A DNA stretch of 64,000 nt from Endomychus coccineus (Eukaryota > Arthropoda > Insecta > Coleoptera > Endomychidae): assembly GCA_958510875.1 (NCBI GenBank), contig CAUEHT010000005.1, positions 1 through 64,000 of the forward strand, given 5' to 3'. The position numbers and the translations under genes were made by a program. The notes under the pieces are model-generated. The model saw only the letters and a program-made list of their open reading frames with translations, was not told the origin of the DNA and made no database searches. Of the stretch, positions 1-64,000 are shown in pieces (positions within the stretch are counted from its first letter, which is position 1; each line of letters begins with the position of its first letter).

Positions 1-660
1 TTGTGGGTTAGATTTGATGAATTGTTTGGTTTCTTTGAAATTTTTGATTGATTTGTTATTTTTATTATTAAATTCATTATTTTTAACTGTTTGTTTGAAA
101 TTAGTTATTGTGTTTATACATTTTGATCTTATTTCGTTTGCTATTTGAGTAGGTTTCTTAGCAATTTCAGTTTCAAGTGAAGAAATTATGTTATTGATAG
201 GTATTTGTCTTTCGTTATATAGAGTATTACTAAATTTCTCACCGAGAGCTAAAGTGTCTATTACATTTTTTGGAACATTTGTTTGAGATAAATTCATTAG
301 CCAATTATTATCAACTATGAGATCTCTTTTGTTATTGTTATTTAATTTATTTATTTTCTCAATATTTCTATGCTTAATTTTATTAAAGTTTTTTTCAAAT
401 TTTTGAGTTTCTAATTCTAAATACGTATTGTAGATTTGGGTAGGTAGGATATTTTTTATTGTAGATTTGGTTCTGCTTATGTTATTTTCAGTTTGTTTTA
501 CATTTTTACAAGTGTCAGATATTAAGAGGTTTAATACTTTTAATTGAAACGTTTCTTTGAATTGAAGATAAGTATTATCTAAGTACTCACTATTGAAAAT
601 GATGTGATTATCATTGATTTTTAAAAATTTTGGTATTATTCTTAAACTTTTTTAGTCGTA
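1..660 (-). pseudogene. Penelope-like element, N-terminal part, inverted copy
   Basis: The reverse strand of 1-535 matches 705-1239 almost perfectly and encodes the same N-terminal stretch of a Penelope-like reverse transcriptase. This copy runs off the window start. It also reaches further 5' than the plus copy: the reverse strand of about 536-655 continues the reading frame upstream (residues such as IPKFLKINDNHIIF). Penelope-like elements are known for partial head-to-head and tandem copies, which this resembles. The protein would be the RT N-terminal region. No complete frame is visible and I regard it as a relic. Confidence 0.75.
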
Positions 661-1239
661 ATAAGTATATTTTCCTATTTTTTTGATTGGCGAAGGTATT
701 CATTATTAAACCTCTTAATATCTGACACTTGTAAAAATGTAAAACAAACTGAAAATAACATAAGCAGAACCAAATCTACAATAAAAAATATCCTACCTAC
801 CCAAATCTACAATACGTATTTAGAATTAGAAACTCAAAAATTTGAAAAAAACTTTAATAAAATTAAGCATAGAAATATTGAGAAAATAAATAAATTAAAT
901 AACAATAACAAAAGAGATCTCATAGTTGATAATAATTGGCTAATGAATTTATCTCAAACAAATGTTCCAAAAAATGTAATAGACACTTTAGCTCTCGGTG
1001 AGAAATTTAGTAATACTCTATATAACGAAAGACAAATACCTATCAATAACATAATTTCTTCACTTGAAACTGAAATTGCTAAGAAACCTACTCAAATAGC
1101 AAACGAAATAAGATCAAAATGTATAAACACAATAACTAATTTCAAACAAACAGTTAAAAATAATAAATTTAATAATAAAAATAACAAATCAATCAGAAAT
1201 TTCAAAGAAACCAAACAATTCATCAAATCTAACCCACAA
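1..1239. repeat. Head-to-head inverted repeat of a Penelope-like element
   Basis: Arms 1-535 and 705-1239 are reverse complements (paired positions sum to 1240), separated by a 169-base single-copy spacer. The left arm continues beyond the window. The spacer is the extra 5' coding sequence of the minus copy, so the plus copy is the one truncated at about 704. Confidence 0.9.
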
Positions 1240-2788
1240 ATCACTATCTTAAAAGCAGATAAAGGTAATAAAACTGTTATCATGGACACAAATGAATATG
1301 AGGATAAAATGTCTACAATGTTGAATGATCCTGAAGTATATAAGAAACTAAATAACAACCCAACTAATATTTACCAAACTAAAAATAATAACTTAGTAAA
1401 AAAATGGTTTGAAAAGTAATATATTTCAAAATACATTCATAGACAATTAACGATACATAATGCTCATCCTCCAAAAATATATGGTTTACCCAAAATTCAT
1501 AAACCTAATATACCGATGCGACCTGTAGTATGCAGCATTCAATCACCTTTTTATGAAATGGCTAAATACTTATCCAACATACTAAAAAACATAGCTTACA
1601 AAAATAAGTTTTACATCAAAGATTCTTGGGATTTCAAGGAATTCATTAACAAAATTACGATACCTAAAAACTATATCTTAGTATCACTAGATGTCACATC
1701 TTTATATACAAATATCCCTTTAGAATTAGCTAAACAAATGATTCAAAATAAATGGGATGAAATAAAACTATATACAAATTTACCTATGAATGAGTTCTTA
1801 ACAGCTATAGAATATACATTCACCGCTAATTTTTTACAATATAAAGATGATTGTTATAAACAATTAGATGGTTGTGCAATGGGCTCTCCAATATCAAGTA
1901 TCATAGCCCAAATAGTAATGGAATTCCTTGAAGAAAAAGTAGTATCTCAACTAAATTATAATATAGCCTTCTTCAAAAGATATGTTGATGATTGTATTGC
2001 TGCAATCCCTGAAAACAAATGTAATGAATTTTTGAATTCTTTCAATTCCTTTCACCATAAGTTACAATTCACGATTGAATTAGAAAATCATAATGAAATA
2101 AATTTTTTAGATTTAACTTTAGTAAGAAAATCAAATGATAACAAAATTCTAACAAAATGGTATACCAAACCTACTTGGTCAGGAAGGTATACTAATTTCA
2201 ATTCTAATATACCTAAAAAATATAAGAAAATGTTATTATAAATCTAATAGATAGAGCTATTCGACTGAGTTCTCCTGAACTGAGAACTATATCTATTACA
2301 AAAACAAAAGGAACTTTAATAAGAAATGGTTATCCCATTGATTTAGTAAATTCGATAACTAAAGACAAAATTCATAAATTTTATAACTCATTTGGTGAAA
2401 TCAATACCAATAATGAGAAAACTAATGATAGGCATTACATATCACTACCATATATTGGTGGACTTTCAGAGAAAATTTGTAATATAGTGAAACCTTATGA
2501 CCTACATATATGTCATAAGAGTTATTTAAATCAGAAAAGCCTCTTTACAAAATTAAAAAGCAGCGTACCTTTCAAAAAAATAACCCATACTGTTTATTCC
2601 ATTCCTTGCAAAGATTCCGAAAAGGTATATATTGGCCAATCTTCACAATACCTCGAAAAAAGATTAAATGGCCACAAATATACCAAAAATTCATCAACTG
2701 CGCTCAATAAACATGTGAAAGACACTAACCATACTTTCGACTACAACAATACGAAAATTTTAAATATTGAAACAAACGACAACTAACG
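703..2788 (+). pseudogene. Penelope-like element reverse transcriptase with GIY-YIG endonuclease
   Basis: The frame is open from 703 (no start codon; truncated at the inverted-repeat boundary). The RT fingers and palm lie at about 1430-2240: the catalytic first aspartate in LVSLDVTSLYTNIP, the GCAMGSPISSI motif, the YVDD box in FFKRYVDDC, and NFLDLTL downstream. The C-terminal part (2235-2786) is in another frame and ends in a GIY-YIG-type nuclease with VYSIPC, YIGQ and a conserved arginine in EKRLNGH. This RT plus GIY-YIG architecture defines canonical Penelope-like elements, which insert by target-primed reverse transcription. Damage: an in-frame TAA at 1417 and a frameshift near 2235-2245. 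The family is certain; activity is excluded by the lesions. Confidence 0.88.
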
Positions 2789-3430
2789 TTTGATATTAGA
2801 ATCAATTCAAATTAAAAAGAACAATTGTGTAAATGACAAAATAGATTCCAATCTTTCGAAACTGTACAATAATCTAATTCAAACTTAACAAAATTTTATT
2901 AATTTGAAGTGCCACTTTCCATTTGTCTATTTAAAATTCAACCTAAAAAAGATGAAGTATTATTTAACTATGACACTATAGAGTAACAATTTTGAGGTTA
3001 AATTCCATAGAATTATCTTAAACTTGAATAGTTATGATAGATCTGAAATGCTTATCATAGAATAACTAATTCATACAATAATTCATAGATATTTATAATT
3101 GTACAATATTGGAATGTCTTGTATTTAATCAAATTCAATCTATTTCAAATTGTAGTTAGCCATACATCACTCTTTCACACACAACCGATCCAATGTTTTC
3201 TGCAGTTTTAATTGGATCTTAAAACACAAGTCGGCTGCAGACGCATTTCATTAATCGAAATCATCTATTCTTTTCTAAATTACATGTAAACACTAATTCA
3301 CATTTTGAAAAAAACAATAAACATTGTCGAAACGTCAAAAAGAATTTTTATTTCATTTTATTTTCAGTATATATACGAACCAATATACCAAGAAAGCATA
3401 CAAAAATTACAAATGGTTCAAGAATATCAA
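2789..3430 (+). other. 3' flank of the Penelope-like element; pLTR-type remnant
   Basis: No coding potential. Positions 3303-3341 hold a degraded hammerhead-like core: a TTGAAAA-type box, an ACAAT/ATTGT hairpin, then CGAAACGTC. It is followed by an AT-rich block that recurs at 12980-13055, and its terminal part recurs on the other strand at 4379-4430 and as both arms of the palindrome at 9908-10022. This suggests a Penelope pLTR tail scattered through the locus. Confidence 0.45.
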
Positions 3431-3534
3431 TAAAAGAATATATATATATATATATATATATAAAGTAAGTTGTGGGTTCTCTTAGGTTTTTCAGCAATTT
3501 TAAATGAATTATCTCAATGAAACAATCTTTTCAT

Positions 3535-3568
3535 TCGACGCGTTTCGGCTTTCGCCTTCTTCAGGAAT
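3535..3568 (-). ncRNA. Hammerhead-ribozyme-like motif (copy 1)
   Basis: On the minus strand the sequence reads ATTC, CTGAAGA, a GGC-GAAA-GCC hairpin, GAAA, then palindromic ACGCGT followed by C and GAAT. The CUGANGA and GAAA boxes, the ATTC/GAAT stem I and the very short palindromic stem III fit the minimal type I hammerheads described in Penelope-like elements. One extra unpaired A follows CUGAAGA, so self-cleavage is not assured. Confidence 0.5.
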
Positions 3569-3646
3569 TTATTCATTGTTTACATTATGAAGTGAGTTGA
3601 TTTTACGGAAGCACACACTCATCATGGCTTTGAAATTCAGACTGAA

Positions 3647-3699
<53 letters not shown>

Positions 3700-3799
3700 T
3701 CGCTGTGGTTTTCTTTTGCTGGTTTATCTAAAGTAAGTTGTGGGTTCTCTTAGGTTTTTCAGCAATTTTAAATGAATTATCTCAATGAAACAATCTTTT

Positions 3800-3836
3800 C
3801 ATTCGACGCGTTTCGGCTTTCGCCTTCTTCAGGAAT
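3800..3836 (-). ncRNA. Hammerhead-ribozyme-like motif (copy 2)
   Basis: Same sequence as the motif at 3535-3568, on the minus strand in the left arm of the palindrome: CTGAAGA box, GGC/GCC hairpin with GAAA loop, GAAA box, ACGCGT stem III, ATTC/GAAT stem I. Confidence 0.5.
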
Positions 3837-4244
3837 TTATTCATTGTTTACATTATGAACTGAAATTTAACAAAATATTTTTATATTAATTAGCTGTATG
3901 CACAATCTGTATTTATGACAAAGTTTTTCAGTTTGTTTTGAGCATTGACTTTAGTTTCATATTTAAAATTTATGTGTATAATAACATAATAACTAACTTA
4001 GTTCGGTGATTATGTATAAAATAAATTAATTATTAATTAATTCATGAAAAATTAATTTATTTTGTACATAATCACCGAACTAAGTTAGTTATTATGTTAT
4101 TATACACATAAATTTTAAATATGAAACTAAAGTCAATGCTCAAAACAAACTGAAAAACTTTGTCATAAATACAGATTGTGCATACAGCTAATTAATATGA
4201 AAATATTTTGTTAAATTTCAGTTCATAATGTAAACAATGAATAA

Positions 4245-4281
4245 ATTCCTGAAGAAGGCGAAAGCCGAAACGCGTCGAATG
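4245..4281 (+). ncRNA. Hammerhead-ribozyme-like motif (copy 3)
   Basis: Plus-strand counterpart in the right arm of the palindrome. Stem I strands are ATTC and GAAT; predicted cleavage is after the C of GCGTC, as in type I hammerheads. As in the other copies, one extra A separates the CUGAAGA box from the stem II hairpin. Confidence 0.5.
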
Positions 4282-4346
4282 AAAAGATTGTTTCATTGAG
4301 ATAATTCATTTAAAATTGCTGAAAAACCTAAGAGAACCCACAACTT

Positions 4347-4378
<32 letters not shown>

Positions 4379-4383
<5 letters not shown>

Positions 4384-4425
4384 ATGTTTTCTTGGTATAT
4401 TGGTTCGTATATATACTGATAATGA

Positions 4426-4461
<36 letters not shown>

Positions 4462-4568
4462 AAGTTTAAAGTTTCTTTGCCTAATTGGCCACTATCGTGT
4501 ATGTAACTTAAGAGATATAGAATTAAATTTTCTGAATTATGAAGATAACTTAGATAATTTAACATAGG

Positions 4569-4613
<45 letters not shown>

Positions 4614-5100
4614 CCGTTCCTTCTTTCCCAAAGTGAACTTTTTTGAGATTTTCGGGCAGAATCGTGTTGTCTTACCAAGAAAACTATCATTCAAATTTTG
4701 GAAACAGGTGGATGGTCGAAATTCGCGTGCCACCAGTTGTTTTAGTTTCCCATTTGATTAACATGGGATAATTGACTATAATGGTAAATTTCCGATTACA
4801 AAGGACAAAACAGCGAATATTGACTGCCTGACATAGGACATTGATTTTGAAAATATCCAGAAAGGGGGTGTTACCCACCACATTGTGCCATATCGGTTCT
4901 GTAATCAATATTTTGATTTTAACGGAAAAGCAAAAATCTTCAAACTGATTCCCAGGTCAATTTTTCTAAGAGCATCCCATGACAATTCATACAATTGTGA
5001 GTGACATGTTTTCGATTTTTCTCAAATGCAGTAAGCATTCTCTACCATAAAATATATGATTTCACCCTGAATTTGGTGTTGGTATCTCAAAAAATATATT
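4379..5100 (-). repeat. Left arm of large inverted repeat
   Basis: Reverse-complementary, with substitutions and small indels, to 9005-9960. Shared blocks: the ACGAACCAATATACC end, the GGCCAATTAGGCAAAG block (4470-4570 against 9705-9825), and the CCACCTGTTTTC block with about 600 bp beyond it (4600-5100 against 9005-9490). It contains (TA)n tracts at 4429-4457 and 4571-4609. The tRNA-like insert of the right arm is absent here. Confidence 0.8.
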
Positions 5101-5572
5101 TGAGACACGAATTCCAGTAAAATAGGCCAATTTTTTATGGTTATAATAGAACAATATATTTTTGATGGCTGAAAACTTGATGTAAGATTCAACCATGGTA
5201 TTAGACGGTGATGAATGAGCGGGAGACTTGAAAAATTGCAAAATGTTGCTAAATCTATATCAATAAAACACCTTGGATTTCGCTGTAGAAGATGGACTGC
5301 ATTGTTATATGGCGATAAGTAGAATGTGACTTTCTTCAATTGTCCATCCACTTCAGGCCGAACGTGTGCTAATAATCTGTGGTATGACAATCGCAAAATG
5401 TATGAGAATCGGTATATTGAAAAGGAAAAACTGAACGTTACATGAAACTATTTTATTATTCAATTTATTACAAAATTGAAACGAACTTAATTTTCAGAAG
5501 TGAATTTTCATCTTCCAATTACAAAATGAAAAAAATAATAAATAGAAATGCTGTGCGAAATCAACAGATAAT
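5101..5572. other. Non-coding stretch beside the transposase relic
   Basis: AT-rich. An open frame at 5022-5396 on the minus strand has no recognisable domain and straddles the repeat boundary, so I do not call it. Confidence 0.4.
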
Positions 5573-7945
5573 CACTCTAATCTCATTCTCTTAGTTAGTT
5601 TTCTTTTAGTGGCGTCGTAAGTTTGCTTATATTCAGTGACAAGTTGTAAAAGATATTGCTTTTGATCTTCGTTTTTTGTGTGTAAACTTATATAATCTTA
5701 TGTTAGTTTTACTGCTCGTTCTGAAACATCATTAACTACCAGCATATTCTCAAATATATACAATCACATAAGGAGCATTATTTTGCCAAGTATTGACATC
5801 ACTTTTCAAACATTCTTTATCTATTCCAAATCTATCAAACAATTTGAGCGAACTTATATTAATAAAATGATCAATCTCCTGGTTCTCTAAATTTTGAATA
5901 CAATCCGTGGAATATCTTTTCGGTGTGTCAAACTCAGGATCAACTTTCTTTGATAAAGGAATCACCATCCTAGCCTTCATATCCAAAGATATTTTGTCAT
6001 TAAAAAATGATATTGCACATGTTTCTGGATTCAAGTACCATAAATGTTTACTAAATTCACGTAATGCAACATCAGTTATTCGGCCATCAATACGTTTATA
6101 TTTTACAATGGATTTAATAAATTCCAAATCGTTGTAGGGAGCAGATATCGTTAATGGAGCAGTAAACCATACTTTTGCATATACAAAAACGATAAACAAG
6201 TAAATTTCGTAGAACGATTTTACCTTGTGACCGCTTATTAGACATTGTTCCCGAAAAATGTAAATTTTTAATGAGTCCCTAGCCTTAGACATCCACCTCG
6301 CGTGATGGAAAGCTCCAGGCTTACGGAATCTCACTCCACTTTTAGGCATGGTGCCAAGAAAAATCCTACACAACTCAAGAAGTTCTTTTCGAATGAAATC
6401 TTTTGATAGTAGATTTAAAAAAAATAAATCTAATTCGTGAATTTGATCACTTAAATATCCATCTAATATATTTCCTATTATTCCATCACTGAATGTATTT
6501 TTGTCAATTGAAGACCAGGATTCTTCAAAATGTTTGACAATAGGAACAATGGGTCCACTGGTATCAAGGATTTTTTCCCCAAAACATGCTTTCAGAATAA
6601 TTTCGAAAATGTGATGTCGGCAAGGTAGATATAAAATGTCTGTTTCCGAAAGATTTTCAAGAATGGTTGCGGCGCCATTAGTGCAACCTACATTGGAAGC
6701 TGTAGCATCACAGCACAATGCTTTTATTGAGTGTTCCAACCCATATCTTTTAATGGCAAAATAAATGGCATTGGCTTGTGTAACGGTAAGTCTAGCAATT
6801 TTGCTTCTTTGTCATTTGTCACCAATATCGGTACTCTATCAGCTCTTATGCCGGTTAAATTATCAAACAAAATTTTTCCATCCCAGTGCAAAATGCCAGC
6901 ATTTATATCAGCCGTATCAAAAAGGATTTTGATTTTTTTTGGCACATTCTTTGCGGATTTTGTTACGATGTCTATGAAAAGAAGTTTTATTTAATATTGA
7001 AGTATCGAGATCATGACCCAATGCTTTAGCAACTCCTGCAATTATATGTACCGACGCCCCATATGAAACTTTTGCATAATCAAGTGCTGCAACTACGTTT
7101 GGAGTCATCATATTAAGAGAACCTCTTTGACTATATCGTTCGTGATGCCTACCAGAAGGATTATATAGTGATGGATTTGTTGTTAACGGAGAATCTGTTG
7201 TCGTTGAGAGGAATTCATTGAAACAAAGTCGACGTACTTCATCTAAAAAAATAGTAATTCATTAGGTTACTCGAATAATTGGTTTTACTAGCAGAATGTT
7301 CAACATTATAATATAATAGAGTTGAATTTTGTCTTACCTGAAAGTTGGACGATTACTGAGTTCTCATCGTTTATATCCTCGTCTTCGTATGATGAATCTT
7401 GCAAGATTTGTGTTTGGATTTCGTCTGTAAGAGAATAAATTTGATAAATGTTTGAATTATGGGGGTTCGAGTGCTGGAATTGGGCAGTTAATGAAAGAAA
7501 ACTAACCTGTTAGTTCTTCATGTTCTCGGAATTCGAAAGTAGTGCTTATTTCTTTTGCAGCATCGTTCGCAGCAATGTCGAATACTTTGAGTAGATGTTT
7601 CGAGAAATTCTCTTCGTTAACTTCATTATTTGATTGTCCAGCGCGTTTCTGTACATTACTATAATGCTCGTACAAACTTTTCAATTTTGTTACGCAATTT
7701 TTATGGAATACTGATGGAACCTTAGCTCTTTCCCGTATTTCTTTTACTTCTGTGGATACCGTGCGTAAGTTAACGTCGTGCGGAAGTTTGCGGATTCTTG
7801 TTTTGTAGAATAATACTCGAAGCACTGCTAGATTGCTTGGTAATTTAACGCCTTCAAAATTGGGGGATACATCACCAATCAGAAAGTAGTGTTCACGCAA
7901 ATTCGGTGGACTATACATTGTTAACAAATCCGTGTTTTTCTGCAA
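5573..7945 (-). pseudogene. Intron-containing transposase-like gene (HWDGK / D-T/A-ASN family), degraded
   Basis: On the minus strand the exons read: 7507-7945 (N-terminal, starting MQKNTDLL); 7339-7428, bounded by ACAG and GTAAGAC splice sites; about 7242 down to 6740; then 6739-5750 and a C-terminal tail to 5573 (VVNDVSERAVKL, QKQYLLQLV). Characteristic elements are LHWDGK (about 6890), CCDATASN (about 6715), LPCRHHIFE and RKPGAFHHARW. I recall this as a recurrent multicopy arthropod family with DDE-transposase-like acidic motifs, but cannot assign a superfamily. Lesions: a frameshift in an A-run near 6940, another near 6790, and a break near 5750. A second relic lies at 11436-12994. Confidence 0.6.
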
Positions 7946-9004
7946 ACAAAAATTATATCTATTATTTTTTATTTTGGCATATTAAAGTTTCCATCTTTAT
8001 TAATGAAGATAATTATTGGAATTGGGAAAAAATATTATGATAATTGACAAGTTAATGTTGACGAAGATTTCAAAATATAAATAAACAAAATATTTTACAC
8101 AGAAAACATGTTTTATCATGCAATTTATATTTTCTTATATTTTTTGTGTCTCCGCTTTTCACATTATATTTTTAAAGTAGATCGCAGAAAAAGATATAAA
8201 TGAATCCGATTGTTACTTGTGCTTTGAACAACAAAAATTTCCTTTATATATTTTGCAAATAAAAGGTTTAAATGATGAAACCAAAACATCGTAAATATAT
8301 TAAAAATAGTTCTTACACCACACAAGAGAAAAATTTCCTCTCCGAGAGTCTAAATTTGTATTTTCTTGTTCATAATTCATGATTTCTCCAATACCACTAT
8401 GGAACAGAAACTTACCTGCTTGATTTCTACGTCAGCTTGATGAATTTTATAACTTTGATAAGTTTATACACCACTAATACTTAACAGAATGAAAAGACGC
8501 ACGATCACAAAATGCCAGGATCGTTTTATATGAACTGTGTACATAAGACAACCAGAGAGTTCTACTAAAAGAGGAGACAAGTGGGATTCCACGAGTCGAC
8601 CTCGTGGCCTTTCTGTGTCTCTCGCACGATTTCCACCACTTACAGTGATTTCGTAAGAGAATTAGAGGCGATATACATAATGCTTCTCGTGGTGTGCAAC
8701 AAGGACAGATAACCCACGAGATAGAACCAATGTTATATTATAGGTACAGGACTTGTCTTCTCTATTTGTAGAGCTCTTTGGAGACAACGGTGCACACACG
8801 TAATAAAAATGAAGAAACAAAGATGACGCTGCATTGGGCGGGAAAATGTAAGATTTCAAATCTTCAAATTGTTCCTTTTTACAATTTTGATGTGAATGAA
8901 GGAATCTTACTTAGCGATTCCAAGGTCATCAAGGTTTTCAATCCACAGTGCATAATGCAGTGAAATTGGAAAATTCAAATTTTAAATTGTTTATGGAATG
9001 CGTG
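7946..9004. other. No recognisable gene between transposase relic and right arm
   Basis: AT-rich to about 8500, then more mixed. Short open frames at 8662-8859 (minus) and 8778-8963 (plus) overlap each other and show no domain. This may be the 5' region of the transposase-bearing element. Confidence 0.35.
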
Positions 9005-9515
9005 CATCAATTATATTTTTCGAGATACCAACTCCAAATTCAGGGTGAAATCATGTATTTTATGGTGAAGAATGCTTACTACATTTGAGAAAAATCGGAA
9101 ACAATTGTATGTTGACATGGGATACTCTTGGCAAAATTTACCTGGGAATCAAATTGGAGATTTTTGCTTTTTCGTTAAAATCAAAATATTAATTACAGAA
9201 CCAATATGGCACAATGGGGTGGGTTACACCCCATTTCAGGATATTTTCAAAAATGAATGTCCCATGTCAGGCAGTCTCAGTATTCGCTGTTTTGTCCTTT
9301 GTAATCGGAAATTTACCATTATAGTCAATTATCCCATGTTAATTGAATGGGAAACTAAAACAACTGGTGGCACGCGAATTTCGACCATTCACCTGTTTTC
9401 AAAATTTGAATGACAGTTTTTTTGGTAAGACAACACGATTCTGCCCGAAAATCTCAAAAAAGTTCACTTTGGGAAAGAAGGAACGGTCTAATATATATAT
9501 ATATATATATATTAG

Positions 9516-9567
<52 letters not shown>

Positions 9568-9819
9568 TTTCAGAGGTTTATATTTACAAAAATATAAAAA
9601 TCTAATAGGACCGAAGTGGTGTAATTGGTAAACACCCTGGACTAGAAATCCAGAAATGTGGGTTCGAATCCCGCCTATGGTTCAATCTTTTACGTTTATT
9701 CATCTTTATAATCCTATGTTAAATTATCTAAGTTATCTTCATAATTCAGAAAATTTAATTCTATATCTCTTAAGTTACATACACGATAGTGGCCAATTAG
9801 GCAAAGAAACTTTAAACTT

Positions 9820-9877
<58 letters not shown>

Positions 9878-9960
9878 TTTTGTTGATATTCTTGAACCAT
9901 TTGTAATATTTGTATGTTTTCTTGGTATATTGGTTCGTATATATACTGATAATGAAAATT
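9005..9960 (+). repeat. Right arm of large inverted repeat
   Basis: Partner of 4379-5100. Compared with the left arm it has gained a segment at about 9565-9700 that includes a tRNA-like cloverleaf, and longer (TA)n tracts (9491-9564, 9823-9873). The pair flanks the transposase relic, so the two arms may be the ends of one element or two independent inverted copies. Confidence 0.75.
9608..9683 (+). tRNA. tRNA-like cloverleaf, anticodon AGA, probably tRNA-derived or a pseudogene
   Basis: Acceptor strands 9608-9614 and 9677-9683 pair with two G-U wobbles and one A-A mismatch. The D arm contains TGGTGTAATTGG. The anticodon stem-loop is CTGGA-CTAGAAA-TCCAG (anticodon AGA, nominally Ser). The T arm GTGGG-TTCGAAT-CCCGC contains a perfect B box. 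The variable region is only about 5 nt, whereas genuine tRNA-Ser has a long variable arm. It sits in a repeat between (TA)n tracts, so a tRNA-derived SINE head or drifted tRNA copy is likelier than a functional tRNA-Ser. Confidence 0.5.
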
Positions 9961-10017
9961 ATCAGAATTTTTATTTCATTATCAGTATATATACGAACCA
10001 ATATACCAAGAAAACAT

Positions 10018-10022
<5 letters not shown>
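9908..10022. repeat. Short palindrome of the Penelope-tail repeat
   Basis: Two inverted copies of the 50-base block with ACGAACCAATATACC meet around 9963. The same block closes the Penelope tail at 3366-3410 and recurs at 12980-13055. (TA)n follows at 10022-10060. Confidence 0.8.
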
Positions 10023-10059
<37 letters not shown>

Positions 10060-10061
10060 TT

Positions 10062-11325
10062 TTTTTTTACATACAAACCTGGTCGAAGCTGCTGCGAGCT
10101 CCGACGACATCGCAGCAGTCGCGCCAGAAAAAACCTAAAAGGTGGTTAACCGAAGCTACTCCTCCCCACCGGTCGGTAAGTAGGTTCAGGTTCCTAAATC
10201 GTGTGCCCTCAGTATTCTAATTGAACCCAGAATGACTGCCTTTTGCATCCGGTCTATCAAGATCTGCCCCGAGTTCTTACAGGCCGGAATGATCTTCAAG
10301 TTTGAACGCAGCGAAGACCGAATTCCGCCCAAAACACCGATGATCAGAACCACTAATACGACTTTGTGGCCTGGATATAGCGTGCGGAGCTCGAACAGGA
10401 GATCTTGATATTTTGTCCATTTTTCCTCCTCTTTCAAGACTGTGTTCTTCTCTGCCGGAGCGGAGAATTCGATGACATACAGTCTTGATTAGTTTATCGA
10501 GGAGGACAACGTCAGGCCTATTTGCTTGTATGGACCTGACGGTCGGAAACGGGTAATTCCAGAAGATCTGGCATTTTTCGTTTCCGACAACGGACTCAAT
10601 ATCTCCTGGCATGTAAGGCAGCACCGGCTCTTGGTCTATTCCGTACGAGTGCCTTAGATGGTAATACAGCACCCGTAGGGCTGCATTATGGCGATGGGTA
10701 TACGCCGAGGCCGCTTTTGCCGGACATGCCGACAGAAGGTGGAAAAGCGTCTCAGGCGCCTTTCGACAGGCCCTGCAGCTGACATTAGGGACCTGCACAC
10801 CCATCACATTGCGACGATAGACCAAGGTGTTAATTACGCCATCTTGACAAGCTGCGGTAAATCCCTCAGTCTCGGATGTAAGCCCGGCTGACCTTAGGTA
10901 GCCGAAGGTCAGCCTAGTTGACAAGCCGAGCGTTTCGATGTTTGGATAGAAAACACCGTGTATCGGCTTGTCAACATGCCGCCTGAGCATAAGATCTTTC
11001 TCCGCGGCATTTATCTGGGCTTTCAGGCGAGAAGGTAGGACCTCGAGGTTGCCCTCTAGTCGGCCTTCTCGACTGATCTGAAATTCGAGACCAAGTTCTT
11101 CCGCACCTTTTTGTGCTGCCTTAACAATAAATGCCCCCACTCCGGCCAATTCGTGACTTTTAACAAGGCACAGGAGGGGGTCCCAGCTCCTGAGAACTTT
11201 ACAAGCTATACTCAGAATCACACATCGATGCAGACCCTCCAGACTGAGGAGTCCCCTACCTCCCCGATGACGTGGGAGATAAATGCGGGAAACGGACGAC
11301 CTAGGATGAAAACTGTGATGATATA
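10062..11325 (-). pseudogene. C-terminal fragment of a LINE with restriction-like endonuclease (R2/R4/NeSL group)
   Basis: Minus-strand frame 11221-10470 contains a CCHC knuckle (CRACRKAPETLFHLLSACP), then YPFPTVRSIQANRPDVVLLD. The RPD with the downstream VIEFSAPAE is the PD...E signature of the restriction-like endonuclease that replaces the apurinic endonuclease in R2, R4 and NeSL LINEs. The last part (10437-10186, EEKWTKYQDLLFELRTLYPG) is in another frame, giving a frameshift near 10470. The RT domain is missing, so the copy is strongly 5' truncated. The element's A-tail is the T-run at about 10061-10070. The clade within the group is not resolved. Confidence 0.7.
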
Positions 11326-11435
11326 TATATATATTAGGGTGTACCTTATAAGGGTGAAAAATTTTTTTTTCAGATATCGAAATGCATACCTCCGTTTTCT
11401 TTTTAAACTACCCAGACTTACTTAAATACAAAATT
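11326..11435. repeat. Short (TA)n and intervening sequence
   Basis: A (TA)n tract at 11321-11334 and an AT-rich stretch with a nine-base T-run; nothing coding. Confidence 0.5.
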
Positions 11436-12994
11436 TCATCTCCCTACGTCAATATTAACCCGTGCCGACAGAACTCTGAAGATTTCGAAAATTGCTGTTG
11501 CTCTTTCAGCTGTATTATTAACTGCCCTCAAAGAAAGCACCTTCCTTTTCGCCTCTGAATAGGAAACATTTTCATCCCATGTAGAAACGGGTCTCTGGAG
11601 GAAATTCTTATGAATTTTTAATCGAGAAAATAAATTTGTGCTCTTGACAGACACAGAATCACTTGATGATTTTCCTTCATCAATAAATAAGGCAGTATTA
11701 TTAACAATTCAATGAAAACAGTATAAAAATAGTACTATTTATTGTATTCCTACTTACTATACAAATAATCAGACATATCTTCTTCAGATGGTATCTCTTC
11801 CCAGAATCATACAAACTCTCTTTGGAAATTCACTACAATGCTCGTTTTGGTTTGTTCATTAACTTCATCATCAAAGAGTGATAAAACGGCAATTTCTTCC
11901 TGACAAGTACCAAAGATGTTGAATAAACTTGCTCAGGGCTGCTTCGGAGATCAAATTGTCAACAGTTTCATATTCCTTAAGCCTATTTAAAAAGCACAAA
12001 TCTTGATTTGGTGCCTTCACCGCCAGACTACATCCAAGCCATGGTTTTACATATAAAACCGCAATGAATAAGCAGACGTCTTGAAGTGCTCGCATATCCT
12101 TGGCGCTAATTTTGAACTGGGATTGCAACAAACATATCTTTAAAGAGTAAATAGCTCTAGCCATCCACCTTGCTCGATGCATCGCTCCAGGAGGTCTAAT
12201 TTTTTTTTTCACCTCCTCCTAAGAAAATAATAGATAGTTTAATCAGTTCCCGATAATCGTTACGTCCAATGGTTTTTTGCAGTTCTTGATTATAAAATGT
12301 CAACAAATCTTCTATTGTTGTATTACAAAAATGTCGTGTGACAATATCGGTATATGTTTCAATGGCAGCAGGATTGATAGTTTTCCAGTTGTCTCTAAAC
12401 TGTTTGAACAGCGGGATATCAGGGCTACTTGTGACTTTATGGATTTTTGTTTCGAACACACATTTTAAAACCAGTTTGTAAACGTGATGGCGGCAAGCAA
12501 AGAGTAAGTAATTCCCTGCCTACTTTTTGTACCAAAAGTACACAAGCTCCTTTCAATGGCTCTGTATTAGACGCAGTTGTGTCACAGCACATCATTTGTA
12601 GTTTGCCATCGAGGTTCCAGTCATAAAGTGCGTTCAACACAGCTTTAGCTTGATCCTGGCCGAAAGAGCACTCCAGTTCGAGTACAGCCAGAAGTTGTTC
12701 CTTCTCTCCAAATGAAATTAGAATTGGCAGGCATTCTTCTTTAGAACTTCTCACGTCAATTTTTTTGCAACTCCCTTCAAGCATGGTGAAGATCCACAAG
12801 TTTTTTTACACAGTTAGGTATAGCTCTGGTGAGATTCTAGCTTTTTCCCAAAATATGATACACTCCCGAATGACGAGATTAGCGCTTTCACTAACAGTCA
12901 ATTCAACTTCGCGAATGTTAAAAAAAAGTACTGCAAGAACTTGACGATTATATATATATATATATATATATAATAAACATTGTCGAAACGTCAA
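11436..12994 (-). pseudogene. Second relic of the HWDGK / DTTASN transposase-like family
   Basis: Pieces on the minus strand, N to C: 12994-12806 (SANLVIRECIIFWEKARI); 12799-12437 (FGQDQAKAVLNALYDW, CCDTTASN); 12459-12196 (SSPDIPLFKQFRDNWKTI); 12212-11871 (RPPGAMHRARWMARAIYSLK, HLWYLS); and 11654-11436 (SLRAVNNTAERATAI). The order and motifs match the relic at 5573-7945. The segment holding HWDGK is missing and several frames are shifted, so it cannot make a transposase. Both copies keep the DT/DA-ASN and ARW motifs, which helps define the family. Confidence 0.6.
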
Positions 12995-13055
12995 ACAGAA
13001 TTTTTATTTCATTTTCAGTATATATACGAACCAATATACCAAGAAAAGATACAAA
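12949..13055 (+). repeat. (TA)n plus Penelope-tail fragment
   Basis: (TA)n at 12949-12972 is followed by AACATTGTCGAAACGTCAAA and the block with ACGAACCAATATACC. It is nearly identical to 3315-3410, apart from a few substitutions and one short indel. Confidence 0.75.
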
Positions 13056-13061
13056 TATATT

Positions 13062-16000
13062 TAAATTTTTGACATAAAAAGTCTCTAAAGGGCTCAACAT
13101 TTTTCTTGGACTATCTATTTTTTGATGCCGTGTGGTGTTCTTTGGAATTCCAAAACGGCGGCCTAAAAATGACCCATGTATCAGGAGTAGACATAAAAAA
13201 ATTCACGAATGTCCCAAAAAAAATCGCAAATAAGATGGGTAATTGATTTTAAACTTCTTGCTTAAGAGTTTTGGGGTCACTAATTACGAATCTGTTATCA
13301 AAATTTCAGAATTTCAAAATGGCAGTTACAAAATGGCGACTACAAATATAAAAATATTCGAAAACTAGAATTTATCGGAAATTTGTTACTCAGGGGTTTT
13401 TGGAGTCGCTAATTATGAATTCATTATCAGAATGGACCAAAATTAAGTGAGTATGTTGAGGAGGAGAGGGGGCACCCTTTCGAGGGGGAGAGGGGGGGGG
13501 GAAATTGTTTTGAATGAATAGACAATCACATTTTGAAATAAAAAGGTGATAATCGAAATTTTAAAATATTTCATCTCTTTCGAGTCATTAAGCTTAAAAA
13601 ATTCAATTATTGACATCAAAATTACGTGTTTACAATATTTTTTTTAAATAAGTCAAAACCATTTGTAACAGAAACGATGTAGTTTTAAGATAAATCCTAA
13701 AATAACAGAAATTTTGCCTTCAAAAAGGCAGTTTTTTCTTTACAGTTTCGAAAGCGAATAGTTTCCCTTAATTTTGCTCCGACATACTGTAATCAATTGT
13801 GTAAGTTTAATTGGGAATCCAAACCATTCCATTAGGATCATTAGAATACCTTTTGATCAACAGTTTATCGCTAGTTTCAACAATAATCGCATGATTCTTC
13901 AGTATTTGGGGTACAGGTTGAGCGTTTTTAAATATTTTGTTCGATTTTCTTCTCATCTTGTCATGGTACACTTTATTAAAGTACCAAATCTTTATATTTT
14001 TGAAATGTTTTTCTGCCCACTTTAAAAGAACTATTAGAGTCAATAATGCATTTTCTGGTTTTAAGATGAGACTTCCTTTATAAGACTCTCTTTTGAACGT
14101 AGCACCAATACCATCATAAGCACTTTTTTGAAAAGATTCTTTACGTGTTTCTTAATTTCTGGAATCAATAATGTTTGCACCGAGAAAACAGCTGCAGTAT
14201 CGTGTTTTAAACTTTCTGTTAAAAAAACATTTGTTTTATGCTTCAGCTCACCATTTTTTTTATACTAGTAAATTACAGGAAAAACAGTACATTGGTCATT
14301 GGTAAAGTGAAATGCTTGTGAGGCATCTTGGCTTACATAAGCATAATTTTCTCAAAAATCAAACATTGCAATTGCTTCGCCGTCTTTTAAATTCTTTTTT
14401 TTTCTCTGTGATAAAATCTATTTGTTATTGGACGATGAAAGAGTGAGGTTTCAAAATTTCAAATTTACGACATAGTTCATTAACAAATTCATCAATATAC
14501 ATTCTCTAGTTTAGCAGCGTTGACCGATCAGTTGAAGACCACATACAACATTGTACGTGCGAAATTGATGAAACCTCCAAAAGTTTAAATAAGTTTTCGG
14601 AAAACTTAGTTGTCCCAGGGCATTTCTGACACTTACCAAGATAGCAATCAGGGCCAGGATTTTCACAAATGATTTGACTTAGCAATCTTTATAATTTGCA
14701 ATCAGCATGTCCGTATTCTCAGTAAGTGTTTTAATATTAATTGCATCCAACATAGCTATAGTTCTCGTCAAATAACTAGGCCCGTACGTCATCAATGGGC
14801 GTATCAGATTATGAAAAGTTCTTGAATCACACGCGTTACATTGATAGGTTGGTAGATTTGGTACAAAAATTTCCGTAAGCCACACGCTGCAGAATCAACT
14901 TTATCGGTTGTATTCGTACCTAGTCGGTTAGCATTTTCAAGTTTCTTATAGTGTTCGTCATTCCGAGCTTATCATGTTTCTATATAAATATGTGCAGCTG
15001 TTATAACCTATAACATTCGTTAGTTTACATTGTTTACTCAGATTATCTTTTTAGAGTGAATATTAGTTTAAATACTTTCAATGTATTGTCGTGTATTAGA
15101 ACGGATTACACTTTTAACGGACGTGCAGCAGAAATTGTGTTAGGTTCCATGTGAATTAAGGAATCAGACAGCATCGGCATTTGAATATATAAGAATAAAC
15201 AAGACAGGCCTGCAACTTGACAAAAATAACGTGATTCAAATACGATAGGACGGGGATGTTTTGTCTCTTTCTAGATCATTACAATGCCATTGAAGTATGT
15301 GGTTTTCTTAGAAATTATACGTTACAATGTTTATGTAAATCATGAGTATTAGAAGAAGATAGACAATTTATAATGTGCCGATATTATTTCATACAGGTGC
15401 CAAGTTATTTGACGAGAACTATAATTGTAAATTCAGGCTCAGCTTCTTTAAGTGAAACATATAATTCTTTTGGACTTAATAATATTAGACGTTTTTGCAT
15501 TAATATTCGCTCGTCGTCAACCCTCAATGAAACGGTATCCTTCATTCCTGGCATTACTCTACTATTTGTGTCATTAGTATAGAATTGAATGACTTTATCG
15601 ACAGTAGCTTCGGGAAAAATTTTCCCTTGTTTTGCAGTTATCTCCGCTAATAACCCGAAATTGGCTTTCAGTTCCTTAGATATCTTTGCCAAGAATCTGG
15701 ATGCACCGAATTCTTTCGCTACTTTCCTTACACTCAAAGATGATGGCACTTATAGTACGCTTTAGGCTAGAAAATTTAATTTTTAGTCCATTAAACATTT
15801 CTTCAAGTTCAATTTCTCAGAGTGATTTATTTTCATTACCACTTGCTGGTAAGTATTCTGGATGATCAATATCCATTTCCGATGATATTTCATGACTTTC
15901 CACAGTTTGATTATCTGCAAAACTATGATCAGTATCCATGTCCAACGATATTTCGGGATAATGCATATTTGTATTATCCACAGCACCATTTCCATCTGCC

Positions 16001-16838
16001 ACCTCAACGATATTTGCAAAGGCTGTCTTCCATGTTTTTGTACAGGCATAACAAAATTTAGAATTATACGACAAACCAGGAAAATGGTCAGACATATCTT
16101 TTGAAATAGTTCGTACACCTTTACCTAGGTGACCTTCTCACCTGGTCTTCTGAATAAATTAACGCATCTCTCCGACCGATAAATATTTTCCATCTTTTTG
16201 GCAGTACAAAAATAATTCTGACAAAAAATTATTCAGATCCAATATAATACTTTCAACAAAGATTTCTTCTCATCAAAACTTAATTTCTGGCAATAGACTA
16301 CTTTCGACGTTTACCAACGAGATACAAATAAAGAAAGACGTATTTGTCACATACGTCCCTTTTCGTTTGTAAACAAACAACTTTGGCTGCCGGTGTGACG
16401 AATGAAGAAGTCGAATTCATATACGTAGGTATGGTAACTAACAGCCGTATGTACATACAGTCTTTTTCGCTTGTCGAAGGCCCGGATTTTAGAAAAAAGT
16501 AAACAGTATCTGACTTTAATTAAAATAAAGTACTTTTCAACAATATGTCGTTTTTACGATGTATATCGAGTTTTACAAGGTTAAAAATAGTTATTTCTGG
16601 ATCGAATTTCGAAATTCTGAACTTCTCTCTTAAGCAATAAGATTAAAATCAATTACCCATCTTATTTACGAATTTTTTTGGGACATTTGTGAATTTTTTT
16701 ATGTCTACTCCTGATACATGGGCAATTTTTAGGCCGCCATTTTGGAATTTCAAAAAACACCACACGACATCAAAAAATAGATAGTCCAAGGAAAATGTTG
16801 AGCCCTTTAGAGACCTTTTATGACAAAAATTGAAATGT
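13062..16838. mobile_element. DNA transposon with about 210 bp terminal inverted repeats
   Basis: 13062-13270 and 16622-16838 are reverse complements (for example CTCTAAAGGGCTCAACATTTT near one end and its complement at the other). The roughly 3.35 kb interior holds a degraded minus-strand gene of one insect-wide family. Together these make a plausible autonomous-type DNA transposon, now dead. Target-site duplications cannot be fixed because the outer flanks are AT-rich. Confidence 0.75.
13807..16118 (-). pseudogene. Transposase-like gene of the KELY family, internally deleted
   Basis: Minus-strand pieces: 16095-15817 (N-terminal, acidic); 15749-15405 (FYTNDTNSRVMPGMKD, then LSPKELYVSLKE); 14885-14679; about 14350-14150 (a HDTAAVFSVQ-type stretch); and 14120-13807 (DGIGATFKRESYK then LKWAEKHF). 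I recall this order from a large multicopy arthropod family with aspartate-rich core motifs. The segment that should lie between the HDTAAV block and DGIGATFKR is absent, so the presumed catalytic centre is deleted at about 14120. The TIRs around it support a transposon origin. Superfamily not assigned. Confidence 0.5.
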
Positions 16839-16880
16839 ACGAGGGGGGTGGCTGGTTTGATAAATAATGCCCCATATATA

Positions 16881-17804
16881 TACAGGGTGTCTCAGATTTT
16901 AACCGGGAAAATTTAATAGGCGATAGAAAATTTGATTTTGTGCAAAAAATTCTCAATAACATATATGCAGAGACACTTAGTTTTTGAGATACAGGATGTT
17001 GAAATTGATAAAAATTTCGTTTTTTGGGAATATCTCCGGAACCGTTTATTGTACAGAAAACAACTTTTGCAAGCATTTTCTACCCATGGTAAGCTATGTT
17101 CTGTGTGATAAAAATTTTTTTTTTTGGTCATAATTAGTGAAGATTTTGAAGGGGTAGTTGGTGTTTTTCTCCCCAACTTCTACGCCACTAAAAAATGTAC
17201 CGTTTTGAGAAAACCATTTGAACCGCCAATGTTTTCTACACAAAAAAGGTACTCTTGGTCATAAGCTCTAAAGTTGATTGTTTTCGAGAAAAATGAACTT
17301 TTATGTTGAAAAACATTGTCAATTTTTCGGTTTTGTTACTTGTACTAACGTTTGAATAAATTTTGATTAATTAGTAAGAATTGACCATGTTTTCCAACAT
17401 AAACGTTGATTTTTCTCGAAAACGGTCAACTTTAGAGCTTATGACCAGGAGTACCTTTTTTGTGTAGAAGACATTGGCGGTTCAAATGGTTGTCTCAAAA
17501 CCGTACTTTTTCCAGTGGCTTAGAAGTTGGGGAGAAAAACACCAACTACCCCTTCAAAATCTTCACCAATTTTGACTAAAAAAAAATTTTTATCACACAA
17601 AACGTAGCTTACCATGAGTAGAAAATGCTTGCAGAAGCTGTTTTCTGTACCATAAACGGTTCCGGAGATATTCGCAAAAAACGAAATTTTTTTATCTCAA
17701 AAACTAAGCGTCTCTGCATATATGTTATCAGGAATTTTTTGCTCAAAATCAAATTTGCTATCGCCTATTAAATTTTCCCGGTTAAAATCTGAGACACCCT
17801 GTAT
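16881..17804. mobile_element. Fold-back MITE, about 924 bp, full-length inverted arms
   Basis: It begins TACAGGGTGTCTCAGATTTT and ends with the complement. The two halves are reverse complements over nearly their whole length, with a centre near 17340. It is flanked by TA/TATA, consistent with insertion into TA. It has no coding capacity; small open frames inside it follow from the palindrome. Confidence 0.88.
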
Positions 17805-18366
17805 ATACGAAAGGTAGTAGCGACCATCACTAGTTGAAATTTAGAAAAGTTTGCTAACGGGAATTTCGGTCTGTAGTTGGGCAATCAAAAGAAAACTATT
17901 TTTTCTGTACCAATATTTCACAATAATTTATTGCTTCTTCAGGGTACTACAATTTCACAAATTAGATGACAATTATGTTTTTTGGTTAATACTTACAGAA
18001 GTTTAGGTTAATAATAAACTAGTCATTTTTACAAAAACCATTTAGATTTTTTCCTCTTCTTATTATATTCATTGGACTGTAGATTCTATTTTACAATTAT
18101 GTCAATAAGTTAAATTTAAAATAAAGACGAATTACAATGAGATGAAAATGGTTACATTTTAAAAATTTGACATTTAACTTGTTAGGTTCTAACGATAAAA
18201 ATACATGTGGATATCGGACTAACAATTGATTGTGAAGTCTCTAATGCGCAAACTCTGGATTTGAAAAACGTCACCACCATAGAGTGTGAGTGTGACTCGG
18301 TTGAATTGGATATTACTTATTAGGAATAAGAATCACTGAACATTTAACTATATATTTTTGTGGTTA
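17805..18366 (-). other. 3' flank of the second Penelope-like element
   Basis: Non-coding. Read on the minus strand it lies downstream of the Penelope stop codon at 18369-18367 and contains the hammerhead-like motif at 17906-17948, as expected for a pLTR. Confidence 0.5.
17906..17948 (-). ncRNA. Hammerhead-ribozyme-like motif of the second Penelope element
   Basis: The minus strand reads GTACC, CTGAAGA, a hairpin with GCAATA/TATTGT strands, GAAA, a palindromic ATAT, T, then GGTAC. The closing GTACC/GGTAC stem I is perfect over 5 bp and differs in sequence from the ATTC/GAAT stem of the 3.5-4.3 kb copies while the core boxes are kept. The extra unpaired A after CUGAAGA recurs. Confidence 0.55.
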
Positions 18367-20450
18367 TTAGTCAACTGTCAATAAAAAAGAATATATTATA
18401 TTCAAATTGTCTTTGTCTGTTTTCTTATTTAAAACTGAAGGTTCTTTGTTAATGTGGTACATTTCTAAAAACAATCTTTTTTTGTAATTACTTTCTTTAT
18501 CAAGAATCATAATTTCTGTTTCATCAAATTTATGATTTTCCTCTCAACAGTGTTTAGTATATGAGAAAACATATGACAAATTTCGTGAATGGTGCGACAA
18601 GAAACATGTAAAAACGGTTTCTGAAAATGTTCTTATATGCTATTTTGAGGAAAAATAAAAAAATCTAAAACCTCCTACGTTATGGAGGAACAGGTTAATT
18701 TATTTACTCCAGGTTTATTAAACTTATTTGATTTATTTTTAGCATTGGAAAAAAAATAGGACAATTTGTTTTGAGGTTTGAACGTAACTTTTAGATTATG
18801 TTTCGATAAATGTCTACAAGTTTTTCACTCACTGTACCAAAAAATGTGAGGAAAACGTATTTTGATAAAGAATCAAAATTTTTTTTGAAAGGATAGCAAG
18901 TTAATTTCTGCTTTTCTCTTTCAATTACTCTGGATATAAGCTGAGGTTGAAAACCATTGTTAATGGCTTAATAATGATTCTTCACCCAAGTATGAATTAT
19001 ATATAAATCCTCGGGAAATAGGTCACACTAACACATATGTTTATATTTTCGCCTTTACGTACGTTTCATCAGAAGTCGTATTATGTCTAAAACGGGATTT
19101 CATAAAACTAAATGTATCAGCACAAACCGTCCTTATCGCACCAATTTCAATTAAAAATGCCCACGTCGCCGAAACGAACAGAAATACGAATAATAGAAAT
19201 TGTAACACATTAATGTTTTAAGTATATGTATCAATAACCTTGATTATATTCAATTCTTCATTCAGGTTTTCAGGGGAAAGAGCAAGTAAAAAGGCACTAT
19301 GTATCATCGAGTGTTATGCTGTTAATTTGTGACTACGACTAAAAGATAAATTGGCAATAGTTGTATCTGTGAATGTAGGTTTTCTATAAATTTTGAAAGT
19401 AATGATTTTATTATGGTGCGTGAGGGTAAGGTCTAGGAAATTTATTTTGTTACCTTTCTCAGTTACTAGAGTGAACTTAATATTAGGATGGATATTATTA
19501 ATAAACATATACTAATACATACAATAAGAACACATTTAATTGTCATGATGTACCGTTGAAGAAGGATAAACATCATCTACATATCTAAATCAGCAATGAA
19601 TATGTTTTTTAGCTAGAGGCGAACTCATTATAGTTTCTTCAATATTAGACATGAAAATTTCTGCCTAAAGAGGACCTAATAGGGATCCCATTGCTAATCC
19701 ATTATTTTGTGGGGAAAACTCGTTATTAAATTGACAATAATTTTGTTTAAGGCAAAGATCAAAAGCTTGTAATCGAATTTTAATAAGGGATTTGTATGTG
19801 AATTTTCCAGATATTTTGACATTGAAATGTTACATTCATTGGAGGGAATATTTGAAAACATATTTGAAACATCGAAAGACACCAAAATTCCTGTTTCAGG
19901 AAAAGTTCATCTATTTATGAACTTTGAAAGTTGCAATGAGTTTTTTACTGCATACTTGGGCTTGAAGTTATTTTTAAAGATTGAATTTAATTTTACCGCT
20001 AAATTATGTGTGGGGCTATTAACATACCACAGGGGGGATAGGAGCATTTTGTTTGTGATTTTTTATGAGGCCGAAAGTTTAGGAGAAGATGGATTACAAT
20101 TAATTAACCTACTCTTTTCAAATTTATTATTAAATAAAACTTGGCTATTTTCTCCAAATTTTTTAGTTTTCAGCTGGAATTGGTTTGTAGGATCTTTCTT
20201 GATTTGAGTCAAATCAGATGAAACAAATGTATTAATTTCATCGTCACAATCTATTTTATCTAGGATGACAGTTGCATTAGATTTATCGGCTTTCGTAAGC
20301 ACTAAATTGTTGGATTTTATTTTATGTTTGATAGATTTCACAGAGGACCAATCAGTGTTTCTTAAATCAGTGTTTTTATGAGAATGAAGGTGTTTATTTA
20401 TGCATGTAGTATTATTCGGATTAGGTACATTCTTCAAAGCAACTTCTATT
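18367..20450 (-). pseudogene. Second Penelope-like element, degraded
   Basis: Minus strand, N to C: 20437-20063 (KNTDLRNTDWSSVK, LVLTKADKSNATVILDK, the RT N-terminal region); 19885-19694 (MVSFDVSNMFSNIPSNEC, with the first catalytic aspartate); 19508-19314 (INFLDLTLTHHNKIITFKIY); a degraded linker; and a C-terminal tail ending at 18367 (ENHKFDETEIMILDKESNY, RLFLEMYHI), the usual end of the GIY-YIG region. The YVDD region near 19580 and the GIY-YIG core are interrupted by stops. A relic, diverged from the 0.7-2.8 kb copy. Confidence 0.75.
18780..19310. other. Degraded linker, no readable gene
   Basis: AT-rich, no significant open frame. By position it corresponds to the RT thumb and linker of the Penelope relic, but I can read only isolated fragments. 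Confidence 0.3.
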
Positions 20451-20648
20451 AATACACATTTTAAGTAGATTCAGCAAGGTTACACACACACACACATACT
20501 TATTTTTACTTTTTTCACTTAATAACTGCCAAACTGTAGAACAAAATTCACGGGCGCGACGGAACAGGGGCGACGAATAGTCGCATGCCTATATTTTCTC
20601 TTATGTCAATGTACTGATCTTATAATTATATCATTATTTACTATCATA

Positions 20649-21479
20649 GTGATGGCGCCGTCTAAGAATACACGTAATCCGCTGTGTGTAGCATGTAACT
20701 CTAAAATAACGAAATATGACGACATAATGAAATGTGTAAAATGTGACAAATCTGTGCATTTGAAGTGTATCAATATGAAGATGGAAGATTACAATAAAAT
20801 ACGTAAAGATAATAGCATTGATTACTGGAAATTCACAACATGTCTAGCTGAAATTAGCTCGCATCAAGAGCAATCAAATAAGCAAACGCAAACTGCAACA
20901 TCCAGAAGTAACGCAGTAGTGATACAATTTTGAAATGAAATTCAGGAATTGAAGACCTTCATGGAAAGCGCGAATAATTCTCTGAAAAGTGACTACTCTG
21001 AACAAATAGGTGAGTTAAAAACCATAATAAATAAGCAGTCGCAACAAATCATTCATTTGACAGAATGCACGAGAACATTTCCGCATAAAATAAAAAACAA
21101 TAACAGCAAAGTAAAAACTAAAGAAACGGTGAATAGTTCAGCTGATGAAGTGAATACTACGGAAGCATTACATATCGGTAGAGATATACAAAACACAGCT
21201 GTTATGATCACACAAAATGTGACAGATCAGACTTATGATGATACTCTGAATGATGTAATTAATTTGAATGTTTTGGATAACTTGCAAAAAGATATTGCGA
21301 CAGAAGAAACAATTGAAAGAAAAACGGAAGCGAAATGGACGGAAGTAGCGAAAAGATCGAGGAAAGTAAATAGAAATAACATAAGTGAACGAGTCAACCA
21401 TCAAAATGTAAACACAGATAAAACAATGACTAAAACGAAACCAATAATTGGTACATCGGCAAATAAATTTAGCTCCTAA
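20649..21479 (+). pseudogene. LINE ORF1 with PHD-type zinc finger
   Basis: The N-terminus carries a PHD/RING-like array (CVACNSKI, CVKCDKSVHLKC; C2...C2-H-C2 spacing), followed by a coiled-coil-like, Asn/Lys-rich region. PHD-finger ORF1 proteins occur in CR1/Jockey-group LINEs, where ORF1 binds RNA. An in-frame TGA at 20931 splits the frame and a 333 bp tandem duplication follows, so the copy is broken. ORF2 remnants of the same group follow from 21990. Confidence 0.6.
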
Positions 21480-21896
21480 TACTTCCGAAAAAAGTTTAAT
21501 AGAACATCTGAAACAAATATCTATACATGTAAACTGTGATAAATTGCAATCAAAATATCTAGACTTATGATGATACTCTGAATGATGTAATTAATTTGAA
21601 TGTTTTGGATAACTTGCAAAAAGATATTGCGACAGAAGAAACAATTGAAAGAAAAACGGAAGCAAATGGACGGAAGTAGCGAAAAGATCGAGGAAAGTAA
21701 ATAGAAATAACTTAAGTGAACGAGTCAACCATCAAAATGTAAACACAGATAAAACAATGACTAAAACGAAACCAATAATTGGTACATCGGCAAATAAATT
21801 TACCTCCTAATACTTCCGAAAAAAGTTTAATAGAACATCTGAAACAAATATCTATACATGTAAACTGTGATAAATTGCAATCAAAATATCTAGACA
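21231..21896 (+). repeat. 333 bp tandem duplication inside the LINE
   Basis: ACTTATGATGATACTCTG begins at 21231 and again at 21564, and the following 333 bases are nearly identical (a one-base deletion and a few substitutions). The duplication covers the end of ORF1 and the region towards ORF2. Confidence 0.9.
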
Positions 21897-21989
21897 CATA
21901 TTCGTCATTTAAATTAACATGCCCTAGTGAGCATATAAATACCATTATGAATCCAGAAACATGGCCGGAAGGAGTGGCTGTGAATAAGT

Positions 21990-22985
21990 TTTCACTTGAA
22001 TATTCAGTCTATTCGAAATAAAATCATTGAACTTGAATCTCAATCTAATTCAAGTAATGTTATTTGCTTAACTGAACACTGGCTGACACATATTAAATTG
22101 ATAAACTTGTACTATGATAAATATACCCTAATTACTTCATATAGTAGGTCAGTTCAATCACATGGAGGGGTTGCGATATATGTTAGAAATGAAGAGGCTG
22201 TATTTTTTAAAGAGTTTGAAATATTATAACTTCTCTCTAAAATCGCTGGCCTTGATGAACTCTTATCTGAGTAAACGTTCACAAGTGGTTGAAACAGATA
22301 ACAAACTTTCCTCCTTATTAACAACAACATTTGGTGTCCCTCAAGGATGGGTCCTCGGTCCATTTCTGTTTATTATCTATATGAATGATTTGACGACTTG
22401 TGATCCCTCTGATGAATACTCACTCTTTGCTGACGACACAACTCTTATGAGTGGTGAAAACGCAGAAAATTCACAGATTCATATCAATGATTCACAAAGA
22501 CAGTTTTAGACTGGTTCGCCGCGAATGGTCTCAGCTTAAACGCTACAAAAACTCAAAAGATGTTATTCACTCTCAGCACTAACAGCAATGCAAATTCTGA
22601 TTCTGTAAGGTTCCTCGGAGTGCAACTTGACAGCAAACTATCTTGGTACTCACATGTAGATGTGTTGGCAAAGAAATTATATTCAAATATTTTTGTACTG
22701 AGAAATTTGGCCGATACCGTATCACATTCAATTTTGATTATGACCTTTCATGCTCTCATCCAGTCCAATATCTCGTACGCTTTGTTATCATGGGGGCATT
22801 GTACTGCAACAAGCAGAATATTTGCTCTTCAACGAGAAGCACTTAGAGTGATCAATAAGCTTCAATACAGAGCAGACTGTAAGAGTACTTTTGCTCAACT
22901 AAATATCTTAACTGTACCTTCTCTATACATATTTGAATGTCTCAAATTTTTCAAGGCTAACAGGCGCTCGTACACCAGGATCTGA
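21990..22985 (+). pseudogene. LINE ORF2 remnant: endonuclease start fused to RT palm
   Basis: 21990-22200 encodes the start of an apurinic-type endonuclease (NIQSIRNKI, VICLTEHWL, GGVAIYVRN). At about 22205 it jumps to the reverse transcriptase: SYLSKRSQVVET, GVPQGWVLGPFLFIIYMND, then FADDT and the thumb region LDSKLSWYSHV. The rest of the endonuclease and the RT fingers, several hundred codons, are deleted. A frameshift lies near 22505. The clade is CR1/Jockey-like by RT motifs. The 3' UTR runs to about 23350 and ends in (CTAT)n. Confidence 0.75.
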
Positions 22986-23355
22986 GAAGTTCATACTCAC
23001 TTCACAAGAAATTGCCAAAAATTCACATCCAGCTACCATAGAATTAATAGATCAAAGGTTGCATTGAATTATCACGTACCGAAAATTTTTAATAAGCTTC
23101 CGATCCATGTGAGAGAACTTCCTACAATGATTTTTATGAACAAAATAAAAAACTTTCTCTATACAACAGCATTCTATTCACTAGATGAATATTATGATTT
23201 TAATTTTACAAACATGTAACAGTTTGATTGCAGATTTCATTGTTTGTGAATGTTATGTTGAATGTGTTATATTTTTAGTTCTATAAGTTTTATTTATATT
23301 GCCCAATCTTTCGACTTGTGTAAGCGCTTATTTTTGTGTAAAACACCAATAAATG

Positions 23356-23356
<1 letters not shown>
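22986..23356 (+). other. LINE 3' end
   Basis: The degraded C-terminal frame continues to about 23220, then a non-coding 3' UTR with AATAAA near 23349 runs into a CTAT-repeat tail. Confidence 0.55.
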
Positions 23357-23410
<54 letters not shown>

Positions 23411-23426
23411 ATCTATCTATCTATCT
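23357..23426. repeat. (TCTA)n microsatellite
   Basis: About 70 bases of TCTA, continuous with the tail of the upstream LINE and ending at the T-run of the R1-clade insertion. Confidence 0.95.
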
Positions 23427-23608
23427 TTTTTTTTTGGCAGGGAGGAACGCTCATGCGCCGCGCACTGGTACTTGTTCTTCCTTTCCCAGGCAGTGTGGGA
23501 CTCTGGAGTGCAGCTCCAGCCTACCCACTAAACCTCCCTCATTTCGTCCTGCTTGCCACACCGGAATGCGCTTTCGCATTTCTTCCGTGTGGTAAACTGT
23601 TTTCTTGT

Positions 23609-26600
23609 TCATCTTTCTTCCCTCTCTTCGGTCTCGATTGTGTTACGAATGACTCTGTATGTATTTTGCCAACCTGATTCAGATGCAACTAAACTTCTCA
23701 TCATGTTTTCTGCACCAAATACTACTCCCACTTCTCTCATATACTCCTCCCTCTCTCTGTACCATCTTGGACAAACAAATAGCGTATGCTCCACATCGTC
23801 TATATCTCCACAGTAAGTGCATTTGTCGGTTTCTGATCTTCTCTTGTCATACAGGTACTTCCGAAAACAGCCATGGCCAGAGAGCGCTTGTGTTAAGTAG
23901 TAGTCTACCTCCCCGTGGGGTCTATCAATCCATGTCTCAATATCTGGTATTAGGTGCCAGGTCCATCGCCCGTGTATTCCATTTCTCCAATTCACCTGCC
24001 ACCTGGCCATGAGAGATGCTCTGGTCGCGGTCTTTTGCACGCCCTCATATGTCTCCTTCCTTTCTTCGACTAGGAGTTTTATCGGAGGTACCCCCGCTAT
24101 AACCCCCACCCCTTCCGCCGATACAGTTCTGTATGCGCTGCATATTCTGATGCACATGAGCCTCTGGATTCTCTGTAATTTCTTCATCAGTTTTACGTTT
24201 CGAGTAGCTGGGTGCCACACTGGAGCTGCGTAAAGAATCTGTGAGTGAATGACACTTGAAAGAGTTTTCCTTTTGGAGGCTTTTGGTCCTCCAATATTTG
24301 GCATTAGACTTGACAGAGCCCCAATAGTTCTTTCCGCTTTTACCACCGCTTGGTTGATATGCTCAGCAAACGTAAGTTTGGTGTCTAACGACACTCCTAG
24401 GTATTTAATTGCTTTGCCGAGTTCTACTATAGTGCCCTGTACTTCAAATTGTATTGGGGCTATCTTTCTCTTCGTGGTGAGGAGAACTGCCTCCGTCTTT
24501 TCAGGAGCTAGTTGTAATCCTCTACTCTCCATCCAGTTTGTGACTCGAAGGAGTGCCGTATTTGCCGTGTTCATAAGAGTTTGTTCATCTCTAGCAACTA
24601 CCACCATGGCCACATCGTCCGCGAAACCTATCAGTGTAGTACCGTCGGGTAGCTCGATCCTCAACAGGTCATCTTATAATACATTCCACAGAGTAGGCCC
24701 AAGCACTGATGCCTGTGGAACCCCGCTATTTATACTTATAGTTTCGCTGGTCCCTTCAGCCTCTAGAATCACGCGTCTCTCGGATAGATAGGATGCTATC
24801 ATACTCACCAGGCTCTCATCGATATCTTTCTCTCTTAGTGCTTCTAGGATCAGTTGCCATGATGCACTATTGAATGCATTTCTGACATCCAATGTGATCA
24901 TTGCACATAATCTTCGGTGGGAGTGCGAATAGGATGCCGCATCGCTTGCTATTTTTGTCACTAGATTGATAGCGTCTACGGTCTGTCGCCCTTCTCGAAA
25001 GCCATATTGTTTATCGGAAAGGCCTGCTGTACGTGCCAGCTCCCCTTTGAGCCTCACCAGTATCAACTGCTCGTATAGCTTGCCCTCCACATCCAATAGG
25101 CAAATTGGCCTGTACGACGCAGGATTATCTATTGGTTTGTCACCCTTTCGCAACAACACAATCCTCGCTTTCTTCCACTCAACTGGGAAACTTGCACTAT
25201 TTGCAAGTGAATTGTAGACTGTCAGTACATCTTCCGGTCGATCTATTGCTACTTGCTTTATTATCTCCGGGGGAATGTTTCCTGGTCCTGGTGCCTCATT
25301 GTTTTTCAATTTACTGCATGCGGTTTGCAGTTCATCTAGTGTGAAATTTAAGAATCGAACGTTAATATCACAGTCGAAAATCACAGGTTGGTGTACAGGA
25401 AATAGATGATTTGCTATTTCCTTCATCTTTGGCATCGTCAGGTTTGGTCGACGCGGAAAACCGATCAAGCCCTTCATCACAATTTTGTATCCATCCCCCC
25501 AAATATCACTCTCTACTTCATCGCAAAGTACTTTCCAGCTGTCTTTCTTCTCTTTTTTATGGAATTCCTTAGCATTTTCTTAGTCTCTTTGTAAGCCTCC
25601 CACAGCTGATGGTTCACTTCTGGTTGGTTTCTCTTAGCATTTCTGGAGTAAGCCCTTCTTCTTTGGATACATTCCTTGCGGATCCTTCCTATTTCTTCCG
25701 TCCACCAGTATACTGGTCTTCCTCTATTACTGAATTTTTTCTTCGGCATTGTTTTATCACAGATTTTGACTAGAATATTGGAAAATCTTCCTGCATTGAT
25801 CGTATCCCACAGGTCTCCAGTGTTCTGGATGTCATTCCGCAGTTTTTGACGGTCTAGTTTTTTCACTTGCCAGCCTTTGATCTTCTGTTTGGCTTCATAT
25901 AACTTTTTCTCCCCAACTATTTCGAAGATTATATAGTTGTGGTCGCTTAATGATTCTCTTTTGCTCACTTGTCAGTCAGTAACATGGGTTTTGATGTTAT
26001 TTGTAGCAATCGTCAGGTCCAGAATCGACGAGTAGCCTTGTCTCTGAAACGTTGGTTCATTACCTCGGTTTACAATTGCTAAGTCATTTGCAGCTATCCA
26101 TTCAGTTACGACTTGGCCCCGTCTGTCTGTTATGTCCATGCCCCATTGTGGGGATTTTGCGTTGAAATCGCCGGCTACGATTGCTTCCTCCTTGTTGACT
26201 CTGACCAGATGTCCAATTTCCTCTAGTGTTGCTTCGAGATCTTGAATATCGTCGTTTCCTGAGCAGTAGCAGCTGTAGATGGGAAAGTTACTAGTAGTTA
26301 CATACGTAAAACCAGAGCCATGCCCTTGCCTTCTTAATGTTACCTCTTCATCAGTAATTTTGATAGCACTATCCAGTTTCTCGTCGTATATCCAGTCTTT
26401 CCTATTTCTAATGGCATTTCGGTTTGGTTCAGATAATAATATCACTCCCACTTTCAGTTCTCTAGCATTTGCCAATGCCAAATCGTGCACAGTACGGCTT
26501 CTGTTCGCATTAATCTGCAGGATTTTAATCTTGATCAATACGTTCCCACGGTACCCCCATATTTCTCCTGTTCCTGATTGTTGCGCACTTTGAATAGTTC
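23609..26600 (-). pseudogene. R1-clade ORF2: endonuclease, reverse transcriptase, CCHC tail
   Basis: Order N to C: apurinic-like endonuclease (KILQINANRSRTVHDL, VILLSEPNR, AIVAGDFNAKSPQWG, SILDLTIA; 26530-25972); linker; reverse transcriptase (NNEAPGPGNIPPEI, SYRPICLLDVEGK, TLDVRNAFNSASW, GVPQASVLGPTLWNVL, IGFADDVAMVV; about 25320-24600); and C-terminal knuckle CTYCGDIDDVEHTLFVC near 23800. This is the R1-type plan used for target-primed insertion. Lesions: in-frame stops at about 25971 and 24674, and a frameshift near 25550. All catalytic motifs remain readable. Confidence 0.85.
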
Positions 26601-26820
26601 GATTGATGCCCCACTTGTTTGCAATGAATGCAGTAGGGTTCATTCGTACATTCGTTTGCTCTGTGTCTTTTTTTGCCACATTTCAGACAGAGACGCTCTC
26701 TATCTGGTCCCTTGCAGTCTGCTTTGACGTGCCCATGTTCCCAGCATTTGAAGCATTTGATATCATCTTTCCTTTCTAAAATTCTGCTGTTAGTCCAACC
26801 GATTTTTATCTTTTCCTTCT
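26590..26820 (-). pseudogene. R1-clade ORF1 (gag-like) C-terminus with three CCHC knuckles
   Basis: The minus strand reads IKCFKCWEHGHVKADC, LCLKCGKKRHRANEC and YCIHCKQVGHQSNYSKC: three consecutive C-x2-C-x4-H-x4/5-C knuckles typical of R1-group ORF1, which binds the element RNA. It overlaps the start of ORF2. The N-terminal part is lost to 5' truncation at the microsatellite. Confidence 0.8.
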
Positions 26821-26846
26821 GTATCTATCTATCTATCTATCTATCT
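26821..26846. repeat. (TCTA)n between R1 copies A and B
   Basis: About six TCTA units between the 5' end of copy A and the T-run of copy B. Confidence 0.95.
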
Positions 26847-29829
26847 TTTTTTTTAGAAGGGGTAAAAAATCTTCTTAAGACGCACCAGCCTGTTGTTTTA
26901 TCGGCTGGCCAGTGTCGGATTCGGTCCCTAGGGAACCGCCTACCGACTAAAAAATTTCCCCTTCAGTAGTTTACAGCATAGCGTATCAGAAACCGCTTTC
27001 GCATTACTTCAATACGCTGTGCTTGTCATTCAATTCCCTTCTGGAATTTAATCAGAGTCTTCGACTCAGTCTCTCCTCTCTCTCTTTGGTTTCTATTATT
27101 CCACGGATGGTTTCATACGCGTTAACCCAGGACGCGTCACTTTCAAGTAGGAATTCCATCATAGTTAGTGGGTTGAATATGCTCCCCGTACGGCGTGAGA
27201 ATTCTCTGCGCTGGTCTCCCCATCTGATACAGGAGAACAGGGTATGCCGTGCGTCATCTTCTTCCGAGCAGTAGGTACACCTGCTCGAGTCGGCTCTGTT
27301 GCGATCAAACAGATACTTTTTGAAGCAACCGTGACCCGATAACGCCTGTGTGATGAAATAATCTATTTCACCGTGTTGCCGACTTGTCCATCGTACAATA
27401 TCTGGAATTAGGACGTGTGTCCATCTTCCTTTTGCACTATTGCTCCAGCTTTCTTGCCACACTAGCATCATTTGGGCCCTGGCCAAAACCTTATCTGTTC
27501 CAGCGTATTTCTCCTTCCTCTCCATTATTTGGAGTTCAATCGGGGGTATTCCCGAAATGACGCACGCTGCTTCCGTTGAAATAGTGGCAACTCTGATGGT
27601 CATTTTCCTTTGAATGCTCCTAAGCTTGGTCACGAGTTTTTTATTTTTTGTTGCTTCATACCATGATGGACAACCGTAGAGTGGTTGAGAGTGGACCACA
27701 CTCGAATAAAGCTTGCATTTCGAGGAGCTAGGCCCCCCTACGTTCGGTATAAGACATGATAGAGCCTTGGTCGTTTTCTCTGCTTTCTCGATAACCTTCC
27801 CAACGTGCACTGCAAAGGTGAGTTTGGTATCCATCCATACCCCAAGATATTTTACTGCACTTTTGGGATTTATCGTTACTCCCTGAAGGCTGAAAGAAAT
27901 TGGTCCCATCTTCCTTTTTTTGTCAGCAATACTGCTTCCGTTTTTTCTGGTGCTACCTGCAGTATGTTTCTCTCCATCCAGTTACAAATCCGTTGTAGAC
28001 CTGCATTTGCTGTGTTCATGAGAATCTCCTCATTCTTTGCAACAACTACCATTGCCACATCGTCTGCGAAGCCCACCAATTCCGCTCCAGTAGGCAACTC
28101 CATCTCTAGAAGGTCGTCGTACAAGATGTTCCACAGTGTCGGGCCCAGTACGGATCCTTGGGGAACACCACTGTTTATGTCGAGCATCCCGCTGTCACTC
28201 CCTTCCACGAAAAGTAAACCCCTGTTTGAGAGGTAAGACGCAATGACGCTGATCAGACTCTCGTCTATACCTCTGGTCCTTAGTTTGTTAAGGATGAGTT
28301 GCCACGATGCATTATTAAATGCATTTCTGACATCTATCGTAATCATGGCACACAGCCTACGATGTCCATGCGAGTATTCTTCAGCATTTCTAGCTATGGA
28401 TATCACCCTATTTATTGCATCCACTGTTTGCCTGCCCTTTCGAAAGCCAAACTGTCTGTCGGATAAGCTTCCGGTGCGTTCCAGTTCGCTGTGTAATCTA
28501 CCAAGCAATAGATGTTCGTATAATTTTCCTTCAACATCAAGCAGGCATATCGGTCTGTAAGATGAGGGGTTATCCAGTGGCTTTTCTCCTTTCCGCAGGA
28601 GCAACAAAGCAGCCTTTTTCCATTCATCAGGGAAGTCAGCTCGACTCGCCAGATCATTGTAGAGTGATAGGACGTATTTGGGGTTTTTCTCAGCTAGAGC
28701 TTTCAGTATTTCTGCAGGTATTTTTCCAGGCCCTGGAGCTTTGTTGTTTTTGAGTTTAGAAACTGCGGCTGTGAGTTCTTCTGCATTAAAATTTAGGAAC
28801 GTAGAGTTTCGGTCACAGAGGAAAGTCACTATTGTATGAGTAGGAAAAAGGTGACTTGCCACTTCTTCCATAGTCTCTAAAGTGAGATTGATCCTGGGCG
28901 GGTAACCAAGTAGACCCTTCATCACTATCATATAACCTTCCCCCCATATGTCACTATCTACAGCATTGCAAATGTTCTTCCAGTGATTCCTTTTCGCTTT
29001 CTTGATTTCGTTTCTCAGAAGTTTTCTGCTCTCTTGGTATGCAGTCCACAGTTCCTGGTTCACGTGTTGCTGGTCTCTTTTTGCGTTTCTTGTATATCGC
29101 CTTCTCTGTCTCAAACAGTTTTTTCGCAGTTCCGCTATGTCGTTATTCCACCAGTACACTGGGCGACGGTTTGGTATCGTTTTTTTCTTGGGCATTGACT
29201 CGTCGCATAGCTGCTCAAGTTTACCAGAGAAAACTGGAGCTGTTGTAGCGGTTTTGTCTTCCGTGATTTGTTGAATAGCCTGCTCAAGTTTATGGCGGTT
29301 GAGCTTGTTTGTGTTCCAACCGCAATCCCGTATACTTCCTGATATGGCTGGGTTTTGTCTTGTTCCTAGAACTTCAAAAAGAATATAATTATGATCGCTT
29401 AGAGATTCCTCTTCCAGGACTTCCCAGTTGGTGATGTTGCCTGCAAGATTTGGCGTGGAGATAGTTAGGTCTAGTATCGAGCCATAATCCCTCCTAATGA
29501 AGGTGGGTTTATCTCCCTGATTCGCAATTATCATGTCGTTTGATGCGATCCATTCGGTCATAATTTGACCTCTCCTGTCGGTAGCAGGCATACCCCAGTG
29601 TGGAGATTTCGCATTGAAGTCTCCGGCTATGATGGCCCTCTCGTAGCCGGTCATAATCATGCTTCCTATTTCGGTGAGAGTTGTTTCAAGATTTTCTAGG
29701 TCTTCGTTTCCCGAGGAGTAGCAGCTAAAAATGGTGAATTCTCTGGTTTTAACATATGTGTACCCTGAACCCTGTCCTTGCTCTATGAGTGTAATTCGAG
29801 GGTCAGTAACCTTGACTGCTGTGTTCAGG
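26847..29829 (-). mobile_element. R1-clade LINE copy B, inserted in (TCTA)n
   Basis: A-tail at 26846-26854 (T-run) and 5' truncation at 29829, each directly next to TCTA repeats. Its 3' UTR is nearly identical to copy C (29998-30143), so B and C are one family. Copy A is a diverged relative. Confidence 0.88.
27052..29829 (-). pseudogene. R1-clade ORF2, nearly complete
   Basis: The frame is open from the truncated 5' end at 29829. Endonuclease: AIIAGDFNAKSPHWG and SILDLTIS, with catalytic-type DxN and SDHN. RT: NNKAPGPGKIPAEIL, SYRPICLLDVEGK, MITIDVRNAFNNASW, GVPQGSVLGPTLWNILYDD, VGFADDVAMVV. C-terminal CCHC: CTYCSEEDDARHTLFSC. The only clear lesion is a one-base frameshift in the A-run near 27915; the first part of the endonuclease is lost to 5' truncation. 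It is better preserved than copy A, implying a younger insertion. Confidence 0.87.
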
Positions 29830-29986
<157 letters not shown>

Positions 29987-30142
29987 TTTTTTTTTTATAG
30001 AAGGGGTAAAAAATCTTCTTAAGACGCACCAGCCTGTTGTTCTATCGGCTGGCCAGTGTCGGATTCGGTCCCTAGGGAACCGCCTACCGACTAAAAAATT
30101 TCCCCTTCAGTAGTTTACAGCATAGCGTATCAGAATCCGCTT

Positions 30143-30143
<1 letters not shown>
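29987..30143 (-). mobile_element. R1-clade LINE copy C, 3' end only
   Basis: About 145 bp of 3' UTR (plus strand GAAGGGGTAAAAAATCTTCT onward) plus T-run, almost identical to 26855-26990 of copy B, with (TCTA)n on both sides. A severely 5'-truncated insertion. Confidence 0.9.
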
Positions 30144-30185
<42 letters not shown>

Positions 30186-30204
30186 ATCTATCTATCTATC
30201 TATG

Positions 30205-30295
<91 letters not shown>

Positions 30296-30306
30296 ATCTA
30301 TCTATC
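30144..30306. repeat. (TCTA)n with (TA)n interruptions
   Basis: TCTA array with (TA)n islands at about 30173-30182 and 30266-30292. Confidence 0.95.
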
Positions 30307-30468
30307 ATAATTTGACTTTTTTCCACCTCCAGCATCAGAACTGTACCCTCAAATTTTGAAATGTCTTATAATAACTTTAAGACATATTTTATACAGAACA
30401 ATAAGATTATGCGATAATCATTCATACGGATATCAATAATTTTTATTTATATCATATCAGAATCTTAC

Positions 30469-30662
30469 TTGATAAAACATTTGCCGAGCAGGTGGTATCA
30501 CATTAGGCTTCAGAATATAACAGCGTTCTTCTAATGCAAATTTAGGTTTTCTTGCAACATTGTCCTTTAGAGAAATCCGTTTGACAGCAGAAGAACCATC
30601 ATAATATTTTATGGTTTTACTCGTATACGTCCTTTTCGCTTCGATTTTGAGATTAGTTCCAA
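30469..30662 (-). CDS. Possible host-gene internal exon
   Basis: On the minus strand a pyrimidine-rich stretch and TTTTCAG acceptor precede a 194-base segment ending in CAA followed by GTAAGA. One frame is fully open and reads like ordinary protein: basic at first (KIEAKRTYTSKTIKYYDG), then VKRISLKDNVARKPKFALEE and VIPPARQMFYQ. No transposon family is recognised. I do not recognise the protein. Neighbouring exons were not found in the window, so this could be an isolated exon of a long-intron gene or chance. It is the only non-transposon coding candidate here. Confidence 0.4.
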
Positions 30663-31103
30663 CTGAAAATAGGAAAAAGCATGTCTAATTTTCATGTTCA
30701 TGTGAATGATAGGAAAAACTCTCTTCGCATGATATTTAAAATTAGTATTCTCTGGTTCCTAAAGCCTCTAGGTGAGCGGGGAATATAACAGTATGAAATA
30801 GTAATAATAAAACCCAGAGTAAACTCTACGTAAGCCCACTGATGATCGATGGTACATATAGAACATGAAAACCTGTATTACTGCATTATTCATTTGCCCA
30901 CGAATAAATCATCATCGTCATAGCAAATACCAAAACCTTGTTTCGTGTAGCTTTCTTCATCCCAATAACGGTTACGGGGACTGTGGCACATAACATTATC
31001 CATTCACCACATCACCACTTCCGAATATATTTCGACAAGAAGAAAGCTCACGAATTTTACATTCGCCGGGATAAAATATATCTATTTAATAATTCCCACT
31101 CGC

Positions 31104-31143
<40 letters not shown>

Positions 31144-31204
31144 GCTGTGTTGGGTTGCCGGGATATACTCCGCGTTGTTGTAGATTGGTTTCGATAGAAA
31201 CCGT
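30663..31204. other. Non-coding stretch
   Basis: AT-rich, with a (TA)n-type tract at 31105-31142; no recognisable gene. If 30469-30662 is an exon, this is intron. Confidence 0.4.
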
Positions 31205-31205
31205 T

Positions 31206-31254
31206 GATATGACGACGTTTCGGCACAATCTCATGTACCATCCTCAGGTCTTCT
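31206..31254 (-). ncRNA. Hammerhead-ribozyme-like motif (third sequence type)
   Basis: The minus strand reads GAC, CTGAGGA, a hairpin with GGTAC/GTGCC strands (one G-U), GAAA, palindromic ACGT, C, then GTC. The boxes match CUGANGA and GAAA. Stem I is only 3 bp (GAC/GTC). As in the other copies one nucleotide (U) is unpaired after the first box. No Penelope coding sequence lies beside it. Confidence 0.45.
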
Positions 31255-32090
31255 CTTCAGAGCTGCTGCTCTGCTTCGAGTTAACTTGAAACTGATCTCC
31301 GTTGATCCTGTTGGATAAACTGGTGTACAATCTATCAAGTTTTCCTCTAGACAACAACGCACAACTGTAATAATCCGGGGGATTATAATTTTTCACGATT
31401 GAATCAAGTAGCGTAAGCAGGAGAAAACTCCTGAAAAATTAAGTTACTCTAAGTAAACCAGGAATACTAGACACATGAGAGTACGTCTCGAATCATTCCG
31501 TAGCGTGTAGTTCCGTCCTTACGGGCTTTTTCATAACCTAAAATTCTAAATTCCTGACAGGAACAGACTATACATAGACATTCTGGATTCAACAATTAGA
31601 ATTCTATTCAGTTTTAAATAATGGAATGCCAGACCGGCAACAGGGAGTAAAGTTGTACGTGATTTTTAAAAATTAGAGCATTCGAATGCTGAATTGCACT
31701 TAGTTCACAAGCGACAGCCGAAACCACTGTGTCAGCGGCGTCGTTAGAGTGTATTTTGTGGTCACTCGCTGCCCCTCGATATGGAAAACAGGCAACTTTA
31801 AATACAGATTTGTGTGTTAGGGCAAAGTACAATTTGGTACAACAAACCTCATTGGCCAATTTGAAATGTTTCGAGCTGGTAGGGAAGCGAAACTTCGGAG
31901 GGATTCGAATTATAAAAATGAAAACTCGTAGGAAGAAGGGCAGTTCCTGTGTCGTATCTTTCTGGGGAAGCTCACTTCCTTGTACATATAGCTCCGTCTC
32001 TCTCAAAGCCAGATTCATTAATTCTTTTAATTGATATTTTTAACTTAGTCATTTGATTGTTTTTTTTGTATTACAAGTTACAAGATTTCT
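31255..32090. other. No recognised feature
   Basis: Overlapping open frames at 31614-32018 (minus) and 31729-32034 (plus) show no domain. GC content is slightly higher than in the surroundings. Confidence 0.35.
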
Positions 32091-32094
32091 ATTT

Positions 32095-33977
32095 TTACAA
32101 CTATATTCTTCTTTTCTTTATTACTCAAAGTAAATTAATTCATTCGAATCAATTTTTATCATTCTTAAAGTTTACTTTCATTCACCTAAAATCATTCTAA
32201 GTATCAGTTTTAAGAGAACTTACATTTTACTAACTAGAATCTAAAATAACCTGTAAAAGAAATAGTGGAGAACGTCATTGGTAACTTGATGATAGAAATC
32301 TAAAGTAATTTGATATTTTGGAGAATTTATTTCCTTTAACGATTAGACAATTTGATCTGGGTGCGAGAGAGAACTGGCTCCGGGGTGTAATTTATAACTC
32401 AACAAAAAGACGTCGCGTAATACATTTTGTGAAAGCCGTGCGTGAAGTGTAAACTCAGGTGTTACTGGTTTACTTTGTGGACTAAGGATTGAATACTGAG
32501 TCAGGGTAAGTCTTCAGAAAAAGCTATTTAGTCTGTGTTCAAGCCAAAAATTCTGAGGTCAGCACCCCCCTTTTCTCGTTTTTGTGTTGGTTTATAGAGG
32601 ACCGTAACCATTAATAGAGTATTTTGATTTAATAGAAGTAAGTGTATTGATCCATCTGCCGAATTTCTCATATTTTGTAGTGCATATAGGTGACCTACTT
32701 AAGATAGGTATAATTGAAATTAGGGTTATTGTAGGTGTAGAGTCAAATACCTAATTATTTGGGGGACTATTGGGAAAGATCATTATTTAAAAGTTGCAAT
32801 AAGGGTATTTAATTTAGAATTTGAAGGGTTCTTAAAACCGCTATTGAGACCCTGATCCTTAAGGACAGGGAGAGTTAGCCATAAGCGGCGAATTTAAGAG
32901 AAAGTGTTTGAGTTCATCTTGAAAACTAGGGTTTCATTATATTGTTTAATTTGTTGAATAAATTTACTAGATCTACATATACATAGCGAACCAAGTAGTT
33001 GTGGATAAGGCAACAGGGCTAGTTATTTAGAGAATCACCCTTCCGGAACCTCAACTTTACTACCAGTGGCCCCTCTGGGTTACTCCACAACCTATAGTTA
33101 CTTATCCGTCAGATTGGTACATTCAAAAATAAGGTTAGCCCCCAAAGAAACAACTCCCTGGCGTCGTTACATCAGGCAAATCAATAATTCACTGATTGAT
33201 CGGTCTCGATAAAGTTTTATCAAATTTATTATATATTGTTTTTACAAACCATTCAGATAACTAGCATCAAATTAATTTCGTTTAATTTAAATTTTGTTTT
33301 GTTTCTTGTTGGCTATTTGTCATATTTTTCCCTTTATGTTTATATGTATGAGACTTAGTGTATATATATACATCTGTGTGATTATTATTGTTTTTGTATA
33401 CGATTAACTTTTTCACCAATATACACCTTATTCTGTTTGCATTGTTCTTCATTGATACACCATCCCTTAAATAAAGTTATAGAGGAATAGAATAATCCTG
33501 TTGTGATTGTCATTCCGAACATCTTCAGCAACGTGAAGCTGTCATACTAGCATAGTATATACTTCGGCCAGGAAAGGCCCGCTACTAAACAATTTTATAC
33601 CAAGTGCTACTGGAGAGGAACTCGTTCGAGTTTAGTTTCGTTCCCTGGACTATTCACTAAAACATCTCAAAAGGGAACTGGTGGCAGCTAAATTCAATCC
33701 ATTCTACCAACGACAGGGCACTCCTCGGTAGTGTAACCCTGTAAATTACACTCTCCGCAACCCTCGAGTTGCATAAAAGGGTAGCTATCCCAGCATAGTT
33801 ACAATAAGGTTTCCACTCTCCGTAGCAACATATGATCACATAAGGCTTTGACCTGAGGGAACAGTAAACAAACATAACCTAGTAATTTCTTGAGCAGGAT
33901 TTGGTATGCCTGGCTTGTGTGTAATAACATCATAAATAAGTTCATTATATTGCTCCCAAATTACCAGCTCAGAATTT
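32095..33977 (+). repeat. 5' LTR of the Gypsy element (about 1.9 kb)
   Basis: About 1.88 kb that recurs, with substitutions and small indels, at 40577-46816 once the inserted LINE is removed. The shared run starts near TTACTCAAAGTAA (32115 against 40595) and ends near GCTCAGAATTTTACA. Polymorphic differences throughout indicate an old insertion. Exact ends are uncertain by some tens of bases. No coding frame. Unusually long for a Gypsy LTR. Confidence 0.8.
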
Positions 33978-34889
33978 TACATATGGTGTTGCAGCGGTAA
34001 TATCTTAGGTTTTTCAAGCCTAAATAACAAGGTGATAATCCACGTCTTCGAAAAAATTTAGTAGTGCTAGTGACAGTTTCGGAAGTAAACAAAACAAGAA
34101 ATTGAAGTGTTTCGTTTAAAGTGAGGTTATAACGCAAGGGAAATAACAGTGCGTAGGGTGTTGAGAACATAGAACAGTAAGGTTAATAATTGGGTAGTAG
34201 TTCAATAACCCCAGTAAATAGTAGGTCAGATTATTTAAAGCATATATACACTGAGCGCCTGTGAAATCAGGCATAGCAATTGAGAGTTCGGAAATTATTT
34301 ATTTCCAATTAGGAAGTTAAGGGGTGTGACCATCAGAATAAATAGTAGGTGCTTTAATTTTAATAGCTTGAATTAAGCGCTTACAGCATTGTAGGAGCTC
34401 GCAGACTAGGGCCAAGAGAAAGTGTATTTTATTTTTGTGTAACTAGGTCAAGGAACAGTGAACCAGCAAGGGAAGAAGCCGGGTGAATTGAATCAAAAGG
34501 TGTCTCTCGTGTATAGGCACTAATTACGTGCTCGAGCAGAAAGATTTTGATTCTGGGAGTTCTGCGTTTTGATTTTACATTTTGTTTTATTTTATTTTTT
34601 TTTTTGTTCCCCTAAATTGTTTTGCTTTGCAGGGTCAACCTAATCAGATTATTTTTTTTTTAGTAACAATTTAAGTCAAAATTTTTCTTTCTTTTCATCA
34701 TTCAACGCAGATTGAATTCACCAGTTGTATTTTATTTTTGAATTTCTTTTAAATTCAATTTAGGGAAGTAGCCGAAAGCTAACGAGAGGTCAAATTTTTC
34801 TTTTTTTTTTAGTGGTGTTAGTAGGTACATAGTTGGTTTTTCGGTAGCGGAATCATCAGAGTTGAGAGCTACATCAATCCGGATTTCAA
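33978..34889 (+). other. Leader between 5' LTR and gag
   Basis: Non-coding. TGGTGTTGCAGCGG at 33984 begins with the TGG expected of a tRNA primer-binding site just after the LTR, but I cannot match it to a tRNA. T-rich tracts occur at 34560-34720. Confidence 0.4.
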
Positions 34890-35570
34890 ATGAATCCTGC
34901 AGGTGTACCAGGCCCAGCCCCACTAGCAGCTTCATGGCCAAGTATGCCTTTAGGCATGGTTGCTGGGACAGTGGATCCCTTTTCAGGGAAGAAAAATGTA
35001 AAGGCCTATTTTGCCAAATTAGAGCAAAGGTTTAAGCTGGATGGTTCGTCGGAAGAGAATACTTTGAAAATACTAAAGTTCCGACTAGAAGGGAAAGCGT
35101 ACACTTACTTCCAAGCGGATGCCGATTTGGATAATTTGAAATATGACGACTTGTGAGACAAGCTGATAGAGCGTTTTTCGCCTCTACGAACATCAGGGGA
35201 AAGCTTGGCTCAAGTGGCCAAGTGCATCCAACGTCACGATGAATCGGTGGCCGAATTTGCCACTCGTATTAAGCATTTTGGGAGGCAGGTCTTGGAAGGG
35301 GATCTGATGGATGCAGTGGAAGAAGAAATTCCGGGTTTGAGGAAGAATACTGAACGGACTATGATCCACCAGTTTAAGCAGGGCTCAAGGAAAGAATTGA
35401 TGCGGGATATCGCAACAGCATTAATGCGAGAACCAAGCCTCACCCTCAAAAAGGCGGAGGAAATGGCTAGGCAGTCAGAAAGGGTTGAGCTCCAGTTGAG
35501 GTCAAGACCCTCAGCCACTCTTAGTTTGCCGCGATTTCGGAACCTACGACCAAAGGAATGAACCTAGAGG
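34890..35570 (+). pseudogene. Gypsy gag
   Basis: Starts MNPAGVPGPAPLAASWPSM, followed by the capsid-like retrotransposon gag domain (VDPFSGKKNVKAYFAKLEQR, LKILKFRLEGKAYTYF, then a FATRIKHFGRQVL segment). An in-frame TGA at 35154 splits it; the frame resumes and runs to 35561. A zinc knuckle is not visible before the frame is lost. Gag would form the cytoplasmic particle. Confidence 0.75.
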
Positions 35571-35819
35571 GAGTAGGAAGCCAAACACCGCTCGACCTTC
35601 GGGACAAACAAAACCGGCTTTAAACTAGCACGACCTTGTCCGGAAGCTCCTAGGAGCAAGGTTGCTAGTGGGGTTGAGGAGCAAGGGGAATGGACGTTGG
35701 TATAGCGTCAGGGAAAAGGGAACGGTAACTTCAGAGTCATACAACCCTCGATGGAGAAAGGGACGAGGCCCACAACACCCAGGGTAGTAGTCCCTTGTGT
35801 AGGAGGCATAGGGTCATTC

Positions 35820-36529
35820 GGAGGACCCACTAACTTAGGGGTTCGATTGAACGGACAACAGCGCACTTTATGCATAGACACCGGATCTGCGCTCTCTCTC
35901 TTTTAAAAGAAAGTAGCGTACCAAGCGAGGCAGTATCCCTGCCCGGCACGATTCGCTTGGTAGACATTTCTGGAAAAGAGATGACCTCTTCCGCCCTGGT
36001 CCAATGCCAGGTTGAATATAAAAGATTGCGGCCCCACCTGTTGCAAGACTGGGTGGTGGTTAAAAACCTTCCACTACATGCAGACGGGATTTTGGGCACA
36101 GACTTTTTGAACAAGTGCGGAGCCATCATTGACTATGCTCGTAACACCATCAAGATTAGAGGAATAACTACGCCACTTGTTATGGATGTGCCCTATAAAC
36201 GGCCAAGTCAGGTGCTGGTGGCACCAAAACCGACAACGCCTAGTACTATCGCCACCCCGCTCGCTAAGTCAAAGCCTCAACAACCGCCGGTTCCTTCAAC
36301 CTCAAAAGGAATGCCATGCAGACCCTCTCGTTACTCTGAACCACCACCGGTAAAACCAACGTACGCCCAGGTAGCTTCACTGCCTCGGCCCAAACCCTCC
36401 GATAGGTCCCTCCCATTGCATAAACCTCCACATATCACGGAAATCAGTAAAGGCGATACACCGAAAGGCACGCGCAGGAATTCCGAAGCGAAACCGCCCT
36501 CCACACGGCTATGTCACGTAAGTTTATGA
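35820..36529 (+). pseudogene. Gypsy aspartic protease and linker
   Basis: The catalytic DTG is readable at about 35870-35890 (LCIDTGSALSL) in one frame. After a frameshift in the CTCTTTTAAAAG stretch the frame continues (GTIRLVDISGKEM, then the ADGILGTDFLNKCGAIID flap and C-terminal region typical of retropepsins). A proline-rich linker follows (about 36190-36500). Linked to the RT frame by a stop/start region at 36529-36533. Confidence 0.7.
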
Positions 36530-36532
36530 GAG

Positions 36533-38300
36533 ATGGAATCTATACCTCCTCGAAGTGAAATCGAATGTTGGGGTAAGGTAGTAGGTCAAAAACCTACGGG
36601 AGAACTAGGAATGATTGAAGCCTTAAGTAAAGACCTGGAAGTGGGAGTACTGATCGCCAACGCGGTAGTACCATTCACCAAGAAAGTGAGAATTCGTCTC
36701 ATGAATTTGAACAACTACGCGGTCCGACTAAGGGCAAAAACTGTGTTGGGCACCCTATCTACTGGAGTGGAAGTTTTAAGTAAGACTCAGAAGCAGGTCG
36801 AACCGGCTCGTCCGGCTCAGTTATGGTGTAGACCAGATTGGGAAGACCGAGAAACAGGGAATTCAGACGCAGTGGATTTGTCTCATCTACCGAAGGACCC
36901 CCAAGCCTTAGTCAGAGCCTTTCTCAAAAGATATCACCACATCTTTTGTGGTGAGAACGAGATCCTATCCAGCACTGATCTTGTGAAACATCGACGAATA
37001 ATCACCGAAAATGTACCTCCCATCTCGAAAGCCCCTTATCGAGTACCTTTCCATACTAGGGATGAACTGAGGAAGGAAATCGATCGGCTACTGGACGATA
37101 AGATAATAAGGGAGTCAAAAAATCCATGGAGCGCTCCTGTAGTTATGGTAAGACGGAAGCAGCCCGACGGCTCTATGAAGATCCGACTTTGCATCGATTA
37201 TAGGGCTCTTAACGCCGTGACTAAAAAGGACTACTACCCGCTCCCTCTCATAGAAGAGCTACTGGAACAATTCGGAGAGGCCAGTCTGTTCAGCGTGTTT
37301 GATGTAGCCTCGGCCTATCATCAAATAAAAATGGAAACTTCGGACATCGAAAAAACGGCTTTCAGCACTATGGATGGTCACTATGAGTTTCTGCGTATGC
37401 CTTTCGGGTTGTCCAATAGCCCTAGTACTTTTGCTCGCTTTATTAACACCGCAATGGCCGGTCTGAACCATCTCATCTGCAGCGTATATCTGGACGATAT
37501 CATCACTTATAGTGCCGACGATGTGACCGAACATCTACGACGACTGGCCCTAGTTTTCGATCGCTTAGCGGAAGCCAACATAAAGTTAAAACCTAGTAAG
37601 TGTCACATGTTGAAACCAAAAGTAACCTACTTAGGCCACGAAATTTCCAAGGCGGGTGTAAGCCCTTTAACCGACAAGGTGGAAGCTATCAAGGATTTTC
37701 CCATTCCCAGTAAGGTAAAAGAGGTGCGAGGATTTTTAGGCTTGGTAGGATGGTATAAGAAGTTTATCCCGAACTTCGCTGAGCTAGTTGCCCCGCTTAC
37801 GGAGTTAACCAAGAAGGACGTGAAGTTCATAATCACGGAACAGGTGCTGGGGTCCATTAACAGCTTAAAGGAGGCCTTGACCTCGGAAAGCGTGCTGATC
37901 CATCCTTATTTTAAGGAACCGTTCATCCTATCAACGGATGCGTCAGGAACAGGGATCGCCGCAGTGCTGAGCCAAAAGGTCGATGGGCACGAACGGCCTG
38001 TAGCTTTTGCGAGCAGGAAATTGACCGGCGCGGAGACCAGGTACACGGTCACTGAATTGGAATGCCTCGCAGTTGTATTTGGAGTGAGGCAGTACAGGTG
38101 TTTCCTGTATGGAAAGAAATTTGAGGTAGTAACGGACCACATTTCCCTCAAGTGGCTGTTGTCACTGAAGGATCCCACCTCAAGATTGGGACGGTGGTCG
38201 ATCTTGCTGTCGGAGTACGACATAGAGATCATACATCGACCTGGGAGGAAGCACGGGAACGTAGACGCCTTAAGTCAGGTCTACGAAAGCCCGGACTGGG
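36533..38300 (+). CDS. Gypsy reverse transcriptase and RNase H
   Basis: Continuous frame. RT: NPWSAPVVMVRRKQPDGSMK, RLCIDYRALNAVT, SVFDVASAYHQI (first catalytic Asp), FGLSNSPSTFARF, SVYLDDIITYS (the YxDD box). RNase H: FILSTDASGTGIAAVLSQ (Asp), TELECLAVVFGVRQYR (Glu), FEVVTDHISLKWLL (Asp), then IIHRPGRKHGNVDALSQ. Copies the element RNA and removes the RNA strand. The same open frame runs straight on into the macro domain. All catalytic residues are intact, in contrast to the flanking domains. Confidence 0.9.
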
Positions 38301-38339
38301 ACTTTGAAATGGACAGATGTCTAAAGGACATAGCAGGAA

Positions 38340-38800
38340 AGCAGATCGGGGGTAAATCAGTGGATAACGTTGAAGGAGATCTGCTTAAAGCCCCAGAGAA
38401 ATTCGCTTTGGCTCACTGTGTGGGTGCGGATTTCGGCATGTCCCAGGGAGTTGCCCTACAATTTCGGGAGGCTTTTGGAAACACCTACCTGCTGAAGAAA
38501 CAGAATAAGAAGGTGGGAGAGGTTGCCAGTATGGAAGTCCAAGGGCGCCTCACGTTACATATGATCACCAAGGACAAAAGCACCGATAAGACCACGGAAA
38601 GATCCGTGTTCCAAGCCCTCTGGAACCTTAGGCAGTTATGTTTGGAAAAAAGGGGTTTTATGGTTAGCCATGCCACGAATCGCGTGCGGATTAGACGGGT
38701 TAGATTGGGGAGTCATCGGACCAATGATAGAGTGGATGTTCGATCACACGCCCATAAAGGTTAGGATCCATGTGTTGGACAGGTCGAAGACTGCGGAAAG
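38340..38800 (+). pseudogene. Macro domain (TARG1/OARD1-like) inside Gypsy pol
   Basis: In frame after RNase H comes VEGDLLKAPEKFALAHCVGA, then a GxG-type FGMSQGVALQFREAFG, KVGEVASMEVQGRLTLHMI with TKDKSTDKTT, and a helix ALWNLRQLCLEK. After a frameshift near 38655 the other frame continues MPRIACGLDGLDWGVIGPMI and KVRIHVL. This is the full order of the TARG1/OARD1 ADP-ribosyl-acceptor hydrolase macro domain (GDL, AHCVSAD, MPRIGCGLDGL). The ITK lysine and GLDGLDW aspartate, at the positions of that family's catalytic pair, are present. It lies between RNase H and integrase. Function in the element is unknown. Confidence 0.85.
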
Positions 38801-39360
38801 AACGGGAATATGTCTTACCGCGCAGGATAGGGGCAGGTGCTGTGTCCAATTGGTAAAGGATTTAGAGATATGTTTGACAAGCACCGAGTTAGAACCTATA
38901 TGGGATGGGGCAGATATAGTGGTAGCACAGAAAAAGGACAAGTTTTGTGCCCAAGTAGTGAGGGACTTAGACCCCGAGTCAGGGGAGGGTAACGGATACC
39001 GATTGTCCCAGAGTAGTGTTTTGTATCAGTTAGCGGACAACGGATCCGAGCGGCTCGTCATACCCCAGAGTTGGGTACCGACACGACTACCACGATGTGG
39101 CGTACATCGGCCACCCAGAGCAGTATAAAACTTGGCGGTTGATGCGTCAGAGACATAAGGAGGTACTGCGGAAGATGCCACCGGTGTAACCAACAGAAAA
39201 CGTCAACTCATTTAGGAAAGGCACCCTTACAAAGATTTACTGAAGTATGCGAGCCTTTCGAGAGGACAGCAATGGATATTGTGGGGCCGTTGGTGAGGTC
39301 CGATAATAAAAATCGGTACATGCTTACTTTCCAGGATCACTTTACCAAGTATGATGATGA
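38801..39360 (+). pseudogene. Gypsy linker and truncated integrase
   Basis: The frame from 38670 continues past the macro domain through a linker to about 39075 (LVIPQSWVP), then shifts. Integrase zinc-binding pieces follow (a HDVAYIGHPEQY-like stretch and MPPxCHRCNQQK), then AMDIVGPL with the first catalytic aspartate at about 39270 and YMLTFQDHFTKY. At about 39350 the core breaks off; the second Asp and the Glu are missing, replaced by a short piece resembling the integrase C-terminus. An internal deletion of several hundred bases is inferred. Confidence 0.7.
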
Positions 39361-40576
39361 TGGAAAACCCGTTCCTACTAGACATGAGGAACAGTTACAA
39401 ACCGGTAACCTGTTCATGTTACGTCACACGCCGCGATCTTTATAAAAGCCGGCCCATTTCATAGCTAAAGGGGACTCACTTGCCAGACCAGCACCGAGAT
39501 TGACCTGCCGTAATCCAAACAACCCGAAGGCGTTGTGCAAATCCGAGAGATAGAAAGTGAGTATTAATTGCCGTATAAAATCCATTCAAGTTATTGAATT
39601 AACATTCCAGTATATAAGTCCGATTTCAAATTCGAACTTTGTTAATAAATTCAATAGTCTACAAAACAATCCTGGTAGCTTGGACGAATACGATTCAGCT
39701 CCTGCAAATTGTTTTTCTAGAGACTAAGTTAGAATATTGCCGAGACCGATTTGTAGAATTGTGAATAAACTCACAGTCGAAACCGCCGGAAAGATCAATC
39801 CTGGTAGCTTGGACGAATACGATTCAGCTCCTGCGAATTGTTTTTCTAGAGACTAAGTTAGAATATTGCCCGAGATCGATTTGTAGAATTGTGAATAAAT
39901 TCACAGCCGAAACCGCCGGAAAAATCAATCCTGGTAGCTTGGACGAATACGATTCAGCTCCTGCGAATTGATTTCAGGGGCTACGTTGTGATGCTTTCCG
40001 AGACCGACGTGTGAAATTATTAAGTCAGTCATAGCCGAAGATCAACGCACAAATCAACCTAGTCCGTAATGCCCCGCTCAGTAAGAAATTACGTCTGAAA
40101 TACAGGTCGGAGTGAACATACGTTCCACGCTCCGTCGAAGTTAAAAGTGTACTAAATATTTAGATTGTCGCGATTCATTTCTAGACCTAGGGCCAAAAAC
40201 TTGTCTATCATCTCACGCAGATGGTGGAAACTCCCGGCGCTAACCGACGATAGGAAACCATCTAATTAGCGAGTTATTTTATACACGGAAAACGAACACA
40301 TGAAACGGCCTGTTCTGAGCCACATTTTGTAAATAGATTGTACGTAGAAAGTGTAAATATACCGAATGTAAATAGGGATAATTAATAAACTTAGTTGAAC
40401 AAGAAATATCTGTTTTATTTGGCAATCAACACGGAAGAGGAATAGCAATTTTGAAACCTATATGAAAAGGGAACCTGGACCCTCAAGAAACCCGAGCAGG
40501 TCAGTTACTGTCATAAGAGGACAGTAAGTGACAACCTCCCCCACTTGTAATTAACCATTCAAGCGAAAGGAGGTTA
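39361..40576 (+). other. 3' untranslated region with a 129-130 bp tandem repeat
   Basis: CAATCCTGGTAGCTTGGACG begins at 39667, 39796 and 39926. Units 1 and 2 are nearly identical; unit 3 diverges in its second half (to about 40060). No gene. Upstream of the 3' LTR lies AAAGGAGG (about 40564-40571), a plausible polypurine tract. Confidence 0.75.
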
Positions 40577-40645
40577 CAATATAACTGTTTTCTTTTTACT
40601 CAAAGTAATTTATTTCATTCAAATCAATTTTTTATCCTTATTATA

Positions 40646-41370
40646 GAATCAAATCAAACCGAACTGGAAAATAATTATTTGTATATAATTCGACAATTGA
40701 AAAAGAATAATATAATAATCTTTGGATTAGAAGTACCAGAAGAAGATCTTATTCAAAATACAATTAACAAGCTCAATGAATTGTTAAACATTGATATCAG
40801 AGTAACTGATATTAACGATCTGTATAAATTAGGAAAAGGTGCAAAGAAACCCATAATAGTACAATTTATTTCACACCAGACTAAACAACTAATTTTCAGC
40901 AAACGGCAAAACCTAAAAAATACCCAAATTTATATAAACAATGATTTATGTAAGGCAGACTTAGAAAGGGAAAAAATATTAAGATCTCATTTGAATAAAG
41001 CGCGATCACAAAATTAAATGCATATATTAAAAAAGGAAAACTTGTCGTAAATGGCGAAATTTACAGTCCCGATAAACTAGAGAAAATCGAGTCAACTGAA
41101 GTTAATATAGATAAACCCAACAGTGCTCCAGCAACTCCAAATCCGATATCAAGAGGAAAGAATTTACGGAAAGAATTTAATTTTGAGCAAAACGAAACCG
41201 ACTCGGACGACGAAGTTTTCGAGAATATAAACCTCAAATCTAAGGAGCAAGCAACGAGTAGCTTGAAGAAAAAAACACAATCATCCACCAGTAGCCAGAA
41301 CAAAGACCCAAAATCGCGATCCCACCTGAAGAGTTGTGCGTATGGTGAAAAAGGAATGAATAAAAATTAA
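40646..41370 (+). pseudogene. LINE ORF1, RNA-binding type
   Basis: The open frame begins at the truncated 5' end and includes NNIIIFGLEVPEEDL, NINKLNELLNIDI-like and KKPIIVQFISHQTKQ, an RRM-plus-C-terminal-domain arrangement like L1-type ORF1 chaperones. A frameshift near 41015 moves the rest (KGKLVVNGEIYSPDKL, then a Lys/Ser-rich tail) into the next frame, ending near 41370. Confidence 0.6.
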
Positions 41371-41717
41371 CTTAATAAAAAAAAACAATTTAATAAAACA
41401 AAAGAATAAGAAGTAAAACTAACATAGCTAGAGCACTAAAAGCATTTCAACAAATTCTATTACAAAATGAATTTTGACACAAAATCCTTATAATCCTGAA
41501 ATCTCAAACGTCTTGAAGCATCCCTTTGTAATCTCTAATGTAACCTATCCGAGGCCTACCAGTGTGTGTGTTAAATCGCCATGATCGGCCCCTTGGCTTG
41601 AAGATTCTCCCTGTCTAAATATCCCTTTCCTTATTTAAATTATCACATCACAGTTTTCTTATTCACCTTATATAAACAACTGTAAAATTCATAATAATAT
41701 AATTAAGTAATACATCC

Positions 41718-44675
41718 ATGGACCAATACTTGAGGGATTTTACTGTACCTATAATAAAAACTGAAAACGTAAGCAATGCAATCGAATGCAAAGCAGTTTT
41801 AGAAATTAACGCAAGTCAACAAAATTTTAAAATATTGCACAATAATATCCGGAGCTTAAATAAGAACTTCGACGAATTAAAAATATTCTTGGAACAGGTT
41901 AAAATTTCTTTTGACTGTATAGTACTTTCAGAAACCTACACCATCCCCGATCTAAATCTTCATAAATTAGAAGGGTACAATACAATTTATAGTGAAAGCT
42001 GCACAAACAAAAACGACGGCACAATAATATACGTAAAAGAAAATTTCAAAACCACACACCAATTAATCAATATAGGAGACTTAGCACTAATAGATATCAT
42101 TATTGAGGTAAGCCACAAAAAAATAAATGTAATTGCTATGTACAGACCCCCATCAACCAATGTCAACGAGTTCAATCAAGCTCTCGAAAATTTCCTACAA
42201 CACAAAATTCTAAGCTCGGATTATCAATTTTGGATAGGGGACATAAACATTGACATTTTGACGGAGAAAAATGATATCTCTGCGCATAACTATATGAATA
42301 TTTTAGGACAATACGGCTTCCAGTCATTAATAAATGATTATACCAGAGTGCACAACAACTCCAAAACGTGCTTAGACCATATATTCGTAAAAAGTGTATC
42401 CTCAGACATTGAAGATCTAGTGCTGCCACTAATTATAAAAACTTCAATAACTGACCACTACATTGTCTGTTGCCAATTACTAATACCAGGGTGTCCGAAC
42501 CATAATAATAAAAAATTCGTAACCTATACAAAAACTAACCAAAAAACACTTAAAACCGAAATTAATAAAATAAACTGGACAGAAACAATGAGTCTAACAA
42601 ACGCTAAAGACAAGGTCGATTCATTAATAAACATACTACAGGAATTGATAAAAAGATCCACGTATACTTATAGAAAAAAAATTTCGAAACGCAAATCTTG
42701 GGTGACACAAGGCATTGTAACATCAATTAATCACAAGGACAAATTATCAAAACAAATGAAGAAAGACCACGAAAATGAAGAACTTAAAAAGGAATTTAAA
42801 ACTTATAGAAATAAACTGACAGACTTGATAAGATATGCAAAAAGGAATTATTATCAGTCACAAATAAAGATAAACCAAAATACCAACAAAAATCTATGGA
42901 ATACGGTGAATAAAATGTGTGGTTCAAACAAAAAAAGAAAAGATGATATAAATAGAATTAAAGAAGATAATTTAGTAATTACAGGAACCCAATCAATTAC
43001 AAATGCGTTCAACGAATATTTTACGAAGATTGGTAAAAGTATGGCCGACAAAATACAAAAACCTCTGGAATATAAAGAGAAAAAAAACATATTATCAAAT
43101 TCTATATACCTTGAACCAACAACTCCTGAAGAAATTGAGAAAATAATAGACGAACTGAAGAATAAAAAGGCGACTGGAGTTGACAACATCACACCAGAAA
43201 TTTTAAAATTAATTAGAAAAAAAATATCAATTCCGCTAACTCACATCATTAATATAATATTAGAAACAGGAGATTTTCCATCATCACTGAAAATATCTAT
43301 AGTTAAACCAATTTTCAAGTCTGGAAACACAGAAGCACTCATCAATTATCGACCGATATCTCTGATATCTAATATATCAAAGATTGTTGAGAAGGTACTA
43401 AAAGTAAGAATCACGACATTCCTAGAAAAGTACAAAATTATATCGACCAGGCAGTTTGGATTTCGTCAAAAGATGTCTACACAAGATGCTATGCTTTTCC
43501 TGACAGATAAAATTTACAAGAATCTAGATGAACAGAAGAAGGTTCTAGGTGTTTTTATAGATTTATCTAAAGCTTTCGACTCAGTCAGTCATAAGGAATT
43601 GTTAGATACTTTAGAAAATATCGGTTTTAGAGATACCGCACACAAATTAATGACAAATTATCTCACAAATAGATCACAATGTGTAGAAATTAATAAACAT
43701 AGAAGCGAATACGAAACTTCCGAATATGGAATACCACAAGGCACAATTTTAGGGCCAATATTGTTCAACATCTATGTTAACAATATATTCTCACTTGATA
43801 CGAAAGGAGTAATTTTCAGTTTCGCAGACGATACAGCAATTCTATATGTAGGAGATACATGGACTACCTTAAAACAGGACGCGGAGGCAGATCTTAATAT
43901 AATTAAGACATGGTTTGATTATAAACTACTTACCATAAACTTTAATAAGACGGTAGCACTACCATTTGCTTCACAAAAAAATCATCTACCGCAATTTACA
44001 GAGCTCAAATTAGACAATTTTGCAATCCAATGTTCATTACAAACTAAATATCTGGGCATAATTCTAGACTCTCACCTACGATGGAATGCACATATAACTC
44101 ACATCATAAAAAAACTTCGATGCATCGTTCATAAATTTAAATACTTGAAAGATATACTCGACATTAATCAGCTTCGAACGTTATATCATTCCTTAGTGGA
44201 ATCACATTTGAAATATGGCATCCTATCGTGGGGAGGAGTTAACGCATCATATTTGAACGCACTGGAAGTTCTTCAAAAGCGCTTTTTGAAAATTATATAT
44301 AATAAAAAGAATACTTATAGTAGCGATGACCTGTATAGAGAAACTAAAATAATGGACCTACGTCAACTTTTTTACTTTGAAATAGTACGGAAACAAAACC
44401 TAAGAAAACACTTGTTAAAATTCAACGAACACCAATATGAAACAAGAAATAGATATACTTACTACTTACCGCCAACAGTGAATAAAACAGTAGGACAGCG
44501 CAGCTATAATTATCTAGGACCAAAAATAATTTCAAACTTGCCAAAAGAAATAAAAAGAATAAATAACGTCAAATTATTAAACAAAAAACTAAAGGAATAT
44601 ATCTTTCAGAAACCTAGATCCCATATCCACAATGAAATTGACATGAAAAATCGCATCCCAGTAGTTCGGGAATAG
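41718..44675 (+). CDS. LINE ORF2: endonuclease and reverse transcriptase, 985 aa, intact
   Basis: Residues about 30-260 form an apurinic-like endonuclease (ILHNNIRSLNKNFDEL, VLSETYT, WIGDINIDIL, CLDHIFV, ITDHYIV). RT about 480-760: KKATGVDNITPEIL, INYRPISLISNISKI, GVFIDLSKAFDSVSH (first Asp), GIPQGTILGPILFNIYVNN, FSFADDTAILY (the xADD box), LGIILDSHLRWNAH. The C-terminal region of about 200 residues has conserved Arg/Tyr positions and no RNase H. All catalytic motifs are present with no stop, so the protein could be functional, although ORF1 of this copy is truncated. Confidence 0.92.
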   Translation: MDQYLRDFTVPIIKTENVSNAIECKAVLEINASQQNFKILHNNIRSLNKNFDELKIFLEQVKISFDCIVLSETYTIPDLNLHKLEGYNTIYSESCTNKNDGTIIYVKENFKTTHQLINIGDLALIDIIIEVSHKKINVIAMYRPPSTNVNEFNQALENFLQHKILSSDYQFWIGDINIDILTEKNDISAHNYMNILGQYGFQSLINDYTRVHNNSKTCLDHIFVKSVSSDIEDLVLPLIIKTSITDHYIVCCQLLIPGCPNHNNKKFVTYTKTNQKTLKTEINKINWTETMSLTNAKDKVDSLINILQELIKRSTYTYRKKISKRKSWVTQGIVTSINHKDKLSKQMKKDHENEELKKEFKTYRNKLTDLIRYAKRNYYQSQIKINQNTNKNLWNTVNKMCGSNKKRKDDINRIKEDNLVITGTQSITNAFNEYFTKIGKSMADKIQKPLEYKEKKNILSNSIYLEPTTPEEIEKIIDELKNKKATGVDNITPEILKLIRKKISIPLTHIINIILETGDFPSSLKISIVKPIFKSGNTEALINYRPISLISNISKIVEKVLKVRITTFLEKYKIISTRQFGFRQKMSTQDAMLFLTDKIYKNLDEQKKVLGVFIDLSKAFDSVSHKELLDTLENIGFRDTAHKLMTNYLTNRSQCVEINKHRSEYETSEYGIPQGTILGPILFNIYVNNIFSLDTKGVIFSFADDTAILYVGDTWTTLKQDAEADLNIIKTWFDYKLLTINFNKTVALPFASQKNHLPQFTELKLDNFAIQCSLQTKYLGIILDSHLRWNAHITHIIKKLRCIVHKFKYLKDILDINQLRTLYHSLVESHLKYGILSWGGVNASYLNALEVLQKRFLKIIYNKKNTYSSDDLYRETKIMDLRQLFYFEIVRKQNLRKHLLKFNEHQYETRNRYTYYLPPTVNKTVGQRSYNYLGPKIISNLPKEIKRINNVKLLNKKLKEYIFQKPRSHIHNEIDMKNRIPVVRE

Positions 44676-44998
44676 TATATTTTCTGATAACCGCATATAC
44701 TCTCGTTCGGAAAACGGTATATAAAAAGTTAAGTGTCCCTGCCTATTCTTAATGATTTATCTACTTGTTCAGAGTATTAAACTAATTTAAATTGAACGAA
44801 AATGTATTAAATTAATTATGTAAATACTTAAAACTAATTTATTTCATTGTTATATTTAGCTCACACAAGATTTAATCTTAAAGAGCACCATGTACCTTAT
44901 TTTACTTAGAATTTGTTAATAGTATTATATTAGTTCTATTGTAATTTCTATCTAAGTAAATAAAGATTTATTATTATTATTATTATTATTATTATAGT
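44676..44998 (+). other. LINE 3' UTR and (ATT)n tail
   Basis: AT-rich, non-coding, with TAAATAAAGATTTATT followed by the ATT repeat. Confidence 0.7.
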
Positions 44999-46825
44999 TA
45001 CTTTCATTTACTCAAAATCATTCAAAGCATCAATTTTGAGAACTTACATTTTACTTCAATATCATTTGCTTGAAGCCTTTTATTTAGTGAATGTTGTTTG
45101 GTAACTAGAATCTAAACAAATATAACCTGTAAAAGAATTGTGGAGAAAGGTCATTGTTAAATTGTTGATAGAAATCTAAAGTAATTTGATATTTTGGAGA
45201 ATTTCCCTCAACGATTAGACAATTTGATCTGGGAGCGAGAGAGAACTAGCTCCGGGGTGTATTTTTAACTCAACAAAAAGACGTCGCGTAATACATTTTG
45301 TGAAGGCCGTGAGGTGTAAGCTTAAGTGATAATAGTTTACCCTGTGGATTAAGGAGTATTACAGCAGGGTAAGTGTTAAAAGAAAAAGCTATTTAGTCTC
45401 AAAGTGTTCAAGCAAAAATTCTGAGGTCAGCACGCCCCTTTCTCGTTTTTGTGTTGGTTTATAGAGGATAGTAAACATTAATAGAGTATTTTGATTCATT
45501 AGAAGTGTATTGATCCATCTGCCGAACTTCTCACAATTTGTAGTGAATATAGGCGTCCTACTTAAGATAGGTATAATTGGGATCCTTCAACGAGGATCAT
45601 CATTGGGCTGAAATTAGGGTTATTAGATTCATAATTAGTTGGGGGTCTGTTAGGAAGAATCATTGATTAAATATTGCTATAAGGGTATTTTATTTAGGAA
45701 TTGAAGGGTTCTTAAAACCCCTATTGAGACCCTGTACCTCAAGGACAGGGAGAGCTAGCCATACGCTGCGAATTTGAGTGTAATTGTTTAAGTTTATCTT
45801 GGAAACTAGTTTTTCATTATATTGATTATTTTGTTGTATCAATTTACTAGATCAACAAATACAAAGCGAACCAGGTAGTTGTGGATAAGGCATCAGGGCT
45901 ATTTATTTAGAGAATCACCCTTCTGGAATCTCAACCTTACTACCAGTGGCCCCTTTGGTCCACTTCAAAAAACCTTTAGTTACTTATCCATCAGATTGGT
46001 ACATTAAAAAAAATAAGGTTAGTCCCCAAAGAAACAACTCTCTGGCTACGTTACATCAGGCGAATCAATGATTCACTGATTGATCATTCCTGATAAAGTT
46101 TTATCAATTTCTGTCATAACTATTTCACCATTCAGAAAACTTGCACCAAATTAATTTCGTTTATTTAATTTTTATTTATTGTTAACTATTTTTCATATTT
46201 CCACAGTGTGTTTATATGTATGGGACTTAGTGTATATATCTGTGTGATTATTATCTTTTGTATACGATTAATATTACCCCAATATACAACTTATACTGTT
46301 TGCCTTGTTCTTCATTGATACACCATCCCTTAAATAACGTTATAGTGGAATAGAATAATTGACATTCCGAGCATCTTCAGCAACGTGAAGATTTCACACT
46401 AGTATAGTTATACTTCGGCCAGGAAAGGCCCGCTACTGAACAATTCTATACCAAGTTCTACTGGAGGGGAACTCCTTCGAGATTAGTTTCGTTCCCTGGA
46501 CTATTCTCTAAAACATATCAAAAGGGAATTGGTGGCAGCTGAATTTAATTCATTCTACCAACGACAGGGCACCCCTCGTAGTGTAACCCTGTAATTTACA
46601 CTTTCCGCAACCCTCGAGTTGCATAAAAGGGTAGCTATCCTAGCATAGTTACAATAAGGTTTCCACTCTCCGTAGCATCATATGATCCCATAAGGCTTTG
46701 ACCTGAGGGAACAGTAAACAAACCTAACCTAGTAATACCCTGAGCAGGATTTGGACTGCCTGGCTTGTGTGAAAGAACATCATAAATAAGTTTATCAAAT
46801 TGCTCCCAAAAAACCACTCAGAATC

Positions 46826-48380
46826 TTACAGATAGTAGTTTAAAAGTAGTGAATTTTGTTAAATTAGAAGACATACAAAATGATCAAGATAAAAATGAAG
46901 ATATAAAACAAAATATAAATAAACTTATTTTCAAACATAATATATATTATAAAAAGATAGGAATAAATTAAAAGATTGTACTAACTGAGGAGTTTAGTAA
47001 AAAGATTATAAAACATGTACATCACTTCTACTGCCACATAGGAAGCAACCAAATGGAAAACAAGATTAAACCCTTTTATCAAGCTAAAAATTTATTGGAT
47101 AATATAAAAAAAATTGCGAAAACTGTGATGTCTGTATAAAAAATAAATCTAGAGGAAAATACAAGTTTGGACTAATGTCTCACTTATGTCCCGCTACCTA
47201 TCCGTTCGAAATAGTGTCTATAGACACCATAGGGGGATTTGGTGGTGCTCGTTCCACCAAAACATATTTACATCTTCTAGTAGATCACTTCACTCGTTAC
47301 GCCTATATTTTGACATCCAAAACCCAGAGTGCGAACGATTTTATAAAACTTGTCCAAAAAGTAACACAAGATTATGAAATTGCCTTGATTCTATCAGATC
47401 AATATCCAGGCATGAATTCAAAAGAATTCAATTTTTTTTTAGAAAAAGAAGATATACCTATAGTGTTCACTGCAGTAAATGCGCCATTTTCAAATGGATT
47501 GAACGAACGGTTAAACCAAACGTTGGTTAATAAAAATCGTTGCAGGATTAATGAAAGGAGGGACAAAACCGCTTGGACAACTATTGCTCACGAATGCACT
47601 GAAAAATATAACGAAACTGAACATAGTGTAACAGGGTTCTCTCCAAAATATTTAATGGGGGGAAAAAATGTTGACATTCTACCAGATGAACTGAAACAAA
47701 ATATAACACACAATCAGCTATTGTGAGACCGAAAAATTGCCCTAGAAAATAGCATAAAATCCCACAATTATAATAAACAGAGATTTGATAAAAACAGAAA
47801 ACATTATGAACTAAAAGTCGGAGATTCTGTATATGTTGAAAACGGAAACAGGTTAAACCGAAAAAAACTAGATGAATTGAAAATACGACCTTATCAAATT
47901 GTGGACAAAATATCCAACTCAATTTACAAAGTAAACACGGGCCACAAAAAGTCAGAGTCGAATCTCTTCCATATTACAAAACTTATTCCAGTACTAGAGT
48001 AAAACAGTAAAACTTTGTAACCTTTGGAGGGGGGAGATGTAAACAAAATGCATTACACTTCATTTAGTTTGTACAGTTTGAATTTGCCTCGTAATAACTT
48101 TGATGTATAAATTTAATTATCTGGGAACTTGTTTGAGGCTATGGAGCAGGCGGTCATATAGAGGTTATGTTAGATTAAACAAGTGACAATTGTAATTGTA
48201 ACCTGAATATTCAGATAATAGTGTTTAATAGGAACTGGTGAAACAATAGCTTTGAATGTTGTTTCTCTTTTCAGGTGAGATTTGTGATTGAGATTAATGT
48301 TGAAGAATGTTTTGTAAAAGTGTTAAAATAGGTCATGTAAAAAATAAAACTTTCTCTTTTCAGAGCAACTCAATTTTGGT

Positions 48381-48436
<56 letters not shown>
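46826..48436 (+). mobile_element. 3' part of a second Gypsy element (integrase to LTR)
   Basis: 5'-truncated fragment next to the end of the macro-domain Gypsy. It holds integrase, a purine-rich GGAGGGGGGAGATG polypurine tract (48028-48041) and the start of an LTR (TGTAAACAAAATGC, 48041 onward) with AATAAA near 48343. The LTR side ends in (TA)n at 48383-48436. Confidence 0.7.
46980..48002 (+). pseudogene. Gypsy integrase
   Basis: Zinc-binding H2C2 in the lead frame (HHFYCHIGSNQMENKI, then CENCDVC, one frame off). Core: IVSIDTIGGFGG (Asp), LILSDQYPGMNSKEF (Asp), GLNERLNQTLVNKNR (Glu), so the DDE triad is present. The frame stops at 47724 and resumes to about 48000 with the C-terminal region (RFDKNRKHYELKVGDSVYVE, then KIRPYQIVDKI). 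Broken by a frameshift before 47170 and a TGA at about 47724. Confidence 0.75.
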
Positions 48437-48439
<3 letters not shown>

Positions 48440-48925
48440 AAGCGACGACTGGGTCATTTTTTACCCTATACATTTTTTTACCGAAATGGGTATACATTTG
48501 GTTTCCCTTCACAATTAGCGCATATTTACCTTTATGTATACGTTTTTTTAAATTTTGCAATGTACAGTGATGTATTGACGTGTTCCGGGACATTAATATA
48601 AAATTCAAGATAATAACTTAAAGCTCGTGTACATACTTATTTCAAATTGCTAGGATCTTACATATATTGTTTTCTGAACATAAACAGTAATTTTCCCAAA
48701 TATGTATAGTACAATAAACTAGAATTCTAAAGAAGTATCTTTTTGGTGGTTGTTTCTCTAAATGCGACTTCCGGGACAACTAAATACATGGAGTAGATGA
48801 ACACCGCGCGTCCTCGACCAGGATATCCGGTCTCCACTTCCGGTCTAGCTGTCGATGTGCATCCGGTGTGAGCTTGTCCTTATCAGTTTTGAAAGGATGT
48901 AGGTGATAAGGATTTTATTTGTAAA
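48437..48925. other. Intervening sequence before the Maverick element
   Basis: Mostly AT-rich with a GC-richer stretch at 48770-48890; no recognisable gene. Confidence 0.4.
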
Positions 48926-49021
48926 GAGTATACAGGGTGTGTATAAAAAGTGTGTTACATGAGAGTATACAGGGTGTGTATAAAAAGTGTGTCACATGTA
49001 CAGGATCACGTGACTATCACA

Positions 49022-49325
49022 TGACAGCTGTCATGGCGGACCTAAGGTACAGATTGCTTCGTAGAGATGTCGCCACCAAGTGACAGCTGTCATGGCGGAC
49101 CTAAGGTACAGATTGCTTCGTAGAGATGTCGCCACCAAGTGACAGCTGTCATGGTGGACCTAAGGTACAGATTGCTTCGTAGAGATGTCGCAACCACATG
49201 ACAGCTGTCATGACGGACCTCTAGGTCCAAAGGTACAGGCTGCTTCATGAAGATGTCACCACCACGGGACAGCTGTCATCGAAGGTACAGACTGCTTCGT
49301 AGAGGTGGCGCCACCAGTTCGATTA
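49022..49325. repeat. Five 59 bp tandem repeats with a palindromic TGACAGCTGTCA
   Basis: Units start at 49022, 49081, 49140 and 49199 (exactly 59 bp apart); a fifth, diverged one starts near 49267. Each begins with TGACAGCTGTCA, a perfect 12 bp palindrome in the first four (eroded in the fifth), followed by GGTACAGATTGCTTCGTAGA. Located just before the first Maverick gene; could be part of the terminal repeat or a protein-binding array. Confidence 0.9.
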
Positions 49326-49477
49326 ACCCGGCTCATGCGTCTCATGCGACTTTAGCAAATGAAAGATCTAGACTCGCGAATCATCGGCTACAACGTTTCG
49401 TGCGACTCGTACGACTCATCCGACTCGTTCTAGTTTGCATTGTTGGTCTTAATATCGGTGAAGCAGTTTAGTTCAAG

Positions 49478-50127
49478 ATGAAGTGTGTGGTGGTCGACAT
49501 TCAGAGCTTCCAAATCTCTCACCATACAATGATAGTTAAGGAACTAGCTTTGTTGGATTGTGAAAAAAAGTCAGAAAAATATTTTCTATTCAAACCACCC
49601 ACACCGCTGAGTGAACTCTCACAAAATCAAATGAAGCAAGTGATGTTTTGCGAAAAGTACCATGGGATTCCATACAACTCTGGATATCAGGACTATATTC
49701 GGATGGAGGAAATTTTCAAGGAAAATATTGATCCAAATAGCATCATATACGTTAGTGGTGAGGGCAAAGCCAAATTCATAGTGAAGATTCTCAAAAAATT
49801 GGGGTTAGATCGTCAGGTGAAAGTGTTGAATTTGAAAGGCAGCTGGCCACAATTTGTTCGAGAAAACTGTAGATATATCTGCCTTCATCACTCTACCAGC
49901 AATAATTCTATGTGCTACAGTGTAAACAGCTGGAAATTGTTCGAATATGTTACAAAGGAAGATGCTCATCTGGATATATTACGAGGGTTTCAAAAAATGG
50001 GTATGGGTGGCACTACACCGAACTGACCAGTATTGATATGTCTTCGGAAGAATACGCACGTAAACTGCTTGAATTCCATATGAAATCAGTAGCACTAAAT
50101 AAAGACATAAAATTTTTACGAAGATAA
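49478..50127 (+). pseudogene. Conserved Maverick-associated protein, frameshifted
   Basis: First gene of the element; starts MKCVVVDIQSFQISHHTMIV. The first 182 codons run to 50026; a different frame from about 50000 continues GYGWHYTELTSIDM to 50127, implying a one-base shift in the A-run near 49998. I recognise the VVVDIQ...VKELALLD opening and the NSGYQDY region as recurrent in arthropod Maverick-linked hypothetical proteins. The first strand followed by Asp resembles the start of a DEDD exonuclease fold, but the remaining catalytic residues are not evident, so function is unassigned. Confidence 0.6.
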
Positions 50128-50165
50128 AAAGTTAACTATAAATCAACTAGGCAATTTCAGTATAA

Positions 50166-50576
50166 GTGGAGGAGATGGCTGTGCTGAAATCAAATTTCAT
50201 AATCCTAACAGCAATATTGAATGGGGTCCTATATACAAACGTACCACTTCAAGTGAATCGGATTTATATATGTCCCAACAAGGATGCCTTCGCGGAGAAG
50301 GAATGTAATCGAACTGAATGGCAGCCTATGGACCATCAACTAGTTAATGAAAATCACCTAGAGGTATTCTCATACGTTATTCCTAAAAGGATGTTACCAA
50401 CTTTCAACTATAAACTCAAGTTATTATTCCATGATGGTAGTGAGGGGGACGTGGTGAATTGGCATCAAACTAGAGCCCCAACACCTGCGGCGGCAGCAAT
50501 CAATTGCCAAAGCAATGTATCTGAAGCTCAACCATCAACATCCCAGCCACCACCACCACCACCACCACAGAAATAA
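50166..50576 (+). CDS. Uncharacterised Maverick gene, 136 aa
   Basis: Starts MEEMAVLKSNFIILTAILNG; the hydrophobic stretch at about residues 5-25 could be a signal peptide or membrane anchor. The middle is rich in charged and aromatic residues, and the end is a Ser/Thr/Pro linker with a run of seven prolines. No domain recognised. AATAAA-like signals follow at 50573 and 50680. Short spacing from the previous gene suggests a shared transcript. Confidence 0.5.
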   Translation: MEEMAVLKSNFIILTAILNGVLYTNVPLQVNRIYICPNKDAFAEKECNRTEWQPMDHQLVNENHLEVFSYVIPKRMLPTFNYKLKLLFHDGSEGDVVNWHQTRAPTPAAAAINCQSNVSEAQPSTSQPPPPPPPQK

Positions 50577-50853
50577 AATGAAATCTATGCTATGCAATGT
50601 TTCAATCTTAGTGCATTATCAGTTTTACTACTGAAAATCCTCATTAAAAATGTAAAGAAACATATCAATAATGATAATAATAAATAATGAAAGGTATTGC
50701 TGTTGTGTGATTTTGAATAGGAGATAGGGAATCAGTTAGATACAAACATTTTAACTTTTATTTTTTGAAATATATACAATTTTAAAATGACCTATATATA
50801 AAACACTTAAATCTAAAAAATGTTTCCTACAAATTCCACGAAAAAGGACGTGT

Positions 50854-51910
<1,057 letters not shown>

Positions 51911-51918
51911 ATTCACTC

Positions 51919-52757
51919 ACTTTTTCTTTCAAGCGATTTAAATCGCAAGGTAACCCCACCACCAGGAAACATTCCCCATCTAGGGGTTCAACTATATATT
52001 GGCACCCCTCAGAAGCCCGCAGTTGTGACATCTGTAATTGTGAATAAAACAAGGGTACTCATTAAATAATAAAAAACATCAGCATAAGGTAAACATACTT
52101 CAAACATTAGCTCCGCCAACCATGAATGCAAAATCCCTCATAAATCTGCTGCTGTGGGGGAGCTGCCGGTGAAGGTGTAGGTGTTGGGGTGGCTAGGTCA
52201 TCGATTGATCTATCGGGAAAGTACAATTAGAATTGAAATAATTCTAGACTTAATATGAATACATACAAAATGTTGGGGGAGCTCGCTAGACACGTCGGGG
52301 TATCGATCCGGACGTAGGTGGGTAATTCGTTCAATCTTTAATTATTGAAATTAGTAAGCAAATATTTCACGAGTAGAAAAATCACATACACTATGTCCTG
52401 CATATCCAGCGGAGGAGGAGGGGGCAGCGACTCTGCTGATGGAATCTCTGGACATCTGTTGGGAATAAGAGTAATTTAGTAATCAAAAATTATATAAAAA
52501 ATTAAAAAACATATGTCAAGTCAATTATCTCTGGGGACTCATCCAATTCCAGAAATAAATATTCCGCATCATCAGCTACAGCCAATTGTTCGAGATGTAT
52601 CAATTCTCGCTCAATTTCCTCCTCCGAATAATCACTAAACAAATTAATGCACTCATGATATATAGTAAGATCGAAATGAAATAAAACAACTTACTTGTCT
52701 ACCATCCAACGGTGCACTTGCGTTTTCGTAAATATATCCCCAGCCGGTTGGTCAACT
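51919..52757 (-). CDS. Possible spliced Maverick gene on the minus strand
   Basis: Minus-strand segments look like small exons: 52757-52695 (VDQPAGDIFTKTQVHRWM) between CAAG and GTAAGT; 52634-52504 after TTTGTTTAG (SEEEIERELIHLEQLAVADD, LELDESPEIIDLT); about 52455-52400 after CCCAACAG (CPEIPSAESLPPPPPLDM); about 52341-52275 (LRPDRYPDVSSELPQHF) before GTATGT; 52209-52107 (PTPTPSPAAPPQQQIYEGF); and 52036-51922 after an ATTACAG acceptor (MSQLRASEGCQYIVEPLDGE), ending at GTGAGT. Exon joins are uncertain and no domain is recognised. If real, the GT microsatellite lies in its last intron. Confidence 0.33.
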
Positions 52758-52989
52758 CTTGAACATAATCATAAAATTTCCTCATTTTCACTATGTCACG
52801 CAACACTTACAAGAATACCATTTTTTCTCTATGAAGTACCTAGAGTTTTATACACACAATATTTAATCCAAAGTCCCCACGAATTAAATTAGTTCCCAGG
52901 AAAAATGATAAAGTTGTTATCGGTTGAGGAAAAAATGTATGCGGATAAATATTTCGAGGAAGTTTCTGCAATCACGCGATTTCAAATAG

Positions 52990-53130
52990 AATGTAACATC
53001 CTGCTTGTGGTTGTTATCTTATCAATATGAATATAACAGAGGGACGAGACTTCCTGCTTGTGGTTACAGCGGACTTATTATCATGATATAACAGGCGGAT
53101 GAGACTTCCTGCACATCGTGTGAACATAAC
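52990..53130. promoter_or_regulatory. Direct-repeat block upstream of the VFLPKR gene
   Basis: GACTTCCTGC occurs at 53049 and 53103, with TCCTGCTTGTGGTT at 52999 and 53053, and ATATAACAG at 53032 and 53085 (ACATAACAG at 53123). Spacing of about 54 bp. Lies 20-160 bp upstream of the TATA box, so a promoter or replication-control element is plausible. Confidence 0.45.
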
Positions 53131-53151
53131 AGGAAAGTGATAAGAAGTTCC

Positions 53152-53158
53152 TATAAAA
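53152..53158 (+). promoter_or_regulatory. TATA box (TATAAAA)
   Basis: TATAAAA with a GATCAGCTTCAG stretch (possible initiator) about 50 bp downstream, preceding a 5' UTR exon that ends at the CAAG|GTGAGT donor at 53249/53250. Confidence 0.5.
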
Positions 53159-53249
53159 CTAGATGTGCGCATACCTCATGCCATTATCAAATCATTATTC
53201 GATCAGCTTCAGAACGAACTGGACGTGTTTTGTGAGTGCTTAAATCAAG

Positions 53250-53517
53250 GTGAGTTTATTTATTGACTTGAATATTATTCTCATATGTAGAGTTAATTTA
53301 TATGTAGGAGATATTTATTTTGCTTTTCTTAAAAGTGTGCGGGCTAAACTTTAGCTTTTTGAAAGTATTTATTGATCTTCTTTTATACAATTTGATTGGG
53401 TAAATATTTAATAATAATTTGATGTATTTTATTAATCTTCCGTTATTCAATTTGATGAGGTAAATTCAACACACAAAATAATTCTTCTCACTTCTAACTT
53501 CCACCGATTTGTTTTAG
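53250..53517 (+). other. 5' UTR intron
   Basis: GTGAGT donor and a TTTGTTTTAG acceptor with a pyrimidine-rich run before it. The coding start follows 22 bases after the acceptor. Confidence 0.5.
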
Positions 53518-53539
53518 ATTTTAAAAAAATAATTTAAAA

Positions 53540-53857
53540 ATGGATTTTACCAAATTGAACAAAATCTCTCTCTTACAGAGGGCAACACCAACAAAAATCT
53601 CTGATCTGAAATTGGACGTGCCACATTTGATTGTAAATTTAAAAATTGTGAATACAAAATTTGGAGAGACCGTTTTGGCGGAGTTGGAAGGAGAACTATC
53701 AGTGTTCTTACCAAAACGACTCACAGCAACACTTCTCCCACTCGTAGAAGATATCAATAAAGGGCGCAACACGGCTCTAATATATCGACGGGAAGAAGTT
53801 ATTGGAACAGGGAAATCCTGTGCTAAAATAGAGTTTCTAGAGTTGTCTACTCCCTAG
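53540..53857 (+). CDS. Small VFLPKR-type protein, 105 aa
   Basis: Starts MDFTKLNKISLLQRATPTKI. The core KIVNTKFGETVLAELEGELS then FLPKRL is a pattern I know from small proteins repeated in insect genomes and Maverick-like elements. Alternating beta-type strands make a single-strand-DNA-binding OB-like fold conceivable, but this is inference. It has its own TATA box and a leader intron and lies immediately upstream of the polymerase gene, suggesting a role in replication. The frame is intact. Confidence 0.6.
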   Translation: MDFTKLNKISLLQRATPTKISDLKLDVPHLIVNLKIVNTKFGETVLAELEGELSVFLPKRLTATLLPLVEDINKGRNTALIYRREEVIGTGKSCAKIEFLELSTP

Positions 53858-53859
53858 GA

Positions 53860-53899
<40 letters not shown>

Positions 53900-53995
53900 T
53901 TCCAGCACCACCACCACCACCACCACCAACAACATCCCTGCTAGGTTACTTCTGTTATATACCATAAGGTAGGCTGCTTGTTTATTGTTTAAAAT
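53858..53995. repeat. (GA)n and (CAC)n microsatellites
   Basis: GAGA run at 53868-53897 followed by a CCACCACCACC run at 53904-53930, just before the polymerase start. Confidence 0.9.
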
Positions 53996-56900
53996 ATGGT
54001 TTCAATCGCGAAAATGAGTGGGGAGATCGTTAATATTATCAACGAGGCTCAAAAGGATTTATTAAAATCAAAATTATCCCCTCAGGAAATAACAAAGTGG
54101 ATAGGTTTCTGTACTAAGTACATTAGGACTTTTTCTAGACATATAACTAAAGATACTATGAACTTGTCGTGTAAGAATCAATTGCAATGTAATATCGGCC
54201 ATTTGAAAAGATTCAAAATTTTATTAGAGATCCGAAATAAACCCCCTACAACTAATAAGAACCGTAGTGAGCGAATTCGTTGGGAGGATGGTAAATGTGC
54301 ATTTTCCCAACGAATTCGAACTGGCTTTATAACAAACATTTCTCATTTAGACCCATTAAATTTTTTATATGATGCCTTTCATCTGTTTCACCCTAGAATC
54401 ACCAAAATTTTACATACTTACAATTTTATTAAGGTAAACACGACATTTTGCGGGGAATATATGCGGCTTAATGCGATCGACGAGCTTATCCAAACAGAGT
54501 ATAACTATTTTCACACCAAATCCGCTCCGATAGATTCTTTTACAAATTTATTGGAGTGGTTCAAGGAGAATGTTATTGATAAGCTCCAAATGAAGCTGGA
54601 TGATTTTTTAGAACGAGACTCGGGGTGGAGCCTTAGGGAGGTTATCAGTTTGGGCATAAATATTAATAAACATGAAGTCATCAATTCTGGGTCCTCTTAT
54701 ATAGTTCTACCAAAAGAGATACTCCTAAAGCATGCTATTATTAATGTTAAAAATTACGACGAATACTGTTTTGCCTGGGCAGTAACAGCGGGACTACACC
54801 CGACAGCTACCCATTCAGATCGTGTTTCTTCATACCCTCATTTTAGTAATGTTTTAAATTTACAAAATCTAACATTTCCCCTCCCTATATCTCAAATTCC
54901 AACTTTCGAGAAGAATAACGATATTTCAATTCATGTATTCTTTTTGGAATTATGTGGAGGTAATGAGCAGGGTGAGGGGGGGAAATTGAAGGTTCTCCCT
55001 GCATATTTAACCAAAAATAAATTAGATAGACATTTTAATTTACTATTAATTCAGGATAAATATTATCGAGATGTAGAACCTGCGAAATCCTCAAATTTCA
55101 TTGACCCCACAGTTAAATTTCACTATTGTCTAATTAAAAATCTATCAAAACTTGTAAATTCCCAAATTACCACACGACACAAAACTTATTTGTGTGATAG
55201 ATGTTTAAATAATTTTTATAGTGAGAATAAGTATAAAAATCATATTGAGGATTGTGGTAAAATGAACATGTGTAAAATTACATTCCCTCAGGATGATTAT
55301 TTAAAATTTCAGAATCACTCAAACAAACTACCCATACCATTTCTTATTTATTTTGACTTTGAAGCTCTCCTATTACCTATTCAGAACTGCTCTCAATCTA
55401 ATGTAAGTTCATATTCGAACAAAACCCAGCTACACGAGGCGTATAGTGTTGGGTATTATTTAAAATCTCAATGAAACAATTCCCTATCACGATTTGATAG
55501 TTATAGAGGATCAGACCCAGCCAAATGGTTGACCGATCAGCTAGATAAAATTGGAGAATTTATCGATCTAAAACTTAAATCTATTGTACCTATGGACTTG
55601 AATGGTATTAGTTTACTTGATATTATGAAGGAAACGAAATGCCATATTTGCGAGAAACAGTTCGAAGAGGGAGAAGTTCGTGTGAAGGACCACTGTCATT
55701 TTACAGGGAAATATAGAGGATTAGCCCATCAGGACTGTAATTTGAATTACAAATATCGATTCGTAGTACCTGTTGTGGCTCATAACCTCAGCGGGTACGA
55801 TATGTTTTTGCTAATTCGAGATATTGCCAAATCGTCCAAGCAGAATATTCAAGTACTCCCCATCAATAAAGAGAAGTATATAAGTTTCACTAGAAGTACC
55901 AAAAATTCCGTGGTTAAGTTTAGTTTCATCGATTCCTGTCGGTTTTTGGATTCTAGCTTGGACAAATTAGTTTCTTATTTGAATGTGGGTGACTTGAATA
56001 TTTTGAAAAGCGAGTTTGCGATGAAAAATTCAAATTATCAACTCGTAAGGGAGTATTTCCCTATGAGCACTTGGATGATTGGGGTAAATTGAACGAGGAA
56101 AATCTTCCTCCAATAGAAAAATTTTTTAATAAATTACGCGACGAATCGATAAGTGAGGATGATTATAAGCATGCTCAAACAATTTGGAATAGTTTCAATT
56201 GTAGAAATTTAGGTGACTATTCGGATTTATATTTGAAAACAGATGTTTTATTATTGGCCGATGTATTTGAGAATTTCCGCAGCAAATGTATAGATCTTTT
56301 TGCTTTAGATCCGGTCCACTATTTCACGGTTCCCTCCTTCACGTGGGACTGTATGTTAAAATATACAAATGTGTCTTTGCAATATTTAAAAGACATCGAT
56401 ATGGTCTTATTTGTGGAGAAGGGAATTCGTGGAGGTGTGAGCCAATGCAGTAATCGATTCGCAAAGGCCAACAATAAATACATGAATAATCACGACCCTG
56501 AAAAAGAAAATAGTTATTTAATGTATTTCGATGTGTGCAATCTATATGGATGGGCTATGATTCAATATTTACCCTATGATGGGTTCAAGTGGGTTGAAAA
56601 CCTCGATGATGTAGACGTTCGAAACGTCTCAGACGAAAGTCCAATTGGCTATATATTGGAAGTCGATTTAGATTACCCACCTGAACTACATGATCTGCAT
56701 AAAGATCTCCCTCTGTGTCCCACTCACACAGCACCACCAGGCAGCAAATTATCCAAATTACTAACAACTCTCCATAATAAATCTAAATACATCATTCACT
56801 ATCGAAATTTAAAACAATGTTTGGCGCTGGGGATGGTGCTTAAAAAAGTCCATAGGATTTTGGAATTTAAGCAAGCTCCGTGGCTTAAAGCATATATAGA

Positions 56901-57756
56901 TCTCAACACTAGATTGAGGGCAGCTTCTAAGAATGCGTTTGAGATAGCTCTCTTCAAGCTGCTGATCAACGCAATTTTCGGTAAATCTATGGAGAACATA
57001 CGAAAGCATAGACTAGTTAGATTAGTTAATAAATGGTATGGACCCTATGGGGCTCGCTATTATATTTCCCAACCTAATTTCAATAGCAGTAAGATATTTG
57101 AGGAGAATTTGGTGGCCATAGAACAAAATAAATTAGAAGTTTTATTCAACAAACCCATCTATGTGGGGATGTCTATTTTGGACATTTCCAAAACTTGCGT
57201 TTATAATTTTCATCATGGCTTTATGCTAAAATTATATAAAGACCCTGGATTGATGCGATTATGTTACACCGACACTGACAGTTTGATTTATCACATTATT
57301 ACAAACGATGACATTTATGAGTCAATTATAAATAGAAATATCGGGAAATTTGACACAAGTGATTATGCTCCAGACAACCTCTTTAAGATTCCACAGGTCA
57401 ACAAAAAAGGAGTAGGCTTAATGAAGGACGACAATAAAGGGCTCCTCATGGATAAGTTCGTTGGTTTGAGGGCAAAAATGTACAGCTTCACTGTCCAAAA
57501 TCATGACGCTAGTGACGTCACAAAGAAAGCCAAAGGGGTGCGCGAGTATGTCTTACGAAACACCATTACATTCGAAGACTATGTTAGATGTTTAGAAGAG
57601 AACATAGAAATGTATCGCGTTCAGAGATCTATCCGCTCTTTCGACTTAAAGCTATACACCATAGAGCAAAATAAAATCTGTTTGAGCCCCTTTGATAATA
57701 AAAGGGTAATATTGGGGACAAAACAAGCACCCTACCTTATGGCCATTATTCTTTAG
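53996..57756 (+). pseudogene. Protein-primed DNA polymerase B of Maverick
   Basis: N-terminal region (53996-55300) ends in a CxxC-H-C finger (CDRCLNNFYSENKYKNHIEDC). Exonuclease: ExoI YFDFEALLLP, an embedded endonuclease-VII-like finger (CHICEKQF, DHCHFTGKYRG), ExoII HNLSGYD, ExoIII YLKTDVLLLADVF. Polymerase: MYFDVCNLYGWAM (motif A), ALFKLLINAIFGKSMEN (motif B), CYTDTDSL (motif C), FVGLRAKMYSF (KxY-type). The C-terminus is LSPFDNKRVILG. It replicates the element from a terminal protein. Lesions: in-frame TGA at 55472 and a one-base deletion near 56063; the last residues look altered. Catalytic motifs are intact. Confidence 0.93.
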
Positions 57757-57950
57757 GTTAGAATTAAGATTTTTTATGTTTTTTAAATTAGTATTAAGAT
57801 ATATGTATTTTGTTTCAAATTATAGGTTAAGATTTTTATGAGTTATTATTATTATTATTATATTATATATGTACTTTTTTCCAAAATAAAATATTTTATG
57901 AGGAAGTTTGGGTGTTTTAATAAAACCAAAAAATAATAGCATCAATTCTT
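57757..57950. terminator. Convergent 3' ends
   Basis: AATAAAATA at about 57885 on the plus strand follows the polymerase; the next gene converges from the minus strand. An ATT microsatellite lies at 57846-57860. Confidence 0.5.
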
Positions 57951-58685
57951 TTATTGTTCTAAATCATACAGAACTTTATTCTTATAGAAAAATAACATTT
58001 CTCTAAGTGTATTGCTTAATAAACAGTCGAGCGAAATACCGATGAAACAATACAAGAGGGCCATTTCATCGAGCTGCTGCTGCTGCTGTGGGTCTCTCAT
58101 ACTTTTAATAATATCAATAACATTATGATAGTATGTGGAAAATCCAAAATGTTCGAGAAAAGACACTCGATGCAATAGCACATCATCGTTGATTCGAATA
58201 ATTTCTCGAACATCTTCCTCGCACAACCACACATGGATATTATGCTTTGTAACTTGAAGTAATTTAACATTATTGAAGTACACAAGTTGGACTATTTGGC
58301 AGTATTCATCAGATGATATGGGTGCAGCATCGAAATCTGATTGTAAACTTGCGAAGAACTCGATGATTTTCACTCGAAGAATATCGATTAAATCGATCCA
58401 TTCTAGCAGGCTAAAGCTGAGTTTGCAATTTTGAACGTATTGAACGAGTGAGATTGTAGGTGAGAAGGTCCGTACAGGACTCAATCCACATTCGATTTCA
58501 TAACTTGCCCCCACCAACGGGTACGTTGTATTCATCAATAGGAATGGTTCATCTTTTGCCTTCATCTCGAACTCTTCTAAAATATGATCCAACTCAGAAC
58601 AGTTGCTGCTGCTGCTACTGCTATCTTCACCAACACTAGCCTGGGACAACATCTTATTAAAACTGTTCTGGATTGTTCGATTCAC
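57951..58685 (-). CDS. Uncharacterised Maverick protein, 244 aa
   Basis: Starts MNRTIQNSFNKMLSQASVGE, with a serine run, then a mixed helical region with no recognised domain (FSLLEWIDLIDILRVKI, VWLCEEDVREIIRIND) and a glutamine run. No transmembrane segment is obvious. Intact frame. Position among Maverick structural genes suggests a virion or assembly role, by context only. Confidence 0.6.
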   Translation of the reverse strand: MNRTIQNSFNKMLSQASVGEDSSSSSSNCSELDHILEEFEMKAKDEPFLLMNTTYPLVGASYEIECGLSPVRTFSPTISLVQYVQNCKLSFSLLEWIDLIDILRVKIIEFFASLQSDFDAAPISSDEYCQIVQLVYFNNVKLLQVTKHNIHVWLCEEDVREIIRINDDVLLHRVSFLEHFGFSTYYHNVIDIIKSMRDPQQQQQLDEMALLYCFIGISLDCLLSNTLREMLFFYKNKVLYDLEQ

Positions 58686-58735
58686 CAGAACCTAACCCCC
58701 GCTCACAAAATATTTACTTACACATGCGCAGGTCA

Positions 58736-59392
58736 TTAGCAGCATATTTCTTTGATTGGATTGGAAGTTTGGATGAGAACATCGAAGCATAAAACTTGAA
58801 GTGTGGGGGGAGGAGAAAATTTGTGGTGTTGGTTGCGTTCTCCATCGACTATGTATGAGTCAAAGAAGAAAGTTTTATTAGAAGTTCCTTTACGAATCCC
58901 TCGTAGATCCATTATTTCACAGCGGTAAGGCAGAAGCGCGATCCGATAAAAACCGACATCAATTTCATGTAGCACTTTGAAACAATCAAGTATATAGGAC
59001 CCCGGTTTTGGGGTTATACCAGGAATTTGATGTAATATAAATTTCTTCCATCTATTTTCGTATATAAAGTAGCCTTCAACATTCATATCAATTATCCCCC
59101 AATCGTTTTCGGGTGGGTTGAAATCTCCTTCAAAATAGAAAATATCCACATAACCGCATTCCTTCACAGCCCCAATAACGAACGTTACAAATTCTCCTGC
59201 GATTATCCAATTTTTAGATGGTAATTGTAATTCTTCAAGGGTTTCCCTCAAATTTGGAATACATACTACACTTATAAATTGTTTCGCATCGTACACGGTG
59301 GTAAGTACATTATGAACAAAACTGTTGTATAATTGCAAAGACATTTTCACGCAGACTGATTCGATTATTTGACTTACACTGGGCTGAACCAC
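58736..59392 (-). CDS. Uncharacterised Maverick protein, 218 aa
   Basis: Starts MVQPSVSQIIESVCVKMSLQ; an internal Met at residue 17 is an alternative start. WIIAGEFVTFVIGAV followed by DIFYFEGDF recalls the G-[GS]-x9-13-D-[DE] pattern of nucleotidyltransferase folds, but the glycine pair is not perfect and no third acidic residue is obvious. Intact frame, 50 bp from its neighbour. Confidence 0.55.
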   Translation of the reverse strand: MVQPSVSQIIESVCVKMSLQLYNSFVHNVLTTVYDAKQFISVVCIPNLRETLEELQLPSKNWIIAGEFVTFVIGAVKECGYVDIFYFEGDFNPPENDWGIIDMNVEGYFIYENRWKKFILHQIPGITPKPGSYILDCFKVLHEIDVGFYRIALLPYRCEIMDLRGIRKGTSNKTFFFDSYIVDGERNQHHKFSPPPTLQVLCFDVLIQTSNPIKEICC

Positions 59393-59435
59393 CAGTCAAA
59401 TATTTTATTAGGAAGACATGCGCAGCAGCAGTACA

Positions 59436-60359
59436 TTATACAACATCAGAATTTTCAATCCAACTTTTCTCTTTTATACCGTACCTTTTTACATACATTT
59501 TATCACCCTTTTTTCGAAGCACCTTCTCGATCAAATAAACATCTGGCTGTTTGGTTTTCTGTAATTCTTCCTCGTAGAAACAGCCGCTGATTGGTGCGTT
59601 GGTCATATCTTCTAGTAGATATGTGACTGGGTTGGTAATTTTAACTTTGATGATTTTAAATAATTCCGCACTCCAATTGGGTGTAAATCCCTTCTCAAAA
59701 ATATGTTTAGCTTTACTTATTCGCACAATATCCCCTACGTGGTATTTGTGGGGCAGGGCCAACTTAATGTGAGAGTAAGATTGCTTCAATATGCGATTTT
59801 CATTCTGTTTCGTAACCTTGAACGGAGCCATTTTTATAGTTCTATGTTTACGATGATTATATTTTTCGGTGACTTCAGGGAGTGTATCCACCCATTTGTA
59901 TTTCCCACTCAGACTGAATTGCTTGTAGATCGCTTCTTTCAACGTTCGAATGACGCGTTCAGCAATGGCGGCTTTCTTCACAGAATACGTATTATAATGG
60001 TTGATTTTATGTTTTTTCATTAGCTCGTCAAAGTACCTGTTGAAGAATTCTTTTTCCTGATCGCTTTGCAGGTTCCTAGGCGTACGATGTGACCCTTCTA
60101 GCAATATAGAACTGACCACTTTCCGAACCTCTTCGGCTGATTTCGTTTTCAGCGGGCGTGTCCACAGAAATTTCGAGAAGCAATCGATCACCACCAAAAT
60201 GTATTTAAATCCACGATTTTCGCGCGCATAATTACCCATCTCGGCAAGATCCATTTGCCACAAGTCATCCAACCCTTTTATGATTGTTCTGCGACGTTTA
60301 AAATTCTTTCGAACAAGCTTATGAAGCTCATCAACCACCTGCGCTTTACCCTTAATCAT
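59436..60359 (-). CDS. Maverick integrase with C-terminal chromodomain
   Basis: 307 aa. Retroviral-type catalytic core: LWQMDLAEMGNYA (Asp 1), NLQSDQEKEFFNRYF (Asp 2), IAERVIRTLKEAIYK (Glu), so the DDE triad is complete. Then KYHVGDIVRISKAKHIFEKG (SH3-like region) and a C-terminal chromodomain (VYLIEKVLRKKG, MYVKRYGIKEKSWIE). It inserts the linear element into host DNA; the chromodomain may guide it to chromatin. The N-terminal zinc finger is short or missing: the annotated start MIKGKAQVVDEL has only the end of the HHCC region. Frame intact. Confidence 0.93.
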   Translation of the reverse strand: MIKGKAQVVDELHKLVRKNFKRRRTIIKGLDDLWQMDLAEMGNYARENRGFKYILVVIDCFSKFLWTRPLKTKSAEEVRKVVSSILLEGSHRTPRNLQSDQEKEFFNRYFDELMKKHKINHYNTYSVKKAAIAERVIRTLKEAIYKQFSLSGKYKWVDTLPEVTEKYNHRKHRTIKMAPFKVTKQNENRILKQSYSHIKLALPHKYHVGDIVRISKAKHIFEKGFTPNWSAELFKIIKVKITNPVTYLLEDMTNAPISGCFYEEELQKTKQPDVYLIEKVLRKKGDKMYVKRYGIKEKSWIENSDVV

Positions 60360-61296
60360 TTTTTTGGGTCGATCGGTGTTGTCGGAGCTAATAACTTTTG
60401 TGGTGGTGGAGAGGTGGTAGGAGCTCTTTTATAAGGATGATGAGATGAGGCGGCTTCACCTTTTGCTTTTTTTGATATCTTCAGCGTAGCACCCGTAGTC
60501 AAACTGATGATGACATCAATCGCTTGTTCTATTTGCAACACTTTGCTTTCGATGGTCTGTATACGTGTGGTCATGGGCTGATCATTAGTACTACGCGTTT
60601 TATAGTTTAATTCTATAGTTATCAGTTTACTATTGATGGTCTGTATACTATCGAATAGGTCGTTATATTTCGAACTGTTTTCTTGATCGTTACTAACAAG
60701 TGTTTCATAGTCTTCACGTATTTTCTTCAATAATTTTTCAAGATTTGCCTCATTTGCTTTATTAGTTTTGAACGATGCTATCTACCATCTACAAGTTTTT
60801 CAATTTTAATTCTATTTTGTGTTGTAGAAGCAATCAGAGAGTCTGTGAATTTTTTATTTTCGATGTGAAGGTACCCACCCTCATTATGTATACTCTGTTT
60901 TATAGCTGTAGAGTTGACATCACTTTGATTTTTGTATGACTGTATTTCGGTATAAAGGATCTTCAAATCTTCGCGAAGTGCATCTATTAATCGTGTTAAA
61001 CTTGGAATTGAGGAATTCATGATGTTATTGACGTTTATATGAATGGCTGCATACTTTACCAGAACTTCACTTAAATTCGCATTCACTCTAGTGATAGTGT
61101 TATCTACATATGCTTTGTTTGCAACATCATTATCCGAGATAGGTATTTTCACATTACAAATTTTCAAATTTTCCATATCCACATCACCTTCGGGCGTATG
61201 CCTTAAAATGTTCATAAACATCGATCTGCGTTTGAAAACGTCGACGATGCTATCACCCGACAACGCTGATCGCCTACCGAACTTATCAAGACTCAT
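60356..61296 (-). pseudogene. Fibre-like / coiled-coil Maverick protein, probably one gene split by a frameshift
   Basis: 61296-60778 starts MSLDKFGRRSALSG, with a trimeric-fibre-type DMENLKICNVKIPISDN, ANKAYVDNTI stretch, then heptad-like helices. A second frame from about 60769 to 60356 continues coiled coil (NLEKLLKKIREDYETLVS) and ends in a basic, proline-rich tail. The two frames meet within about 15 bases at 60775, suggesting a one- or two-base shift splits one protein. MSLDKFGR starts and NKxYVD motifs recur in Maverick proteins and phage-like tail fibres; a spike role is inferred. Confidence 0.6.
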
Positions 61297-61329
61297 TATA
61301 TAAATGGTGTTGGGTTGAAGTATCCAGTA

Positions 61330-62217
61330 CTAATATATGATGTTTGCCTCTCTTAGTTCATTTATTATAGCAACAATTTCATTATCGTTTGAAGTATTTC
61401 CAGCTTGTTGTGATGCCACCAGTAGTTTTAGTCGGTCCACCAGCTCGTTTGGATCATCCCAAAAAATATATTCCATAGGCTTCTTGTTGTATGTTAAATG
61501 TAAACCGCTACCGCTTGCTGCTGCTGTCGAAGTCGTCTCCGACGATGACAGAGAGGTTGGTCGAAACATAGGTTTAATTATGGACATGTACTTTATCGCA
61601 CTGGTACCCTTCAAACGACCATTAACATTTTTATGTGCATTTGTTAACCTCAAAATTTCTTTGTATGCTACTCGATCGTTATTCGTGAATTTTGTGGGTG
61701 TTTTGTAGAATATGAGATCGTACAATCCAGGTGTTCCCTTTGCGCTATATCCTGCAGTTTCGATATTCTCCCCGAATATTATCTTTTTAACACCTAGAAT
61801 CCACCCGGCAGAGCTCGCATCATAAACAGGTCCATATACTTTATCGATTTTCTTGTTGTTTTCCCAATGCTCTTGAACGTATTTACGAACTTGTGGGGGA
61901 TAATGTGCAAGTGAAGGTTCAATCTCAGTCATAGCATCATCGAACGCGTCATCCTCCTCTCCCCCCTCCCCCTCTTCTTCTTCTTCTTCTTCATCGTTAT
62001 CTTTAGGTTCTAATTTTATTTCTTTTTTCATTAACTGCGCAGTAGGATGTTTAATTTTTTTAACGATAGCTTTCAATGGTGTGGCGATAGGTTTGAACAG
62101 TTGTTCTATTGATTCGTCTTCTTCAGATTTACCTAGCTTCAAGGCCAAATATTTCTTCCTTATAGACTTACTCAATTCGAAGATTTCTCGCTTACGTGCT
62201 AACTGATCGGCGTCCAT
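61330..62217 (-). CDS. DUF8207-like Maverick protein, 295 aa
   Basis: Starts MDADQLARKREIFELSKSIR, then a basic region, a 20-residue acidic run (about residues 76-98), and a C-terminal domain with AGWILGVKKIIFGENI, GTPGLYDLIFYKTP and YKEILRLTNAHKNVNG. This GxxGLYxLI...ILxxTNA pattern is what I remember as DUF8207, common in Maverick-associated proteins. Function unknown; a structural or scaffold role is guessed from its place beside the ATPase. Frame intact. Confidence 0.65.
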   Translation of the reverse strand: MDADQLARKREIFELSKSIRKKYLALKLGKSEEDESIEQLFKPIATPLKAIVKKIKHPTAQLMKKEIKLEPKDNDEEEEEEEGEGGEEDDAFDDAMTEIEPSLAHYPPQVRKYVQEHWENNKKIDKVYGPVYDASSAGWILGVKKIIFGENIETAGYSAKGTPGLYDLIFYKTPTKFTNNDRVAYKEILRLTNAHKNVNGRLKGTSAIKYMSIIKPMFRPTSLSSSETTSTAAASGSGLHLTYNKKPMEYIFWDDPNELVDRLKLLVASQQAGNTSNDNEIVAIINELREANIIY

Positions 62218-62243
62218 CTTGTATTCAGACTAAAATTAACAAT

Positions 62244-62933
62244 TCACGTTTTTATATATACATCGAAACCTTTGCGGTATCTACCATCGTTCAAGTCGAA
62301 ATCCTTTGCAATGACCAAAGTTCCGAAATTATCCGTCCAGCACATGGCGCACATCTTCTTGAACTGATTGAAATCGACGTCGGGCGATACGTGCTCATCA
62401 AATACCTGCTTCAAATTGATCTCGTCCTGCTTAAAAAGAACGATCAAATTACAATTGTCGCGAATCAATTGTTTCGGTATTTTCGAGTACGTTTGGCACA
62501 GATATGCCGCATCGATATTCTTATGTCTACACATGGAATAGTATTCCCGAATTTTTTGTTGACCCTCGCACGCGATGTCATCAAAAAGGAATATGGAATT
62601 AGCTTTAGGCTCGTTCGGGCTTATTATTTCCTCGTTGTCCTTATAGGGAAAATAGCCGACACCTTTAACTCGATCTAAAACTTCCTGCAACAGTCGATAC
62701 TTGGGCTGATACAACGACTTTGAGTATACGTAGACGTTTTTGAACTTTGCCCCATTTGGATTGAATAATAGCGATAACATCACGTTCGTTTTACCACACC
62801 CACTAGGTCCACAAATTATAGCGCGAAAAAAGTCGGGTAACAATTTACCATGTTTACCTATGCGATTAGTAGTCGCCGACCCGAGGTCTAAATTTTCGAT
62901 GGGCAGTGTCTGCTCTTGTTGAACGGTCTTCAT
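62244..62933 (-). CDS. Genome-packaging ATPase (FtsK/A32-like)
   Basis: 229 aa. Walker A IICGPSGCGKTNVML; Walker B NSIFLFDDI; a sensor region AAYLCQTYSKIPKQLIRDN. The A32/FtsK-type ATPase pumps DNA into virions in Mavericks and relatives. Separated by only 76 bp from the divergent minor-capsid gene. Frame intact, start MKTVQQEQTLPI. Confidence 0.92.
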   Translation of the reverse strand: MKTVQQEQTLPIENLDLGSATTNRIGKHGKLLPDFFRAIICGPSGCGKTNVMLSLLFNPNGAKFKNVYVYSKSLYQPKYRLLQEVLDRVKGVGYFPYKDNEEIISPNEPKANSIFLFDDIACEGQQKIREYYSMCRHKNIDAAYLCQTYSKIPKQLIRDNCNLIVLFKQDEINLKQVFDEHVSPDVDFNQFKKMCAMCWTDNFGTLVIAKDFDLNDGRYRKGFDVYIKT

Positions 62934-63009
62934 ATTGTGAGGTAGTTTGAACCTGATGATTGTATATATATATAAATAGAAACGTTCGGAGATCGCGAGC
63001 TCAGTATCA
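62934..63009. promoter_or_regulatory. Divergent promoter between ATPase and minor-capsid gene
   Basis: 76 bp between opposite ATG codons containing TATATATATATAAATAGA (62964-62981), which can serve as a TATA box in either direction. Late-gene promoter by context. Confidence 0.5.
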
Positions 63010-63789
63010 ATGTTGATCTATCAGGGTGAAGGTTTGTTGAATTCGCTCATAAACAGTCTCCCGTTCGAAGTACATATTCCATCGTATCAATTCTGCGGGC
63101 CTGGTACTAAGCTACAGAAGCGACTTGCGCGTGGCGATAAAGGTGTTAATACGTTGGATTCGGCCTGTCGCGAACACGACATAGCTTATTCCCAGCACAA
63201 ATCTCTAGAAGATCGTCATAAGGCCGATAAAATATTAGAGGACGCAGCTTGGCAGCGTGTTAAATCTAAGGACGCTAAGACCGGCGAAAGACTAGCTAGT
63301 CTATTGGTTACTGGGGGAATGAAAGTTAAACGTAAACTAGGAATGGGTATTAAGAAACGCGCTGGTCGTCGTGGGGGATGTTGCTTTCGGAAAGATATCG
63401 TAGGAAATATTTCCAAGTCTATGGAACCGTCTGCGTCGTTGCGAAAGTCTGCTATGAATGCATTGAAAGCTGCACAAATAGCTATTAAGCGAGTTGGAGG
63501 TGAGAAGCGTGTTAAAGTACCACGCATAATACCCCTGCCGAAATCTGGAGGATTCCTCCCGTTATTACTACCTATTTTGGGAGCGCTGGGGGCCTAAGGG
63601 TCTGTGGCGGGTGGTGCAAGTGCCATCGCTAATACAGTAGTCAATGCTCGAAACGCCAAAAAGAAGCTTGAAGAGGATCAGCGTCATCATGCAGCTATGG
63701 AATCGTTAGGTAAAGGATTATACTTGCGGAAGAATGCGAAAGGTGGATTTGGGTTGTTTTTGAAGAAACAACAAAAAAACTTCCATTAG
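63010..63789 (+). pseudogene. Minor-capsid-like protein with parvovirus-type phospholipase A2 domain
   Basis: Residues about 25-90: YQFCGPGTKLQKRL (Ca-binding loop YxxCGPG) and DSACREHDIAYS (catalytic HD in the CxxHD helix), the VP1-type PLA2 that breaches endosomal membranes in parvoviruses and is known from Mavericks. Then a basic region, a hydrophobic GGFLPLLLPILGAL and a small-residue stretch, and a C-terminal GKGLYLRKNAKGGFGLFLK. An in-frame TAA at 63595 separates the PLA2 part from the rest. The frame is disturbed again in the A-run near 63772. I do not reconstruct it. Confidence 0.8.
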
Positions 63790-64000
63790 AGCTACCCAAT
63801 AGACCGTTGTACGATGTGGATTTGGTGCGTTTCGCGAAAAAAATGAAAATACCTCATTTTCGTGGTGTCTTTATGCGAGACAATTTACCTAGGGAACGTC
63901 CCTGGAGGCAAGAATGTGCCATTTTGAATTTGGATTCGATCAAAAACAGCGGTACTCATTGGGTGGCCTTTAGAAAAAGAAATAACCAAGTGGAATACTT
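63780..64000 (+). CDS. Adenain-like cysteine protease, partial
   Basis: Frame overlapping the end of the preceding gene: LPNRPLYDVDLVRFAKKMKI, then FRGVFMRDNLP, ECAILNLDSI and GTHWVAF, with the catalytic His in the GTHW motif. This is the maturation protease of adenoviruses and Mavericks. It is cut by the window end before the catalytic Cys. The start is unclear because the A-run near 63772 links it to the upstream frame. Confidence 0.87.

What the first reader, a model, noticed from the sequence alone, without database searches (positions are those of the whole stretch)
38340..38800. A TARG1/OARD1-like macro domain between RNase H and integrase of a Gypsy retrotransposon
In the same open frame as RT/RNase H, the pol continues into GDLLKAPEKFALAHCVGADF and on to MPRIACGLDGLDW (after one frameshift), the motif order of the cellular ADP-ribose hydrolase TARG1/OARD1. 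The ITK lysine and GLDGLDW aspartate match the positions of that family's catalytic pair. Macro domains counter host ADP-ribosylation in several viruses. One here suggests an element that captured an ADP-ribosyl hydrolase, perhaps to resist PARP-type defence or DNA-damage signalling during integration. I do not know of a well-described Gypsy lineage with this architecture, but have not searched.
Basis: partly seen in the sequence, partly recalled or inferred. Interest (0 to 1): 0.9.

Follow-up and report, generated by a model that had tools for sequence, protein, structure and literature searches.

The report
Gypsy retrotransposons carrying an ADP-ribose eraser
A family of jumping genes in this animal's genome has built a copy of a cellular enzyme that strips ADP-ribose tags into the middle of its own replication protein and has kept its catalytic residues, which suggests that the host may use such tags against jumping genes.

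Summary
After RNase H, 38345-38777 matches human TARG1/OARD1 in two reading frames (E 3e-16 and 1e-8). The window copy is decayed, but its 906-Mb genome gave 150 scored matches: 28 rows of the window's family lie in a 1611-aa open frame, 11 rows of a second family in a 1678-aa frame. In one copy read of each family the order is RNase H, macro domain, integrase. Of 52 loci, 47 keep the domain in one frame; the catalytic Lys is kept in 47 of 47, the Asp in 46 of 47. dN/dS between subfamilies is 0.12-0.17. RNase H puts macro-bearing elements in one clade (96/91), suggesting one capture. Best reading: a TARG1-type hydrolase carried beside integrase that undoes host ADP-ribosylation of the element's DNA ends or proteins; the role is inferred. 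Precedents exist (macro ORFs in fish ERVs, a NADAR domain in Ectocarpus Gypsy); I found no report of this architecture. A telomere-embedded non-LTR retrotransposon in the same genome also carries a TARG1-like domain, in ORF1.

The parts
36530..38284 (+). open pol frame with reverse transcriptase (RVT_1, about 37175-37645) and RNase H (about 37910-38218)
   Evidence: Pfam hits
38285..38344 (+). short linker between RNase H and the macro domain
   Evidence: sequence; boundary
38345..38650 (+). first two thirds of the TARG1-like macro domain, in the RT/RNase H frame
   Evidence: phmmer to PDB TARG1 E 3e-16; own TARG1 profile E 6e-29
38658..38777 (+). last third of the macro domain, in another frame; the frame break lies between the two pieces
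   Evidence: phmmer to PDB TARG1 E 1e-8; own profile E 5e-9
38570..38572 (+). codon of the lysine that aligns with TARG1 Lys84
38694..38696 (+). codon of the aspartate that aligns with TARG1 residue 125
38784..39081 (+). linker from the macro domain to the integrase zinc finger; no PDB sequence match by itself
   Evidence: (no match up to E 10), frame
39082..39349 (+). broken integrase start: His-His part (39082-39186) and Cys-Cys part plus start of core (39143-39349) in different frames; the rest of the core was not recognised
   Evidence: PFV integrase E 0.05; Gypsy integrase in P0027 E 1.5e-7 in a small set; translations
34866..36529 (+). probable gag and protease region, broken into several frames
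   Evidence: position and reading by eye; no Pfam hit on three pieces

Best explanation
A lineage of Ty3/Gypsy retrotransposons took in a TARG1-type macro domain, most likely once, between RNase H and integrase, and has kept it as a working part of pol. The domain is most likely an active ADP-ribosyl hydrolase. It travels with reverse transcriptase and integrase and removes ADP-ribose that host ADP-ribosyltransferases put on the element's cDNA ends or on acidic residues of its proteins, so that integration can go on. Shown here: architecture, copy number, conserved catalytic pair, purifying selection, one lineage by RNase H. Inferred: enzyme activity (about 0.8), and the role of countering host ADP-ribosylation at the cDNA or integrase (about 0.45). 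The window itself holds a decayed copy that does not have the whole domain in one frame.
For: Own genome: 150 scored matches of 215 candidates to the window's macro piece. 28 of the 60 best rows (88-100% identity) lie in a 1611-aa open frame; 11 rows at 42-43% identity lie in a 1678-aa frame. In L007 one 794-aa frame holds RNase H, macro, H2C2 and rve in that order; PDB matches Ty3 Pol E 7e-55, TARG1 E 5e-38, PFV integrase E 1e-23. L025 gives the same order piece by piece. Lys 47 of 47 and Asp 46 of 47 in one-frame domains. dN/dS 0.12-0.17 between L025 or L009 and L041 or L043 (four pairs), 0.17 between L025 and L009. RNase H tree: 9 macro-bearing rows are one clade, 96/91, against 24 others. 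Macro tree: Gypsy rows together, 85/93 and 86/93, same inner order. P0004, from a public protein set, has RNase H plus the domain in one frame; the macro part of its model matches TARG1 4j5s at TM 0.90 (by the length of 4j5s), rmsd 1.8. The review PMC7050489 (passages seen) names the catalytic pair at 84 and 125 and says TARG1 cleaves ADP-ribose from Asp/Glu and from phosphoesters at nucleic acid ends.
Against: No activity was measured. The macro domain changes faster than RNase H: dN 0.24 against 0.11 between L025 and L041, 0.57 against 0.31 between L025 and L048; dN/dS of RNase H between L025 and L009 is 0.035 against 0.17 for macro. dS is near saturation (1.3-2.0) between A and A' and beyond it between A and B. 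Pairs within A' and within B give 0.27 and 0.52 over few changes. Two glycines present in all seven stand-alone relatives read here (MG.G and .G[CA]G[LI]D) are changed in families A, A' (L039 keeps the second) and P0004, though kept in B, so substrate or rate may differ. Whether the domain stays fused to integrase or is cut out by the protease is unknown. The Gypsy clade in the macro tree is below the 95 mark.
Confidence: 0.6

Rival explanations
1. The domain is mainly a reader: it binds ADP-ribose or PAR on chromatin and steers the integration complex to marked sites, as chromodomains do in other Gypsy elements.
For: It sits directly before integrase. Macro domains can be readers as well as erasers (PMC7050489 passages). 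The telomeric element's macro keeps the Lys but not the Asp motif.
Against: In Gypsy copies the acid of the catalytic pair, which binding alone should not need (inference), is kept in 46 of 47.
Confidence: 0.25
2. The domain is a passive spacer or a relic without function.
For: It evolves about twice as fast as RNase H in replacement changes.
Against: dN/dS 0.12-0.17 between subfamilies, catalytic pair kept, domain in one frame in 47 of 52 loci and in two families whose RNase H is only about 61% identical.
Confidence: 0.07
3. A stray TARG1 fragment or processed pseudogene landed in one Gypsy copy.
For: In the window the domain is frame-broken and the copy is degraded.
Against: 150 scored matches in the genome, long open frames, a relative in another source. 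The host's own TARG1-like exon (L073, C1) is only 31-36% identical to the Gypsy domains.
Confidence: 0.01
4. The hydrolase acts away from the element's DNA, for example on host translation, stress or immune factors, as proposed for macro domains of RNA viruses.
For: A role of this kind for viral macro domains is recalled. A pol-encoded domain could be cut out by the protease.
Against: Its place between RNase H and integrase would bring it to the cDNA with the enzymes that handle it (inference).
Confidence: 0.2

Closest known systems
TARG1 (OARD1, C6orf130), ALC1-like macro domain hydrolase
   Same: Best PDB match of the macro part by sequence and by fold. Lys and Asp 41 residues apart in human, P0004 and L007.
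   Different: TARG1 is a stand-alone cellular protein; here the domain is inside a retrotransposon pol. Families A, A' and P0004 have changed two glycines otherwise constant in the stand-alone relatives read (L039 keeps the second).
Macro-domain ORFs of some fish epsilon-like endogenous retroviruses (Basta et al. 2009, as cited in PMC4977317; passage seen, Basta not held)
   Same: A retroelement with a captured macro domain.
   Different: Described there as additional open reading frames of vertebrate retroviruses, not as a domain between RNase H and integrase of a Gypsy pol; the macro subtype is not stated in the passage.
[quoted passage not shown]
   Same: A Gypsy lineage with a conserved domain of NAD and ADP-ribose metabolism in Pol.
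   Different: NADAR is another domain family, at the N-terminus of Pol, in a brown alga.
DarG antitoxin macro domain
   Same: Same ALC1-like class; weak NCBIfam match to window pieces (E 0.01 and 6e-5, far under the cut-off), fold match.
   Different: DarG lacks the acidic residue of the catalytic pair (PMC7050489), which is present here.

Membership tests
TARG1-type macro domain | sequence closer to TARG1 than to other macro domains of known structure | tested here: met
   PDB searches: TARG1 E 3e-16 and 1e-8 for the window pieces, 5e-38 for L007; DarG chains 0.04, 2e-4 and 6e-5
TARG1-type macro domain | macro fold | tested here: met
   model of the relative P0004, mean pLDDT 82, TM 0.90 to 4j5s by target length; the window copy itself was not folded
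TARG1-type macro domain | catalytic Lys and acid 41 residues apart in one chain | tested here: met
   47 of 47 Lys, 46 of 47 Asp in one-frame copies; spacing 41 in P0004 and L007; in the window the two lie in different frames
TARG1-type macro domain | hydrolase activity on Asp/Glu-linked ADP-ribose | not testable with these tools
   needs a bench assay
Ty3/Gypsy LTR retrotransposon | pol order RT, RNase H, integrase | tested here: met
   RT and RNase H in the window; RNase H then integrase in L007 and L025
Ty3/Gypsy LTR retrotransposon | flanking LTRs | tested here: inconclusive
   no LTR pair around the window copy; not looked for around other copies
Ty3/Gypsy LTR retrotransposon | gag and aspartic protease | tested here: inconclusive
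   no Pfam hit on three window pieces; the long frames of other copies were not examined there
DarG | catalytic Lys without the acid | tested here: not met
   acid present in 46 of 47
DarG | operon with a DarT toxin | not tested
   DarT was not searched for

The most novel reading that the evidence does not exclude
ADP-ribosylation is a front of conflict between this arthropod-like host and its retroelements. Two unrelated classes, a Gypsy lineage (in pol, catalytic pair kept) and a telomere-embedded non-LTR element (in the gag-like ORF1, Lys kept but Asp motif changed), each captured a TARG1-type domain: one to erase host ADP-ribose from cDNA ends or integrase, the other to bind or handle ADP-ribose at chromosome ends.
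Probability: 0.3. Interest if true: 0.9.

Novelty: new variant of a known kind. Interest (0 to 1): 0.77.

Why it matters
If the domain is active, it is strong evidence that ADP-ribosylation limits retrotransposition in animals: an element should keep an eraser under selection only if something writes the mark. It gives a natural and abundant probe for asking what PARPs do to reverse-transcribed DNA and integrase. In Drosophila lacking PARP-1, five of eight significantly changed mobile elements were up and three down (three of the eight are Gypsy-class); ten more were up without passing the cut-offs, nine of them Gypsy-class (PMC7712786, passages seen). The domain is easily missed: a six-frame search of this genome with Pfam's Macro profile rang at only two Gypsy copies among five matches, where the window's own piece found 150. 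Such elements may have been passed over elsewhere.

Tried and rejected
Pfam on the two broken window pieces gave no macro hit; I take this as low profile sensitivity, since an independent TARG1 profile and PDB sequences match strongly.

The first protein search with a region of the 744-aa frame found none of 75 candidates. A stand-alone search of the macro piece gave three TARG1-like proteins. A piece of RNase H tail plus macro then found P0004. Five viral-contig scans found no relative. The one genome-contig scan gave one bacterial TARG1-like locus. Phage records gave a macro-like match, plasmid records macro proteins or RNase H alone.

I first took ACGLD, shared by the window and P0004, as a mark of common descent. 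Family B keeps GCGID although it groups with P0004, so I dropped that argument.

The early macro tree with nine rows was unresolved. I replaced it when genome copies became available.

That the telomeric element's macro is an independent capture is not shown: a tree with all retroelement domains together is not rejected (p-AU 0.296).

The first count of differences between family A copies left minus-strand loci unturned; redid it.

The top viral-library matches of the P0004 model (Aedes aegypti To virus 1, Kadipiro virus VP8) span about 370 columns; I could not see which parts align.

Not done: LTR dating, second structure job, consensus of any family.

Full report
What is in the window. The frame 36530-38764 carries reverse transcriptase and RNase H. 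It continues into a stretch that matches human TARG1 (2eee, E 3e-16) at 38345-38650. The remaining third of the domain, with the motif MPRIACGLDGLDW, lies in a second frame, 38565-39128 (4j5q, E 1e-8). An independent TARG1 profile, built from six stand-alone proteins without the window, finds these two segments and nothing else in the six frames of the window. After the domain come a linker and a broken integrase start: His-His part 39082-39186, Cys-Cys part from 39143. Similarity ends near 39349. No LTR pair was found. The window therefore holds a decayed copy.

It is not one odd copy. The genome that holds the window (906 Mb, 129 contigs) gave 150 scored matches of 215 candidates to the first macro piece; the tool calls such counts lower bounds, and some rows are two pieces of one copy. 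The 60 best rows are 88-100% identical (family A), and 28 of them lie in an open frame of exactly 1611 aa. A second group is about 58-72% identical (A'). A third is about 40-46% identical (B), with 11 rows in a 1678-aa frame. The family names are mine. Of the 29 family A loci compared with L025, 12 differ by 1 to 6 bases over 3309 bases; L024 differs by 23 and L027 by 18 over 2766; the other 15, the window's among them, are 91-93% identical over 2007-3310 bases. So one subfamily has moved recently and an older layer, with the window copy, has decayed.

Architecture. L007 (family B) has RNase H, macro (23.8 bits, cut-off 22), Integrase_H2C2 and rve in one 794-aa frame. Its PDB matches are Ty3 Pol E 7e-55, TARG1 E 5e-38 and PFV integrase E 1e-23. 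L025 (family A), cut in pieces, gives RNase H, macro (22.9 bits), H2C2 plus rve, and integrase C-terminal domains in that order. P0004, a 349-aa protein from another public source, has RNase H plus the domain in one frame. Of the 32 hits, 30 have the RNase H part and only P0004 among these has the macro; two are stand-alone macro proteins. Five of the other 29 RNase H hits (P0006, P0010, P0012, P0024, P0027) run 148 or more residues past RNase H and lack it; the remaining 24 end too early to tell. A Gypsy fragment in a record labelled Wolbachia plasmid also lacks it.

Constraint. Of 52 loci examined (L006-L057, including L008, the window itself), 47 have the domain in one frame, counted as profile positions 15 or lower to 130 or higher; the other five are split or cut. 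The 47 are not independent, since many family A copies are nearly identical. The Lys is kept in 47 of 47 and the Asp in 46 of 47 (L006 has Tyr). dN/dS of the macro domain is 0.12-0.17 in the four A against A' pairs and 0.17 between L025 and L009. Pairs within A' (0.27) and within B (0.52) rest on few changes. dS between A and A' is 1.3-2.0, near saturation, and A against B is beyond it. The six sequences used were chosen by hand from the 47. The domain changes about twice as fast as RNase H in replacement sites, which fits either conflict with a host or weaker constraint.

History. On RNase H, the nine macro-bearing rows form one clade against 24 others, support 96/91; six of the 30 RNase H hits were left out because they align over fewer than 120 residues, and the others came from a search with the window's own piece. 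Inside the clade P0004 and B group together, and A and A' group together. The macro tree has the same inner order, with the Gypsy rows together at 85/93 and 86/93. One capture followed by vertical descent is the simplest reading. The donor is not resolved. The host has a TARG1-like exon of its own at C1:216519894 (L073), after a splice-site-like CAG, and it is only 31-36% identical to the Gypsy domains.

Mechanism. The review PMC7050489 (passages only) states that TARG1 cleaves ADP-ribose from acidic residues and from phosphoesters at nucleic acid ends through a Lys84 and residue-125 pair, and that DarG lacks the acid. The text calls residue 125 Glu; the human chain has Asp there. With both residues kept, hydrolysis is likely. 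Its place beside integrase suggests that it acts on the cDNA ends or on integrase and its partners. That step is inference.

Literature. Searches on macro domain, macrodomain, macro-domain, TARG1, OARD1, C6orf130, ADP-ribose and ADP-ribosyl together with retrotransposon, Gypsy, integrase and related terms (with foamy virus) listed no paper whose title or abstract start describes this architecture. Searches held more papers than were listed (497, 11,823 and 194, with 15, 25 and 15 shown), and the phrase macro domain with retrotransposon alone was not searched. I opened passages of six papers. The last, PMC8195603, reports fusions of TRADD-N immunity genes to retrotransposons, not this architecture in the passages seen. 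The library is open-access PMC only. Basta et al. 2009 was not held. Repbase was not available to me.

A second element. The same genome has a non-LTR retrotransposon repeated head to tail, every 6149 bp on contigs C7 and C22 (L068; 21 rows). Its 837-aa ORF1 holds a TARG1-like domain (E 1.9e-23) and a zinc knuckle, and its ORF2 frames hold endonuclease and reverse transcriptase. Of the 21 rows, three lie within 21 kb of the start of C5 and two within 20 kb of the end of C6; C6 ends in 9.2 kb of TTAGG repeats preceded by 25 A at the end of a copy, and C5 begins with 4.3 kb of CCTAA repeats next to a copy. Four lie within 36 kb of the start of C7, seven fill the 45-kb contig C22, one is on C23, and four lie inside chromosomes (C2, C3 twice, C5). 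All six other stretches fetched (L069-L072, L075, L076), the C3 one included, hold TTAGG or CCTAA runs. In the domain the Lys is kept but the Asp motif reads GLIGQEPTW. TTAGG telomeres point to an arthropod host (recalled).

Noticed in passing
L068 (G000:C22:3000-12900), macro at 1166-1630; also L069, L070, L075, L076: Head-to-tail non-LTR retrotransposon beside telomeric TTAGG repeats with a TARG1-like macro domain in ORF1; Lys kept, Asp motif changed; 21 rows.
   Followed up: partly
53993-63597: Polinton/Maverick-like block: DNA polymerase B (just under its cut-off), rve integrase, A32-type ATPase, phospholipase A2-like protein.
   Followed up: partly
1420-2786 (+): Reverse transcriptase followed by a GIY-YIG domain, as in Penelope-like elements (the name is recalled).
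   Followed up: partly
26858-26963 and 29996-30205 (-): Two Rfam R2_retro_el matches beside APE-type endonuclease/RT elements, where an R2 RNA would not be expected.
   Followed up: no
50852-51906: GTGTGA tandem array of about 176 copies.
   Followed up: no
39663-39974: 130-bp unit repeated 2.4 times just after the remnant of the element.
   Followed up: no
L002 (NZ_CP087956.1): A record labelled Wolbachia plasmid from Corcyra cephalonica carries protease, RT, RNase H and integrase of Gypsy type; it looks like moth retrotransposon sequence.
   Followed up: partly
model m067a561fe637 against the viral library: Top matches are proteins named Aedes aegypti To virus 1 RdRp and Kadipiro virus VP8, each over about 370 columns; they may be mislabelled retroelement proteins or further fusions.
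   Followed up: no
L073 (G000:C1:216518500-216521500), open frame from 1377: Likely cellular TARG1 exon of the host with the intact motif GCGLDRLEW.
   Followed up: partly
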